Shown here: one piece after another, positions 1-46,210 of the stretch
How the letters are laid out: each line of letters starts with the position of its first letter
Position numbering within the stretch: position 1 is the stretch's first letter
Assembly: GCA_016867495.1 (NCBI GenBank)
Contig: VGJL01000008.1
Location: 1 to 46,210, forward strand
Reading direction: 5' to 3'
Origin: Candidatus Eisenbacteria bacterium
GTDB taxonomy: Bacteria > Eisenbacteria > RBG-16-71-46 > CAIMUX01 > VGJL01
Length of the DNA: 46,210 bases
Made by a program: the position numbers and the translations under genes
Notes under the pieces: generated by a model
What the model saw: the letters and a program-made list of their open reading frames with translations, nothing else
Told to the model about the DNA's origin: nothing
The model's database searches: none

Positions 1-1
1 C

Positions 2-535
2 GGGGCGAGCTACGACCTGAAGAAGGGGATCGTCCGGCTTGGCGCCCGTCCGGCCCGAGCCTTCAACTTCTGGGGGGCGATGACCGCCGGCGATGGGATC
101 GACTACGAGAACGCGACGCCGTCGCGCAGAAGCTCGGGGAAGCTTCTATATGGAGGGCCGGGCTTCGCGGTCGACATCGGCCGGCATCTGCAGTTCTTCG
201 CCGATCACACCTACGAGCGCCTCGATGTGCGCGGGGAGAAGCTCTATGAGGCGAACCTCCTCCAGTCCCGCCTGGCATATCAGATGAACATCCGGATGAT
301 GGCAAGGGCGATCTGGCACTTCACGGACGTCACGACGCATCCGCGGCAGTACTCCTATCCGGTGGACGCGCGGTCGACCGAGCTCTTCACGCAACTCCTC
401 CTCTCGTACAAGGTCAACCCTCAGACGGTCTTCTATCTGGGCTACTCGGAGGAGAGGGTGGGGGCGGGGAGCCGCAGGCTTCATCTCGATGGGCGGACCT
501 TCTTCGGGAAGGTCGGCTACGCCTGGCTCCTCTGA
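2..535 (+). CDS. C-terminal end of an outer-membrane beta-barrel protein (DUF5916-like), partial
   Basis: The frame is open from base 2, so the gene starts upstream of the window; the ATG at 80 is internal. About 177 residues remain. They show alternating aromatic/polar strands and end in a barrel-closing signature (RTFFGKVGYAWLL). The phrase KVNPQTVFYLGYSEE resembles the C-terminal barrel of DUF5916 proteins, which are large, probably outer-membrane proteins with an N-terminal carbohydrate-binding-like domain. That N-terminal region is outside the window, so the family call rests on the barrel end alone. The stop TGA (533-535) shares its last base with the ATG of the radical SAM gene, so the two are probably co-transcribed. 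The molecular role is unknown. Confidence 0.6.
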   Translation, partial: GASYDLKKGIVRLGARPARAFNFWGAMTAGDGIDYENATPSRRSSGKLLYGGPGFAVDIGRHLQFFADHTYERLDVRGEKLYEANLLQSRLAYQMNIRMMARAIWHFTDVTTHPRQYSYPVDARSTELFTQLLLSYKVNPQTVFYLGYSEERVGAGSRRLHLDGRTFFGKVGYAWLL

Positions 536-1449
536 TGGCGGCGGCTCCCAAATACGTGGATCTCCATCGTTCCGGAGAGATCGAGCGACGCGTCCGGGCT
601 TCTCTGGAAGGCCTCCGTTCCTGCCGGGCCTGCCCGTGGGAGTGCGGGACCGACCGCGCGCGTGACGCGGAGGGGATCTGCCGCACGGGCCGCCGCGCCC
701 GAGTGAACAGCTTCTTCCCGCATCATGGGGAAGAGCGATGCCTCCGGGGAACGGGCGGGAGCGGAACGATCTTCTTCGCCCGATGCAACCTCCAGTGCGT
801 CTTCTGCCAGAACTACGACATCAGCCAGCGGGATGCCGGGTTCGAGGCCTCCGCCTTGGATCTCGCGGGCATGATGCTCGACCTCCAGCTCGCCGGCTGC
901 CACAACATCAACCTGGTCACGCCCGAGCATGTCGTTCCGCAAGCGCTCGAAGGGCTGCAGATCGCGATCGATGACGGCCTGCGCCTGCCGGTTGTCTACA
1001 ACACGAGCGGCTTCGATTCCCTCGATAGCCTGCGGTTCCTGGACGGGATCGTGGACATCTACATGCCCGACTTCAAGCTCTGGACGGAGGCGAACGCCGC
1101 CCGGTTCCTGAAGTGCGGCCGCTATCCGGAGGCCGCGCGCGCGGCCCTCCGCGAGATGCACAGGCAGGTCGGCGATCTGACGATCGACGAGAGGGGAATC
1201 GCGCGGCACGGCCTTCTCGTGCGGCATCTCGTCATGCCGGGGCTCGTGGAGGAGACGCGCGAGATTCTGCGCTTCCTGGCCGGGGAGATCTCTCCGGACA
1301 CCTACGTCAACATCATGGACCAGTACCACCCGGCGGGGGTCGTGGGGAGAGGCGACTACGCGGAGATCGATCGGGCGGCGGAGCGCGGGGAGGTCGAGGC
1401 GGCCTTCCGCCACGCGCGGGAGGCCGGCCTCCACAGGTTCGAACCCTGA
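535..1449 (+). CDS. Radical SAM protein, PflX/COG1313-like
   Basis: This 304-residue protein has the radical SAM cluster motif C-x3-C-x2-C in FFARCNLQCVFCQNY, roughly residues 80-95, which would bind a [4Fe-4S] cluster and S-adenosylmethionine. An N-terminal Cys-rich segment (CRACPWECGTDR, about residues 26-37) matches COG1313 proteins, which resemble pyruvate-formate-lyase activases. The C-terminal part (MPDFKLW, then NIMDQYHPAG) is also typical of that group. Length is normal and the protein is soluble. Its substrate is unknown; members of this group are often called activases or AmmeMemoRadiSam-type proteins without proof. The start ATG overlaps the preceding stop (TGATG), so translation is probably coupled. 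Confidence 0.88.
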   Translation: MAAAPKYVDLHRSGEIERRVRASLEGLRSCRACPWECGTDRARDAEGICRTGRRARVNSFFPHHGEERCLRGTGGSGTIFFARCNLQCVFCQNYDISQRDAGFEASALDLAGMMLDLQLAGCHNINLVTPEHVVPQALEGLQIAIDDGLRLPVVYNTSGFDSLDSLRFLDGIVDIYMPDFKLWTEANAARFLKCGRYPEAARAALREMHRQVGDLTIDERGIARHGLLVRHLVMPGLVEETREILRFLAGEISPDTYVNIMDQYHPAGVVGRGDYAEIDRAAERGEVEAAFRHAREAGLHRFEP

Positions 1450-1461
1450 GACGGCGGCGAG

Positions 1462-2247
1462 TCAGCGAACGAGAACGAGCCCTGTTGCCGCCTTCCGCGT
1501 TTGGTCGTTCAGGCAGCCCCAGTACACTCCCGCGGGCAGCTCGCGCCCCGCGTCGTCCCTGCCATCCCAGGGGATGCTGTGCCTGCCGATCCCGAGCTGC
1601 TCCCGCGTCAGTCCCCTGACCGTTCTCCCCAGCGGATCGCGGATCGACACCTCCACCGTGGCCGGCGCGAGAAGAGTGAACGAAAGGACCGCCGCGCCGC
1701 GAAGGGGGTTGGGACTGCAGGCGAGCGCGAGCCTGCGGGGACTGCCGTGGACGGCCTCATCGGCCGAAAGCGCCTCGCAGGCCTGAGCGAACGCGATCCC
1801 CGAAGCCGCGTCGAGGAGCTGCTGGAACTCGGTCCATCCCTCGGGCTCGCCTTTGAGAGTGAAGTCCAGCCAGGGGAGCAGGAACTCCAGTGTCATCGCG
1901 TGCTGCTGGGCGCGCGTGATCGCCGGCGACGGACATCCGCCTTCCCCCAGGGAGCAGGTGATGTTGTAGTCGGCGAACTGGCAGTGGCTCGCCCCCGTGA
2001 TCGTCACATGCGTCTTGCAGGCGGAGGCGAGCGCCTCGTACATGGGGATCTGGTGCTGGGCCGGGGGAGTCACGCAACCGTGCGATCCCGGGAAGAGCAG
2101 GGCGGGGATCTCGATTCCCGACGCCGCCTGGATCTTCTGGACGAGGAATGCCAAGTCGCGCCCGAACTCGCCGTGGCTGGGGAGCAGTCCCCCCTCGGTC
2201 CGCGGTAGGGCGAGGATGTACCCTTCGGGAGCGAGCCCCGTCCAGAG
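1462..2247 (-). pseudogene. Decayed secreted alpha/beta-hydrolase with C-terminal FlgD-like domain
   Basis: Recognisable homology starts near base 2247 (LWTGLAPEGYILALPRTEGG) and runs to the stop. The frame stays open to 2505, but those extra ~86 codons look like random translation: no signal peptide and no hydrolase N-terminus. From memory of the chlorophyllase-like family, a stretch with the GxSxG nucleophile should follow GEFGRDLAFLVQKIQ; instead the sequence jumps to the second half (IEIPALLFPGSHGCVTPPAQHQ). The usual catalytic Asp also appears replaced (GSHGCV), while the His (TGASHCQF) remains. The last ~80 residues are an intact FlgD-like Ig domain (ACSPNPLRG, then IPWDGRDDAGRELPAGVYW), common on secreted FCB-group proteins. 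It has lost its 5' end and active site, so it is probably non-functional. Confidence 0.65.
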
Positions 2248-2497
2248 CCCCCGGCAGCGCCTCTTATCGGCGTCACGACATGAACCCCCGCCTTCCAAGC
2301 TCGTCGGCCATGCGCGGAAGGGACATCCCTCCGCCGCACAGCGTTGGAAATTGTACGCCGGGAGCCAGTTCACGGCAACGGGTGGGAGAGTTCGTGCAGG
2401 GGAGTTCGCGCGGTGGAGTCGGTCCGGGGGAGTCCGCGGGTGGGAATCCACATGGGGGGCGGCCCATGGGAGTCCCCGCCCGCCGCAAGATGCTCCT

Positions 2498-2540
2498 TGT
2501 GACAAAAGTCATATGGAGATTGAGGCCGCCCGCTTAGAGT
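2498..2540 (+). promoter_or_regulatory. CRP/FNR-family operator and candidate class II promoter for nrfHA
   Basis: TGTGA-N6-TCATA lies at 2498-2513, with a perfect inner palindrome TGAC-AAAA-GTCA; only one base departs from the CRP consensus TGTGA-N6-TCACA. A weak -10 candidate, TAGAGT, sits at 2535-2540. If used, transcription would start near 2547 and the palindrome would be centred at -41.5, the class II activator position. The nrfH ATG is at 2590. The motif is read directly. The regulator is inferred: nitrite ammonification genes are commonly under CRP/FNR-family control. Promoter consensus in this lineage is unknown. Confidence 0.45.
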
Positions 2541-2589
2541 CGCCTTGGTGGTTTCGCCCATCCTTGACGGGCACTATTCTAGGGGTCGC

Positions 2590-3042
2590 ATGAGAGCTGG
2601 ATCAGCGTTCGGCATCGTTCTGGGGATTCTGGTCGGAGCGACGGCCGGGATCGGGGGATATACCTTCCTCTACGCGAAGGGCGGCTCCTACTTGACGAAC
2701 GATCCCGAGGCGTGCACGAACTGCCACGTCATGCGCGAGCAGTTCGACGGCTGGATGAAGTCGAGCCACCGCAACGTCGCCGGCTGCAACGATTGCCACA
2801 CGCCCCACGCTCCGGTTCCGAAGTACGCGACCAAGGCCGAGAACGGCTTCCGGCACTCGCTGGCCTTCACATCCGGCAGGTTCCCGGAGCCGATCGAGAT
2901 CACGCCGCACGCGCGCGAGATCACCGAGCAGGCGTGCAGGCATTGCCATGAGGAGATCGTCGAGGCGATCGACACGGGCCGGCACGGAGACGAGAAGCTC
3001 TCGTGCATCAGGTGCCATCGCTCTGTCGGGCATCTGCGTTGA
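2590..3042 (+). CDS. nrfH: NrfH, tetrahaem quinol dehydrogenase subunit of nitrite reductase
   Basis: This 150-residue protein has one N-terminal membrane anchor (about residues 7-28) and four CxxCH haem sites at C42, C66, C116 and C139. CTNCHVM, with Met48 two residues after the first haem His, is the NrfH signature in which Met is an axial ligand of haem 1. NrfH takes electrons from menaquinol and passes them to NrfA on the periplasmic face of the inner membrane. The ATG at 2590 is preferred over one 45 nt upstream because it follows AGGGG with suitable spacing and puts the anchor at the N-terminus. nrfA follows after 53 nt, giving the usual nrfHA operon. Confidence 0.93.
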   Translation: MRAGSAFGIVLGILVGATAGIGGYTFLYAKGGSYLTNDPEACTNCHVMREQFDGWMKSSHRNVAGCNDCHTPHAPVPKYATKAENGFRHSLAFTSGRFPEPIEITPHAREITEQACRHCHEEIVEAIDTGRHGDEKLSCIRCHRSVGHLR

Positions 3043-3095
3043 TGACGGGTGCCGGGCAGGAGCCGGGCGAGAGGTAGGAGAGGAGAGGGAGGCCG

Positions 3096-4493
3096 ATGAG
3101 CATGGCGAAGGGAGGAGGCTCCGCGCGATCCGGAAGGCTCGTGCTGGGCGCGGCGATTCTGGCCGCGATTCTGGCGGCGGGGGTGACGGGACTCCTGGTC
3201 AACATCTTCGAGCACAAGCAGGAGGCCAAGAACCCCTTCTTCCGGGTCGTGGAGATCACGGACGAGATCGAGGATCCCATCGTATGGGGCAAGAACTTCC
3301 CCCAGCAGTACGATCTCTACAGCCGGACGGTGGATCAGGTCCGCACGCGCTACGGCGGCAGCGAGGGAGTTCCAAGGACGCCGACAGATGCCGACCCCAG
3401 ATCGGTCGTCGCGCAGTCGAAGCTCGAGGAGGATCCCCGCCTGAAGGCGATCTGGGCGGGCTACGCCTTCGCGAGGGATTTCCGGGAGGAGCGCGGCCAC
3501 GCCTTCATGCTGGAGGATCAGAGCTTCACGGAGCGGCAGCTCGCCGTCAAGCAGCCGGGGAGCTGCATGAACTGCCATGCCTCGGTCTACGTCCCATACA
3601 AGAAGCTGGGCGGCGGAGATCTGACGGCCGGCTTCGAGAAGATGAACCAGATGCCGTACAGCGAGGCCCGGACGCACGTCGAGCATCCCATCGCCTGCAT
3701 CGACTGCCACGATCCGGAGACGATGCAGCTCAGGATCACGCGCCCCGGTTTCATGGAGGGGATGCAGGCGCTCAAGGCATCGCAGGGGGTTGCCGACTAC
3801 GACGTCAACAAGTCGGCCACGCGGCAGGAGATGCGCTCCTTCGTCTGCGCTCAGTGCCATGTCGAGTACTACTTCAAGGGAGCCGAGAAGCGTCTCGTCT
3901 ATCCGTGGCACAAGGGGCTCAAGGTTGAGGAGATCCTCGACTACTACGACGAGGTGGGTCACAAGGACTGGGTCCACGCCGCCTCGGGAGCCCCCGCGCT
4001 GAAGGCGCAGCACCCGGAGTTCGAGCTCTGGAGCCAGGGGATCCACGCCCGTTCTGGCGTCGCCTGCGCCGACTGCCACATGCCCTACAGGCGGATCGGG
4101 GCGATGAAGATCAGCGATCACCACGTGCGCAGCCCGCTCCTGAATGTCAGCGCGGCCTGCCAGCCGTGCCACAAGTGGCCCGAGGAGGAGCTGAAGTCGA
4201 GGGTCGAAGAGATCCAGGATCGCACCTACGGGCTGCGCAACCATGCCATGGACGCCCTCGTTGCCCTGATCGAGGATCTCGGGAAGGCGAAGGAGTCGGG
4301 CCGGTCCGACGAGGAGCTGTCGGCGGCCAGACAGATGCAGCGAGAGGCGCAGTTCCGCATAGACTTCGTCGAGGCGGAGAACTCGACGGGCTTTCACGCG
4401 CCGCAGGAGGCCGCGCGGATCCTGGGGGAGGCGATCGACATCGCCCGCAAGGGTCAGCTCGCCGTTCGTGACCTCGCTCTGAAGACGCCCTAG
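3096..4493 (+). CDS. nrfA: NrfA, pentahaem ammonia-forming nitrite reductase with CxxCH haem 1
   Basis: This 465-residue periplasmic enzyme would reduce nitrite to ammonium with six electrons. An N-terminal hydrophobic signal or anchor covers about residues 14-38. Five haem sites occur in the family order: CMNCH (157-161), CIDCH (201-205), CAQCH (251-255), CADCH (324-328) and CQPCH (355-359). The active-site pieces are present: an Arg shortly before haem 1 (R147), Glu257-Tyr258 after haem 3, and Lys303-Ala-Gln305-His306, matching the calcium ligands Lys and Gln and the catalytic His. The first site is CxxCH instead of the classical CxxCK, so the catalytic haem would be bound by an ordinary haem lyase and would have His, not Lys, as proximal ligand. 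CxxCH-type NrfA proteins are known in some lineages. Length is normal. Confidence 0.95.
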   Translation: MSMAKGGGSARSGRLVLGAAILAAILAAGVTGLLVNIFEHKQEAKNPFFRVVEITDEIEDPIVWGKNFPQQYDLYSRTVDQVRTRYGGSEGVPRTPTDADPRSVVAQSKLEEDPRLKAIWAGYAFARDFREERGHAFMLEDQSFTERQLAVKQPGSCMNCHASVYVPYKKLGGGDLTAGFEKMNQMPYSEARTHVEHPIACIDCHDPETMQLRITRPGFMEGMQALKASQGVADYDVNKSATRQEMRSFVCAQCHVEYYFKGAEKRLVYPWHKGLKVEEILDYYDEVGHKDWVHAASGAPALKAQHPEFELWSQGIHARSGVACADCHMPYRRIGAMKISDHHVRSPLLNVSAACQPCHKWPEEELKSRVEEIQDRTYGLRNHAMDALVALIEDLGKAKESGRSDEELSAARQMQREAQFRIDFVEAENSTGFHAPQEAARILGEAIDIARKGQLAVRDLALKTP

Positions 4494-4536
4494 GAAGAAG
4501 CGAGATCGACTGACTCGGGCCGCCGCGCGAGTGTGT

Positions 4537-4552
4537 GGCACTCTCCCGTGCC
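4537..4552. terminator. Possible small hairpin between convergent nrfA and the TMTC-like gene
   Basis: GGCAC-TCTCCC-GTGCC gives a five-pair stem with a six-base loop in the 90-bp gap between the two converging stops. There is no U tract, so it is at best a weak intrinsic terminator or a 3'-end stabilising hairpin. Confidence 0.25.
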
Positions 4553-4583
4553 GGTCCGAGGGGCGAGTCGGGCGGGAGCGCGC

Positions 4584-6431
4584 CTACTTCAGGAGCCCCC
4601 TTCTGAGATTCTCCAGGTTCGTGCGGGCCGTCTCGTAGCGGGGGTCGATCGCGAGAGCCCTCTCCCACAAGATCTTCGCGTCGTCCGCGCGCCCCTGCGC
4701 AAGGCGAATCGCCGCGAGGTTGGAGAGCGCCTGCACATAGTCCGGCCTGAGGCGGATCGCGGTCTCGTAGGAACCGGCCGCCAGATCGACGCGACCCTGG
4801 ATCTGATAAGCCTGCCCCAGGTTGAAGTGCGCCGAGACATGCGTCGGGCGAGCGGCGATCGCCCTGCCGTAATAGCCGATCGCGGCTTCGAGATCGCCAT
4901 TCTCCCTCGCGATGATCCCCAGGTTGTTGAGAGCTACCGGATACCCCGGGAGGATTTCGATCGCCCTCCGGTAGCGATCGGCCGCGGAACCGATCCTTCC
5001 GGCTTCCTGCTCGACGAGGCCGGCGTTGTAGTTGGCCTTGGCGCTGTTCGGAGCGCTCGCGAGTTGAGCGCGGGCGAAACGCTCCATGGTGCTCCATGTC
5101 GTGTTGCGGAGAACGGTCAGGGGGGCATAGGCGATGAGCAAGAGGGCCAGAAGTCCCGGGGTGATTCGCTGAAGGCGTCCTCTCAGGAGCCAGTGTCCGT
5201 ACCCCAAGGCCGCGCAGAAGAAGAGCGACGGCGAGTAGGCGAGTCGCTCGCCCATGATCGTCCCGATGGGGTAGAGGACGTTGCTGGCGGGAAGGAAGAG
5301 GATGGCGTACCCGCCCACGAAGAGCGGCACGACAGGATGGCGTCTTCGCAGCGCCCACGCTAACGCGGCGGCGCAGAGAAGGATGAGGAAGTAGAGGAGC
5401 ACGCTCGCCGAGGCGACCGAACCGACAACCGGGATCTGGTTATAGGAATAGTCCGAGGAGAGCCGGATCGGCAGCAGCAGCAGTCGGAGGTAGTTGAGCT
5501 GCACGACGGCGGCCGTGAGGAGCCGCTCCCCGAGTCCCGCCTCGACCAGGGGGTTGTCGATCGGGAGTATCACCATCTGCGCCCCGCGCACGGCGCCCGA
5601 TCTCATCAAGCCCCACAGCGCGACTGCCGCTGCCCCCGCGACGTACGAGAGCCATGGCCCGGATCGCTTCCGCGCGCGCGACACGGCGTCCATCAAGGCG
5701 GCAACCGGCAGGAAGGCGACGGCCGACTCCTTGCTGAAGAGGGCCAGGAGGAGGCATGAGCCCGAGAGGAACGGACTCCGCCGGTCACGGTGCGAGATGA
5801 GAAAGAGGATGCCGAAGAGGGCAGCGAGGATCTCTCCCCTCCCGACGACCGAGGCGACGGCCTCCGTGTGGATCGGGTGGCAGGCGAAGAGGAGCGCGGA
5901 TGCTGCCGACGCGGCGGGGGGCATGCCGAGCCGCGTCAGAAAGATCAGGAGAAGGCAGCCGACGATCGCGTGGAGGACGACATTGAGAGCCCGGTACCCG
6001 ACTGGATCCGGACCGCTCCGCCCGATGAGCCGGTTCGTCCCGTAGTTGAGCGCGAAGGTCCAGATCGTCAGCGGCCGGTAGAGCGTGTCGTTCTGGATGA
6101 CCGTGCCCCAGTACCGTTCGGCGAAGATCGCTTTGATCCGAAGCGGGTCGTGGGTGTTCGCGTTCTGGATCAGCATCTCCCGATCGTCGGAGACGAGGTC
6201 GTTCCCGATGGTGTTGGCATAGACCGCGACCGAGAGGAGGAACACGGCCAGCGCCCAGCGGGAGAGCGCGGGTCCCGGGCGGGCGGGTCCCTTGGGTCCT
6301 CTTCCTCTTCCTGTCCGCGCGCTCGACATGTCTGATTGCCCGGCCGGGGTGGCTGTGGCTGGCGGGATCATGACCGACGGGGGAGGGAGCTTCAAGAGCA
6401 TCGGTGTCCGGGACCGACGCTCACGGTTCAT
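4584..6431 (-). CDS. TMTC/DUF1736-like membrane glycosyltransferase with C-terminal TPRs
   Basis: This 615-residue polytopic membrane protein has a first transmembrane helix near residues 58-75, followed by NDLVSDDREML. The paired acidic residues (D82, D83) in the first extracytoplasmic loop match the catalytic motif of GT-C glycosyltransferases. Many hydrophobic helices run to about residue 430. The last ~165 residues hold four or five tetratricopeptide repeats (for example NYNAGLVEQEAGR and HFNLGQAYQIQGR). This arrangement matches TMTC-like (DUF1736 plus TPR) proteins, which in eukaryotes are lipid-linked O-mannosyltransferases; the bacterial substrates are unknown. The start is uncertain: Met35 (6329) would place the first helix nearer the N-terminus, and no good ribosome site supports either choice. 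Confidence 0.78.
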   Translation of the reverse strand: MNRERRSRTPMLLKLPPPSVMIPPATATPAGQSDMSSARTGRGRGPKGPARPGPALSRWALAVFLLSVAVYANTIGNDLVSDDREMLIQNANTHDPLRIKAIFAERYWGTVIQNDTLYRPLTIWTFALNYGTNRLIGRSGPDPVGYRALNVVLHAIVGCLLLIFLTRLGMPPAASAASALLFACHPIHTEAVASVVGRGEILAALFGILFLISHRDRRSPFLSGSCLLLALFSKESAVAFLPVAALMDAVSRARKRSGPWLSYVAGAAAVALWGLMRSGAVRGAQMVILPIDNPLVEAGLGERLLTAAVVQLNYLRLLLLPIRLSSDYSYNQIPVVGSVASASVLLYFLILLCAAALAWALRRRHPVVPLFVGGYAILFLPASNVLYPIGTIMGERLAYSPSLFFCAALGYGHWLLRGRLQRITPGLLALLLIAYAPLTVLRNTTWSTMERFARAQLASAPNSAKANYNAGLVEQEAGRIGSAADRYRRAIEILPGYPVALNNLGIIARENGDLEAAIGYYGRAIAARPTHVSAHFNLGQAYQIQGRVDLAAGSYETAIRLRPDYVQALSNLAAIRLAQGRADDAKILWERALAIDPRYETARTNLENLRRGLLK

Positions 6432-6490
6432 GGCTTTCGAACTCGCGGGAGCGTCTGTACGCTGGTCAGTTGGCAGGGAGGAGGACTCCG

Positions 6491-6628
6491 ATCTCGACGA
6501 CGCCTCGGGCGCGCCCGCGCCCCACGATCCTCTGGTTCCGGAACGACCTCAGGCTTGCGGACAATCCGGCCGTTCGGGCGGCGTGCGATCGCGGCGCGCC
6601 GATCCTGCCAGTCTACATCCTTTCCTGA
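6491..6628 (+). pseudogene. N-terminal remnant of a DNA photolyase
   Basis: The reading frame contains PTILWFRNDLRLADNPAVRA followed by ACDRGAPILPVYILS and a stop. This is the start of the photolyase/cryptochrome antenna-binding domain; family members open with (L)WFR-DLRL-DNPAL and a VLPV(F/Y)I strand. Only about 35 of some 450 residues remain. Just after the stop, the +1 frame reads PEE, the residues expected next in the family, so a 1-2 base indel near 6625 may have preceded the large deletion. A strong Shine-Dalgarno (AGGGAGGAGG, 6475-6484) is followed six bases later by ATC (6491), suggesting the original ATG start may also be mutated. The remnant abuts the TIGR01777 gene. Confidence 0.75.
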
Positions 6629-6647
6629 GGAGAAGAGGAGGGGAATC

Positions 6648-7586
6648 ATGAAGATCCTGATAACCGGAGCGACCGGCTTCGTCGGCTCCTCCCTGCGCAG
6701 GGCCCTGGCGGGTGAGGGACATTCGATCGTCGTCCTGACGCGCTCCAGAGAACCGTCAGAGGGGTCTGCGACGTGGGATCCACGGGCGGGGAAGATCGAT
6801 CGCGACCGGCTCGAGGGGTTGGATGCGGTCGTCCACCTCGCGGGAGAGAGCATCGGCGCGGGTCGCTGGACCAGGGAAAGGAAGGATCGCATCCTCAGAA
6901 GCCGCGTCGATGGGACGCGGCTGCTCGCCTCGAGCCTCGTCAAGCTCGAGAGGCGGCCGCGCATTCTCATCTCCGCATCCGCGGTCGGCTACTACGGCGA
7001 TCGCGGCGAAGTCGTCCTTGACGAGGAGAGCGGTCCCGGCGACGGCTTCCTGGCGGATGTCTGCAGGAGCTGGGAGGCGGCCGCGGAGCCGGCGAGCCGC
7101 GAAGGGATCGATGTCGTCGCTCTCCGGATCGGGATGGTCCTTGGAGCCGAAGGGGGAGTTCTGGCGCGTCTGCGACCCATTTTCCGCGTGGGCATGGGAG
7201 CGGTCCAGGGGAGCGGGCGGCAATACGTGAGCTGGATAACGCTGGATGATCTCGTCGGCATCGTCCGACACTTTCTCTCGCGCGCGGGCGTCCCGGCGCC
7301 GGGCGAGTCCCGAGCCGGGCGCGTGGTGGCGGTCAACGCCGTCGCGCCGAACCCCGTGACGAACCGCCAGTTCACGAAGGCGCTCGCGCAGGCGCTCGGC
7401 CGCCCGGCGATCCTGGTCGCGCCCGGATGGGCGTTGCGGCTCGCTATGGGAGAGATGGCCGGGCCGCTCCTTCTGGCCAGCGCGCGCGCCGTGCCCCGCC
7501 GCGCGCTCGAGAGTGGATACGAGTTCCGCCACCCAGAACTGGCAGGCGCCCTCCGGGCCATCTCTGGTAGAATGCGAGATTCGTGA
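6648..7586 (+). CDS. TIGR01777-family NAD-dependent epimerase (SDR, YfcH-like)
   Basis: This 312-residue extended short-chain dehydrogenase-like protein has a Rossmann glycine motif at the N-terminus (ITGATGFVG, residues 5-13). The family hallmark HLAGESI (about residues 63-69) is followed by a run of charged residues (RWTRERKDRILRSRV). The SASAVGYYGDRGE segment carries the YxxxK-like position modified as in TIGR01777, and a C-terminal DUF1731-like tail follows (EFRHPELAGALRA). The true substrate is unknown. The ATG at 6648 follows GGAGGGG by a few bases. In related genomes this family often lies next to photolyase genes, and here a photolyase stub sits directly upstream. The frame remains open upstream of 6648, but that part overlaps other sequence and is not protein-like. 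Confidence 0.9.
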   Translation: MKILITGATGFVGSSLRRALAGEGHSIVVLTRSREPSEGSATWDPRAGKIDRDRLEGLDAVVHLAGESIGAGRWTRERKDRILRSRVDGTRLLASSLVKLERRPRILISASAVGYYGDRGEVVLDEESGPGDGFLADVCRSWEAAAEPASREGIDVVALRIGMVLGAEGGVLARLRPIFRVGMGAVQGSGRQYVSWITLDDLVGIVRHFLSRAGVPAPGESRAGRVVAVNAVAPNPVTNRQFTKALAQALGRPAILVAPGWALRLAMGEMAGPLLLASARAVPRRALESGYEFRHPELAGALRAISGRMRDS

Positions 7587-7700
7587 GCAGGCTTCCAAAG
7601 GGCAGGTGCGCTTTCGCCTACGAGTTGGGACCGCCGTGGTTGTGGGCCGCCGCTCGCCGTCGGGCACACGGAAGAGCAGGCAACCAGTCGGAGGATCAGC

Positions 7701-8840
7701 ATGGATTTCAACTTCAGCGAAGAGCAGAAGATGATGCGAACCATGGCCCGCGACTTCGCGGACCGTGAGGTCCGGCCGCTGGCGGCGGTTCTCGACGCGG
7801 AGGCCCGCTACCCGTACGAGACGGTCGAGAAGCTGGCGCAGCTCGGCTTCATGGGGATTTTCGTGCCGCCCGAGCACGGCGGTTCCGGTCTCGACCAGGT
7901 CTCTTACGCTCTCGTCATCGAAGAGCTCTCTCGCGCCTGCGCCGCGACCGGCGTGATCGTGAGCGCGCACAACAGTCTCGTCTGTTACCCCGTGCTTCGC
8001 TTCGGCACGGACGAGCAGAAGCGCAAGTATCTGGCCCCGATGGCAAGGGGAGAGGCGATCGGATCCTTCGCGCTGACGGAGCCCGAAGCGGGCTCGGACG
8101 CCGCGAACCAGCGGACCGTGGCTGTCGCGGACGGGGATCACTTCGTCCTGAACGGCTCGAAGATCTTCATCACCAACGCGACGGTCGCCAAGACGTTCAT
8201 CATCTTCGGTCTGACAGATCCGCCAGCGGGCGTGCGGGGGATCACGGCCTTCCTCATCGAGCGGGACACGCCCGGCTTCGTCGTCGGCAAGAAGGAGGAC
8301 ACGATGGGGATCCGGGGCTCGGGAGCCTGCCGACTCGACTTCGACGACGTCCGGCTCCCGCGCGAGAGTGTCCTGGGGGAAGTCAACAAGGGCTTCCGGG
8401 TCGCCATGGCTACGCTCGACGCGGGACGGATCGGGATCGCCGCCCAGGCCGTCGGAATCGGGCAGGCGGCGCTCGACGAGTCGGTCAAGTACGCCAAGGA
8501 GCGCGTCGCCTTCGGCAAGCCGATCTCGAACCTCGAGGCGATCCAGTGGATGATCGCCGACACGGCGACGGAGGTGGCCGCGGCGCGCTGCCTGACCTAC
8601 CGCGCGGCCGCGAAGAAGGACGAAGGAGACAACATCACCCTCGAGGCGGCGCAGGCCAAGCTCTACGCGAGCGAGATGGCGCACCGCGCCACGCACCGCG
8701 CCGTTCAGATCCACGGCGGCTATGGGTACACGAAGGACTTCCCGGTGGAGCGATTGTACCGGGACGCGAGAGTGACGGAGATCTACGAGGGGACATCGGA
8801 GATCCAGAGGCTCGTCGTCGCGAGCCAGATGCTGAAGTAG
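7701..8840 (+). CDS. Acyl-CoA dehydrogenase (short-chain, butyryl-CoA type)
   Basis: This 379-residue flavoenzyme of normal length begins MDFNFSEEQKMMR, with family signatures in order. An N-terminal helical domain is followed by the flavin/substrate segment SFALTEPEAGSDAANQRT (about residues 118-135), the beta domain, GFRVAMATLDAGRIGIAAQA, and the C-terminal helical domain. The likely catalytic base is the Glu in EIYEGTSEIQR near the C-terminus. FAD would oxidise short acyl-CoA to enoyl-CoA and pass electrons to an electron-transferring flavoprotein, which is not in the window. GGAGGATCAGC precedes the ATG. The 114 bases separating it from the epimerase gene hold nothing recognisable; the two genes could be co-transcribed. 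Confidence 0.95.
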   Translation: MDFNFSEEQKMMRTMARDFADREVRPLAAVLDAEARYPYETVEKLAQLGFMGIFVPPEHGGSGLDQVSYALVIEELSRACAATGVIVSAHNSLVCYPVLRFGTDEQKRKYLAPMARGEAIGSFALTEPEAGSDAANQRTVAVADGDHFVLNGSKIFITNATVAKTFIIFGLTDPPAGVRGITAFLIERDTPGFVVGKKEDTMGIRGSGACRLDFDDVRLPRESVLGEVNKGFRVAMATLDAGRIGIAAQAVGIGQAALDESVKYAKERVAFGKPISNLEAIQWMIADTATEVAAARCLTYRAAAKKDEGDNITLEAAQAKLYASEMAHRATHRAVQIHGGYGYTKDFPVERLYRDARVTEIYEGTSEIQRLVVASQMLK

Positions 8841-8885
8841 AGGCCGTCGCGCATCGATGCGGATGGCCATCGGGGAGGAAGGCGC

Positions 8886-11618
8886 GTGAGACCACGGAAG
8901 TGTTCGAGATGGCTCCTCGTCGCTCTGCTCGCGGCGGCATGCGCGATCGCCCAATCGGCGCCCGCGGCCGGGGACGACTCGTTCATCAAGGGGAAGGGGA
9001 AGGAGAAGAAGGGCGCTTCGGAGCCCGATGACGGGCTGAAGCCGTTCGACGAGATCGTCGCCGGCTGCGAGCGGGTCGAAGGGCTCTTCCCCATCTATCG
9101 CAACCGGGACTTGGGAAAGCTCTGGATCGAGCTGGCTCCGGATCGCCTCGACCGTCCCTACATCTGGGCCCTGACGAGGGAAGCGGCCGAGGGGATCTTC
9201 TTCGACAACAGCGCGCTGATGGGCGAGTCGATTCTCACCTTCCACCGCGAGGGGAAGAAGATCCACTGGATCCTCCCGAACATGAGCTTCTTCTCCACCG
9301 GGGACTCCGCGTTCGCTCGGGCGGTCGAACGAGGGGTCTCGCGAAGCCTCCTGGGGGTCACGGAGATCGCGAGCAAGCCGCATCCGGAGCGCAAGTCGAT
9401 TCTCATCGATCCTTCCTCCATCCTCCTTCAGGACCATGGATGGGTCGGATACGTGATGCGGGAGGCGCAGGCCGGCTACTCGCTCGACCGTGACGGCAGC
9501 TACGTCGACGTGATCAAGAACTTCCCTCTGAACACCGAGATCCAAGTCGTCTTGACATTCCGCACCGACAACCCGAAGGTCGCCGTCCCGATCCTTCCCG
9601 ACGCGCGGAGCTTCCAGCATCGATACCACTGGAGCCTTGTGGATCGCCCATCGAACGGCTACCGGCCCAGGCTCGCCGACGATCGGGTGGGGCACTTCCT
9701 CACGATGCACCAGGACTACTCGAACCCGCGCAGCGAAAGCCCGTATGTGCGGTACGTCAACCGCTGGCGGCTCGAGAAGCAGGATCCGACGGCCCCCATC
9801 TCGCCTCCGAAGGAGCCGATCGTCTACTGGATCGAGAACACGGTTCCGGTCGAATACCGGGACGAGGTCGAGCGGGGCGTGCTCGCATGGAACAAGGCCT
9901 TCGAGACAGCCGGATTCCGCGACGCGATCGTCGTGAAGCAGATGCCCGATACGGCCACGTGGGATCCCGCGGATGTCCGCTACAGCGTGATCCGATGGAT
10001 GCTCCAGCCGGGGGCCGACTATGCCGTGGGACCCTCCCGGTCCGATCCCGTGACCGGCGAGATCTTCGACGCCGACATACGGATCGCCGCGGATCTCGTC
10101 AGGACGGTCTACAGGGAGTGGACCGATCAGATCAGTCCGCTGACCCGTCCCGGCCGAGCGTCATCTGACGACGGCGCGGAGGGAGACTGGCTCGATCCCG
10201 GCGCGTCGAGAGGCGGCGTCCCCGGATACGGCCCGCATGATCGATGCGATCCGGAGTTCGCCGAGGGGATGGCCCGCCAGGCCGCCTTCGGGATGGGGAT
10301 CGCCGCCGTCCGCGGCCTGTTCGACCCCGAGAGCCCGGAGGGGAAGAAGTACGTGGACGACTACATGGCCGGTCTCGTCTGCCACGAAGTCGGCCACACG
10401 CTCGGCCTCAGGCACAACTTCAGGTCGAGCGTGATCAACACCCTCGATCAGCTCCAGGATGTGGCCAGGACGAAGGCGGTCGGGATCACCGGATCGATCA
10501 TGGACTACACGCCGGTCAATCTCGCTCGGATCGGCGAGACGCAGGGGGAGTACTGGCAGCTGGAGCCGGGCGTCTACGATCACTGGGCGATCGAGTACGC
10601 CTACAAGCCGATCGACGCGCAGTCTCCGGAGGACGAGGTCCCCGAGCTCGAGAGGATCGCCTCGCGCGCCGCCGATCCTCTGCTCACCTACGGCACCGAT
10701 GAGGATGCGCGCGGCCTGGGCCCGACCGGGATCGACCCCGCGAGTTCGATGTGGGACCTCGGGGACGATCCGCTCGCCTGGTCGGCGAGCCGCATGGACC
10801 TCGCCGACGAGCTCTGGTCGCGGATGGACGAATACCTATCGAAGCCGGGGCAGGAGTACCGGCGCTATCGCACCGTCTTCTCTCAGGGGATCGCCGAGTA
10901 CTGGTACGCCGCCAACATCATTCCGAAGCACATCGGGGGGATCCACCACTACAGGGATCATGTCGGGGACCCGGGCGGGCGCCTGCCCTTCGAGCCGGTC
11001 CCCGCGGCGAAGCAGAGGCATGCGCTGAAGCTCCTGACGGAACGCGTCCTCTCGGAGAAGGCGTTCAAGGTCGCGCCGGAGCTTCTCAACAAGATCGCTC
11101 CGGACAGGATGCCGACCTTCGGCGGAAACCTCTACTCCTCGCAGCGGATCGATCCTCCCTTCTACGGGCGGATCCTCGGCGTCCAGACGCGGGCGCTCGA
11201 CCGTCTCTATCATCCGATCACCCTGAGCCGTCTTCAGGACCTCGAGGCCCGCTATGCCGCGGACGAAGAGAAGTTCCGCATGATCGAGATGTTCGAGACG
11301 CTGCGCGGAGCGATCTGGAGCGAGGTCGCGGGCGGCAGGCCGGTCGGGACGATCCGCAGGAACCTGCAACGGGCGCACTTGAACCGGCTGATTGAGATCG
11401 CCGTCGATCCGGAGGAGGGGACGCCCGAGGACGCGACGACTCTCGCGAGGGCGGATCTCAAGGCGATCATGAGTCGATGCGCGACCGCCCTCGGGCGCGC
11501 GGATCTCGATCCGATGACCCGCGCTCATCTGGACGAGACGAGGGATCGCGCGAAGGCGGCCCTGGACGCTCCGGTGAGCCGGTCGATTCCGGATCCCGCC
11601 GCGGGACCGAGGATGTAG
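8886..11618 (+). CDS. Secreted zinc-dependent metalloprotease (DUF5117/DUF5118/DUF4953 type)
   Basis: This 910-residue exported protease has a GTG start with an upstream GGGGAGGAAGG. A signal peptide covers about residues 1-28 (LLVALLAAACAIAQSAPAAG). The metzincin zinc site HEVGHTLGLRH has ligands H500, H504 and H510 and catalytic E501, followed by a Met-turn-like SIMDYTP. The N-terminal half (INPNMSFF-type strands, HYHWSLVDRPSNGYRPRLAD) resembles the DUF5117/DUF5118 region found upstream of this catalytic domain. It probably acts in the periplasm or outside the cell on unknown proteins. A SusC-like partner, common in Bacteroidetes, is absent. It lies after the acyl-CoA dehydrogenase with a 45-bp gap. 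Confidence 0.88.
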   Translation: MRPRKCSRWLLVALLAAACAIAQSAPAAGDDSFIKGKGKEKKGASEPDDGLKPFDEIVAGCERVEGLFPIYRNRDLGKLWIELAPDRLDRPYIWALTREAAEGIFFDNSALMGESILTFHREGKKIHWILPNMSFFSTGDSAFARAVERGVSRSLLGVTEIASKPHPERKSILIDPSSILLQDHGWVGYVMREAQAGYSLDRDGSYVDVIKNFPLNTEIQVVLTFRTDNPKVAVPILPDARSFQHRYHWSLVDRPSNGYRPRLADDRVGHFLTMHQDYSNPRSESPYVRYVNRWRLEKQDPTAPISPPKEPIVYWIENTVPVEYRDEVERGVLAWNKAFETAGFRDAIVVKQMPDTATWDPADVRYSVIRWMLQPGADYAVGPSRSDPVTGEIFDADIRIAADLVRTVYREWTDQISPLTRPGRASSDDGAEGDWLDPGASRGGVPGYGPHDRCDPEFAEGMARQAAFGMGIAAVRGLFDPESPEGKKYVDDYMAGLVCHEVGHTLGLRHNFRSSVINTLDQLQDVARTKAVGITGSIMDYTPVNLARIGETQGEYWQLEPGVYDHWAIEYAYKPIDAQSPEDEVPELERIASRAADPLLTYGTDEDARGLGPTGIDPASSMWDLGDDPLAWSASRMDLADELWSRMDEYLSKPGQEYRRYRTVFSQGIAEYWYAANIIPKHIGGIHHYRDHVGDPGGRLPFEPVPAAKQRHALKLLTERVLSEKAFKVAPELLNKIAPDRMPTFGGNLYSSQRIDPPFYGRILGVQTRALDRLYHPITLSRLQDLEARYAADEEKFRMIEMFETLRGAIWSEVAGGRPVGTIRRNLQRAHLNRLIEIAVDPEEGTPEDATTLARADLKAIMSRCATALGRADLDPMTRAHLDETRDRAKAALDAPVSRSIPDPAAGPRM

Positions 11619-11734
11619 CGAACTCCGAGGCCGGGCGGCCGCCATGGGCTCTCGAGCCGCGACGGCCGTCCGAGGATCTCCAATCACAGCGGGCCTGTGG
11701 GGCTTCGGTCAGGTGATGCCCGCCTGGCCCTCCA

Positions 11735-14700
11735 TCAAGGAACGTAGAGCCAGACTTCGATCGCCGTCGCGCCGGGGCCCAGGTGGTAGAGGAAGCCGCT
11801 GGGCGGATCGACCACCAGGATCGACCCGCTCGCGTTTGGGCACTCGACACCGGGCTCGAGCGCCGGGTGGATCCGAGACCAGGTCAAGGTCATCCCCGCC
11901 GTGTCCAGCCGGTAGAAGTCGGTCGTGGGCGTCTCAGGGCCCAGATAGCCCCCCAGGATGTAGATCCTCCCCAAAGCGGAGTTGATCGCGGCATCCGCGT
12001 AGGCGCGGGGCGATGGGGGCATGCCCGCGGCGGAGCGCGCGGACCAGGGACGGTCGACACTCGCCGCGTCCAGGCTCCAGAGGTCGTTCAAGTATCCGAA
12101 CTCGTTCTGCCCGCCGAAGAGGAGCAGCTCGCTGCCCCCGGTCGCGAAGAGGGCGCAGCCCGCCCTCTCGGGCGGCTCGACGATGCCGGGCAGCTCGCCG
12201 CAATAGTCGTCGCCGGGTCTGTAGCTTCGGAAGTCGATCTTGTAGACGTCGGTCTTGGAGTCGACGCCGCGGAGCAGGTTGCGGCCTCCGCCGAAGCTGA
12301 AGAAGCTCCTCAGCAGATCCACCCATGCGGTCGCCGGCCCCTCGTGACTGCGGGTGGTTGGAGGTCCGTCCCCGGCGCAGGACCAGTCCCAGGAGAGGGT
12401 ATTGCGGTTGAAGAACCAACTACCGTACGTGGTGCTCCAGGGGCTCCCGCCGTCCAGGTAGAAGACGCCGTCTCTAGAGGAGTAGGCCATCGCCGCCCGG
12501 TAGCGCGCCCCGGGCTGATGGAGCCCCGCGTAGTCCAAGTGAACCCATGAAGAGTCGGATGGATCGAACTCCCACAACTCTTGCTGCTCCGCGGGACTCG
12601 CGCCGCCTCCGTAGATGAGGATCTTGGAGTTGTCGGAATCCCAGGCGCCGGCATGCCCTCGCCTGTAGCCGGGCGCGACTCCGGAGACCTGGATCCGCCG
12701 CCACCCGCTCGTGTAGCCCGCCGTCTCGTTCGAGTATCCCGAGTATCCGGCAGCATTGTAGGCGCGCGCCCGGTACGTGTAGCGGCGTGCCGGCGCGAGG
12801 GGCTCATCGGTGTGCTCGGTGATGCCAGAGGAGACCGTGGCGAGGTAGGTGTACGAGGGATCTTGCTGACGCCTTCGCTCGATCTCGTAGCCGGCCACGA
12901 TCCCCTCCGATGCGCGCCACTGGAGCTCGATCGCGAGGCCGCCCGCGCCCGCCTCCAGCCCTGACGGGGCGGACGGGGGCGAGAGATCCGTCATGACCGT
13001 GTCCGTCGCCCAGCCGGAGGCGACCGTGTCGGCCCCGGAGGCGAATCGATCGATGGCCCGGATCCGGTACTCATAGACGCGATTGACCTCGACCGAGGGG
13101 GCCTGAGCGGTCCTCGAGCTCCCCGAAATCGGATTGCCGGCGTAGGAGGCCCAGTCTGTCGTCTCGGCAAGACGGCTCTCTAGCTCGAAACTCTCGGGGT
13201 GATCTCCGTCGAAGATCCACGCGAGTTCGACTCCGATCTCGATCGGGTCCCAGAGTCCGGCGAAGGACGCGGGCGCAGGCGGTGGAGTCGCCCCCTCAGC
13301 CGTCTCGGAGTAGTCCGAGTGTCGCTGCCCCTCGAAGGCGCGCATCCGGATCTGATAGGTCGTTCTCTGGAGGAGATCGGAGACCGCGGCCGCCCTGAGG
13401 GAGCCCGGGACTGACGCCACCTCTTCCCAGGTCGTCTCTCCGTATCGACGCATCTCGATCTCGAATCCGTCCGGGTTCGACGCAGGGTAGCTCCACCCGA
13501 CCTCAAGGGAAGCGGGCCCGGAGACGCGAGCTGTAAGGTCGCTTGGCGGCGGAGGCAGCGTCCGCGCGGAATAGGGCTCGCTCGGAGGAGACGGATCTCC
13601 ATGATCGAGAGCCGATAGCTCGTAGTGGTAGGTCGTCCTGCTATCGAGTCCCGCGTCATCGTGTCCGCGCGCCGATCCGGCCAGGGTCGCGATTCTGACC
13701 CAGATGGGCTCCTCCGCGCGACGCCTCATCACGCGGAACGAGTCGGGATCAGGGCTCGGGTAGTTCCAGGAGAGGCGAATCGACGACTCGGAGAGAGTCT
13801 GCGCCTCGAGACCCGCCGGGGCTGGCGGCCATGTCCGCGCCTCGACCGGCGCTGTCGGAAGCGAGGGGAGCGAGTGGATCCGGGAGTAGTAGCGGTAGGT
13901 GTAGATCGTGCGGGGTTCGAGGCCCTGGTCCACGTACTGGCGGATCGTCTCTGGGACCCGGCCGACGATGAGCGGCGCTCCCTCCGGAGCCTGCCGCTCG
14001 ATCCAGACCGAGTCGGCGTACCCGGCCGCCGGCGCGGCCCAGGAGCAGCGAATCCTGTCCGTCCCGAGCGCCTGCGCAGCAGGAAGGGTCGGCGGATCGG
14101 GAGCCAGGCCGACCGCGGAGGAGTAGGCCGGCGGGGAGACTTCCTGTCCGAGGAACGCCTGAACGCGATAGGTGTAGCGCCCCCCCGGGACGAAGGGCCC
14201 CTCGTCGAGGAAAGAGGTCACGTCGCGGGCGGTGGAAGCCACCGAGACGTACTCCCCCCCCTGAGGACCCTGGCGGCCGATCAGGAAGCCGTCTTCGTTG
14301 TTCGACTGGTCTGTCCATGCGACATGGATCCCTCCCAGAGGATGCCGTCCAGCGCTGACGGACGAGGGAGGATCGACTGTCGGTCGCCCGCGCACGAGAA
14401 CCGAGTCGCTGAGGGCCGATTCGAAATAGCCGTTCAGCGACTGGACACGGTAGATCATGAACCCAGGCATTGTCCCTGAGCTCCATGGCCGGAACACAAC
14501 CGAGGTCTCCGATACGATCGTGTCTCTCGGGGCGCCCTCGGACGGCCACCCGGCAACCCGGTAGCGGTGGTCCGGCCCGCCGCAAGGGCATGTCCACTGG
14601 ATGGAGTGGCCGCGCGCGAGGGTCCCCGTCGCTTGCACCTGCTGCGGATAGAACGGGAGCATCGAGACGCGGACAGTCGCAGGATCCGGCCCGAGCGTGA

Positions 14701-15235
14701 AGGGGGCGCTCCCGCCGAAGTAGAGGTAACCCGGTTCGGGGGGGTCGGGCTCGCCGACGATCGCCCCTCGGGCGGCGACGCGGACGCTCGTGCTCTCCCC
14801 TTGGGGGATCTCCACTTCGATGCGGAAGGCCGTCTGCCCCTCGGCGACATCGGTCCCCGTCATGGCGAGCCTGTTCTCGACGCCGTCTCGAACGCGGTGC
14901 ACCAGCAGATCGATCCGATCGATCTGCGGCACCGATGTCGCCCCCGGCCCGGGGGAAACGGGCAGGCTGTCCTTGGCCTCATCGGGCCAAATGAGGAGGA
15001 CGGATAGCTGGCCGGTCGAGCTCGGGGGACGGGATGCGTCCTTGTCGCAGGCGGCCCATGGAATGGAGAGCGCGAGGATCCCGAGGAGGGACAACTTGAG
15101 GCGCGCCGCGACGGAGCCGCCGAATCTCGTCGCGAAGGAGATCCTGGAAGTCGCCGCGAGGGACGCGCGCGCAGCGCGCCCTCCATTGCAGGGCGCCCCG
15201 GGAAGCCCGGACCGCGGCGCTGCTCTTCCTGCCAC
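11735..15235 (-). CDS. Large FN3-repeat lipoprotein with C-terminal kelch-like domain
   Basis: This 1166-residue surface or periplasmic protein starts at a GTG placed immediately after the stop of the CsgG-like gene (TGAGTG), so translation is probably coupled. A hydrophobic segment ending WAAC gives a plausible lipoprotein cysteine at residue 63; the true start may be somewhat downstream. After a non-repetitive N-terminal region come about six fibronectin type III-like repeats (recurring P-S-L-W-Y pattern, e.g. SIRLSWNYPSPDPDSF and SLEVGWSYPASNPDGF). The last ~330 residues form kelch-like beta-propeller blades (LIYGGGASPAEQQELWEFD, LLLFGGQNEFGYLNDLW, RIYILGGYLGPE). Such proteins usually bind ligands or surfaces. 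It is the last gene of the PP2C-pseudokinase-CsgG operon; a link to secretion is only positional. Confidence 0.75.
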   Translation of the reverse strand: MAGRAAPRSGLPGAPCNGGRAARASLAATSRISFATRFGGSVAARLKLSLLGILALSIPWAACDKDASRPPSSTGQLSVLLIWPDEAKDSLPVSPGPGATSVPQIDRIDLLVHRVRDGVENRLAMTGTDVAEGQTAFRIEVEIPQGESTSVRVAARGAIVGEPDPPEPGYLYFGGSAPFTLGPDPATVRVSMLPFYPQQVQATGTLARGHSIQWTCPCGGPDHRYRVAGWPSEGAPRDTIVSETSVVFRPWSSGTMPGFMIYRVQSLNGYFESALSDSVLVRGRPTVDPPSSVSAGRHPLGGIHVAWTDQSNNEDGFLIGRQGPQGGEYVSVASTARDVTSFLDEGPFVPGGRYTYRVQAFLGQEVSPPAYSSAVGLAPDPPTLPAAQALGTDRIRCSWAAPAAGYADSVWIERQAPEGAPLIVGRVPETIRQYVDQGLEPRTIYTYRYYSRIHSLPSLPTAPVEARTWPPAPAGLEAQTLSESSIRLSWNYPSPDPDSFRVMRRRAEEPIWVRIATLAGSARGHDDAGLDSRTTYHYELSALDHGDPSPPSEPYSARTLPPPPSDLTARVSGPASLEVGWSYPASNPDGFEIEMRRYGETTWEEVASVPGSLRAAAVSDLLQRTTYQIRMRAFEGQRHSDYSETAEGATPPPAPASFAGLWDPIEIGVELAWIFDGDHPESFELESRLAETTDWASYAGNPISGSSRTAQAPSVEVNRVYEYRIRAIDRFASGADTVASGWATDTVMTDLSPPSAPSGLEAGAGGLAIELQWRASEGIVAGYEIERRRQQDPSYTYLATVSSGITEHTDEPLAPARRYTYRARAYNAAGYSGYSNETAGYTSGWRRIQVSGVAPGYRRGHAGAWDSDNSKILIYGGGASPAEQQELWEFDPSDSSWVHLDYAGLHQPGARYRAAMAYSSRDGVFYLDGGSPWSTTYGSWFFNRNTLSWDWSCAGDGPPTTRSHEGPATAWVDLLRSFFSFGGGRNLLRGVDSKTDVYKIDFRSYRPGDDYCGELPGIVEPPERAGCALFATGGSELLLFGGQNEFGYLNDLWSLDAASVDRPWSARSAAGMPPSPRAYADAAINSALGRIYILGGYLGPETPTTDFYRLDTAGMTLTWSRIHPALEPGVECPNASGSILVVDPPSGFLYHLGPGATAIEVWLYVP

Positions 15236-16291
15236 TCACCCCTCCAGGAAGGGCTTCAGGCCGTCCATGCGGCGCTTGGCCGCCACGAAGTCGGGACTCG
15301 TCGCCACGGCGAGCTCGAACTTGCGGAAAGCGTCCGTGAGCCTTCCCTCGTCCATGAGCCTGACTCCCTCGCTATATGCGAGAGCAGCCTCCAGGGACTT
15401 CGTCTGGGGGCTTCCGAACTCGTGGCGGGTCTCCGTGCTCATCGCGGTCTTGGCGAGAAGCTCGTTGATGGCCATCTTCGCAGCCTGCCGCTCGACTTCG
15501 TAGAACTTGTCCAGCTTTCCCGTGACCCGGCCCGCCTTCATCACCTCGCCGGTCTCGGTGCGAACGATCCTGATGTCGAGGATCATCTCCTTCTTCATCG
15601 TGGTCAGCGAGGCGAACATGAGGCTCCCGGCTCCGAGCAGCTTTCCCGCTCGGGCGGCGGTCTCAGGATCGACCTTGCTCCCCGCCTGATGCTCCAGCTC
15701 GTCGAGGACGAACTGCAGCTTCTGGCGCTCCACGACGCGCAGGTCCCGGACCGTCTTCAGATCGGTGATGAGCATCTGCGCCAACCCCGGGCCCAGGGGA
15801 GCGATCCTCTCCGGCTGATCCATCGCGTTCACGTCGAAGTCGAAAACGGCCAGCACGGCCTCGCGCTTCTCCGCCGCTTCAACGGCCAAGAGGTCCATCT
15901 CCTTGCTGATCTCGTAGCACACTCGTAGGAACGAGGTGGGAACCGAATCGGCGTCGATCGCGATGTCGGGACAAAGCTTGTACATCTCCCGGATCTCGCG
16001 TCTCGCTTCCTCGTACGGCTCGGCTCCCTTGGCCACGTGGACCATGGCCGCGTAGAGGTGGGCCCGGGCGCGGTCCTCGGCGGACAGAGCGGGATCGGCG
16101 GCGTACGCCTGGAAGGCGAGGAGGGCTTCCGGAAGGTCGAGGTCGAGATAGTGCCGCAGACCCTTCTCCAGAGGGTCTGCGGCGGCCGATACGGGGGAGA
16201 GGGCTCCGCCGAGGGTCAAGACCAGGGCGAGCCCTGCGCCGGCAGCGATCTGCCGGCGCCTTCGGACGGCGATGTGCGAGGGGCGTATCAT
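15236..16291 (-). CDS. CsgG/FlgO-like periplasmic protein with TPR-like ends
   Basis: This 351-residue protein has an N-terminal signal peptide (about residues 13-37, ending PVSAAAD) and no lipobox cysteine. Residues ~145-270 carry a CsgG/FlgO/LpoB-type fold: LAVFDFDVNA, then LAQMLITDLKTVRDLRVVER, LQFVLDELEHQ and GKLLGAGSLMFASL. Helical TPR-like segments flank it. This fold forms outer-membrane pores or periplasmic rings (CsgG, FlgO) or activates cell-wall enzymes (LpoB); none of these can be chosen from sequence alone. It follows the transmembrane pseudokinase by 20 bp and precedes the FN3 lipoprotein with no gap. A related protein with an added cell-wall-binding insert is encoded at 43678-45294, so the pair brackets the secretion locus. 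Confidence 0.75.
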   Translation of the reverse strand: MIRPSHIAVRRRRQIAAGAGLALVLTLGGALSPVSAAADPLEKGLRHYLDLDLPEALLAFQAYAADPALSAEDRARAHLYAAMVHVAKGAEPYEEARREIREMYKLCPDIAIDADSVPTSFLRVCYEISKEMDLLAVEAAEKREAVLAVFDFDVNAMDQPERIAPLGPGLAQMLITDLKTVRDLRVVERQKLQFVLDELEHQAGSKVDPETAARAGKLLGAGSLMFASLTTMKKEMILDIRIVRTETGEVMKAGRVTGKLDKFYEVERQAAKMAINELLAKTAMSTETRHEFGSPQTKSLEAALAYSEGVRLMDEGRLTDAFRKFELAVATSPDFVAAKRRMDGLKPFLEG

Positions 16292-16311
16292 GGTTCTTCC
16301 TCCTCTTGCGG

Positions 16312-18051
16312 TCAGGATCTCCGCAGAACGAATCTGAGGCGCGCGGTCTTGCCTGGCTCGAGCGCGACGACCACGTCGCCGTCCTCGACGGGGATCCTGC
16401 GGCTGTCAAGATAAGCCAGCACCGGGCGCATCCCCGATCGTACGACGCTGACTCTCCTCTGGCCCGGGCCGACCACGATCTCCTTGGTCGTCTGCTCTCC
16501 GACCGGGCGGCCGTCGACCAGAATCGACGCAGCCACGAGGCTCGAGTCGGTATCCGTCGCCGAGACCACGAGCGTCACGCCCGGCGCGGTCCAGTCATAA
16601 GATTGCGGCTCTGCCGCGGGCGCAGCCGGTTGCGGTGACTGCCGCCGCTCAGGCGATGTCGGACGGCGGTCTTGCTGAGACTCCGCGCGGGTTGGAGTCG
16701 ATCGGTCCGCCTCGCGAAGGCTCGCGGCCGGTGGCCCCTGCGGATCTTGGAGCGGTGGGAGATTCGCCGCGACGGACTGCTCCGCCTGGGCCGGGGCCCT
16801 CGGGAGGCTCGATTCGGGCGGCGCGGGCCGCGACCACGGCTCGAGCAGCAAGAGGACGACGACCACCGTGACCACGACGGCCAGGAGAACCCAGAGCCAG
16901 AACGGGACGCCCTTCTCGCGCCTGCCGCCGCCGATTCTCCGCAGTTCTTCGGGCGCGAAGTACTTCGTCTCGGCGCCCTCGGCGGGCCGAAGCCATGTGG
17001 GGTCGCTCCGCGCGGGAGTCTGGAAGGAGACCGGCGGAGGCGTGGGCGGGAACGCCTGGGGAGCGAGGGGGCGCTCCTGCTCCATGCGTGGACTCTTCGG
17101 AACCGCGCGGAGAGGCTGGGTCTCCGAGCCGGAGGAGACTGTGGGGGCTCGCGGGATCCGGTCGGCCGGACTCTCGGAAAGTTGGGTCTTCCCCGAAGCG
17201 GGGGCCGGCCGCTTCAAAGCGGCGATCGGCTCTGCCCCTCGGATCTCCGCCTCGATTCTCTCGATCGTTTCCGCGGTCTCCGCCATCCCCGCCGTGCGAT
17301 CCGCCGGCTTCTTCTCGAGAAGCCGGGCGACAAGACCCGCCAGCGCCGGCGAGGCCCCAGGCAGGATGTCGGTGAGAGAAGGCGGTCGCTCGAATGTGTG
17401 CATGTTGCAGAGGCGCATCGGGTCCGCGTCGACGAAGGGCGGCCGCCCGGTCAGCATCTCGAAGAGGATGAGACCGACCGAATAGGCATCGGTGAGCGGC
17501 TTCGCGAATCCGGACCAGTGCTCGGGAGACATGTAGGTCGGCGGAGTGAGAAAGCCGCCGATCATGGTGAGAGCGGAGCGGTCAGGATCGGTTTGGAGGC
17601 CGAACCCGCACACGACCGCGCGATTCTCCCTGTCGATCATCACCGTCTCGGGCCGAAGATCCAGGTGAGCGAAGCCCATCGTGTGCCCGTACGCCATCGC
17701 GGATGAGATCTCCCGAGCGATGCGCAGGGAATCTGCAAGAGGCAAGGCTCCCGAAGCGAGCCGCTCTCGGAGCGTCCGCGAGTGGTCGGCCCCGACGAAG
17801 TAGGGGAGTCCGCGACTTGCGCCCTTGTCGATGATCCGATCGAGGCAGGCATGGCTGAGCCCGGACAGGAGCTCCACATTGCGGCGGAACTGATCGACCA
17901 GCGACGGAGCGGCCGCCAGACGCGGGTTCATGATCCGGACGAGGACGGCGCCGTGAACCGGGGAGGTTGCCCGGTAGAGATTGGCGACCGCCCCCCGGGC
18001 GCGCTCCTCCTCCAGGATGTATGGACCGTCGAAGGCCGGCAGAGCGCTCAT
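16312..18051 (-). CDS. Transmembrane Ser/Thr pseudokinase with C-terminal periplasmic domain
   Basis: This 579-residue protein has a cytoplasmic kinase fold (about 10-290), a proline-rich linker, one transmembrane helix (about 383-404), another low-complexity linker and a C-terminal beta domain (DGRPVGEQTTKEIVVGPGQR) like PEGA or Ig modules. Kinase-like landmarks remain (YMSPEHW for the APE motif, DAYSVGLILFEMLTG). Key catalytic positions are lost: the VAIK Lys is Arg39, HRD is HLD (129-131), the loop Lys and Asn are Arg133 and Thr136, and DFG is GFG (149-151). Catalysis is therefore unlikely, and it is better read as a scaffold or sensor. Its start overlaps the PP2C stop by four bases (ATGA), matching the kinase/phosphatase pairing (PpkA/PppA) of type VI loci. 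Confidence 0.85.
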   Translation of the reverse strand: MSALPAFDGPYILEEERARGAVANLYRATSPVHGAVLVRIMNPRLAAAPSLVDQFRRNVELLSGLSHACLDRIIDKGASRGLPYFVGADHSRTLRERLASGALPLADSLRIAREISSAMAYGHTMGFAHLDLRPETVMIDRENRAVVCGFGLQTDPDRSALTMIGGFLTPPTYMSPEHWSGFAKPLTDAYSVGLILFEMLTGRPPFVDADPMRLCNMHTFERPPSLTDILPGASPALAGLVARLLEKKPADRTAGMAETAETIERIEAEIRGAEPIAALKRPAPASGKTQLSESPADRIPRAPTVSSGSETQPLRAVPKSPRMEQERPLAPQAFPPTPPPVSFQTPARSDPTWLRPAEGAETKYFAPEELRRIGGGRREKGVPFWLWVLLAVVVTVVVVLLLLEPWSRPAPPESSLPRAPAQAEQSVAANLPPLQDPQGPPAASLREADRSTPTRAESQQDRRPTSPERRQSPQPAAPAAEPQSYDWTAPGVTLVVSATDTDSSLVAASILVDGRPVGEQTTKEIVVGPGQRRVSVVRSGMRPVLAYLDSRRIPVEDGDVVVALEPGKTARLRFVLRRS

Positions 18052-18953
18052 CGGGATCCCTCCTCTTCCACCCCGGGATCGCGCCCGAGCAGACGGCGGG
18101 AGAGACGTCGCAGAAGGCTGGATGAAGCATGTCCCGCGGCTGCCGCCCCGGCCGTGTCCGAGGCGCTATCTGTCGCCACCCTCGGCGCCGCCTCGCCGCC
18201 GCGAGGGAGAGGACCTTCGATGACCCGGCCTGCCACGACCGAGACGTTGTCGCGCCCTCCCGCATCGAGGGCGCGCCGGATGCAGGCCGCCACGATCTGC
18301 TCCGCGTCGATCCCGTCCGACAGGATCACGCGGATCTCTTCCGCCTTGAGCTCGTCGGTCAGACCGTCGCTGCAGAGGAGCCAGATGTCCCCCCGCACTG
18401 CGGGTCCGCTTCCGTAATCGACATCGATCTCCGACTGCGTGCCGATCGCTCGGATGAGAATTCCATGGACCTGCCGCGCTTCGGCAGGGTCGAGGTCGAT
18501 CCCCATCTGCTCGAGCATCCTGAGGCGCGTGTGATCCTCGCTGACCTGATGGAGTTCGCCGTCTCTGAAGAGATAGAGGCGGCTGTCGCCGACCGTGACG
18601 AATCGCGCCTCGCCCTCGCCGAGATGCAGCGCGACCAGCGTGCAGCCCATCCCATAGAAGTCCGTCTCGGCGCGCGCCTTCGCGTTGACGGCGCGGTTCG
18701 CCTCTCGCGCGGCCGTGATCATGGCCTGAAGGGGATCGGAGTCGGTCCCGGGCTGCGCGGCGGAGGCGCGACCCTCCTCGAAGGCCGCGATGAAGGTCTC
18801 GACGGCGATCTGGCTGGCCGTCTCGCCCGCCCGGTGGCCTCCCATTCCGTCGCAGAGGATAGCAAGCCCCTTCTCCGGCAGGGCGAGGACGGAGTCCTCG
18901 TTGTTGGTCCGGACCCTCCCCGGATCTGTTCCGAACGCCCACTCGACACGCAT
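18048..18953 (-). CDS. PP2C-family (PppA-like) protein Ser/Thr phosphatase
   Basis: This ~301-residue cytoplasmic metal-dependent phosphatase has all PP2C motifs, counted from the ATG at 18953: NNED (17-20), CDGMGGH (34-40), VGDSRLYLF (121-129), CSDGLTD (194-200) and GRDNVSVV (233-240). The metal-binding Asp residues are intact, so it should be active. A longer TTG start at 19004 is possible, but the ATG begins the family's usual VEWAFGTDPGRVR start and has a GAGGAT upstream. The C-terminal ~50 residues are an Ala/Arg-rich tail. In type VI loci PppA reverses phosphorylation of the FHA protein. Here the phosphatase gene diverges from a gene for an FHA protein and overlaps that of a pseudokinase. 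Confidence 0.93.
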   Translation of the reverse strand: MRVEWAFGTDPGRVRTNNEDSVLALPEKGLAILCDGMGGHRAGETASQIAVETFIAAFEEGRASAAQPGTDSDPLQAMITAAREANRAVNAKARAETDFYGMGCTLVALHLGEGEARFVTVGDSRLYLFRDGELHQVSEDHTRLRMLEQMGIDLDPAEARQVHGILIRAIGTQSEIDVDYGSGPAVRGDIWLLCSDGLTDELKAEEIRVILSDGIDAEQIVAACIRRALDAGGRDNVSVVAGRVIEGPLPRGGEAAPRVATDSASDTAGAAAAGHASSSLLRRLSRRLLGRDPGVEEEGSR

Positions 18954-19053
18954 CGATCCGATCCTCGCGCCCTTGCCTGCGCCGGGACCTTGCACTAGTC
19001 TCAAGCGGCTCCGCAGCCGTCCTGGCCGGGGCCTGCGGCTTCACGGAGGCTGG
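18954..19053. promoter_or_regulatory. Divergent intergenic region between the PP2C and FHA genes
   Basis: This 100-bp gap separates two outward-reading starts, so it should hold promoters for both. No convincing -35/-10 pair or operator was found. A GGAGG (19045-19049) five bases before the FHA ATG is a good ribosome site. Confidence 0.4.
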
Positions 19054-19992
19054 ATGCTACGACTCAACCTGCAACTCTATCGCGGTCCCAGCGAGCTTCT
19101 CGCGGATCGGACCTTCGAGCAAGAGACGATTCGGATAGGTCCCGATCCCGGCAGCGACCTGCCGCTTGCCGCGTCCGACCTGGAGATGCCCGCCCTCCTC
19201 GTCGAATACCGCCAGGGATCTTACAGGATCCGCGGCGTCTCGGCCCACGAGCATGTCCGCCTCAACCAGGCGAGACTTCCCGAAGGTCCGGAGGGCGCGA
19301 TCCTCTCGCATGAGGATCTGATCACATTCGATCGCCACTCGATCGTCGTGCGCATCTACCAAGCCGGCGGGAGTGAGCTGGCGTCGCCTCTCTGGCTCTT
19401 GGGCGTGAGCGGCCCTCTCTTCGGCCTCTCCTCCGAGCTCCGGGCATCGACCATCATCGGAAGATCGTCGAAGGGTCCGAGCGAGGCCGACATCCAGATT
19501 CCGGTGAGCGACGCGAGGGACGAAGGCCTCTCGAGGCAGCACGCCCGCCTCACCTGGACGCCGGGGGACGTCGTCGAATTCCGCGACATCTCTAGGCATG
19601 CCGAGGAGATCGGATCCTGGCTCAACAGGAAGCGTGTGATGAGAGGGCAGATCCTCGCGGTCCGTCCGGGCGATGAAATCATGATCGGGCCGTGGGGACG
19701 CCACATCTTCCGGTTGGTCCGCGACGGGGAGTGGGACTTCCGCCCCCCGCGCCGCGTCCCCGCGGCGGCGATCGTTTTCGGAGGATGGATGGCGAGGGTG
19801 CTGCTGCCTCTGGCGGCCCTGCTTCTCCTCCTGGCCGGGGGCCTGTTCTTCTCTCTGCGGGAGCCCGATCTGGGGGGAGGGCTCGCGGGCGCGGGCCTGC
19901 TCGGCCTGATCTGGTCGCGCGTGCGGCTGGTGCGCCGGCGCCTCGCCGTCAGGAGCCAGGGGCGCAAGCTGGAGGGGCGGATCAGGGTCTGA
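19054..19992 (+). CDS. Membrane-anchored tandem FHA-domain protein
   Basis: This 312-residue protein starts at the ATG after GGAGG; the frame is open further upstream, but that part lies antisense to the phosphatase gene. Residues ~1-105 form a degenerate FHA-like domain. Residues ~130-222 form a canonical FHA domain with IIGR (134-137), SRQHARL (160-166) and a WLN (189-191) phosphothreonine-binding set. One or two hydrophobic helices (about 246-290) and a basic tail follow, so the FHA domains would face the cytoplasm. FHA proteins read phosphothreonine and in type VI systems (Fha) trigger assembly. It diverges from the PP2C-pseudokinase operon. Its stop overlaps the convergent GATE-protein gene by 11 bases. 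Confidence 0.85.
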   Translation: MLRLNLQLYRGPSELLADRTFEQETIRIGPDPGSDLPLAASDLEMPALLVEYRQGSYRIRGVSAHEHVRLNQARLPEGPEGAILSHEDLITFDRHSIVVRIYQAGGSELASPLWLLGVSGPLFGLSSELRASTIIGRSSKGPSEADIQIPVSDARDEGLSRQHARLTWTPGDVVEFRDISRHAEEIGSWLNRKRVMRGQILAVRPGDEIMIGPWGRHIFRLVRDGEWDFRPPRRVPAAAIVFGGWMARVLLPLAALLLLLAGGLFFSLREPDLGGGLAGAGLLGLIWSRVRLVRRRLAVRSQGRKLEGRIRV

Positions 19993-20929
19993 GCGTCAAG
20001 TGGATCCTGCCCAGGATCCGGACGACCCGGACGGCCAGAGCCGCCGCCAGAAGGCGCGGCACCGTGATCCAGAAGAGCGATGCCCCGCACGCGACGAGAA
20101 GGGCCGAGTCCTCGATCAGCGAATGGCAGACCCCGATCGAGACGTTGAGATCTCTCAGCTCATCCGGGCGATACCGTCCCGGCTCCTTCGCCTCCTCCAT
20201 GAGGAGCCCGGAGCCGTAGGCCAGACCCAGCACGGCGGCCGTGATCCATAGGAAGGCGACCGAATCCGCGAGGCCAAGGAATCGGAGCAGGGGACGCAGG
20301 ACTCGCGCAAGCCTGCGGTAGACATCCCTCCGGCGCATCCACTCCGTGAGCAGCATGAGCCCGAGCAGGATCAGGACGATCTTGAGGATCAGCTCGCCCG
20401 CGCTGCGAGCCCAGCCGAGCAGGAAGGACTCGAGCGAAGCGTGGGCCGACATGACGGCGGCCGCCGTCGGCGCGGCCGGGGAGGACGGATCACCGCGCGC
20501 GAGCGCGAGCGCGGCGATCCATGCGAGGAGGGCCGCGGTCAAGAGACGCGCCAGGATCATCTGCCACCACGGCGTGCCGGTTCGATCCTGGACCGCCGAC
20601 TCCACGACGAGATTGTGCGCCGTCAGGCTCAGGACCGCGAGGATCGTGATCTGATCGGCGGTGAGCGGAAGGACCGCCATGGCCGCCACCGCTCCGTAGA
20701 TGCCGACGAGCCATCCGGAGACGAGCACGACGGCGGCCTCGCCCGGGATCCGCCAGATCTGCATCAAGGGCTCGAAGACGGCGCCGATCTGCCGGAGAAC
20801 GCCGAGCCAATCGAGAACTCCCACTGCGAAGGAGAGAGGTAGGATGATCCTCAGGAGGAAGATCGAGGTCGAGAGACTCCGGGCCGCCGCCCGCAGGTAG
20901 CCGCTTCTCTGCTCGCCGGTGGCCGACAC
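19982..20929 (-). CDS. Nucleoside-recognition (GATE) domain membrane protein, SpmA/SpmB-like
   Basis: This 315-residue, very hydrophobic protein has about eight helices in two related halves, each with GATE-like features (SGWLVGIYGAVAAMAVLPLT in the first, ITAAVLGLAYGSGLLMEEA in the second). Paired Gly-rich segments followed by HNLVVESAVQ or CHSLIEDSALL are typical of nucleoside-recognition domain proteins such as SpmA/SpmB and YjiH. The transported or sensed ligand is unknown. It starts at a GTG only five bases after the stop of the small exported protein and so looks like the last gene of the clpV-tssK-tssM-like operon. Co-transcription with a secretion system is unusual and may be passive read-through. 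Confidence 0.8.
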   Translation of the reverse strand: MSATGEQRSGYLRAAARSLSTSIFLLRIILPLSFAVGVLDWLGVLRQIGAVFEPLMQIWRIPGEAAVVLVSGWLVGIYGAVAAMAVLPLTADQITILAVLSLTAHNLVVESAVQDRTGTPWWQMILARLLTAALLAWIAALALARGDPSSPAAPTAAAVMSAHASLESFLLGWARSAGELILKIVLILLGLMLLTEWMRRRDVYRRLARVLRPLLRFLGLADSVAFLWITAAVLGLAYGSGLLMEEAKEPGRYRPDELRDLNVSIGVCHSLIEDSALLVACGASLFWITVPRLLAAALAVRVVRILGRIHLTLRP

Positions 20930-20934
20930 GGGGT

Positions 20935-21453
20935 TCAGTCTACGAGGACCTCGCAGTCACCGGCGACCTCCATCTTGAGCGTTTCGCCCGCCTTGAACGT
21001 CGGCGGCGATCCCTTGATGAAGAGTCCGATCAGGGCGACCGGGATCAGGATGACGGAGAGGACCCGGTGCCCCTTCCCCCTTCTCGTGAAGACGGGCCTG
21101 AGCGGGATCTCCGAGCCGTCGACGGCCAGAGCCTTTACCTCCTTGATCTCCGCCTTGCCGGCCTTTCCGAGCCTGCCCGAGGCCTCGAACTTCCCGATCT
21201 CGAGCGTCACCCTCGCGCCCGACTTGAGGACCTCCTTGCCCGCGACCAGCAGGGGCTCGGCGATCTCCCCCCGGATCGCGCCGCCCTCGGGCATCGTCGC
21301 AATCCGGACCCGCTCCGGGAAGCGGACCGTGACCGGCCGCCCTTCCCGCGCGATGACGCGGTCGGCGGCAGCGCATGGGGTGACCCAGAGAAGCAGGAGC
21401 GTCCAAGCGAGGAGCCACGCGGTTGTCCGCACGATCGGCGATCCGAGCGTCAT
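20935..21453 (-). CDS. Small exported protein of unknown function in the TssM-like operon
   Basis: This 172-residue protein is not assigned to a named family. An N-terminal signal peptide covers about residues 8-32 (LLAWTLLLLWVTPCAAAD). The mature part is beta-rich with short Gly-containing strands (GGAIRGEIAEPLLVAGKEVL, SGARVTLEIGKFEASGRLG). A second hydrophobic stretch (VLSVILIPVALIGLFIKG) precedes a final strand pair ending GDCEVLVD. The ATG at 21453 is chosen because GAGGAGG lies about ten bases upstream, overlapping the stop of the GTPase gene; the frame is open much further but only as antisense-like sequence. Placed directly after the TssM-like gene, it could be a periplasmic accessory of the membrane complex, which is inference. 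Confidence 0.7.
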   Translation of the reverse strand: MTLGSPIVRTTAWLLAWTLLLLWVTPCAAADRVIAREGRPVTVRFPERVRIATMPEGGAIRGEIAEPLLVAGKEVLKSGARVTLEIGKFEASGRLGKAGKAEIKEVKALAVDGSEIPLRPVFTRRGKGHRVLSVILIPVALIGLFIKGSPPTFKAGETLKMEVAGDCEVLVD

Positions 21454-21467
21454 GATCCAGAACCTCC

Positions 21468-23867
21468 TCACTGCAGGACCGGCATCTTCTCCTCGATTCC
21501 CAGGATCTTGAACTCGACGCGGAAAGGCCCATCGGGGGTCTCGAAGATCGCGTCTCCGGCCGCGCCGGCCTTCGCGGCATCGAAGAGCGAGAGCCGGCCC
21601 TCCTTGCGCCACTCGCTGATGGTCCTGATCTCCGCGGCGCAGTCGGCGTTGGAACTGAGATAGAGGACGAACGGCTGGCCGAGCTTCCACTGAAACTCCC
21701 CCGGGCGACCCTGCTCGTACTCGCTCGCGCGGGGGAGGCCCGTGGCGTCTCCCAGGTGAAAGTGGAACCCCTGGCGTGGCTGCCTCGTGATGTCCAGGCG
21801 GAGCGTGACGCCGGGGGCCTGGGTCCACTGATCGAGCTCCTTGAGGTAGTCGCGGGCTTTCTGGAGGTTCTCCGCGGAGCCCAGGTTCTTCTGGAGCCGC
21901 TCGCGCAGGTTCTTGGGAAGCGTGACGAGGTTGAACTGGGGATCGCGGGCGGCGCTCTTCTCGATCCATTCGGCGAAGGGCTCATCGCCGGCGAACCCTC
22001 CCCCGCCGGCGCCCGCCGCGCCGCCGGCACCCCCGCCCAGGCGGGGGAGGGAGAGGAACGAAGCCAGCGTGGGGAAGATCGTCTTCGCCTGCTGCCGGAG
22101 CGTCTGGATCGCGGCCTCCGACGTGGGAGGGTCCGGTAGAGCGAGGGCGGCCAGGGCCTCCTCGACGATCTTCTTCAGTTGCCTGACGCGAGCCCTGTTG
22201 AAGTCCTGCATCGAGGTCTGGTCGGAGAAGTAGGCGTCGCACGCCTTCTTGATGGTCTCGAGCGGGCCGGGAATGAGATAGGTGCTGAGCGAGAGGTCCT
22301 GAAGCGCGGACTGGATTGGGAAGTAGAGCGGGCTCCCGATTTGATCGCGGATCGCTTGCCCCTCCCTGCGACGGATCGGATCGAGGATCCAGCGCACGCG
22401 CCTGTCGATCTCCTTCGCCGCGCCGCCGCGCGCGACCATGGAGTTGATCTCCTCGATGCGGCTCTCGTCCCATCTGAGCGCGAGCTGATCGGCGAGGCGC
22501 CTCAGATCGTCACGCGCGCGGGGGCTTTTGCGCTGCATCCTCTCCAGGTCGGCGAGAGCGCTCGTGACGGCGGTCGTATCGAACGCGGCATTGACGCTCG
22601 GGAATGTCTCGTTGTAGGCGACCGCCTGCGCGTAGACGTACCGTTCCAGGGACGCCCGTCCGACCTGGGGAGAGAGGAAGCGAAGCCAGAGGAGCGGGAA
22701 CCGGTCGAAGCTGCGGTAGGCCCGCACGGTTTCCTGGATCGTCGCGCCCCGGCGAGGAGCGGTCTGCCCCGCCCGCCAGAGGATCGCCCCGCTCCAGAGG
22801 CTCACGAGCGCGGCTCCGATCGCGCACGAGATGAGGGCCCGCCGCGCGCCGCGGCGCCTGCCCTCGATCCTCAGGCGGTCGCCAAGCCGCAAGACCGCCC
22901 AGCGGAGCGGCTCGCGCACCCCGACCGGCTTCAAGACGTCCGGGGGACGCTCTCCGCCCCCCTCCTCCACGATCGCTCCGCCGGTCGCGCTGACGAAGAA
23001 GATCTGGAATCCCCGGTCCATGTCGCGCAGAACGGGTATCAGCTCGCGGAGCCGGTTCAGAATCGCCCGCACGCTGTCTCGCCACTTCGGATTGCCCTGA
23101 AACTCCGGCTGGCTCACCACTTCCTCGATCAGATTCGCGACCGACAGATCGCGCGCGCGATCGAGGGACCGAGGGATCAGGACCGTCTGTGTGTCATCGC
23201 GAAACCCTTCGATCCTGTCCGCCTTGGTGATGACGAGCGAGACCGGAATCCTCCTCCTCCCCGCGTTTCCCGTCGCACGGGCGAGGAGGCTTCGATACGA
23301 CGAGATCTGCGATTGGGCGTCGGCTTCCGACGCGAGCGTCGCGGGGTCGATGAGCAGGAGCATCCCCTCCGCCGCCTCGAGCCACTCGTTGACCTGCCGC
23401 TTGCGTCCCGCCTCCTCGTAGATCGAGACGTTCGCGCCCGGATAGTCGAGGATCGCCAGACGCAGCCTCTGGCCCCATCCCCCCGCCTCGAATGTGAAGG
23501 GTCGCACCGAAGTCGTGGGCGGAGGGAAGCGAGGAGTCTGCGGGGTCTCCGCTCTCGCCGGAGCCACGAGGAACCTGCGCGTCGTGCCGCGGAGCGATTC
23601 GATCACCGTCAAGATCTCCGCCGCCGTCGCGTCGTCATAGGCGCGGAAGACGGGATCCGAACCTTCCTTGCAGACCTCGTGGAGCATCGCGAGATAGACG
23701 GTCTTGCCGGCGCCCTGATGCCCGACGATTCCGAGGCCCGGGAGAGAGGGTTCGGGGGATGCCTCCGGCGCGCCGCCCGAAGGAGCCGCCTTCTTCGCCA
23801 GCTTGAGGGCCCCCTTGGCCGCTCCCGGCACCCTGGGTTTCCGGGTGAGCAGGGAGAGGAGGCTCAT
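21468..23867 (-). CDS. TssM-like GTPase with single transmembrane helix and periplasmic domain
   Basis: This 799-residue protein has a cytoplasmic P-loop NTPase domain: G1 GIVGHQGAGKT (46-56), G3-like LDYPG (140-144), G4-like TKAD (214-217) and G5-like VSAT (292-295). These mark a TRAFAC-type GTPase. One transmembrane helix follows at about 343-364, then ~435 mostly helical residues and a beta-rich C-terminus (GFHFHLGDATG, FQWKLGQPFVLYLSS). The order NTPase, helix, long periplasmic helical region, C-terminal beta domain matches the core of TssM/IcmF, but the protein lacks TssM's two N-terminal helices and is about two-thirds of its length. It overlaps the tail-anchored neighbour by ATGA and sits beside tssK. 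The TssM role is inferred from layout and context, not residue identity. Confidence 0.6.
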   Translation of the reverse strand: MSLLSLLTRKPRVPGAAKGALKLAKKAAPSGGAPEASPEPSLPGLGIVGHQGAGKTVYLAMLHEVCKEGSDPVFRAYDDATAAEILTVIESLRGTTRRFLVAPARAETPQTPRFPPPTTSVRPFTFEAGGWGQRLRLAILDYPGANVSIYEEAGRKRQVNEWLEAAEGMLLLIDPATLASEADAQSQISSYRSLLARATGNAGRRRIPVSLVITKADRIEGFRDDTQTVLIPRSLDRARDLSVANLIEEVVSQPEFQGNPKWRDSVRAILNRLRELIPVLRDMDRGFQIFFVSATGGAIVEEGGGERPPDVLKPVGVREPLRWAVLRLGDRLRIEGRRRGARRALISCAIGAALVSLWSGAILWRAGQTAPRRGATIQETVRAYRSFDRFPLLWLRFLSPQVGRASLERYVYAQAVAYNETFPSVNAAFDTTAVTSALADLERMQRKSPRARDDLRRLADQLALRWDESRIEEINSMVARGGAAKEIDRRVRWILDPIRRREGQAIRDQIGSPLYFPIQSALQDLSLSTYLIPGPLETIKKACDAYFSDQTSMQDFNRARVRQLKKIVEEALAALALPDPPTSEAAIQTLRQQAKTIFPTLASFLSLPRLGGGAGGAAGAGGGGFAGDEPFAEWIEKSAARDPQFNLVTLPKNLRERLQKNLGSAENLQKARDYLKELDQWTQAPGVTLRLDITRQPRQGFHFHLGDATGLPRASEYEQGRPGEFQWKLGQPFVLYLSSNADCAAEIRTISEWRKEGRLSLFDAAKAGAAGDAIFETPDGPFRVEFKILGIEEKMPVLQ

Positions 23868-24796
23868 CTCGATCCCTCCCGCAGGATCTCGGAGAGGCGG
23901 CCCCTCTGCGCCGCGGCGTCCGAGCGCATCCTGCCGGCAAGGTCGGCGTGAATCAGATTCCAGATCACCAGCACCGCGAGCAGGCCGATGATCGACATGA
24001 CCGTGTAGATCGTGTAGACGCTCCCACGGCCGCTCTCGCGCCGAACGGGAGCGGCCTCGGCCTGCTCCCGCCGGAGATCCTTCCTCGCGATCTCTATGCC
24101 GTGCTCGACCGACTCCCGCCATCCTTCCCTCTCCACGTAGCCGAGACGCAGGAGGAAGTAGTCGTGGATCGGATTGGCCATCGCCATGCGACGGAAGAAG
24201 CCCGAGTTGCGGAGGTTCTGCTCCAGCGTGCGGGGGCGGAGGTGGAGCGGCGTGCCCGGGTACAGGAGTCTGCGCCGCATCATCTGGAACAGGCACTCGC
24301 TCGGCGCGGATCGATCGACCTGCTTCTCGGGCAGGAAGTCGGGCCACGCGTCGCTCGGGTCCTGGTTGCAGATCGCCGCCATGTGCTCGAGGAGAAGCCA
24401 TCGCAGGACGTGCGCCTCGCCGAGGCTCTTCGGCTCGAAGAGGACCGGGACCAGGTGGGCGCGGATGAACTCTCCGTCGGTCTTCCTCTCGCGCCGCCTC
24501 CCCGCGCAGAAGTTGTAGGCCAGACGGTGGGCGCGGCCTCGGTTCGCCTGGTACTCGAAGTCGATCGAGAGCAGGTGCGAGGCAAGATAGCGGAGCCCCG
24601 AGCGGGTCATCTCGCTCCCGGAGACGGCCTGGAAGAGGATCCTGTCCGCGTCGGCGAGTCGGTCGTCGGTGTCGAGGCCCGAGAAGAGCGACAGGACCCC
24701 GCGGTAGCGTTCCTCGAAGAGATCTGCCCGGAAACGTCCTCCGCCCGACTCGTACTCGTCGACGCTGGCGTAGAGGGCGTCGATCAGCGAGGGCAT
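23864..24796 (-). CDS. Tail-anchored helical protein, TssL-like candidate
   Basis: This 310-residue protein has no signal peptide. A long cytoplasmic, mainly helical region (1-255) rich in Arg, Glu and aromatic residues is followed by one transmembrane helix (about 260-283) and a 27-residue extracytoplasmic tail. This is the topology of TssL/DotU, a cytoplasmic helical bundle with a C-terminal anchor. I do not see the DotU sequence signatures, so the assignment rests on topology, on a four-base overlap with the TssM-like gene, and on position right after tssK; tssK-tssL-tssM is a standard order. If it is not TssL, it is an unknown inner-membrane partner of the GTPase. Confidence 0.45.
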   Translation of the reverse strand: MPSLIDALYASVDEYESGGGRFRADLFEERYRGVLSLFSGLDTDDRLADADRILFQAVSGSEMTRSGLRYLASHLLSIDFEYQANRGRAHRLAYNFCAGRRRERKTDGEFIRAHLVPVLFEPKSLGEAHVLRWLLLEHMAAICNQDPSDAWPDFLPEKQVDRSAPSECLFQMMRRRLLYPGTPLHLRPRTLEQNLRNSGFFRRMAMANPIHDYFLLRLGYVEREGWRESVEHGIEIARKDLRREQAEAAPVRRESGRGSVYTIYTVMSIIGLLAVLVIWNLIHADLAGRMRSDAAAQRGRLSEILREGSR

Positions 24797-24809
24797 CGTC
24801 CGATCTCCA

Positions 24810-26258
24810 TCAGACGCCGTAGATCCGCAGATCGGTCGGCGGCGCGTTCTCCACGGGCGTGAAGTCGACGGCGCCCGAGATCAGCGTCAGCTCGCGCAGG
24901 CGCGGTTCCGGGACCTCTCTGTCGGGCTCCGCCGGATAGAGGCAGACGATACGGTTCTTCTCCGTGCGCGCGTCGACCTGGACCTGCTCGGCGAAGATCC
25001 ATGTCTTTCGATCGTTCACGCCGAAGCGGATGACGAAGCGCTCGCGCTCCTCCGGCGTCCCCTGGGCGCAGCGCATGATGACGAGGATCCTCTTCACGTC
25101 GCCGCGCGCCTTGATGCCGCCGACTTCCAGGTACTGCCGGCTCTCGTCCTTGCGCAGCCTGCGATGTTTGTATTCGATCGGCCAGTACCGTACGCCCCGG
25201 TACTCGTAGAACTCCTCCAGCGTATCGAGCTCGGGGATCTTCGCCTGGTCGGCGAGGAACCGCACGACGCCGTCCAGATCGTCCAGGAACCGCATGTGCG
25301 TCCCGATGGCCGAGCGCAGATCGTCCAGGGCGATCGGGCCATCGAGGAAGTCGCGGAGCGAATCGAAGAAGACCGGATCCCCTGACGGGAGCTTCTCGCG
25401 AAGGATGAGGTCGTTGATGACCCGGTTGCGCGCTCCCGGGTAGATCTGGAACAGCTCGAGCGCGGAACGCAGGACTGCGCGCACGGGGCGCAGCGCCGCC
25501 AGCGGGGGGTCCGGGTAGGGCGGAGTCGGGAGATTCTCCCTCGCGCTCCCCATGCCTATGGCGAGCTGCTGCAGGATCGCGAAGAAGGGATCGCCGGGGA
25601 TCCCCTCTCCATCGAGCCGCGCCTTCATGGCCGCCGCCCCCGCGACCGCGCGCGCCCCGCAGGCCCGCGCCCGGGCTCGGAAGGCCTCCACGGCGGCGGC
25701 GAAGGCCCTCGCCGATCCGATCTGCGCGCAGGGCGGGATGTAGTCATCCGAGACACGCGCGGCGCGATCGGCGACCATGATCTCGGCGATCCTGATAGAC
25801 GAGGGCCGCCCGATCCCCGGGTCCGTCCCGAGCAGGAGGGCGACGCGGGGCAAGCGGTACGGGAGCCGCGGCGGATCCTCGTCGGGGTCGGGCGTCCCGA
25901 CCGGATCGCTTCCCTCGATCGCCTCGATCGCCACGGGGATCCGAGCCTCCACCGCTGGATCCAGAGAGATCGCGGCGCTGATCGCCTTGCCCGCTTCTTT
26001 CCGGGTCGCGTCGACGATGAGGAGACGCCCATCGGGGGTGAGTGCGACGCAGGACTCCAGCGTCACCGTGAGGCTCGATCCCGAGATCTCGCACGAGATC
26101 GAAGGCTCTCCACCGGGACAGATCCCCGGAGAGTGTCCGAGGTAGCGGCGGGTCAGATCGAGCAGCTCGTCGGCTCTTCCCTCGACAAGATCGAGGTGCG
26201 CGCTGCGGAGCAGCATCCCGTCCTGCCAGTGGACCCTCGCCAGGGTGGGCCTATCCAT
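24810..26258 (-). CDS. tssK: TssK, baseplate-to-membrane-complex connector
   Basis: This 482-residue cytoplasmic protein starts ARVHWQDGMLLRSAHLDLVE. TssK proteins share a Trp-x-x-Gly-Met-x-L-x-x-x-His motif there, in the shell domain that binds TssF/TssG. A central DYIPPCAQIGSARAF (about residues 182-196) matches the conserved IPPC segment. The C-terminal ~100 residues (YLEVGGIKARGDVKRILVIM and after) correspond in position to the TssK head that contacts TssL/TssM, but carry an unusual region before them (YRGVRYWPIEYKHRRL). Length is close to the usual ~450. The ATG overlaps the pseudokinase-SUMF1 stop by eight bases, and the TssL-like gene follows after 13 bp. Confidence 0.8.
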   Translation of the reverse strand: MDRPTLARVHWQDGMLLRSAHLDLVEGRADELLDLTRRYLGHSPGICPGGEPSISCEISGSSLTVTLESCVALTPDGRLLIVDATRKEAGKAISAAISLDPAVEARIPVAIEAIEGSDPVGTPDPDEDPPRLPYRLPRVALLLGTDPGIGRPSSIRIAEIMVADRAARVSDDYIPPCAQIGSARAFAAAVEAFRARARACGARAVAGAAAMKARLDGEGIPGDPFFAILQQLAIGMGSARENLPTPPYPDPPLAALRPVRAVLRSALELFQIYPGARNRVINDLILREKLPSGDPVFFDSLRDFLDGPIALDDLRSAIGTHMRFLDDLDGVVRFLADQAKIPELDTLEEFYEYRGVRYWPIEYKHRRLRKDESRQYLEVGGIKARGDVKRILVIMRCAQGTPEERERFVIRFGVNDRKTWIFAEQVQVDARTEKNRIVCLYPAEPDREVPEPRLRELTLISGAVDFTPVENAPPTDLRIYGV

Positions 26259-28131
26259 GGGTCTCCTCTCCGGCCGCCTTCTCGGGCGCTTCCGCGGCCG
26301 CGCTGCCCGGGCTCATCGCTGGCGGGACGCCCGCTCCAGCCTCCGGGGTTTCGCTCCCTCCCTCCGCGAAGGCGGAGAGCATCCAATCCGGGGCGCGGCT
26401 CTTTCGGATGGAGAGCCTCATGCCTCGGGTCTCCGAGCGAATGTCCCCGGCGAGGCCCGCGCGGAACGTCACGCTGACTCCCGCCGCCGATGACGCGTAG
26501 GAACCGCCCCTCATACTGCGTCTCGGGGAGGGGCGCGTCACCCCTTCCGTAAGCTCTTCCGCCGACGCCGCCCCCGCGCTGATCATCTCGTAGATCTCCT
26601 TCACGAACAGGTCGCGGCAGGTCTCGCTCACGTTGCCGGCCATATCGTAGAGGCCGTAGCCGTTCGGCGAAAGGAGGCCGACCGGGTGGGGGAGGCCCCC
26701 CGAGCCGTCCAGATACCAGGCCCTCTTGGGGTCGGGTTCGTCCCCCCAGGGGTAGCGCGTCAGCGCGGCGCCGCGACAGGCATACTCCCACTCAGCCTCG
26801 CTCGGCAGCTCGCATCCCTGCGCCGCGGCGTAGGCGTCCATCTCGGCCGCCGTCAGGAACGACACCGGGATCGCCTCGCCCTTCGAGCGCGAAATCGCAT
26901 CGTTGACCGACGCCAGCCGCCTCTCGAACTCCGTCTGATCGTGCACTCCCCGCGCGGCCTGGGGAGTCGTCATGAAACGGCTGGGGAGAAGGGAGGTCTT
27001 CTGTGAGCAGAAGTCGCAGCTTCGATCGTGCCCCTGGTGGAAGCCCGCGAACATCTCCCACGTGACCGGGTACTTGTCGATCAGGAAGGGCTCGACCTCG
27101 ACCGTGACCGGCGGCCCTTCCTCCGGGCGGCCTTCCGGCGTTCCCATCGCGAATGAACCGGCCGGGATCAGGACCATCACGCCCCCGTCGGCGCTTCGCT
27201 TGAACTCCCGCAGTCCCTGCGCGTTCTTGCCGAGGGGGAGCAGCCGCGGTCCGGCCATCTCCTCCAGGGCCGCCGCCTCCGCAGCCGGGGTCGCGAGGAT
27301 CTCCTCCATCAGGTCGGGGGCCGGCCCTCCGTCGGCCGTTACGCGGCCGAGGGTCGCGTCCAGCGACCTCAGCAGATCGGTCAGGCTCGACATCCGGTTG
27401 CGCTGATCCCGCGCCAGCAGGCGCCGCACCAGGGGCCGGGCCGCTGGCGGGATCCTCTCCACCTCGACATCCTTCGTGCGGGTCGAGGCGATCACGGACA
27501 GCGAGCTTCCACGGAACGGGGGAGATCCGCAGAGCATCTCGTAGTAGAGGATCCCGAGCATGAAGAGGATGTCGGATCGAGTCGGCGGGTCCTGCTCCAT
27601 TTGCGGGGCGAGGTAGGGAGCGTACTCCAGCACGATCGGGACCTTCCCGTTAGGAAAGAGCGCGTGGAGATAGTGGTCGTCGATCTTGGCCCCGTCCTCG
27701 CGGATCGCGATCGATTCGGGAGAGAGCAGGGGCAGAACCCCTCCCTGGTTGTCGATCGCGAAACATGCCTCCGCCAGATCACGGAGATACCCGGCCGCGG
27801 CGATCTGGGGCAGACTGCCCGCATCGAGCTTCTCCCGGAGGGTCGGTGACACGACCTCCGTGATCACGACGACATCGCCCGCGGGGAGCCGCTTGAAGTC
27901 GAAGACGGAGACGAGCCCGCGCGAAAAGGGCCGGGACGCCGCCGCGAGACGATCGGTCTGCGGCGCCCACTCGGCGGAGACGATCTTGATCCCGATCGGG
28001 ATGCCGCTCTCGGTGTGCCCGTCGTATTGCTCGTAGAATCCCGACCAGCGCAGGTAGCGGTCGGCGACATACTCGCCGAAAGGCTTCTTCCCGAGCGGGA
28101 AACGAGGCTCGTGTCTGGTCGTTCCTTCCAT
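26251..28131 (-). CDS. Pseudokinase-SUMF1 (formylglycine-generating-enzyme-like) fusion protein
   Basis: This 626-residue soluble protein has a degenerate Ser/Thr kinase fold at residues ~15-265. It keeps a VAIK-like Lys (IGIKI, K49) and a C-lobe helix (SDILFMLGILYYEMLCG), but HRD-x-K-x-x-N is replaced by GGVLPLLSPESI and no DFG is seen, so it should be inactive. Residues ~315-578 form a SUMF1/FGE-sulfatase domain: MVLIPAGSFAMG, PVTWEMFAGF, CELPSEAEWEYACRG, YDMAGNVSE, RRSMRGGSY. The copper-binding active-site cysteines of true FGEs, expected after RGGSY, are absent (ASSAAGVSV), so this is probably a binding module. It lies between clpV and tssK with tight spacing, implying a role in assembly or control of the secretion system. 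Confidence 0.85.
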   Translation of the reverse strand: MEGTTRHEPRFPLGKKPFGEYVADRYLRWSGFYEQYDGHTESGIPIGIKIVSAEWAPQTDRLAAASRPFSRGLVSVFDFKRLPAGDVVVITEVVSPTLREKLDAGSLPQIAAAGYLRDLAEACFAIDNQGGVLPLLSPESIAIREDGAKIDDHYLHALFPNGKVPIVLEYAPYLAPQMEQDPPTRSDILFMLGILYYEMLCGSPPFRGSSLSVIASTRTKDVEVERIPPAARPLVRRLLARDQRNRMSSLTDLLRSLDATLGRVTADGGPAPDLMEEILATPAAEAAALEEMAGPRLLPLGKNAQGLREFKRSADGGVMVLIPAGSFAMGTPEGRPEEGPPVTVEVEPFLIDKYPVTWEMFAGFHQGHDRSCDFCSQKTSLLPSRFMTTPQAARGVHDQTEFERRLASVNDAISRSKGEAIPVSFLTAAEMDAYAAAQGCELPSEAEWEYACRGAALTRYPWGDEPDPKRAWYLDGSGGLPHPVGLLSPNGYGLYDMAGNVSETCRDLFVKEIYEMISAGAASAEELTEGVTRPSPRRSMRGGSYASSAAGVSVTFRAGLAGDIRSETRGMRLSIRKSRAPDWMLSAFAEGGSETPEAGAGVPPAMSPGSAAAEAPEKAAGEETHG

Positions 28132-28142
28132 GCGCCGGTCCG

Positions 28143-30533
28143 CTACTCGATCCGCACCTGGATCGCGCCCGAGGGGGCGTCCACCCGGACGCTCCGGCCC
28201 TCCACGCTGCTCTCGCCGACGATGAGCGATGCCAGAGGGTTCATGATTTTCTGGTCGATCACTCTCCGCACCGGCCGCGCCCCCATTTCCGGATCGAACC
28301 CCTCGTTCGCCAGGACCTCGCGAGCCGCCGGCGTGACCGACAGGCTCATCTTCTGTTCGGCCAGAATCGCCTCCACATCGCGCAATTGGAGGTCCACGAT
28401 CCGGGCGACTTGCTCCTTGGTGAACTGATGGAAGACCAGGAGGCTCTCGAACCTGTTGATCAGCTCCGGCCGCAACCCCATGCGAATCAGCATGTCGCGG
28501 AGGACCTTCTGGTCCACAGGCAGGCCTTGTGAGTCCTGCTCGGAGATCCAGCTTCCGGCCAGGTTGGTCGTGAGCATGACGACGGTGTTGCTGAAGTCGA
28601 CGGTGCGGCTCTGGCCGTCCGTCAGCCTTCCGTCGTCGAGGACCTGCAGGAGCGGGTCGAGCACTTGGGGATGGGCCTTCTCGACCTCATCGAAGAGGAC
28701 GACGGAGTACGGCCGCCTCAGAACCGAGTTCGTCAGGGCGCCTCCCGCCTCGTAGCCGACATACCCGGGCGGCGGCCCGATCAGGCGCGAGACGGTGTGC
28801 TCTCCCTTGTACTCGCTCATGTCGATGCGGACCATCGCCTTCTCGTCGTTGAAGAGGAAGAGGGCGAGACTCTTGGCGAGGAACGTCTTTCCCGTCCCCG
28901 TCGGGCCCAGGAGCATGAAAGCGCCGATCGGGAGGTTGCTTCGCTTCAGCCCCGCGCGTCCCCTGCGAACGGCGTCGGCGACGGCGCGCACCGCCTCTTC
29001 CTGGCCGACGACGCGGCTGTTCAGGGTCTCCTCGATCTTGAGCAGCTTCTCCCGCTCGTCCCCGAGCATTCGATGGACGGGGATTCCCGTGCGGATGCTG
29101 ACGCGGCGGGCGATGACGCCCGCGTCGACCGTCTTCGCGATCGTCCCGGCCGAGGCGAGCCAGGCCTTGGGGCCCCCCTCGGTTCCCCCCTCCGCCCTCC
29201 TGGGGATCAATCCCCTTTCCTCGAGGCCGTTTCGCAACAGATCGAGCCTTGCCTTGACGGCGGGATCGTCGCGCTTCTCGATCAGCTCGCGCGCCTCCGT
29301 GAGGCTGTCGACGAGGATCCTCACGTCCGATGCCGCCTCGTCGAGGAGATCGACCGCCTTGTCGGGGAGGTAACGATCGGTGATGTAGCGCTTGGAGAGG
29401 TTGATGGAGGAGTCGAACGCCTCCGTCGTGAAGGCGACGCCATGGTGCTTCTCGTATCTCTCACGCAGCCCCTCCAGGATCCGCATCGACGTCGCCTTGT
29501 CCGGCTCCTCGATCTGGATCGGCACGAAGCGGCGCGCGAAGGCGGCATCCGCCTCGAAGTGCTTCCGGTACTCGCCCGTGGTCGTCGCGCCGATCACCCG
29601 CAGCTCCCCGCGCGCGAGCGCCGGCTTCAGGATGTTCGCCGCATCGATTCCGCCCCCGCCGCCCCCGGCGCCGAGCAAGGTGTGGATCTCGTCCACGAAG
29701 AGGACCGCCTCGGATCCGGCCGCCTCCATCTCGGTCAGCAGCTTCTTGAAGCGCTCCTCGAACTCCCCCTTGTACTTCGCCCCCGCGACCATCGCGGGAA
29801 GGTCGAGCTCGAGGATGCGCGCGCTTCTCAGGAAGGCGGGCACGGTCCCCGCGACGATCGCCTGCGCGAGCCCTTCGGCCACGGCCGTCTTGCCCACCCC
29901 GGGCTCCCCGACCAGGACGGCGTTGTTCTTCCTTCTTCGCGCGAGGACCTCGATCGTCTGCTGGATCTCGCGCTCCCGCCCGATGACCGGATCGAGGATG
30001 CCGGCGCGCGCCTTCGCCGTCAGGTCGGCGCAGAAACCGATCGCCTGCCCCGCCGCGACCCCTGTCGCGCCGCCGCCCCCCGCCACCGCTTCCGCCTGCT
30101 TCGTCTTCCTGAGAACCTCGAGGACCTTTGCGCGACGGAGCTGCAGGGCCTTGCGCAGGGGCTCGGGCAGCCCGCCGTCGGGGGACATCAGGGCGATCAG
30201 GAGGTGGACCTCGTCCACCTGGCGGTCCTCCAGCATCTCCTTCTCGGTCTCCGCCAGCTCGAGAACCGACTTGAAGGCCGGCGACGGCGCGGGATCGAAG
30301 ACAGCCGATGTGGAGCGGGGCAGCTCGCTCAATGCGTCCTCGACGAGCCCCCGGAACGGCCCGACCTCCCGGCCAAGGCCCAGGAGGATCCGGGTGGCGG
30401 CCCCTTCCTCGGGGACGAGGAGGCTGAAGAGGAGATGGAGGGGAAGGATCTGCGGGTGGGAGTGCTCTCTTGCGATCTCCCTCCCTCGGTCAATCGCCTC
30501 GCTCGCGGAAAGGGTCATTCCGAGATCTGCCAT
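28143..30533 (-). CDS. tssH: ClpV/TssH, sheath-disassembly AAA+ ATPase
   Basis: This 796-residue Clp/Hsp100 protein has an N-terminal Clp-N double repeat (about 1-145). AAA1 carries Walker A GEPGVGKT (209-216) and a Walker B-type VLFVDEIHTLLG. The middle domain is very short (KRDDPAVKARLDLLRNGLEE) compared with ClpB. AAA2 carries Walker A GPTGTGKT (543-550) and LFDEVEKAHP, followed by the C-terminal D2-small domain. Position opposite tssB and beside tssK identifies it as ClpV, which binds contracted TssB/TssC sheath and unfolds it for reuse. A general ClpB is the alternative, but the short middle domain and context disfavour it. It is the first gene of the leftward block. Confidence 0.9.
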   Translation of the reverse strand: MADLGMTLSASEAIDRGREIAREHSHPQILPLHLLFSLLVPEEGAATRILLGLGREVGPFRGLVEDALSELPRSTSAVFDPAPSPAFKSVLELAETEKEMLEDRQVDEVHLLIALMSPDGGLPEPLRKALQLRRAKVLEVLRKTKQAEAVAGGGGATGVAAGQAIGFCADLTAKARAGILDPVIGREREIQQTIEVLARRRKNNAVLVGEPGVGKTAVAEGLAQAIVAGTVPAFLRSARILELDLPAMVAGAKYKGEFEERFKKLLTEMEAAGSEAVLFVDEIHTLLGAGGGGGGIDAANILKPALARGELRVIGATTTGEYRKHFEADAAFARRFVPIQIEEPDKATSMRILEGLRERYEKHHGVAFTTEAFDSSINLSKRYITDRYLPDKAVDLLDEAASDVRILVDSLTEARELIEKRDDPAVKARLDLLRNGLEERGLIPRRAEGGTEGGPKAWLASAGTIAKTVDAGVIARRVSIRTGIPVHRMLGDEREKLLKIEETLNSRVVGQEEAVRAVADAVRRGRAGLKRSNLPIGAFMLLGPTGTGKTFLAKSLALFLFNDEKAMVRIDMSEYKGEHTVSRLIGPPPGYVGYEAGGALTNSVLRRPYSVVLFDEVEKAHPQVLDPLLQVLDDGRLTDGQSRTVDFSNTVVMLTTNLAGSWISEQDSQGLPVDQKVLRDMLIRMGLRPELINRFESLLVFHQFTKEQVARIVDLQLRDVEAILAEQKMSLSVTPAAREVLANEGFDPEMGARPVRRVIDQKIMNPLASLIVGESSVEGRSVRVDAPSGAIQVRIE

Positions 30534-30795
30534 GGCGGTCCCCCCACTTCCGGTTATCCAGCGGTCCGAACGAAAAAAAACGGCATCCGGGACCAGACGC
30601 GGCCGATCGGATCCTAAGAGGCGTCAGCCACGCGATCAAGCCGGGACTGGATCCGCGCATCAAGGGCTCTTGCCACGCTGTAGCAGACGGTGTTACGGTG
30701 CGGCCAGTCCAAAATGCACCGATCACGGGGTCAAGGTCAAGGTTTGCCCCGGCAGCGTCGCGACCCCGTTTCGAGATCTAACGAGGAGGTGTGTC
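30534..30795. promoter_or_regulatory. Divergent control region between clpV and tssB
   Basis: This 262-bp non-coding gap drives both halves of the locus. Seen in it: an A8 run (30575-30582), a tandem GGTCAAGGTCAA (30729-30740), an eight-base inverted repeat in the tssB leader, and a strong Shine-Dalgarno (GAGGAGGT, 30783-30790) before the tssB GTG. TTGCCA near 30670 followed 17 bases later by TTACGG is a weak sigma70-like candidate for the rightward block. No sigma54 GG-N10-GC element was convincing. Confidence 0.5.
30726..30769 (+). repeat. Inverted repeat in the tssB leader
   Basis: ACGGGGTC (30726-30733) is perfectly complementary to GACCCCGT (30762-30769) across a 28-base spacer. It ends 13 bases before the tssB ribosome site. 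It could form an mRNA hairpin or serve as a dyad operator. Confidence 0.5.
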
Positions 30796-31245
30796 GTGCC
30801 GAAGCCCCGTTTCATCGGCGCCGAGCACGTTCGGGAGACGGACCTGACGATGGGGGTCGAGATCCTCGACACCAACAAGACCCTCTTCGTCGCCGCGCTG
30901 AACGAACGGGCCGGGGAGGATCCCCAGCCGATCAGCTGTAGGACGATCGAAGAGGTCTTCTCGACCTTCCAGCCCAAGATGGAAGTCGCCGTCACCGACG
31001 AGGAGGGTAACAGCGCGGACGAGACGCTCGCCTTCAAGCAGGTGGCCGATTTCGCTCCCGAAGAGGTGATCGCGCAGTCTCCATCGCTCAAGGCCCTCCA
31101 TCAGGAATTGCTCCTCCTAAAGGACATGCTCCAGCAGCTTCGTAAGAACACGACCCTTCGCAAGACGATCGATTCGCCCAGCCGCGAGGTCCTGATTCGC
31201 GGCATCCGCGCGGCGCGCGACGCGTCGGGCGGCGGCAAGTCCTAG
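30796..31245 (+). CDS. tssB: TssB (VipA), small sheath subunit
   Basis: This 149-residue protein starts at a GTG six bases after ACGAGGAGGT; the frame is open much further upstream, but only antisense to clpV. TssB features include a strand-forming N-terminus (MGVEILDTNKTLFVAALNER), an acidic centre (MEVAVTDEEGNSADETLAF), then FAPEEVIAQSPSLKALHQEL. In TssB proteins the segment DFSPD-x-(V/I)-x-x-Q-(V/I)-P-x-L-x-x-L has the same pattern. With TssC it forms the contractile sheath. It is slightly shorter than proteobacterial TssB (~165 residues). tssC follows after 17 bp. Confidence 0.9.
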   Translation: MPKPRFIGAEHVRETDLTMGVEILDTNKTLFVAALNERAGEDPQPISCRTIEEVFSTFQPKMEVAVTDEEGNSADETLAFKQVADFAPEEVIAQSPSLKALHQELLLLKDMLQQLRKNTTLRKTIDSPSREVLIRGIRAARDASGGGKS

Positions 31246-31262
31246 CCAGGGAGGACAGAACA

Positions 31263-32693
31263 GTGGAACGACCGGAAGAATCGGCCCGCCCGCAGCCACC
31301 CGAAACCAAGGAAGCGGCCCCCGCGCCTGCGGCACCTGAAGCTTATGAGGCGACACTTGCCGGGTTGGGCGCCCCAAAGGCCGCGGGAAACGCGGCGGGA
31401 GCGATGGAGTGGCTCGGCAAGATCGTCCCCGCGGCTTCGGTGGAAGGAACCAAGCTGCCCGGCATCGACCTGCTCGATCCCACCAAGAAGAAGCAGTTCG
31501 AGGATGTGACGCGAAACAGGCTCTATGCCGACACGCGGAATCTCCTCGTGGCGCGCTTGCGGGTGTGGGAGGACGCGCTCGCCGCGAGCGAGGATCTCGA
31601 ATCGCTCATCGAGAAGACCCAGCAGAGGCTCGAGAAGCTCGAGTCGGTGCTGAACGGCAACCTGAAATCGGTCTACGAGAAGCTGAGGCCGATGGAGTTG
31701 ACCTACCGGGCGATCGACGGCTTCTTCGGCAACGCCCAGGTCGAGGCGGGCGACAAGATCGAGGTCAGCTTCATCAACGCCTCGGCGGAGCAGCTGCTCG
31801 ACCCGGACGATCGCTCCGTCTTCGACGAGGGGCTCGCCGCCTCGATCCAGACCCGTTTCAGGGACTGGACCCTGAAGGAGACCTTCGCCAACCTGGTCAT
31901 CCCGGGATGGGTGGGCAACGTCCAGGCCCTCGACCGTCTTGGAATCCTCGGATCCCAGAACAAGGTGCAGGTCTACACCGACATCGACAATTTCGAGAGC
32001 TTCAAGCAGTTGCAGGACAACCTGGACGTCAAGGACCTGCAGGGGATCAAGGGGGCCGATCTCCACAAGCAGTACCTGGTTCTCACAGGCAACTGGGTCC
32101 TGGGGCGCAAGGCCCACAAGTTCGAGGATGAGGACCTCTGGCTTCCGCCGTCGGCCCTTCTCTCGGGAGTCGTCTACCGCGTGGACGAGTCGCTCGGCCT
32201 CCAGGAGGCCGCGGCCGGATACCGCAAAGGGAAGGTCATGGGCGGCAAGGGGGTCCGCTATCGCGTGGATCGCCCCACTGCCGGCAAGATGATGTTCAAC
32301 TACGGCGTCAATCCGGTGGTCGATTGGGACGGCTATCCGATCGTCATGGGGGACGCCAACCTCTGCACGAAGGAAGGGCTCGACAGCTACCCGAGGATCC
32401 GCACGGAAGACTGGATTCTAAAGAACGTGTGCCACTACCTGAACAAGCAGGCCTACCAGAACATCACGGACGTTTTCAAGTCGGCCGTGAAGAGGGATCT
32501 CCACAGCTTCCTCGCCCAGTGCAAGGGTCCCGATCGAGAGGTGAGGGGATTCGAGATCCAGGTCGTCGCGACGCCCGAGCAGGAGCGGAGGCACGAGGTG
32601 GACGTCATCCTCCGCATCGACTTCCAGAAGTCGGTCCGACAGTTCAACGTGAAGGTCAAGGAGGCGGATGCCCAGGTCGCGGAGGCATCCTAG
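31263..32693 (+). CDS. tssC: TssC (VipB), large sheath subunit
   Basis: This 476-residue protein, close to the usual ~490, opens with a Pro/Ala/Glu-rich disordered tail (~1-45). TssC-type features follow: DARNLLVARL-like TRNLLVARLRVWEDALAAS (about 91-109), a central region with LLGRKAHKFED-like WVLGRKAHKF, and the C-terminal part GLDSYPRIRTEDWILKNVCH with NKQAYQNITDVFKSAVKRDL, where TssC proteins carry the sheath-interlocking strands. The GTG at 31263 follows GGGAGG. Sequence is divergent from proteobacterial TssC, notably in the middle domain, so the assignment relies on C-terminal motifs, length and adjacency to tssB. Confidence 0.88.
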   Translation: MERPEESARPQPPETKEAAPAPAAPEAYEATLAGLGAPKAAGNAAGAMEWLGKIVPAASVEGTKLPGIDLLDPTKKKQFEDVTRNRLYADTRNLLVARLRVWEDALAASEDLESLIEKTQQRLEKLESVLNGNLKSVYEKLRPMELTYRAIDGFFGNAQVEAGDKIEVSFINASAEQLLDPDDRSVFDEGLAASIQTRFRDWTLKETFANLVIPGWVGNVQALDRLGILGSQNKVQVYTDIDNFESFKQLQDNLDVKDLQGIKGADLHKQYLVLTGNWVLGRKAHKFEDEDLWLPPSALLSGVVYRVDESLGLQEAAAGYRKGKVMGGKGVRYRVDRPTAGKMMFNYGVNPVVDWDGYPIVMGDANLCTKEGLDSYPRIRTEDWILKNVCHYLNKQAYQNITDVFKSAVKRDLHSFLAQCKGPDREVRGFEIQVVATPEQERRHEVDVILRIDFQKSVRQFNVKVKEADAQVAEAS

Positions 32694-32726
32694 AGCGTTC
32701 GGTCTCAGCCAGACGGAGAGGAAACC

Positions 32727-33122
32727 ATGGCACAAGAACCAATTCTCAAGATCGATGGGACGGAGGTCCCGAACATCTTGTCGGTCGAGTACAGCCTGCG
32801 GGCCGAGGCCGACCGCGACGGCCGTCCAACGCGGAAGATGTTCTTCGACGGCATCGTCGTGCGGAGGATCATGGACGACAAGACGATACTGTGCGATTGG
32901 GCCAAGAGCCCCAAGGAGGAGAACCGCAAGGGCGGCGAGGTCCAGTTCTTCAGCGATACGGGGACGGCCATGAAGAAGCTGGAGTTCAAGGGCGCCTACC
33001 TCAGGGACTACCGCGTCGACTTCGATGAGCGCGGCGATCATGTGGTGGAAGTCGCCCACGTCCAGCCGGAAGTCATCCTGGTCGGCGGCGTCGAAGTCAA
33101 CTTCAACTGGCCGGACAAGTAG
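32727..33122 (+). CDS. tssD: TssD/Hcp-family tube protein 1
   Basis: This 131-residue small beta protein matches the Bacteroidetes-type TssD pattern: an opening strand with a short x-VEYSLRAEADRDGRPTR segment, a strand around TILCDWA, then GGEVQFFSDTGTAMKKLEF and KGAYLRDYRVDFD, ending in a VEVNFNW strand. Hcp proteins stack as hexameric rings forming the inner tube and may carry effectors in the lumen. No signal peptide. It is followed after 12 bp by a second, related gene. AGAGGAAA precedes the ATG. Confidence 0.8.
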   Translation: MAQEPILKIDGTEVPNILSVEYSLRAEADRDGRPTRKMFFDGIVVRRIMDDKTILCDWAKSPKEENRKGGEVQFFSDTGTAMKKLEFKGAYLRDYRVDFDERGDHVVEVAHVQPEVILVGGVEVNFNWPDK

Positions 33123-33134
33123 GAGGATCGTGAG

Positions 33135-33563
33135 ATGGCGAGTCGGCACTTCCGACAGCTCAGCGTCGAGATCGACGGAAACGCGATCCCGAATGTCACC
33201 GACGTCGAGTACGGTTTAGAGGTTCGGCCCAATCAGATCAACATGGGACCGAGCGATGCGCGGCCCCGGCTTGCGCGGATCCGGATAACCCGTATGTCCG
33301 ACGACAGCGTTCTGTTCTGGGACTGGGCATCCAAACCGTTTCGCGGGAACTTCAAGGGGGGGAAGGTGAAGTTCTATTCCCCCGATGAGGAATCGAAGTT
33401 CATCTCGCAACTGGAGTGGTTCGAAGGATTCGTGACGCACTACCGCGAGTCCGTGCCGGATGTGCAGATGAGCCGGGAGACTCCTCAGACCGAGACGATC
33501 GAGATCTCGGCCCAGAAGATCAAGATCAACGACGTCGAGATCGAAGCGGATACCTGGGCGTAG
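33135..33563 (+). CDS. TssD/Hcp-family tube protein 2 (tube or tube-initiator)
   Basis: This 142-residue protein shares the overall strand order of its neighbour: VEIDGNAIPNVTDVEYGLEV at the start, a central VLFWDWASKPF, GGKVKFYSPDEESKFISQLE, then an IEISAQKIKINDVEIEADTW ending. The last phrase is close to the C-terminal strand of Bacteroidetes TssD. Sequence has drifted enough that it is a distinct subfamily and not a recent copy. It lies between the first Hcp and vgrG, where extracellular contractile systems and phage tails encode tube-initiator proteins that adapt the tube to the spike. It could be that adaptor or a second tube subunit. AGGAGG precedes the ATG. Confidence 0.75.
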   Translation: MASRHFRQLSVEIDGNAIPNVTDVEYGLEVRPNQINMGPSDARPRLARIRITRMSDDSVLFWDWASKPFRGNFKGGKVKFYSPDEESKFISQLEWFEGFVTHYRESVPDVQMSRETPQTETIEISAQKIKINDVEIEADTWA

Positions 33564-33580
33564 GCCGCGACCGGCCTGCC

Positions 33581-35596
33581 ATGGCGCAGCAATCCGAGGT
33601 CGTGGTCACCGTCGACGGGAAGTCGGCGGAGGATCTGGGCGTACGCTTCAACGCGATCGAGCTCGACCAGTACCTGAACGAGCAGCATCGCTTCTCGATC
33701 GCCTGCGCGGCGCTCGATGAGAGCGAGATCGGCGTCTACGGCAGCCCGACCCTCGACGCCCTCATCGATCTGATCGGCAAGCCGGTCAAGATCGAGGTCT
33801 TCACGCCGGACAGGAAGAAGCCGCGCCGCCAGCTGTCGTTCACCGGGCTGCTGCTGGATGTGACGAGCCGCAGGGTCACCGCCGGAGGCTACACGGTCAT
33901 TCTGTCCGGCTCCGACCCCACGATGGTGATGGACCGCTTTCCCCGGAAGCGGATCTGGGAAAGCGTCGGGCTCCAGAGCGTGGTCAACGACATCGTCAAG
34001 GCGGACTACGGACTCGACATCACGATCGAGGGGGGCGAGGACGAGGAGCTCCCCATCGTCTTCCAGTACAACGAGTCGGACTTCGACTTCCTGGCCCGTC
34101 TGGCCGAGAGGAGAAAGCTCTTCTTCTTCTACGACGGCGCCTCCCTCTTCTGGACCGAGGCGATCGATTCCTCCAAGGCCTGTCCGACCATCGATCTGAC
34201 GCTGGAATCCTCGCAGGAGGAGAACCTCCTCTCGGTCTTCCAGCTCACCTCCTCCGTGGCGCAGGGGAAGCACAAGCTGCGCACCTACAACGAGGAGCGC
34301 GACGAACCTTATGTGCGCGGGACCGATGAGGTCCAGATCTCGGGCAAGCTCCATCCGTGGCTCGAGGCGGCGCGGAATGCGGCCGGCTCGATCTACCCCA
34401 ATCCGGGGCATGGCTGCCCCGATCCGATGATGCGCAGCCTGGCCGAGATGCGCGGCTATGTCGGGAACCTCTATCTCTCCCACCTCGCGACGCGCGTCTC
34501 GGGAAGCGGGGAAACGGAGAACTGCTCGATCCGCCCGCCGGCGCTCATCAATATCCAGGGTGTGTCGCCCGATCAGAACGGGACCTACCTCGTGACGGAG
34601 GTCCATCACACGATGGACGCCGCCCAGGGCCACTATCGCAACCGGATCGGCTTCCTTCCCTTGAGCGCGGCCTATCCGGCGTGGGTCCGTCCCTGGCCCA
34701 GCGCCGGGACGCTTCTGACCGGAATCGTGGTCGACGCGTACGACCAGCAGAAGCCGGGGATGGTCCGCGTTCGACTGAACGACTGGGTCGATGGCGCGAC
34801 CCAGAAGGGCCAATCGAAGGATGGAGATGTCATCACGCCCTGGATCCGCATCCTCATGCCCTATGGCGGCAAGGGTCACGGGATCGTCTTCGTGCCGGAG
34901 ATCGGCGACGAGGTCCTGATCGGCTTCGAGCGGGGCGATCCCGAGAGGCCGATCGTCCTTGGCAGCCTCTACACGGAGTTCAAGTCGGACGCCTTCGGCA
35001 AGATCAACCCCGACATCCCGAAGAACGAGGGCCGGGTGATCCTCACGAAAGGGGGGCACGTCGTCCGCTTCAGCGACAAGTCGGGATCCGAGACGATCGA
35101 GATCAGCACTCCCGACGCCAAGAGCTCGATCACCATGATCGCCGGCAAGCTGATCGACGTGAAGACGACGGGCGACATCACGATCAGCGCCGACGGCAAC
35201 ATCACGATGACCGCCCAGAAGAAGGTCACGATCGAGGCGATCAAGGGGATCGAGATGCAGGGGCATCCCGAGATCAAGGGAGCGGCCGACGCAATCGCGC
35301 TCGAGAGCAAGACCTACAAGTCGACCCAGTCGGAGAAGGTCGAGATCACCTGCAACAAGGCGATCGAGGTGACGGGCGGCGAGTCGGTCAAGATCGAGGG
35401 AACCAAGAAGCTGGAGGTGGGAGCGAATCAAGGCACCGCCTCGGCGAGCGCGATGCAGGGCGTCTCCGTGGGATCGCAGACGGCCGACGTGACCGTCAGC
35501 GGGATGACGGAGGCGAAGCTCACCTCGGGCGCCTCCGTGGTGAAGGCAAGCCCGGCGGGCGTCGATGTCATGGGCCCGATCGTGAAGATCAACTGA
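33581..35596 (+). CDS. tssI: VgrG/TssI spike protein
   Basis: This 671-residue protein has N-terminal gp27-like domains (about 1-370), including the FQYNESDFDFLARLAERRKL motif with YDGASLFW, and a gp5-type OB fold (about 385-470: GIVVDAYDQQKPGMVRVRL, then GKGHGIVFVPEIGDEVLIGF and ERPIVLGSLY). A C-terminal beta-helix needle of repeated strands follows (DVKTTGDITISADGNITMTA, KVTIEAIKGIEMQ). It ends at the needle without an extra toxin domain. VgrG trimers form the puncturing spike. The ATG at 33581 lies 17 bp after the Hcp2 stop; the frame extends upstream inside that gene, but the ATG gives the usual start. No PAAR gene follows. Confidence 0.94.
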   Translation: MAQQSEVVVTVDGKSAEDLGVRFNAIELDQYLNEQHRFSIACAALDESEIGVYGSPTLDALIDLIGKPVKIEVFTPDRKKPRRQLSFTGLLLDVTSRRVTAGGYTVILSGSDPTMVMDRFPRKRIWESVGLQSVVNDIVKADYGLDITIEGGEDEELPIVFQYNESDFDFLARLAERRKLFFFYDGASLFWTEAIDSSKACPTIDLTLESSQEENLLSVFQLTSSVAQGKHKLRTYNEERDEPYVRGTDEVQISGKLHPWLEAARNAAGSIYPNPGHGCPDPMMRSLAEMRGYVGNLYLSHLATRVSGSGETENCSIRPPALINIQGVSPDQNGTYLVTEVHHTMDAAQGHYRNRIGFLPLSAAYPAWVRPWPSAGTLLTGIVVDAYDQQKPGMVRVRLNDWVDGATQKGQSKDGDVITPWIRILMPYGGKGHGIVFVPEIGDEVLIGFERGDPERPIVLGSLYTEFKSDAFGKINPDIPKNEGRVILTKGGHVVRFSDKSGSETIEISTPDAKSSITMIAGKLIDVKTTGDITISADGNITMTAQKKVTIEAIKGIEMQGHPEIKGAADAIALESKTYKSTQSEKVEITCNKAIEVTGGESVKIEGTKKLEVGANQGTASASAMQGVSVGSQTADVTVSGMTEAKLTSGASVVKASPAGVDVMGPIVKIN

Positions 35597-35645
35597 GGCA
35601 TGCGCGGCCGACGCGTCGAGCCGCCCGGAGCTGCGGGGACGATGG

Positions 35646-36605
35646 ATGGACGAGAAACTCATTGAGGCCGCGCGCAAGGCGTTCTCGACGACTGCGCCGA
35701 GCATCCGGCTCGGCGCTCCCGTATCCGGGGGTGCTGCCTACCCGGAGCCTCTCGTTTGCCTCCCGATTTCGATGATGAACCGCCACGGCGTGATCGCCGG
35801 GGCGACCGGCACGGGCAAGACGCGAACGCTTCAGCTGGTCGCCGAGCAGCTCTCCGCCTCGGGCGTCCCGGTCTTCCTGGCGGACATGAAGGGCGATCTC
35901 TCGGGTCTGGGCGTCGCAGGGAAGACGGGCGAGCGGGTCGAGAAGCGCGCGCAGGAGACGGGTTACTCCTGGCGGTCGAGCGAGTTCCCCATCGAGTTCC
36001 TGAGCCTGACCGGAGCCAAGGGGGCCCATCTTCGCGCGACCGTCTCCTCCTTCGGCCCCTTGCTCCTCGCCAAGGTGCTGGACCTCAACGAGACGCAGAC
36101 GGGCGCGCTCACGCTCGTCTTCAAGTACTGCGACGATCGGAAGCTCCCGCTCCTCGACCTCGCCGATCTGCGAACGGTCCTCCAGTATCTGACCGGCGAC
36201 GGGGCGGGCGAGCTCAAGGACTTCGGCGGGATCGCCAAGGCGACCGCAGGGGTCCTGCTGCGCAAGATGGTCGAGCTGGAGCACCAGGGGGCGTTGGCCT
36301 TCTTCGGAGAGCCGGAGTTCGATCTCGACGACCTCTTCGTCGTCGACGGTCAAGGACGGGGGATGATCAGCGCGCTCGATCGCGAGAGCGCGCGCGAGAT
36401 CCTCGAGGCGAGGCTGGCTCCCGCGGGCGCTGGCGGGGAGCCGGCGGCCGGCGGGGAGAAGAGAGGCGCCGAAAGGAAGGGGAAGGGGCCTCTGGAGGAT
36501 GTCCTCAGGTCGCCCCTCACGAGGACCGTCACCCGCGAGGTCGCTCGCGGACTTCTGGGGGCGTTGCTCGGAACTCCGCCTCGCCGGCGCAGGACGATCC
36601 CCTGA
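35646..36605 (+). CDS. HerA/DUF853-like ATPase with internal deletion of the catalytic half
   Basis: This 319-residue protein starts MDEKLIEAARKAF, has Walker A AGATGTGKT (about residues 51-59) and runs in normal DUF853 order to FDLDDLFVVDGQGRGMIS (to ~240). It then joins at once to LDRESAREILEARL and a C-terminal TREVARGLLGALLG, which are the last part of the family. DUF853 proteins are ~500 residues. The missing ~190 include the Walker B segment (FFFDEAHLLF in relatives) and the following sensor region, so ATP hydrolysis is unlikely. The frame is intact across the junction, so a shortened protein may be made. Full-length relatives resemble HerA helicases. It ends sharing one base with the PDZ-TssE start (TGATG). 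Confidence 0.7.
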   Translation: MDEKLIEAARKAFSTTAPSIRLGAPVSGGAAYPEPLVCLPISMMNRHGVIAGATGTGKTRTLQLVAEQLSASGVPVFLADMKGDLSGLGVAGKTGERVEKRAQETGYSWRSSEFPIEFLSLTGAKGAHLRATVSSFGPLLLAKVLDLNETQTGALTLVFKYCDDRKLPLLDLADLRTVLQYLTGDGAGELKDFGGIAKATAGVLLRKMVELEHQGALAFFGEPEFDLDDLFVVDGQGRGMISALDRESAREILEARLAPAGAGGEPAAGGEKRGAERKGKGPLEDVLRSPLTRTVTREVARGLLGALLGTPPRRRRTIP

Positions 36606-37456
36606 TGAGCTCCGAGCGGACGCTGCCCCCCATCCGGCTGCCGTTTAACGTCCAGGGAGGCGAGGCCGCTCCCGCGAGGGGACCGGAGCAGCCGAGCTGG
36701 GGAAAGCGGCTGGGCGTCTGGTGGGACGACGCGCCGGAAGGCCGGGGCGTCGTCGTGACGGGCGTGGTGAGAGGTCGTGGCGCGCAGGGCGAACACCTCG
36801 AGGTGGGCGATCGGATCGTCGCGGCGGACGGGAAGCCGATCGCGAGCCTCGGAGATCTGACCAGCTTGCTGGAGCGGATCCGCGCGGGAGAGGTCCTCTT
36901 CACGATCCGCAGGGCGGGCGGGCCGGAACGTGTGGTGACGATAAGTCTGCGCCCTCCCGCGGAGGAGCAAGGGAAGGAGACGCCTTCCGGGGGGATCCGC
37001 GCTTCAGGCTCGTCCGTCGCGGGGGCGAGGGTGCCCGGGGTTCCGATCGAGGACTCGATCGGCCGCTATGTCGAGTTGATCCTGAGCACGCCGCTCCAGA
37101 GCGATGTCTTGTCGGGCGAGATCGCCGCCGATCCTGACTTCGGATGCCAGGGGGCGGGGCTGGACTTCGCCCAAGCCACCGTGCCGCACAGCGTGCTGCG
37201 GTCGGCGATCCTGGCCAGCGAGAAGCGTTTGCTCGAGGTCGAAATCGACTCGATCGAGATCGCCGATCCCGCCCGGCGAGGCGGCAAGAGGAAGGTGGGA
37301 ATCGCCGTGCGGGGCAAGATCGCGGCGACAGGGCAGCCGGTCCGATTCGAATACAAGCTGGACGACCTCTCCGCGGCCCGAGCGCGCTCGACGCGGTTCG
37401 CCAGGGCCGGATTCGAAGAGGGCGCGGCGGAGGGAGAGGATGAAGGCGGGAACTGA
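36605..37456 (+). CDS. tssE: PDZ-TssE (gp25-like) baseplate fusion
   Basis: This 283-residue protein has a PDZ-like domain at about residues 45-120 (GVVVTGVVRGRGAQGEHLEV, GDRIVAADGKPIASLGDL, RAGGPERVVTISLR). A Gly/Ser linker leads to a gp25/TssE-type domain at about 145-265: IGRYVELILSTPLQSDVL, ADPDFGCQG and LRSAILASEKRLLEVEIDSI. The PDFG motif after a first helix and the EKRL-like helix mark the gp25/TssE fold, which joins the sheath to the baseplate. A PDZ domain on TssE is not something I know from described systems. The start shares a base with the preceding stop, and the end overlaps tssF-like by 17 bases. Confidence 0.75.
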   Translation: MSSERTLPPIRLPFNVQGGEAAPARGPEQPSWGKRLGVWWDDAPEGRGVVVTGVVRGRGAQGEHLEVGDRIVAADGKPIASLGDLTSLLERIRAGEVLFTIRRAGGPERVVTISLRPPAEEQGKETPSGGIRASGSSVAGARVPGVPIEDSIGRYVELILSTPLQSDVLSGEIAADPDFGCQGAGLDFAQATVPHSVLRSAILASEKRLLEVEIDSIEIADPARRGGKRKVGIAVRGKIAATGQPVRFEYKLDDLSAARARSTRFARAGFEEGAAEGEDEGGN

Positions 37457-39164
37457 GGGACCACATCGAGAGCAAGATCCGGCCCGCACGCCCGAGGCGA
37501 TCCTCGAGCGGCTCCTGCGAGAGGCAAGCGAGACGATCCCGGGACTCTCGCCCGATCCGAAGCAGGCGGATCCGGTCGTCGTCATGCTTCTCAAGGCATT
37601 TGCCCGCGAGTACGCGGAGGTCTACCGGGATCTGGACGACACCGTGGGGCTCGCCTACAGGGCGCTCGTCGAGCGCTTGATCCAGTTCCCCAGAGGCCCG
37701 AGCCCCGCGACGACAGTCCTTGAGATCGAATCGAAAGATCCTTCCTTCGCGGTTTCCGCGGGATTCGAGATTCTCTGCGAGCGCCCGGTCGCCGATCGCG
37801 AGGGACGCAACCACCAGGTCCACTTCACCCCGATCGCGGAGACGAAGCTCTCTCCCTTCGAAGTCTCCCACTTCTGCTTTATCGACGCGGCGGGGGAGGG
37901 ACGCTGCTGGCCCGCTCGAGAGGGAAAGGCGTCCAGGGGACTCGGAGGCGCGGGGAAGAGCTTCCGGGCGCCGCCCCCGGCGAACCCGGCCCTGTTGATC
38001 GCCATCGATTCGGGCGGAGGCGCTGCCGGCGATCCTTGCGTCCTCTTCCTCCATGGTCCGGAGCCGGCGGTGCGGTCCTGTCTCTGGGGCCGATGGTCTC
38101 TCGCGGGTGAGGGTCTGCCGCTCATCGCCCTGGGGAACGACCTGGGCGGCTTCCTGATCCCCGCGCTTCGGGACGATCGGCGGGTTCCTGAGCCGGATCT
38201 CTTCTCTTTCCGCAGCAGCGTGAAGGGGATCGCGAGCCCCTACGCCCCCTGCTTCGTGCCGCTCGATGCCGGCCTGCTCCTCGAGAAGGCGGTGCCGGCG
38301 CCGGCCGCCGGCGGATCGCAGCTCGCGGGCCTGCTCGCGCCCGCGCGCGGCCGGCGCGCGTGGGTGCGGATCGACATGGAGCCGCAGGCCGCGGTCTCCC
38401 AGCTCGATGGGCTCAAGATATCGACCCGATCGGTTCTCGCCGCAAACCGCGAGACGCGCACTTCCGGCGCGCTCGATCTGGACAACAGCCCAGTGCAACT
38501 CATCCCCTTTCCGGAGGGGGTGACGCACGAGAATCTCCTCTCGATCGACGATGTGATCGATCTCCGGACCGGCCACCGCTACGAGCTCGATTCGCCCGAC
38601 CGCGAGCCCGGTCCCCGGTCCTACCGACTGACCCACGCCGCCGATGCGCGGGACGCGCGCCTGGCGCTCGAGGTCAGGACCAGCGCTCCGCCGGAGCCGG
38701 GTGCGCGGATCGAGGCGCGCTACAGCCTCTGCCTCGGATCGGTGGCCAACGGGCTCGCTCCGGGGAGCGTCCGCGTCATCCTCTCTCCGAAGGACTTCCC
38801 GGGAGTGGTGTCGGCCTCCAATCTGGTCCCCACGATCGGAGGGGGACCTGCGCCAAGCCTGACGGACGCGGATCTCGCCTTCCGCTGCGTCCTGCGCACG
38901 CGGGGGCGCGCGGTCTCGCGGGCCGATCTCGAGGATCTCGCCTACTCGTTCGACCCCGCGCGCATCGCCGCCGTCCGCGTCGGCAGGGGAGTGATGCTGG
39001 GGAAGCGTGGGCCTCGGATCTGCGCAGATGTCGCCGTGGCGCCGCGCCCCGGCGCCTTCTTCTCGGACTTGGAGCGAGAAGTCTTCCGCGACCGGCTCGC
39101 CCGCCACTTGGACGCGCGGGCTCCTCTCGGGATGGCTGTGAGAGTCGAGGTGTCTTCCGAGTGA
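37440..39164 (+). CDS. tssF: TssF-like baseplate subunit
   Basis: This 574-residue protein starts at an ATG inside the end of the TssE gene, preceded by GGGAGAGG. The N-terminal region includes DPVVVMLLKAFAREYAEVYRDL and YRALVERLIQFPRGPSPATT, matching the opening of TssF (VasA) where DPDVERLLE-FA-L and PAMA-like phrases occur. The middle and C-terminal domains are beta-rich with LTDADLAFRCVLRTRGRAVSR and DLEDLAYSF; that part is shaped like a J/gp6 baseplate wedge. Overall identity to TssF must be low. Position between TssE and a TssG-like gene is the standard tssEFG order and supports the call. GTGA overlap with the next gene. Confidence 0.7.
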   Translation: MKAGTEGPHREQDPARTPEAILERLLREASETIPGLSPDPKQADPVVVMLLKAFAREYAEVYRDLDDTVGLAYRALVERLIQFPRGPSPATTVLEIESKDPSFAVSAGFEILCERPVADREGRNHQVHFTPIAETKLSPFEVSHFCFIDAAGEGRCWPAREGKASRGLGGAGKSFRAPPPANPALLIAIDSGGGAAGDPCVLFLHGPEPAVRSCLWGRWSLAGEGLPLIALGNDLGGFLIPALRDDRRVPEPDLFSFRSSVKGIASPYAPCFVPLDAGLLLEKAVPAPAAGGSQLAGLLAPARGRRAWVRIDMEPQAAVSQLDGLKISTRSVLAANRETRTSGALDLDNSPVQLIPFPEGVTHENLLSIDDVIDLRTGHRYELDSPDREPGPRSYRLTHAADARDARLALEVRTSAPPEPGARIEARYSLCLGSVANGLAPGSVRVILSPKDFPGVVSASNLVPTIGGGPAPSLTDADLAFRCVLRTRGRAVSRADLEDLAYSFDPARIAAVRVGRGVMLGKRGPRICADVAVAPRPGAFFSDLEREVFRDRLARHLDARAPLGMAVRVEVSSE

Positions 39165-40264
39165 ACCGTCGCTTCAAGATGCCGGACTTCCTTCTGGGCG
39201 GGCAGGCGCCGCCCGTCTCCGGCGTTCTTGCATCCCTGATCGAGCTCGGGGCCGATCCCGAGCTTATCGAGATCCTTCCCGTCGGCATCTTTCGCGCCTA
39301 TCGGGGGCATCTCGTCGATGTGCTTCCCCCGCCCGGCGGCGACGTGGAACCGGAGCAGAGGATACGAGTCTATGTCGCCGAGCGAGGAGTCGGCGACCGT
39401 CTCCCGGAGGGATTCCTGAGCCCGCTCCGCGCGGAGCTGATCCCCGATGCCCTCTTCGATGCGATCGCGCACAAGAGGATCTGGAGGGGAGGGCGGGCGG
39501 CGGATGGGGGCGAGGCCCCTGATCCGGAGGAGGCCTATCAAAGAGGGCTCGACGGCGGCCGGATGCTCCTGCGGATCGTGGATCGCGCCCTCCGCGCGAT
39601 CCGCCGCGATCTCACGCTCCTTCCCCAGAGACTCTCGGCGGCGGTCGATGACCCGGCGATCTCGCGCTGGCTCCTCGGGAGATTCGGGCTGGAGCGGATT
39701 CCCCTTCCTTCCCATCGGGCGCGCTTCCTGTCGCAGCACCTTCCCGGATTCGCGGAGGCCGTCGGCCGCCGCGACGAGGCCGAGGCGCTGGCGCAGCGGC
39801 TGATCGGCATCCCTGTCTCGATATCCGATGAGGGGCCGCGGCGGCGCGTTGCGCTGCCCGATGCGATCAGAGCGCGCACGGGACGCTCGCGCGTCGGGGT
39901 CGACGCATGCCTCGGGGCGGAGATGATCCCGCCGGGGACCGCGATCGTCGCAAGGATCGGTCCGCTCCCCACGCGCGAGATCGAGGCGATCCTGAGCGAT
40001 CCCGATCGCGGCGACCGGATCCGCGCGGTCGTCGAGATGCTCATCCCGGCGGATGCGGACCTGGAGATCCAGTTCGTTCCGCCCGAGGGGGAAAGGGCGC
40101 TTGTCCTGGGCGGCCTGGCGGGCGGCCTCCTCGGGCGGAACAGCCGGATCGAGGACGGAGCTCTGGGGCCGAGGAGCGATGCGCGCGGCGCGGAGCGGCC
40201 GGCGACGAGACCGAGGAAGGGGCCGCAGGAGTCCTCCGGAGGCAGGATCAGGATCGTCGAGTGA
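39161..40264 (+). CDS. tssG: TssG-like baseplate subunit
   Basis: This 367-residue protein starts at GTG, overlapping the tssF stop by four bases. An ATG 18 bases later (39179) is an alternative start. The N-terminus has short helices; the centre holds LPQRLSAAVDDPAISRWLLG and FLSQHLPGFAEAVG. The C-terminal third shows the TssG order: VGVDACLGAEMIPPGTAIVA, ARIGPLPTREIEAILSD, then VVEMLIPADADLEIQFVPPE and VLGGLAGGLLG. In TssG that region has a -LG-, -LGPL-, -LV---L-, -LG---LG pattern. The assignment combines this pattern with gene order. It is the last gene of the rightward block. Confidence 0.68.
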   Translation: MNRRFKMPDFLLGGQAPPVSGVLASLIELGADPELIEILPVGIFRAYRGHLVDVLPPPGGDVEPEQRIRVYVAERGVGDRLPEGFLSPLRAELIPDALFDAIAHKRIWRGGRAADGGEAPDPEEAYQRGLDGGRMLLRIVDRALRAIRRDLTLLPQRLSAAVDDPAISRWLLGRFGLERIPLPSHRARFLSQHLPGFAEAVGRRDEAEALAQRLIGIPVSISDEGPRRRVALPDAIRARTGRSRVGVDACLGAEMIPPGTAIVARIGPLPTREIEAILSDPDRGDRIRAVVEMLIPADADLEIQFVPPEGERALVLGGLAGGLLGRNSRIEDGALGPRSDARGAERPATRPRKGPQESSGGRIRIVE

Positions 40265-40310
40265 AGCGGAAGCGGCGCGTCTGCCCGATCGCCCGGCGGC
40301 AACGCCCCGC

Positions 40311-40718
40311 CTAGGGGGAGTCGACTGTCCTCGATGCCTCGATCGCCTCGTGGATCTGGAGCCGGATCCTGTTGGCCTTCTTCTTCTCGAGACCTCGGCA
40401 GATGATCGAGTGCGCTCCCCCCGAGGTCTCGATGAACAGATCCGAGAAGAAGACCCCCTCCTTGACGCGGACCAGAGCGATCTGCTCGACCGCGATGGCC
40501 TCTTCCACATGGCCGACGATTCGCGGCTTGTAGTGCACGACGCGCCTGGGGTAGAGCGCGAGCTGCGAGGGGAAGAGCGCGTTCCCGGCGGTCAAGCGCG
40601 AGGAGGAGAGGACGGGAACCTCGCTCGTGAACGGGCGATTCGCCCGCCACAGGAGAGCGCCCAAGGCGATGAGGCAGAGAACGGCGATCAGCACGAGGGT
40701 CCGCACGAGCTTGGCCAT
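40311..40718 (-). CDS. Small membrane-anchored protein of unknown function
   Basis: This 135-residue protein has one N-terminal hydrophobic helix (about 5-25) and an otherwise soluble, beta-strand-rich domain with a pattern suggestive of a PH-like or bPH module (VVHYKPRIVGHVEEAIAVEQ, FFSDLFIETSGGAHSIICRG). I cannot name a family. It lies 46 bp from the tssG stop in the opposite direction and follows the Ser/Thr kinase gene with a 32-bp gap, so it is probably co-transcribed with the kinase. Confidence 0.55.
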   Translation of the reverse strand: MAKLVRTLVLIAVLCLIALGALLWRANRPFTSEVPVLSSSRLTAGNALFPSQLALYPRRVVHYKPRIVGHVEEAIAVEQIALVRVKEGVFFSDLFIETSGGAHSIICRGLEKKKANRIRLQIHEAIEASRTVDSP

Positions 40719-40750
40719 GGGCTTCCAGGTTCCTCCCTGATTCCAGCCGG

Positions 40751-42430
40751 TCAGCGGGCGCTCCGGCGAATCTCGGTCACGATCCAGGCCGGTCCAGACT
40801 TGATCAGTCCCAGCTCCAGGCGACGGCTTTCCACGATCTCCTGCGCTCCCGCCTGCTCACAGCCGGTCTCTTCCACGAAGGCGGCCACCGCACTCGTTTG
40901 ATCGCCCGCGGCCCCGGCCTGAATCCGCACGATGACGGCGCTCGCCCGAAGCCGCTCGCATCTCGAGAACAGAGGAGCGTAGAGGTTTCTCACCTGTTCG
41001 TGGGTCTGAGGAGCGACATCGTTCAGGAGGGCCGCGAGGTTCTTGCGGGACACGCGCTCGCTCCACCGCTCGACCAGCCGGCGGACGGCGATCTCGTCGA
41101 CCGCCGTGAGCGGCGCTGAGGCGGCTGGACCGCCTGCGGAGCGACTCTCGGCGTCCAGCGCCTGTTCGGCTCCGTCGGTCTGCCCCCCATCGCCGGCGAC
41201 GGATTCTCCAGGATCCGCGGGCCTCGGAGTCGGGAGATCGATCGCCTGCGCGCGGCTCGTCTCGCTCGTGCGGCTCTCCCCGGGCGGGCGATCCACTTCG
41301 GAGGAGGAGGCCGTTCTCTCGCCCGGACTGGGGCCCGCCCCGCCCGGCGACGGGACCCGCCGGTCCGCCGCGCCTGCTCGCTCCTCGAGCACGACGCCCG
41401 CGCCCGGCTGCGCCGGCCGCTCGATCTCCTGCCCTCGCGGACTCGATCCCGGCCGATCCGATCCCACAGGAGAGAGCAGATGGACCCCTCCGATCGTGAT
41501 CGCCGCGGCCGTCGCGCTCGCTCCCGCGATCCACGCCCAGCGCGGCGTCCTGCGGAGCCTGCGGCCGGGCGGCAGACCGGGTGCGGCGCGCCGCCCCGCG
41601 CACGCCGCGCACAGGGCCTCGGCCATCTCCCCGGCGCTTGCGAAGCGCTTTCCGGCCTCCTTCTGCATGGCCCGCTCGACGATCTCGATGAGGGCGGGCG
41701 GGCAGTGCGGGGCGCGGGCGGCGAGAGGCGGGGGCGAGTTGTTAAGGTGCTGGTAGGCGATCGTCATCGGATTCTCGCCATCGAAGGGCGGAGATCCGGC
41801 GATCATCTCGTAGAGGAGCAGACCGAGGGCGTAGATGTCGGCCGCGCCGGTCACGGGCTCGCCGCGGATCTGCTCTGGGGCCATGTAGCGAGGGGTGCCG
41901 AGCATGACGCCCGTTGTCGTCCGGAAAGCAGATCCCGCCATCGCCGCGATGCCGAAGTCGGCGACCTTCGCCTTCCCGTCGGAGGACTCGATCAGGACGT
42001 TGTCGGGCTTGATGTCCCTGTGGACGATCCCGTGGCGGTGCGCAGCCGCGAGCGCCGAGGCGATCTGCCTGGCGATCTCGGCGGCGTGCCCCGGCTCCAG
42101 CCTGCCCCGTTCGGATAGAAGCCGCGAGAGGCTCATCCCCTCGACGAACTCGATCACCAGAACGTAGCTCTCGTCCTCTTGCTCCAGATCGTAGACGGTG
42201 ACGATGTTCTCGTGCTTGAGCCTCGCGAGGGCTTCGGCTTCGCGACGGAAGCGGCTGACGAACTCCTGGTTCGCTGCGAGCTGCGCCGGGAGCGTCTTGA
42301 TGGCTACGAGGCGACCTAGGGACTTCTGGATCCCCTTGTAGACGATCCCCATTCCTCCCCGGCCGATCTCGCCGAGGATCTCGTATTTTCCCCCCAGGAT
42401 CGCGCGGGGTTCGCCCTGATCGGGGATCAT
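40751..42430 (-). CDS. Canonical transmembrane Ser/Thr protein kinase (PknB/PpkA type)
   Basis: This 559-residue protein has a complete Hanks-type kinase domain (about 15-275): glycine loop IGRGGMGIVYKG, VAIK Lys45, HRDIKPDN (H137, D139), DFG (158-160) and GTPRYMAPE (178-186). A transmembrane helix lies at about 298-320, followed by a Pro/Gly-rich linker (~325-440) and a C-terminal extracytoplasmic domain (~445-555, VDEIAVRRLVERWSERVSRK) resembling small NTF2-like or stress-sensing modules. It is the only kinase in the window with all catalytic residues. It therefore likely supplies the phosphothreonine for the FHA protein and pairs functionally with the PP2C 22 kb away. It diverges toward the right border and precedes the small membrane gene. 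Confidence 0.93.
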   Translation of the reverse strand: MIPDQGEPRAILGGKYEILGEIGRGGMGIVYKGIQKSLGRLVAIKTLPAQLAANQEFVSRFRREAEALARLKHENIVTVYDLEQEDESYVLVIEFVEGMSLSRLLSERGRLEPGHAAEIARQIASALAAAHRHGIVHRDIKPDNVLIESSDGKAKVADFGIAAMAGSAFRTTTGVMLGTPRYMAPEQIRGEPVTGAADIYALGLLLYEMIAGSPPFDGENPMTIAYQHLNNSPPPLAARAPHCPPALIEIVERAMQKEAGKRFASAGEMAEALCAACAGRRAAPGLPPGRRLRRTPRWAWIAGASATAAAITIGGVHLLSPVGSDRPGSSPRGQEIERPAQPGAGVVLEERAGAADRRVPSPGGAGPSPGERTASSSEVDRPPGESRTSETSRAQAIDLPTPRPADPGESVAGDGGQTDGAEQALDAESRSAGGPAASAPLTAVDEIAVRRLVERWSERVSRKNLAALLNDVAPQTHEQVRNLYAPLFSRCERLRASAVIVRIQAGAAGDQTSAVAAFVEETGCEQAGAQEIVESRRLELGLIKSGPAWIVTEIRRSAR

Positions 42431-42518
42431 CGCCGCCGGACGCTCCGCCCACAGCCTCGCCCGGCATGAGCGTCTTTCCGTGGGCCGAACCGGGTCGCCT
42501 GTCGAGAGGGGCGCGGCA

Positions 42519-43676
42519 TCACTCGTCCCTGTTTCCCGACCTCAGCAGAAGGGCCAGGTGCGCGTCCCATCCCTCGATCGACTCCCCGTCCAGATCGCCG
42601 ATCATGCGAAGGGCGGAGCCCTCGATACGCACGCGCCCCGATCCGACTCTGATCTGAGGCCCCGCGCCGCCGGTCGTCGAGACGAACCGATGGCCGTCTC
42701 CATCCGGGTTCTCCGCGCGAAAGCGGACCATCTCACCGACGATCCCAAGGAAGAGACCGGCGGCGAACCTCCGGCCCAGCGAGAGATTTCCTCCGGCGTA
42801 GATCCCCGCGTACGCTGAGGGGCTCACCTCGCTGTCCTCCTTGACGTTCACGAGCGCCGTCGCCTCGCCGTCCCAGCGTCTGCCGCGAGCGAGGGCCTTT
42901 AGCGATCCCTCCCAGGCCGATGGCTCCTCATACTCGAAGCGCCCCCCCTCGTCCCTGGCGTAGATGCGCCGCGTCACGTCGACGCGGATCATGGAAGAGC
43001 CGACCTCGGCATCCAGCCCGGTCGAGACGCTCGTCTCGGCGCCAGGCGTGATCTCTTCCCCATCGTCAAGCGGCGTGTGGCGACCGCGATAGAGATAGCC
43101 GCTCCCGAGTCCGAGCGTCCATCCCTCGGCGATGGGGATCGCAAGCGAGAGGGCGAGCCCAGCGTCAAGCCCGCGGCCTGGCTGGCGCAGCCGGTAGCCG
43201 AGGTAGGGGGGAGCGAGAGCGCTCGCGACCAAGCGCTCCTCCTCGTCGAACCCGCCGGGGCCGGTGGGGATGTTGACGCCTGCTTGGATCAGCATCCTGC
43301 CGCTCATGGGACGCAGGACGATCGCCGCCTTGACATCGGTCGGTCCCTGGAGATCGACCTCGCGGCCTTCGCTCAGGGCCCCGAGTTGGTAGCCTCCCTG
43401 GAAGACCAGTCCGAGCAGGTCGCTCACGCCGATCGAGAGAATGGCTGGGGCGAGAAGCTGCGAGACTTCGGTCGAGGAGGTGTCGGGGAGCGTCCAGATC
43501 CTGTAGGAGACGGGGGCGCGGAGCGAGATCTCGGGGCCGGCCTGGAGAATCGATGGACGGCTCGAAGCGATCGCGAGGAGGATCAGCGCCTGAACGACGC
43601 CGGCCGCTGTGGGAGCGGCACGTCGCGGTCCCCGCGCGCGCCGCCAGTCCTCTCTGGCGCCTCGCCGGATCATCAC
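42519..43676 (-). CDS. Outer-membrane beta-barrel-like protein
   Basis: This 385-residue protein has an N-terminal signal peptide (about 25-46, VVQALILLAIASSRPSILQA) after a charged leader; the real start could be GTG 43676 or the ATG one codon later. The mature part consists of amphipathic strands with many Gly, Tyr and Arg (LGLGSGYLYRGRHTPL, EATALVNVKEDSE, SAYAGIYAGGNLSLGRRFA), like a small outer-membrane barrel. It ends WDAHLALLLRSGNRDE rather than a classical C-terminal Phe. It begins one base after the CsgG-like lipoprotein's stop, implying a shared envelope function. The family was not recognised. Confidence 0.65.
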   Translation of the reverse strand: MMIRRGAREDWRRARGPRRAAPTAAGVVQALILLAIASSRPSILQAGPEISLRAPVSYRIWTLPDTSSTEVSQLLAPAILSIGVSDLLGLVFQGGYQLGALSEGREVDLQGPTDVKAAIVLRPMSGRMLIQAGVNIPTGPGGFDEEERLVASALAPPYLGYRLRQPGRGLDAGLALSLAIPIAEGWTLGLGSGYLYRGRHTPLDDGEEITPGAETSVSTGLDAEVGSSMIRVDVTRRIYARDEGGRFEYEEPSAWEGSLKALARGRRWDGEATALVNVKEDSEVSPSAYAGIYAGGNLSLGRRFAAGLFLGIVGEMVRFRAENPDGDGHRFVSTTGGAGPQIRVGSGRVRIEGSALRMIGDLDGESIEGWDAHLALLLRSGNRDE

Positions 43677-43677
43677 G

Positions 43678-45294
43678 TCACGGCCCTCCGCGGCCCGGGA
43701 GATCCCCCTCGACGATGATTCGACCCCGTCCGTCGGATCCCCCGTCCGGAAACCGAAGGGGATCGGGCATCCGGGTGTCGATCCCGAGAAGATCCTCGAG
43801 CTCCGGCGCGATGCCGACCTTGACCGCGGTCGCCGCGGCCCTGCTCGCGCCTTCCTCCGCCGGCGCGGAGAGATCCTCGATGGCCGCCTCCTCGATCCCC
43901 TCCAGGTCCGAAGCTCCCGTGGAGAGGGTCGCGGCGGACCGCCGGGCGAGCGTGAAACCGCGATCCCGAGTGAATGCCTCCCGATATTGCGAGAGGGCTT
44001 CGTCCTGCATCCCGCGGTCCTCGAAGTCGATCCCCCTGCAGTAGGCGAGGAACGCTCGCAGGTCTCTCGTCTCGCGCCTCTCGAGGAGATCCCTCTCCTC
44101 GTCGGTGAGCTCGATTCCCATCGCGTCGACGATTCCTAGGACGAGGTTCTTTTGCAGGTCGAGGAGCTTGGCGAAGGGCCCCTCGGCGGGTCTCGAGGAG
44201 GTTGCCCCCGCGGGATCGAGGATGTCGAGCAGATCGGCGCGCAGCTGGATCCCGTCGGCGCCCATGGGCAGGAGCGAGCCCTGGATGATGCGGCGCGCGC
44301 CGAGCAGACGGCCCATCCTCGGCGCTCTCGTCTGATCGAAGCCCGAGACCGGCGCGGAGGCGGACGGCAGAGGCTGCCCGCCCCGCTCCGCCCATGCCCG
44401 ATCGAGCGCGGCCCTCGTGCGCGGCCCCGCCACTCCATCCGGAGCGAGGCCGTGCGCGGCCTGGAATGCGCGCACCGCCTTCAGGAACCGCGGGCCCTGC
44501 GCGCCGTCGGGAGACCCGGCGTAGTAAGGTTCCCCGCTCGAGGGATCGATCAGCATGGCGAGTCTCTGCTGCTGTCCCGAGACGGTCTCGATCGGGTCAA
44601 CGACGGCGCCCTCGTCAAGGAGGCCGGCCGCTTGAGTTCCCGCGCGCGAGCGGCGCAGCTCCTCGAGAAGCGTCGAGAGCCTCTGGCGCTCGAGCACGCG
44701 GAGCCGCTCGAGCCGCGAGAGATCGGTGGCGACCATGGCGGCCAGTCCCTTGGCGAGGGGACGCAGCGTGTCAGCCTCGGCGGGATTCGCGAAATCGGGC
44801 ACCGCCACCGCGTTCTCGGGAACAGAGACAGCGCGGAGGCTCTCTTCTCGGGCGACGACCCTTGCCATCTCGGCGCGGATCGCCTGCCTCCTGAGCTGCT
44901 CGATGCGCGCGCGAACAGCCTCTTCCTCTTTGCCTCGCTCCCTCGCCGCGCAACGACCGTACGCCGCCAGCGCGTCGGGGATCCGCTGCAGAGCGTCGAG
45001 GCTTCTCGCTCGGAAGAGGAGGGTCTGTCTGTCGTCAGGACTGAGATCGAGGGCTCGATCGAGGGCCTGGAGCGCTTCCTCGTGCCTCCCGAGCTGGTAC
45101 CGGGCGATGCCGAGGTCACGCCATCCGCGCGCGTCCTCATCGTTCGCGGCGACCCTTGACTGGGCGAGCGCCAGCGCGCGCCCCGGGTTTCCTTCCCTGA
45201 GACATGAGGTCGAGCTGGGCAGCGTGGAAGCGCAACCCGCCCAAGCCGCAAGGAAGAGCCCCGGGAGGATCGCCGCCAGCCTCTTCGACATCAT
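43678..45294 (-). CDS. CsgG-like lipoprotein with TPRs and an inserted peptidoglycan-binding domain
   Basis: This 538-residue protein starts at the first of two ATGs (45294), with a signal peptide and lipid-anchor cysteine C21 (LFLAAWAGC). TPR-like helices span about 45-120 (WRDLGIARYQLGRHEEALQA). A CsgG/FlgO-type fold begins at VAVPDFANP (163-171) with MVATDLSRLERLRVLERQRL. A peptidoglycan-binding module (about 262-300: FLKAVRAFQAAHGLAPDGVA, then GPRTRAAL) interrupts it, and the fold resumes at GRLLGARRIIQGSL (328-341). Such an insert is not something I know from CsgG relatives. It could anchor a ring to the wall near the secretion machine. The C-terminus is acidic. It resembles the CsgG-like protein at 15236-16291. 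Confidence 0.75.
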   Translation of the reverse strand: MMSKRLAAILPGLFLAAWAGCASTLPSSTSCLREGNPGRALALAQSRVAANDEDARGWRDLGIARYQLGRHEEALQALDRALDLSPDDRQTLLFRARSLDALQRIPDALAAYGRCAARERGKEEEAVRARIEQLRRQAIRAEMARVVAREESLRAVSVPENAVAVPDFANPAEADTLRPLAKGLAAMVATDLSRLERLRVLERQRLSTLLEELRRSRAGTQAAGLLDEGAVVDPIETVSGQQQRLAMLIDPSSGEPYYAGSPDGAQGPRFLKAVRAFQAAHGLAPDGVAGPRTRAALDRAWAERGGQPLPSASAPVSGFDQTRAPRMGRLLGARRIIQGSLLPMGADGIQLRADLLDILDPAGATSSRPAEGPFAKLLDLQKNLVLGIVDAMGIELTDEERDLLERRETRDLRAFLAYCRGIDFEDRGMQDEALSQYREAFTRDRGFTLARRSAATLSTGASDLEGIEEAAIEDLSAPAEEGASRAAATAVKVGIAPELEDLLGIDTRMPDPLRFPDGGSDGRGRIIVEGDLPGRGGP

Positions 45295-45458
45295 CGTCGT
45301 GGTCTCTTTCTCGGCCGCGGTTTTGAGGAGGGACCCGAGCCCTCTCTCCCGATCGCGACGGGGTCCCGAACGGGCCCAGACTAGGCGACCCGGCCGCCCC
45401 GGGCAATCTCTCATACCGCGGACCGGTCCTTGAAGCTCACGCTCCAGCGCCCAGGCGC

Positions 45459-46210
45459 TCACTGAAAGTAGAAGTAGCCTCCGAACTGATCAGGCCTGGC
45501 GAACCTTCCGGCGGCGAGCTGCCGCGCGAACTGCTGCGCCTGAGGGGACCAGGGAGTGCGGCGTCCGGCCTCCCGCGCCAGATCCTCGGCCATCGCGCGG
45601 TCGCCGCGCATACCGGCGAGGCATGCCATGCCGATCAACGCTCGGGGGAGCGCGGGGTCGCGGCCAAGAGCCCGCCGGTAGGCCTCCTCGGCCTCATCGG
45701 TCTGTCCGGCCATTCTCCGCAGGTCGCCCCATGTCGCCACCAGCTCCGCATGCTCCGCCGCCGCCGCGATCATCTCATCTCCCTCAGCCATCGCGAGGTC
45801 GAGCCTGCGGGCCGCCAGAGCGGCGATGACCCCTCCGAGGTGGGCATAGGCCGGCCGCGACACTCCCTCCGACAGCTCGCCGTGGTAGGCGGCGAGGCCC
45901 GCCTCCACCGAACCGCCCTCGCGGACGCTCCGCGCGACGCGGATCGACGCAAGGAAGCGGTAGTTCATCCTCTCGTCGGGATCGCTGCGGATCGCGCGCA
46001 GGTAGCTCGCCGCCGCTTCCCCCTCTCGGCCCGCCGCCATCTCGGTCGAGCCGATGTAGCGCCAGGTCTCGGCCAGCGAGCGTTTGCCGAAGAGAGCCTG
46101 GTTGCGGGCGACCCGCGACATCCGCTCGTGAGACGGCGCCGGCCGATGATTCGCGTCGATCCAGAAGAAGGAATGAAGCAGGCCCGTGAGGAGCAACACT
46201 CCCGCCAGAC
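45459..46210 (-). CDS. Membrane-anchored TPR protein, C-terminal part (cut by window edge)
   Basis: The frame continues off the right edge, so the start is missing; the GTG at 46199 is not necessarily the start. About 250 residues are visible. A hydrophobic segment (LAGVLLLTGLLHSFFWI) comes first, then DANHRPAPSHERM. TPR-like helical repeats run to the end (AETWRYIGSTEMAAGREGEA, AELVATWGDLRRMAGQTDEA). It ends DQFGGYFYFQ. Membrane proteins with trailing TPRs, such as the TMTC-like protein at 4584-6431, have a similar transition, so this may be the end of a similar glycosyltransferase. Its stop lies 164 bp before the CsgG-like gene. Confidence 0.6.
   Translation of the reverse strand, partial: LAGVLLLTGLLHSFFWIDANHRPAPSHERMSRVARNQALFGKRSLAETWRYIGSTEMAAGREGEAAASYLRAIRSDPDERMNYRFLASIRVARSVREGGSVEAGLAAYHGELSEGVSRPAYAHLGGVIAALAARRLDLAMAEGDEMIAAAAEHAELVATWGDLRRMAGQTDEAEEAYRRALGRDPALPRALIGMACLAGMRGDRAMAEDLAREAGRRTPWSPQAQQFARQLAAGRFARPDQFGGYFYFQ

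Follow-up and report, generated by a model that had tools for sequence, protein, structure and literature searches.

The locus described here raises the question of which protein anchors a T6SS to the cell envelope when the gene in the tssM position does not encode a recognisable TssM. Two forms of T6SS membrane complex that share no homology are known, TssJLM and TssNQOPR. The window, which is the whole 46,210-nucleotide stretch of a Candidatus Eisenbacteria contig (VGJL01000008.1) that was analysed, carries in this position a gene for a 799-aa protein with a GTPase domain, a single membrane helix and a long periplasmic part, described in a preliminary reading as a minimal replacement for TssM. 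The product of this gene is, in our view, probably the central component of a T6SS membrane complex that departs from the canonical type.

T6SS genes of the window

The plus strand encodes TssB (30793..31245, PF05591), TssC (31263..32693, PF17541), two Hcp/TssD proteins (32727..33122 and 33135..33563, both PF17642), VgrG (33584..35596, Pfam/NCBIfam), a TssE with an N-terminal PDZ domain and a gp25 match below cut-off (36605..37456), and TssF (37440..39164) and TssG (39185..40264), both above the Pfam cut-off. The TssC and Hcp models PF17541 and PF17642 are of what we take to be the Bacteroidota type. A fusion homologous to the PDZ-containing TssE was located in another Eisenbacteria genome, G017 (L005:8660-9544), and the stand-alone TssE of a further one, G007 (L016:11769-12128), was without the PDZ extension. 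Between vgrG and tssE is a short HerA_C-like ATPase (35646-36605) that matched profile positions 13-225 of 502 only and had no homologue among the other loci compared.

On the minus strand are a ClpV/ClpB-type ATPase (28143..30533, Pfam/NCBIfam) and, next to it, a protein with kinase-like (sub-cut-off) and FGE-sulfatase domains (26251..28131), which has a homologue beside ClpV in G017 (L129:1-1178) and may belong to a pathway of control by phosphorylation. These are followed by a divergent form of the baseplate protein TssK (24810..26258), weak by a single model and matched to canonical TssK by profile-profile comparison with a probability of 98.6 and an E-value of 1.1e-15, and then by a 310-aa protein termed L' (23864..24796), the 799-aa protein (21468..23867) and an exported protein of about 170 aa directly downstream of it (20935..21453), with a signal peptide recognised by eye. 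Judged by its predicted products, the cluster encodes a T6SS that is complete but for the canonical membrane proteins, and its core is divergent.

The genome of the window, estimated to be 100% complete, gave no match to PF09850 (DotU/TssL), which matched strongly in canonical relatives, and no match to PF06761 (IcmF-related), for which an E. coli control was positive. The only hit to PF14331 (IcmF-related_N) in the genome was the 799-aa protein itself, below cut-off. No TssJ was recognised, the membrane-complex family models applied being those of TssL and TssM. L', an all-helical protein, is assigned to tssL by position only. Its topology in a structure model (pLDDT 66, pTM 0.60) and by hydropathy was TssL-like, with a helical domain followed by a single C-terminal membrane helix, as in the partner that occupies the TssL slot of the canonical TssJ-TssL-TssM complex. 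Unlike canonical TssL, however, L' had no detectable homology to that family. It is not put forward as a TssL homologue, since there was no profile match to TssL and a Foldseek comparison with the PDB gave no match with an E-value below 1, and a PDB sequence search with the L' profile yielded no significant match. There was no Pfam match of the TssN/Q/O/P/R kind in L', the 799-aa protein or the exported protein.

A DO-GTPase2 membrane protein in the tssM position

The 799-aa gene is read on the minus strand, which the preliminary description left unstated while giving correct coordinates, from its start at 23867 to its stop at 21468, with a 4-base overlap between this start and the stop of the L' gene upstream. 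The GC content by codon position (0.67/0.50/0.87) had the pattern of a real gene, and a plus-strand reading of the same interval was dropped as no gene was present there. The TRAFAC-type G motifs claimed in the preliminary description were present at the expected residues, namely the G1/Walker A motif GHQGAGKT (23700..23723, residues 49-56), G3 DYPG (23436..23447, residues 141-144), G4 TKAD (23217..23228, residues 214-217) and G5 VSAT (22983..22994, residues 292-295), all on the minus strand. In an alignment of 35 homologues the residues G49, H50, G54, K55, D141, Y142, G144, K215, D217 and G296 were invariant, including the K and D of G4, so the motifs are not a product of chance.

The domain containing these motifs belongs to the DO-GTPase2 family. 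It matched the Pfam model (PF19993) with 55.1 bits relative to a cut-off of 27, and the model was matched by all 35 homologues at E<=0.1. A profile of the T6SS GTPase domain found its best other DO-GTPases with E-values of 3.6e-12 to 7e-10 and canonical TssM with 0.01-0.3, which places the domain nearer the DO-GTPases of conflict systems than the NTPase of TssM. The TKAD motif makes GTP rather than ATP plausible as the nucleotide, as had been proposed; canonical TssM also has a related G4, TKCD.

A single membrane helix was predicted from hydropathy at residues 345-363 (22779..22835, minus strand), Arg-rich towards the GTPase side, and about 430 residues stand beyond it. The full structure model was poor (pLDDT 38.6, pTM 0.27), and in this low-confidence model the GTPase is followed by a helix-rich stretch and then by beta-strands at 687-789, within a C-terminal beta region of residues 687-799 (21471..21809, minus strand). 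Hydropathy and this model bore out the order of NTPase, membrane helix, helical part and C-terminal beta domain given in the preliminary description. PDB sequence searches with the 799-aa protein and with the 35-row GTPase profile gave no significant match.

Conservation and distribution at T6SS loci

Homologues of the GTPase were found in this slot in two further genomes of Eisenbacteria and also in a second phylum. The set from tssB to the exported protein was located on one contig in G017, while in G007 it was split, with tssK, L', the GTPase, a GAP1-like gene and the exported protein on one contig and the sheath and baseplate genes on another (L004, L016). The TssC of G007 was only 25% identical to that of the window, yet its membrane module was homologous. 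In the second phylum the order tssG-tssK-L'-GTPase-exported protein was conserved, with tssK-L'-GTPase inside a T6SS cluster at 13 of the 15 loci read, and the exported protein of about 170 aa adjoined the GTPase in nearly every homologous locus. In two second-phylum genomes (G462 and G498) the GTPase was located away from the T6SS core.

Three of 47 Eisenbacteria genomes carried the GTPase (the window's genome G000, G007 and G017), and these were exactly the genomes with a TssC related to that of the window. Canonical TssM was present in eleven other genomes of the 47, an exclusion that is not significant by itself with three GTPase genomes. The second phylum was represented by 133 genomes, of which 65 had the GTPase and 65 the matching TssC type. 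Both occurred together in 63 and each occurred alone in 2, these being draft genomes (Fisher P 7e-33, ignoring shared ancestry). GTPase-type genomes seldom carried canonical TssM, which was found in 12 of the 133 genomes and shared with the GTPase in 1 (avoidance P 0.0045, the genomes not being phylogenetically independent). The genomes compared were mostly draft MAGs. One genome, G467, contained a canonical TssM cluster (L082) and a GTPase-type cluster (L127) and is a natural test of their coexistence.

Two genome samples, one of 385 and one of 387, gave no GTPase match outside both phyla, and viral contigs and plasmids contained no homologue. A scan of genome contigs gave no match to the GTPase alignment and a match to TssC in G017 only.

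Two readings compete most strongly with a structural role in a non-canonical complex: the GTPase may regulate the T6SS and not anchor it, or it may be a TssM that has diverged greatly. The first, in which a membrane GTPase sets off or gates T6SS action and L' together with other envelope proteins forms the anchor, appears fairly unlikely. It is in keeping with the proposal, in the part of PMC7159879 on DO-GTPases, that modules of DO-GTPase and GAP1 act as switches, with the location of the GTPase apart from the core cluster in G462 and G498, and with the presence near the window's cluster of two Ser/Thr protein kinases (16312..18051 and 40751..42430, minus strand) and a PP2C phosphatase (18048..19004, minus strand). 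However, genomes with the TssC type and without the GTPase were almost absent, the position of the gene after tssK-L' was fixed, the periplasmic part is large, and the family models detected no other TssM candidate.

Comparison with TssM

The GTPase protein resembles canonical TssM in its slot after tssK and in its layout of a cytosolic P-loop NTPase, a membrane helix, a long periplasmic part and a C-terminal beta region. It differs in having one membrane helix rather than three, in being shorter, in its DO-GTPase2 domain and in the lack of any IcmF model match above cut-off. Canonical TssM proteins from the same phyla had, by hydropathy, a pair of helices at about residues 7-57 plus another at about residue 450, so the absence of the first two TssM helices noted in the preliminary description holds for the 799-aa protein. 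The claimed deficit of about 400 residues was somewhat smaller at roughly 310-390, most of the aligned canonical TssM frames being 1107-1186 aa long.

Whether these differences reflect a shortened TssM was evaluated with family models and profile comparisons. PF14331 scored the 799-aa protein at 19-21 bits, below its cut-off of 25 and over about 60 of 259 positions, and scored canonical relatives at 220-294 bits; 17 of the 35 GTPase homologues weakly matched this model. PF06744 (IcmF_C) was not found in G000, G007 or G017 and was present in eleven other Eisenbacteria genomes. The GTPase domain and the TssM NTPase were aligned by hhalign with an E-value of 3.6e-5, and a notable feature in common is TKxDxxxGF. 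The last approximately 100 residues scored 29.4 relative to the TssM C-terminus, 60 shuffles reaching at most 20.9, and with wider alignments the score dropped to 24.3 compared to at most 20.3 for other families. A resemblance of this part to the TssM C-terminus is therefore suggestive, and a common origin of the GTPase and C-terminal domains with those of TssM is possible from these comparisons. The helical periplasmic middle had no profile similarity to TssM.

A divergent TssM, meaning a true descendant or ancestor of the family without the first two helices and about 350 residues and with homologous NTPase and C-terminal domains, would account for the shared gene slot, for the two domain matches, which are colinear, and for the weak IcmF-related_N similarity in about half of the homologues. 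We judge it to be unlikely. All IcmF models remained below cut-off, the GTPase domain was closer to DO-GTPase2, some likeness among P-loop GTPases is to be expected anyway, the middle region was without similarity, and the C-terminal signal was weak and became smaller with more sequences. The description of the protein as a minimal, ancestral or streamlined TssM was not supported on these grounds. That TssM has been replaced stands as a positional and functional inference, given the occupied tssM slot and the absence of a detectable tssM or tssL, and is not supported in the sense of a reduced TssM. A separate true tssM elsewhere in the genome, one half of what the preliminary description named as refuting its reading, was searched for with the family models and was not found.

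Origin of the GTPase module

In its text on DO-GTPases, PMC7159879 proposes that they act as switches in conflict systems, where a GAP1 gene is as a rule located downstream, and it makes no link to the T6SS there. The T6SS proteins share with these systems the DO-GTPase2 domain, membrane association and, at some loci, a GAP1-N2-like gene downstream. They differ from the systems covered in that text in being located inside a complete T6SS cluster with no recognised variable effector module, and in their long periplasmic part and C-terminal beta region. Genes with sub-cut-off similarity to GAP1-N2 or GAP1-M were located directly 3' of the T6SS GTPase in four genomes (G007, G343, G386 and G496), and there was no GAP1-like gene in the window. 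A membrane DO-GTPase outside any T6SS was identified in G174 (L126:8075-10798). Its 907-aa frame has a similar layout with helical and C-terminal parts, and it may be related to the protein from which the T6SS module was drawn.

Recruitment is the more economical origin because the GTPase domain is nearer the DO-GTPases, GAP1-like neighbours occur and a membrane DO-GTPase of this layout exists outside the T6SS. The module was most likely derived from membrane-bound DO-GTPase systems rather than from a shortened TssM. The conflict-system character of the DO-GTPase2 family, as treated in that part of PMC7159879, and the occurrence of membrane DO-GTPases without a T6SS could also indicate a passenger system lying beside the T6SS by chance, a reading that is highly improbable and was dropped on account of the co-occurrence of the GTPase with the TssC type, the operon order common to two phyla and the avoidance of canonical TssM.

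Envelope partners and proposed membrane complex

Several genes flanking the cluster encode predicted envelope proteins, all on the minus strand. A CsgG-like protein (15236..16291) is encoded next to one of the kinases, and its homologue was located beside a kinase gene at second-phylum T6SS loci; G007 also has a homologue. On the other side of the cluster are a putative outer-membrane beta-barrel protein (42519..43676), its barrel predicted from the sequence pattern, and a protein with TPR, PG_binding_1 and CsgG-like parts, the last below cut-off (43678..45462). Homologues of the putative outer-membrane protein were present at nine second-phylum T6SS loci and in G007, homologues of the TPR protein occurred at the loci carrying them, and no outer-membrane protein of this type was seen at the canonical T6SS loci searched. 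The products of these three flanking genes are candidates for the part of the complex at the outer membrane.

Two further observations were made in the window. Beside the CsgG-like gene is one for a large protein (11735-15235), predicted to be secreted, in which fibronectin-like and kelch-like repeats were recognised by eye; it had no homologue among the other loci compared. Two consecutive multiheme cytochrome c genes with CxxCH motifs (2545-4493), NrfHA-like by eye, are unrelated to the T6SS.

The sequence evidence is best read as pointing to a further kind of T6SS membrane complex, the third besides TssJLM and TssNQOPR, that would be built on a DO-GTPase. A membrane complex without homology to the canonical one has a precedent in the TssNQOPR complex of the Bacteroidota T6SSiii, which functions without canonical TssJLM and is likewise encoded after tssG-tssK (PMC10781749). 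It differs in topology, with five membrane helices in TssN and N-terminal helices in TssQ, TssO and TssP, while two single-helix proteins are encoded here, one of them with a GTPase domain; the paper on TssNQOPR mentions no GTPase (PMC10781749).

Beyond the position, the co-occurrence, the avoidance of TssM and the identity of the domain, which sequence and genomes show, we infer how docking, gating and the connection to the envelope may occur. L' and the GTPase would form an inner-membrane platform and do the job of TssL and TssM, with TssK docking the baseplate onto it. The nucleotide state of the GTPase would gate baseplate recruitment or firing and may be influenced by the conserved kinases and, at some loci, by the GAP1-like partner. 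The periplasmic part would reach the outer membrane via the exported protein of about 170 aa, the CsgG-like proteins and the putative outer-membrane protein. There are about equal grounds for accepting and for doubting the fullest form of this proposal, in which a membrane DO-GTPase of conflict-system origin became both the anchor and a GTP-controlled gate of a third, independently assembled trans-envelope complex and the CsgG-like and outer-membrane partners replace TssJ.

No link between DO-GTPases and the T6SS was found in the open-access literature searched. The recurrence of the arrangement in over 60 second-phylum genomes suggests a means of T6SS anchoring that is so far undescribed, and surveys that require TssJ, TssL and TssM would overlook T6SSs of this type. 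If the proposal is true, a GTPase-based third form in about half a phylum would mean that contractile machines gained an attachment to the envelope on several occasions, and the conflict systems of DO-GTPases would be linked to the T6SS. A nucleotide switch of this kind would also bear on what sets off baseplate docking or firing.
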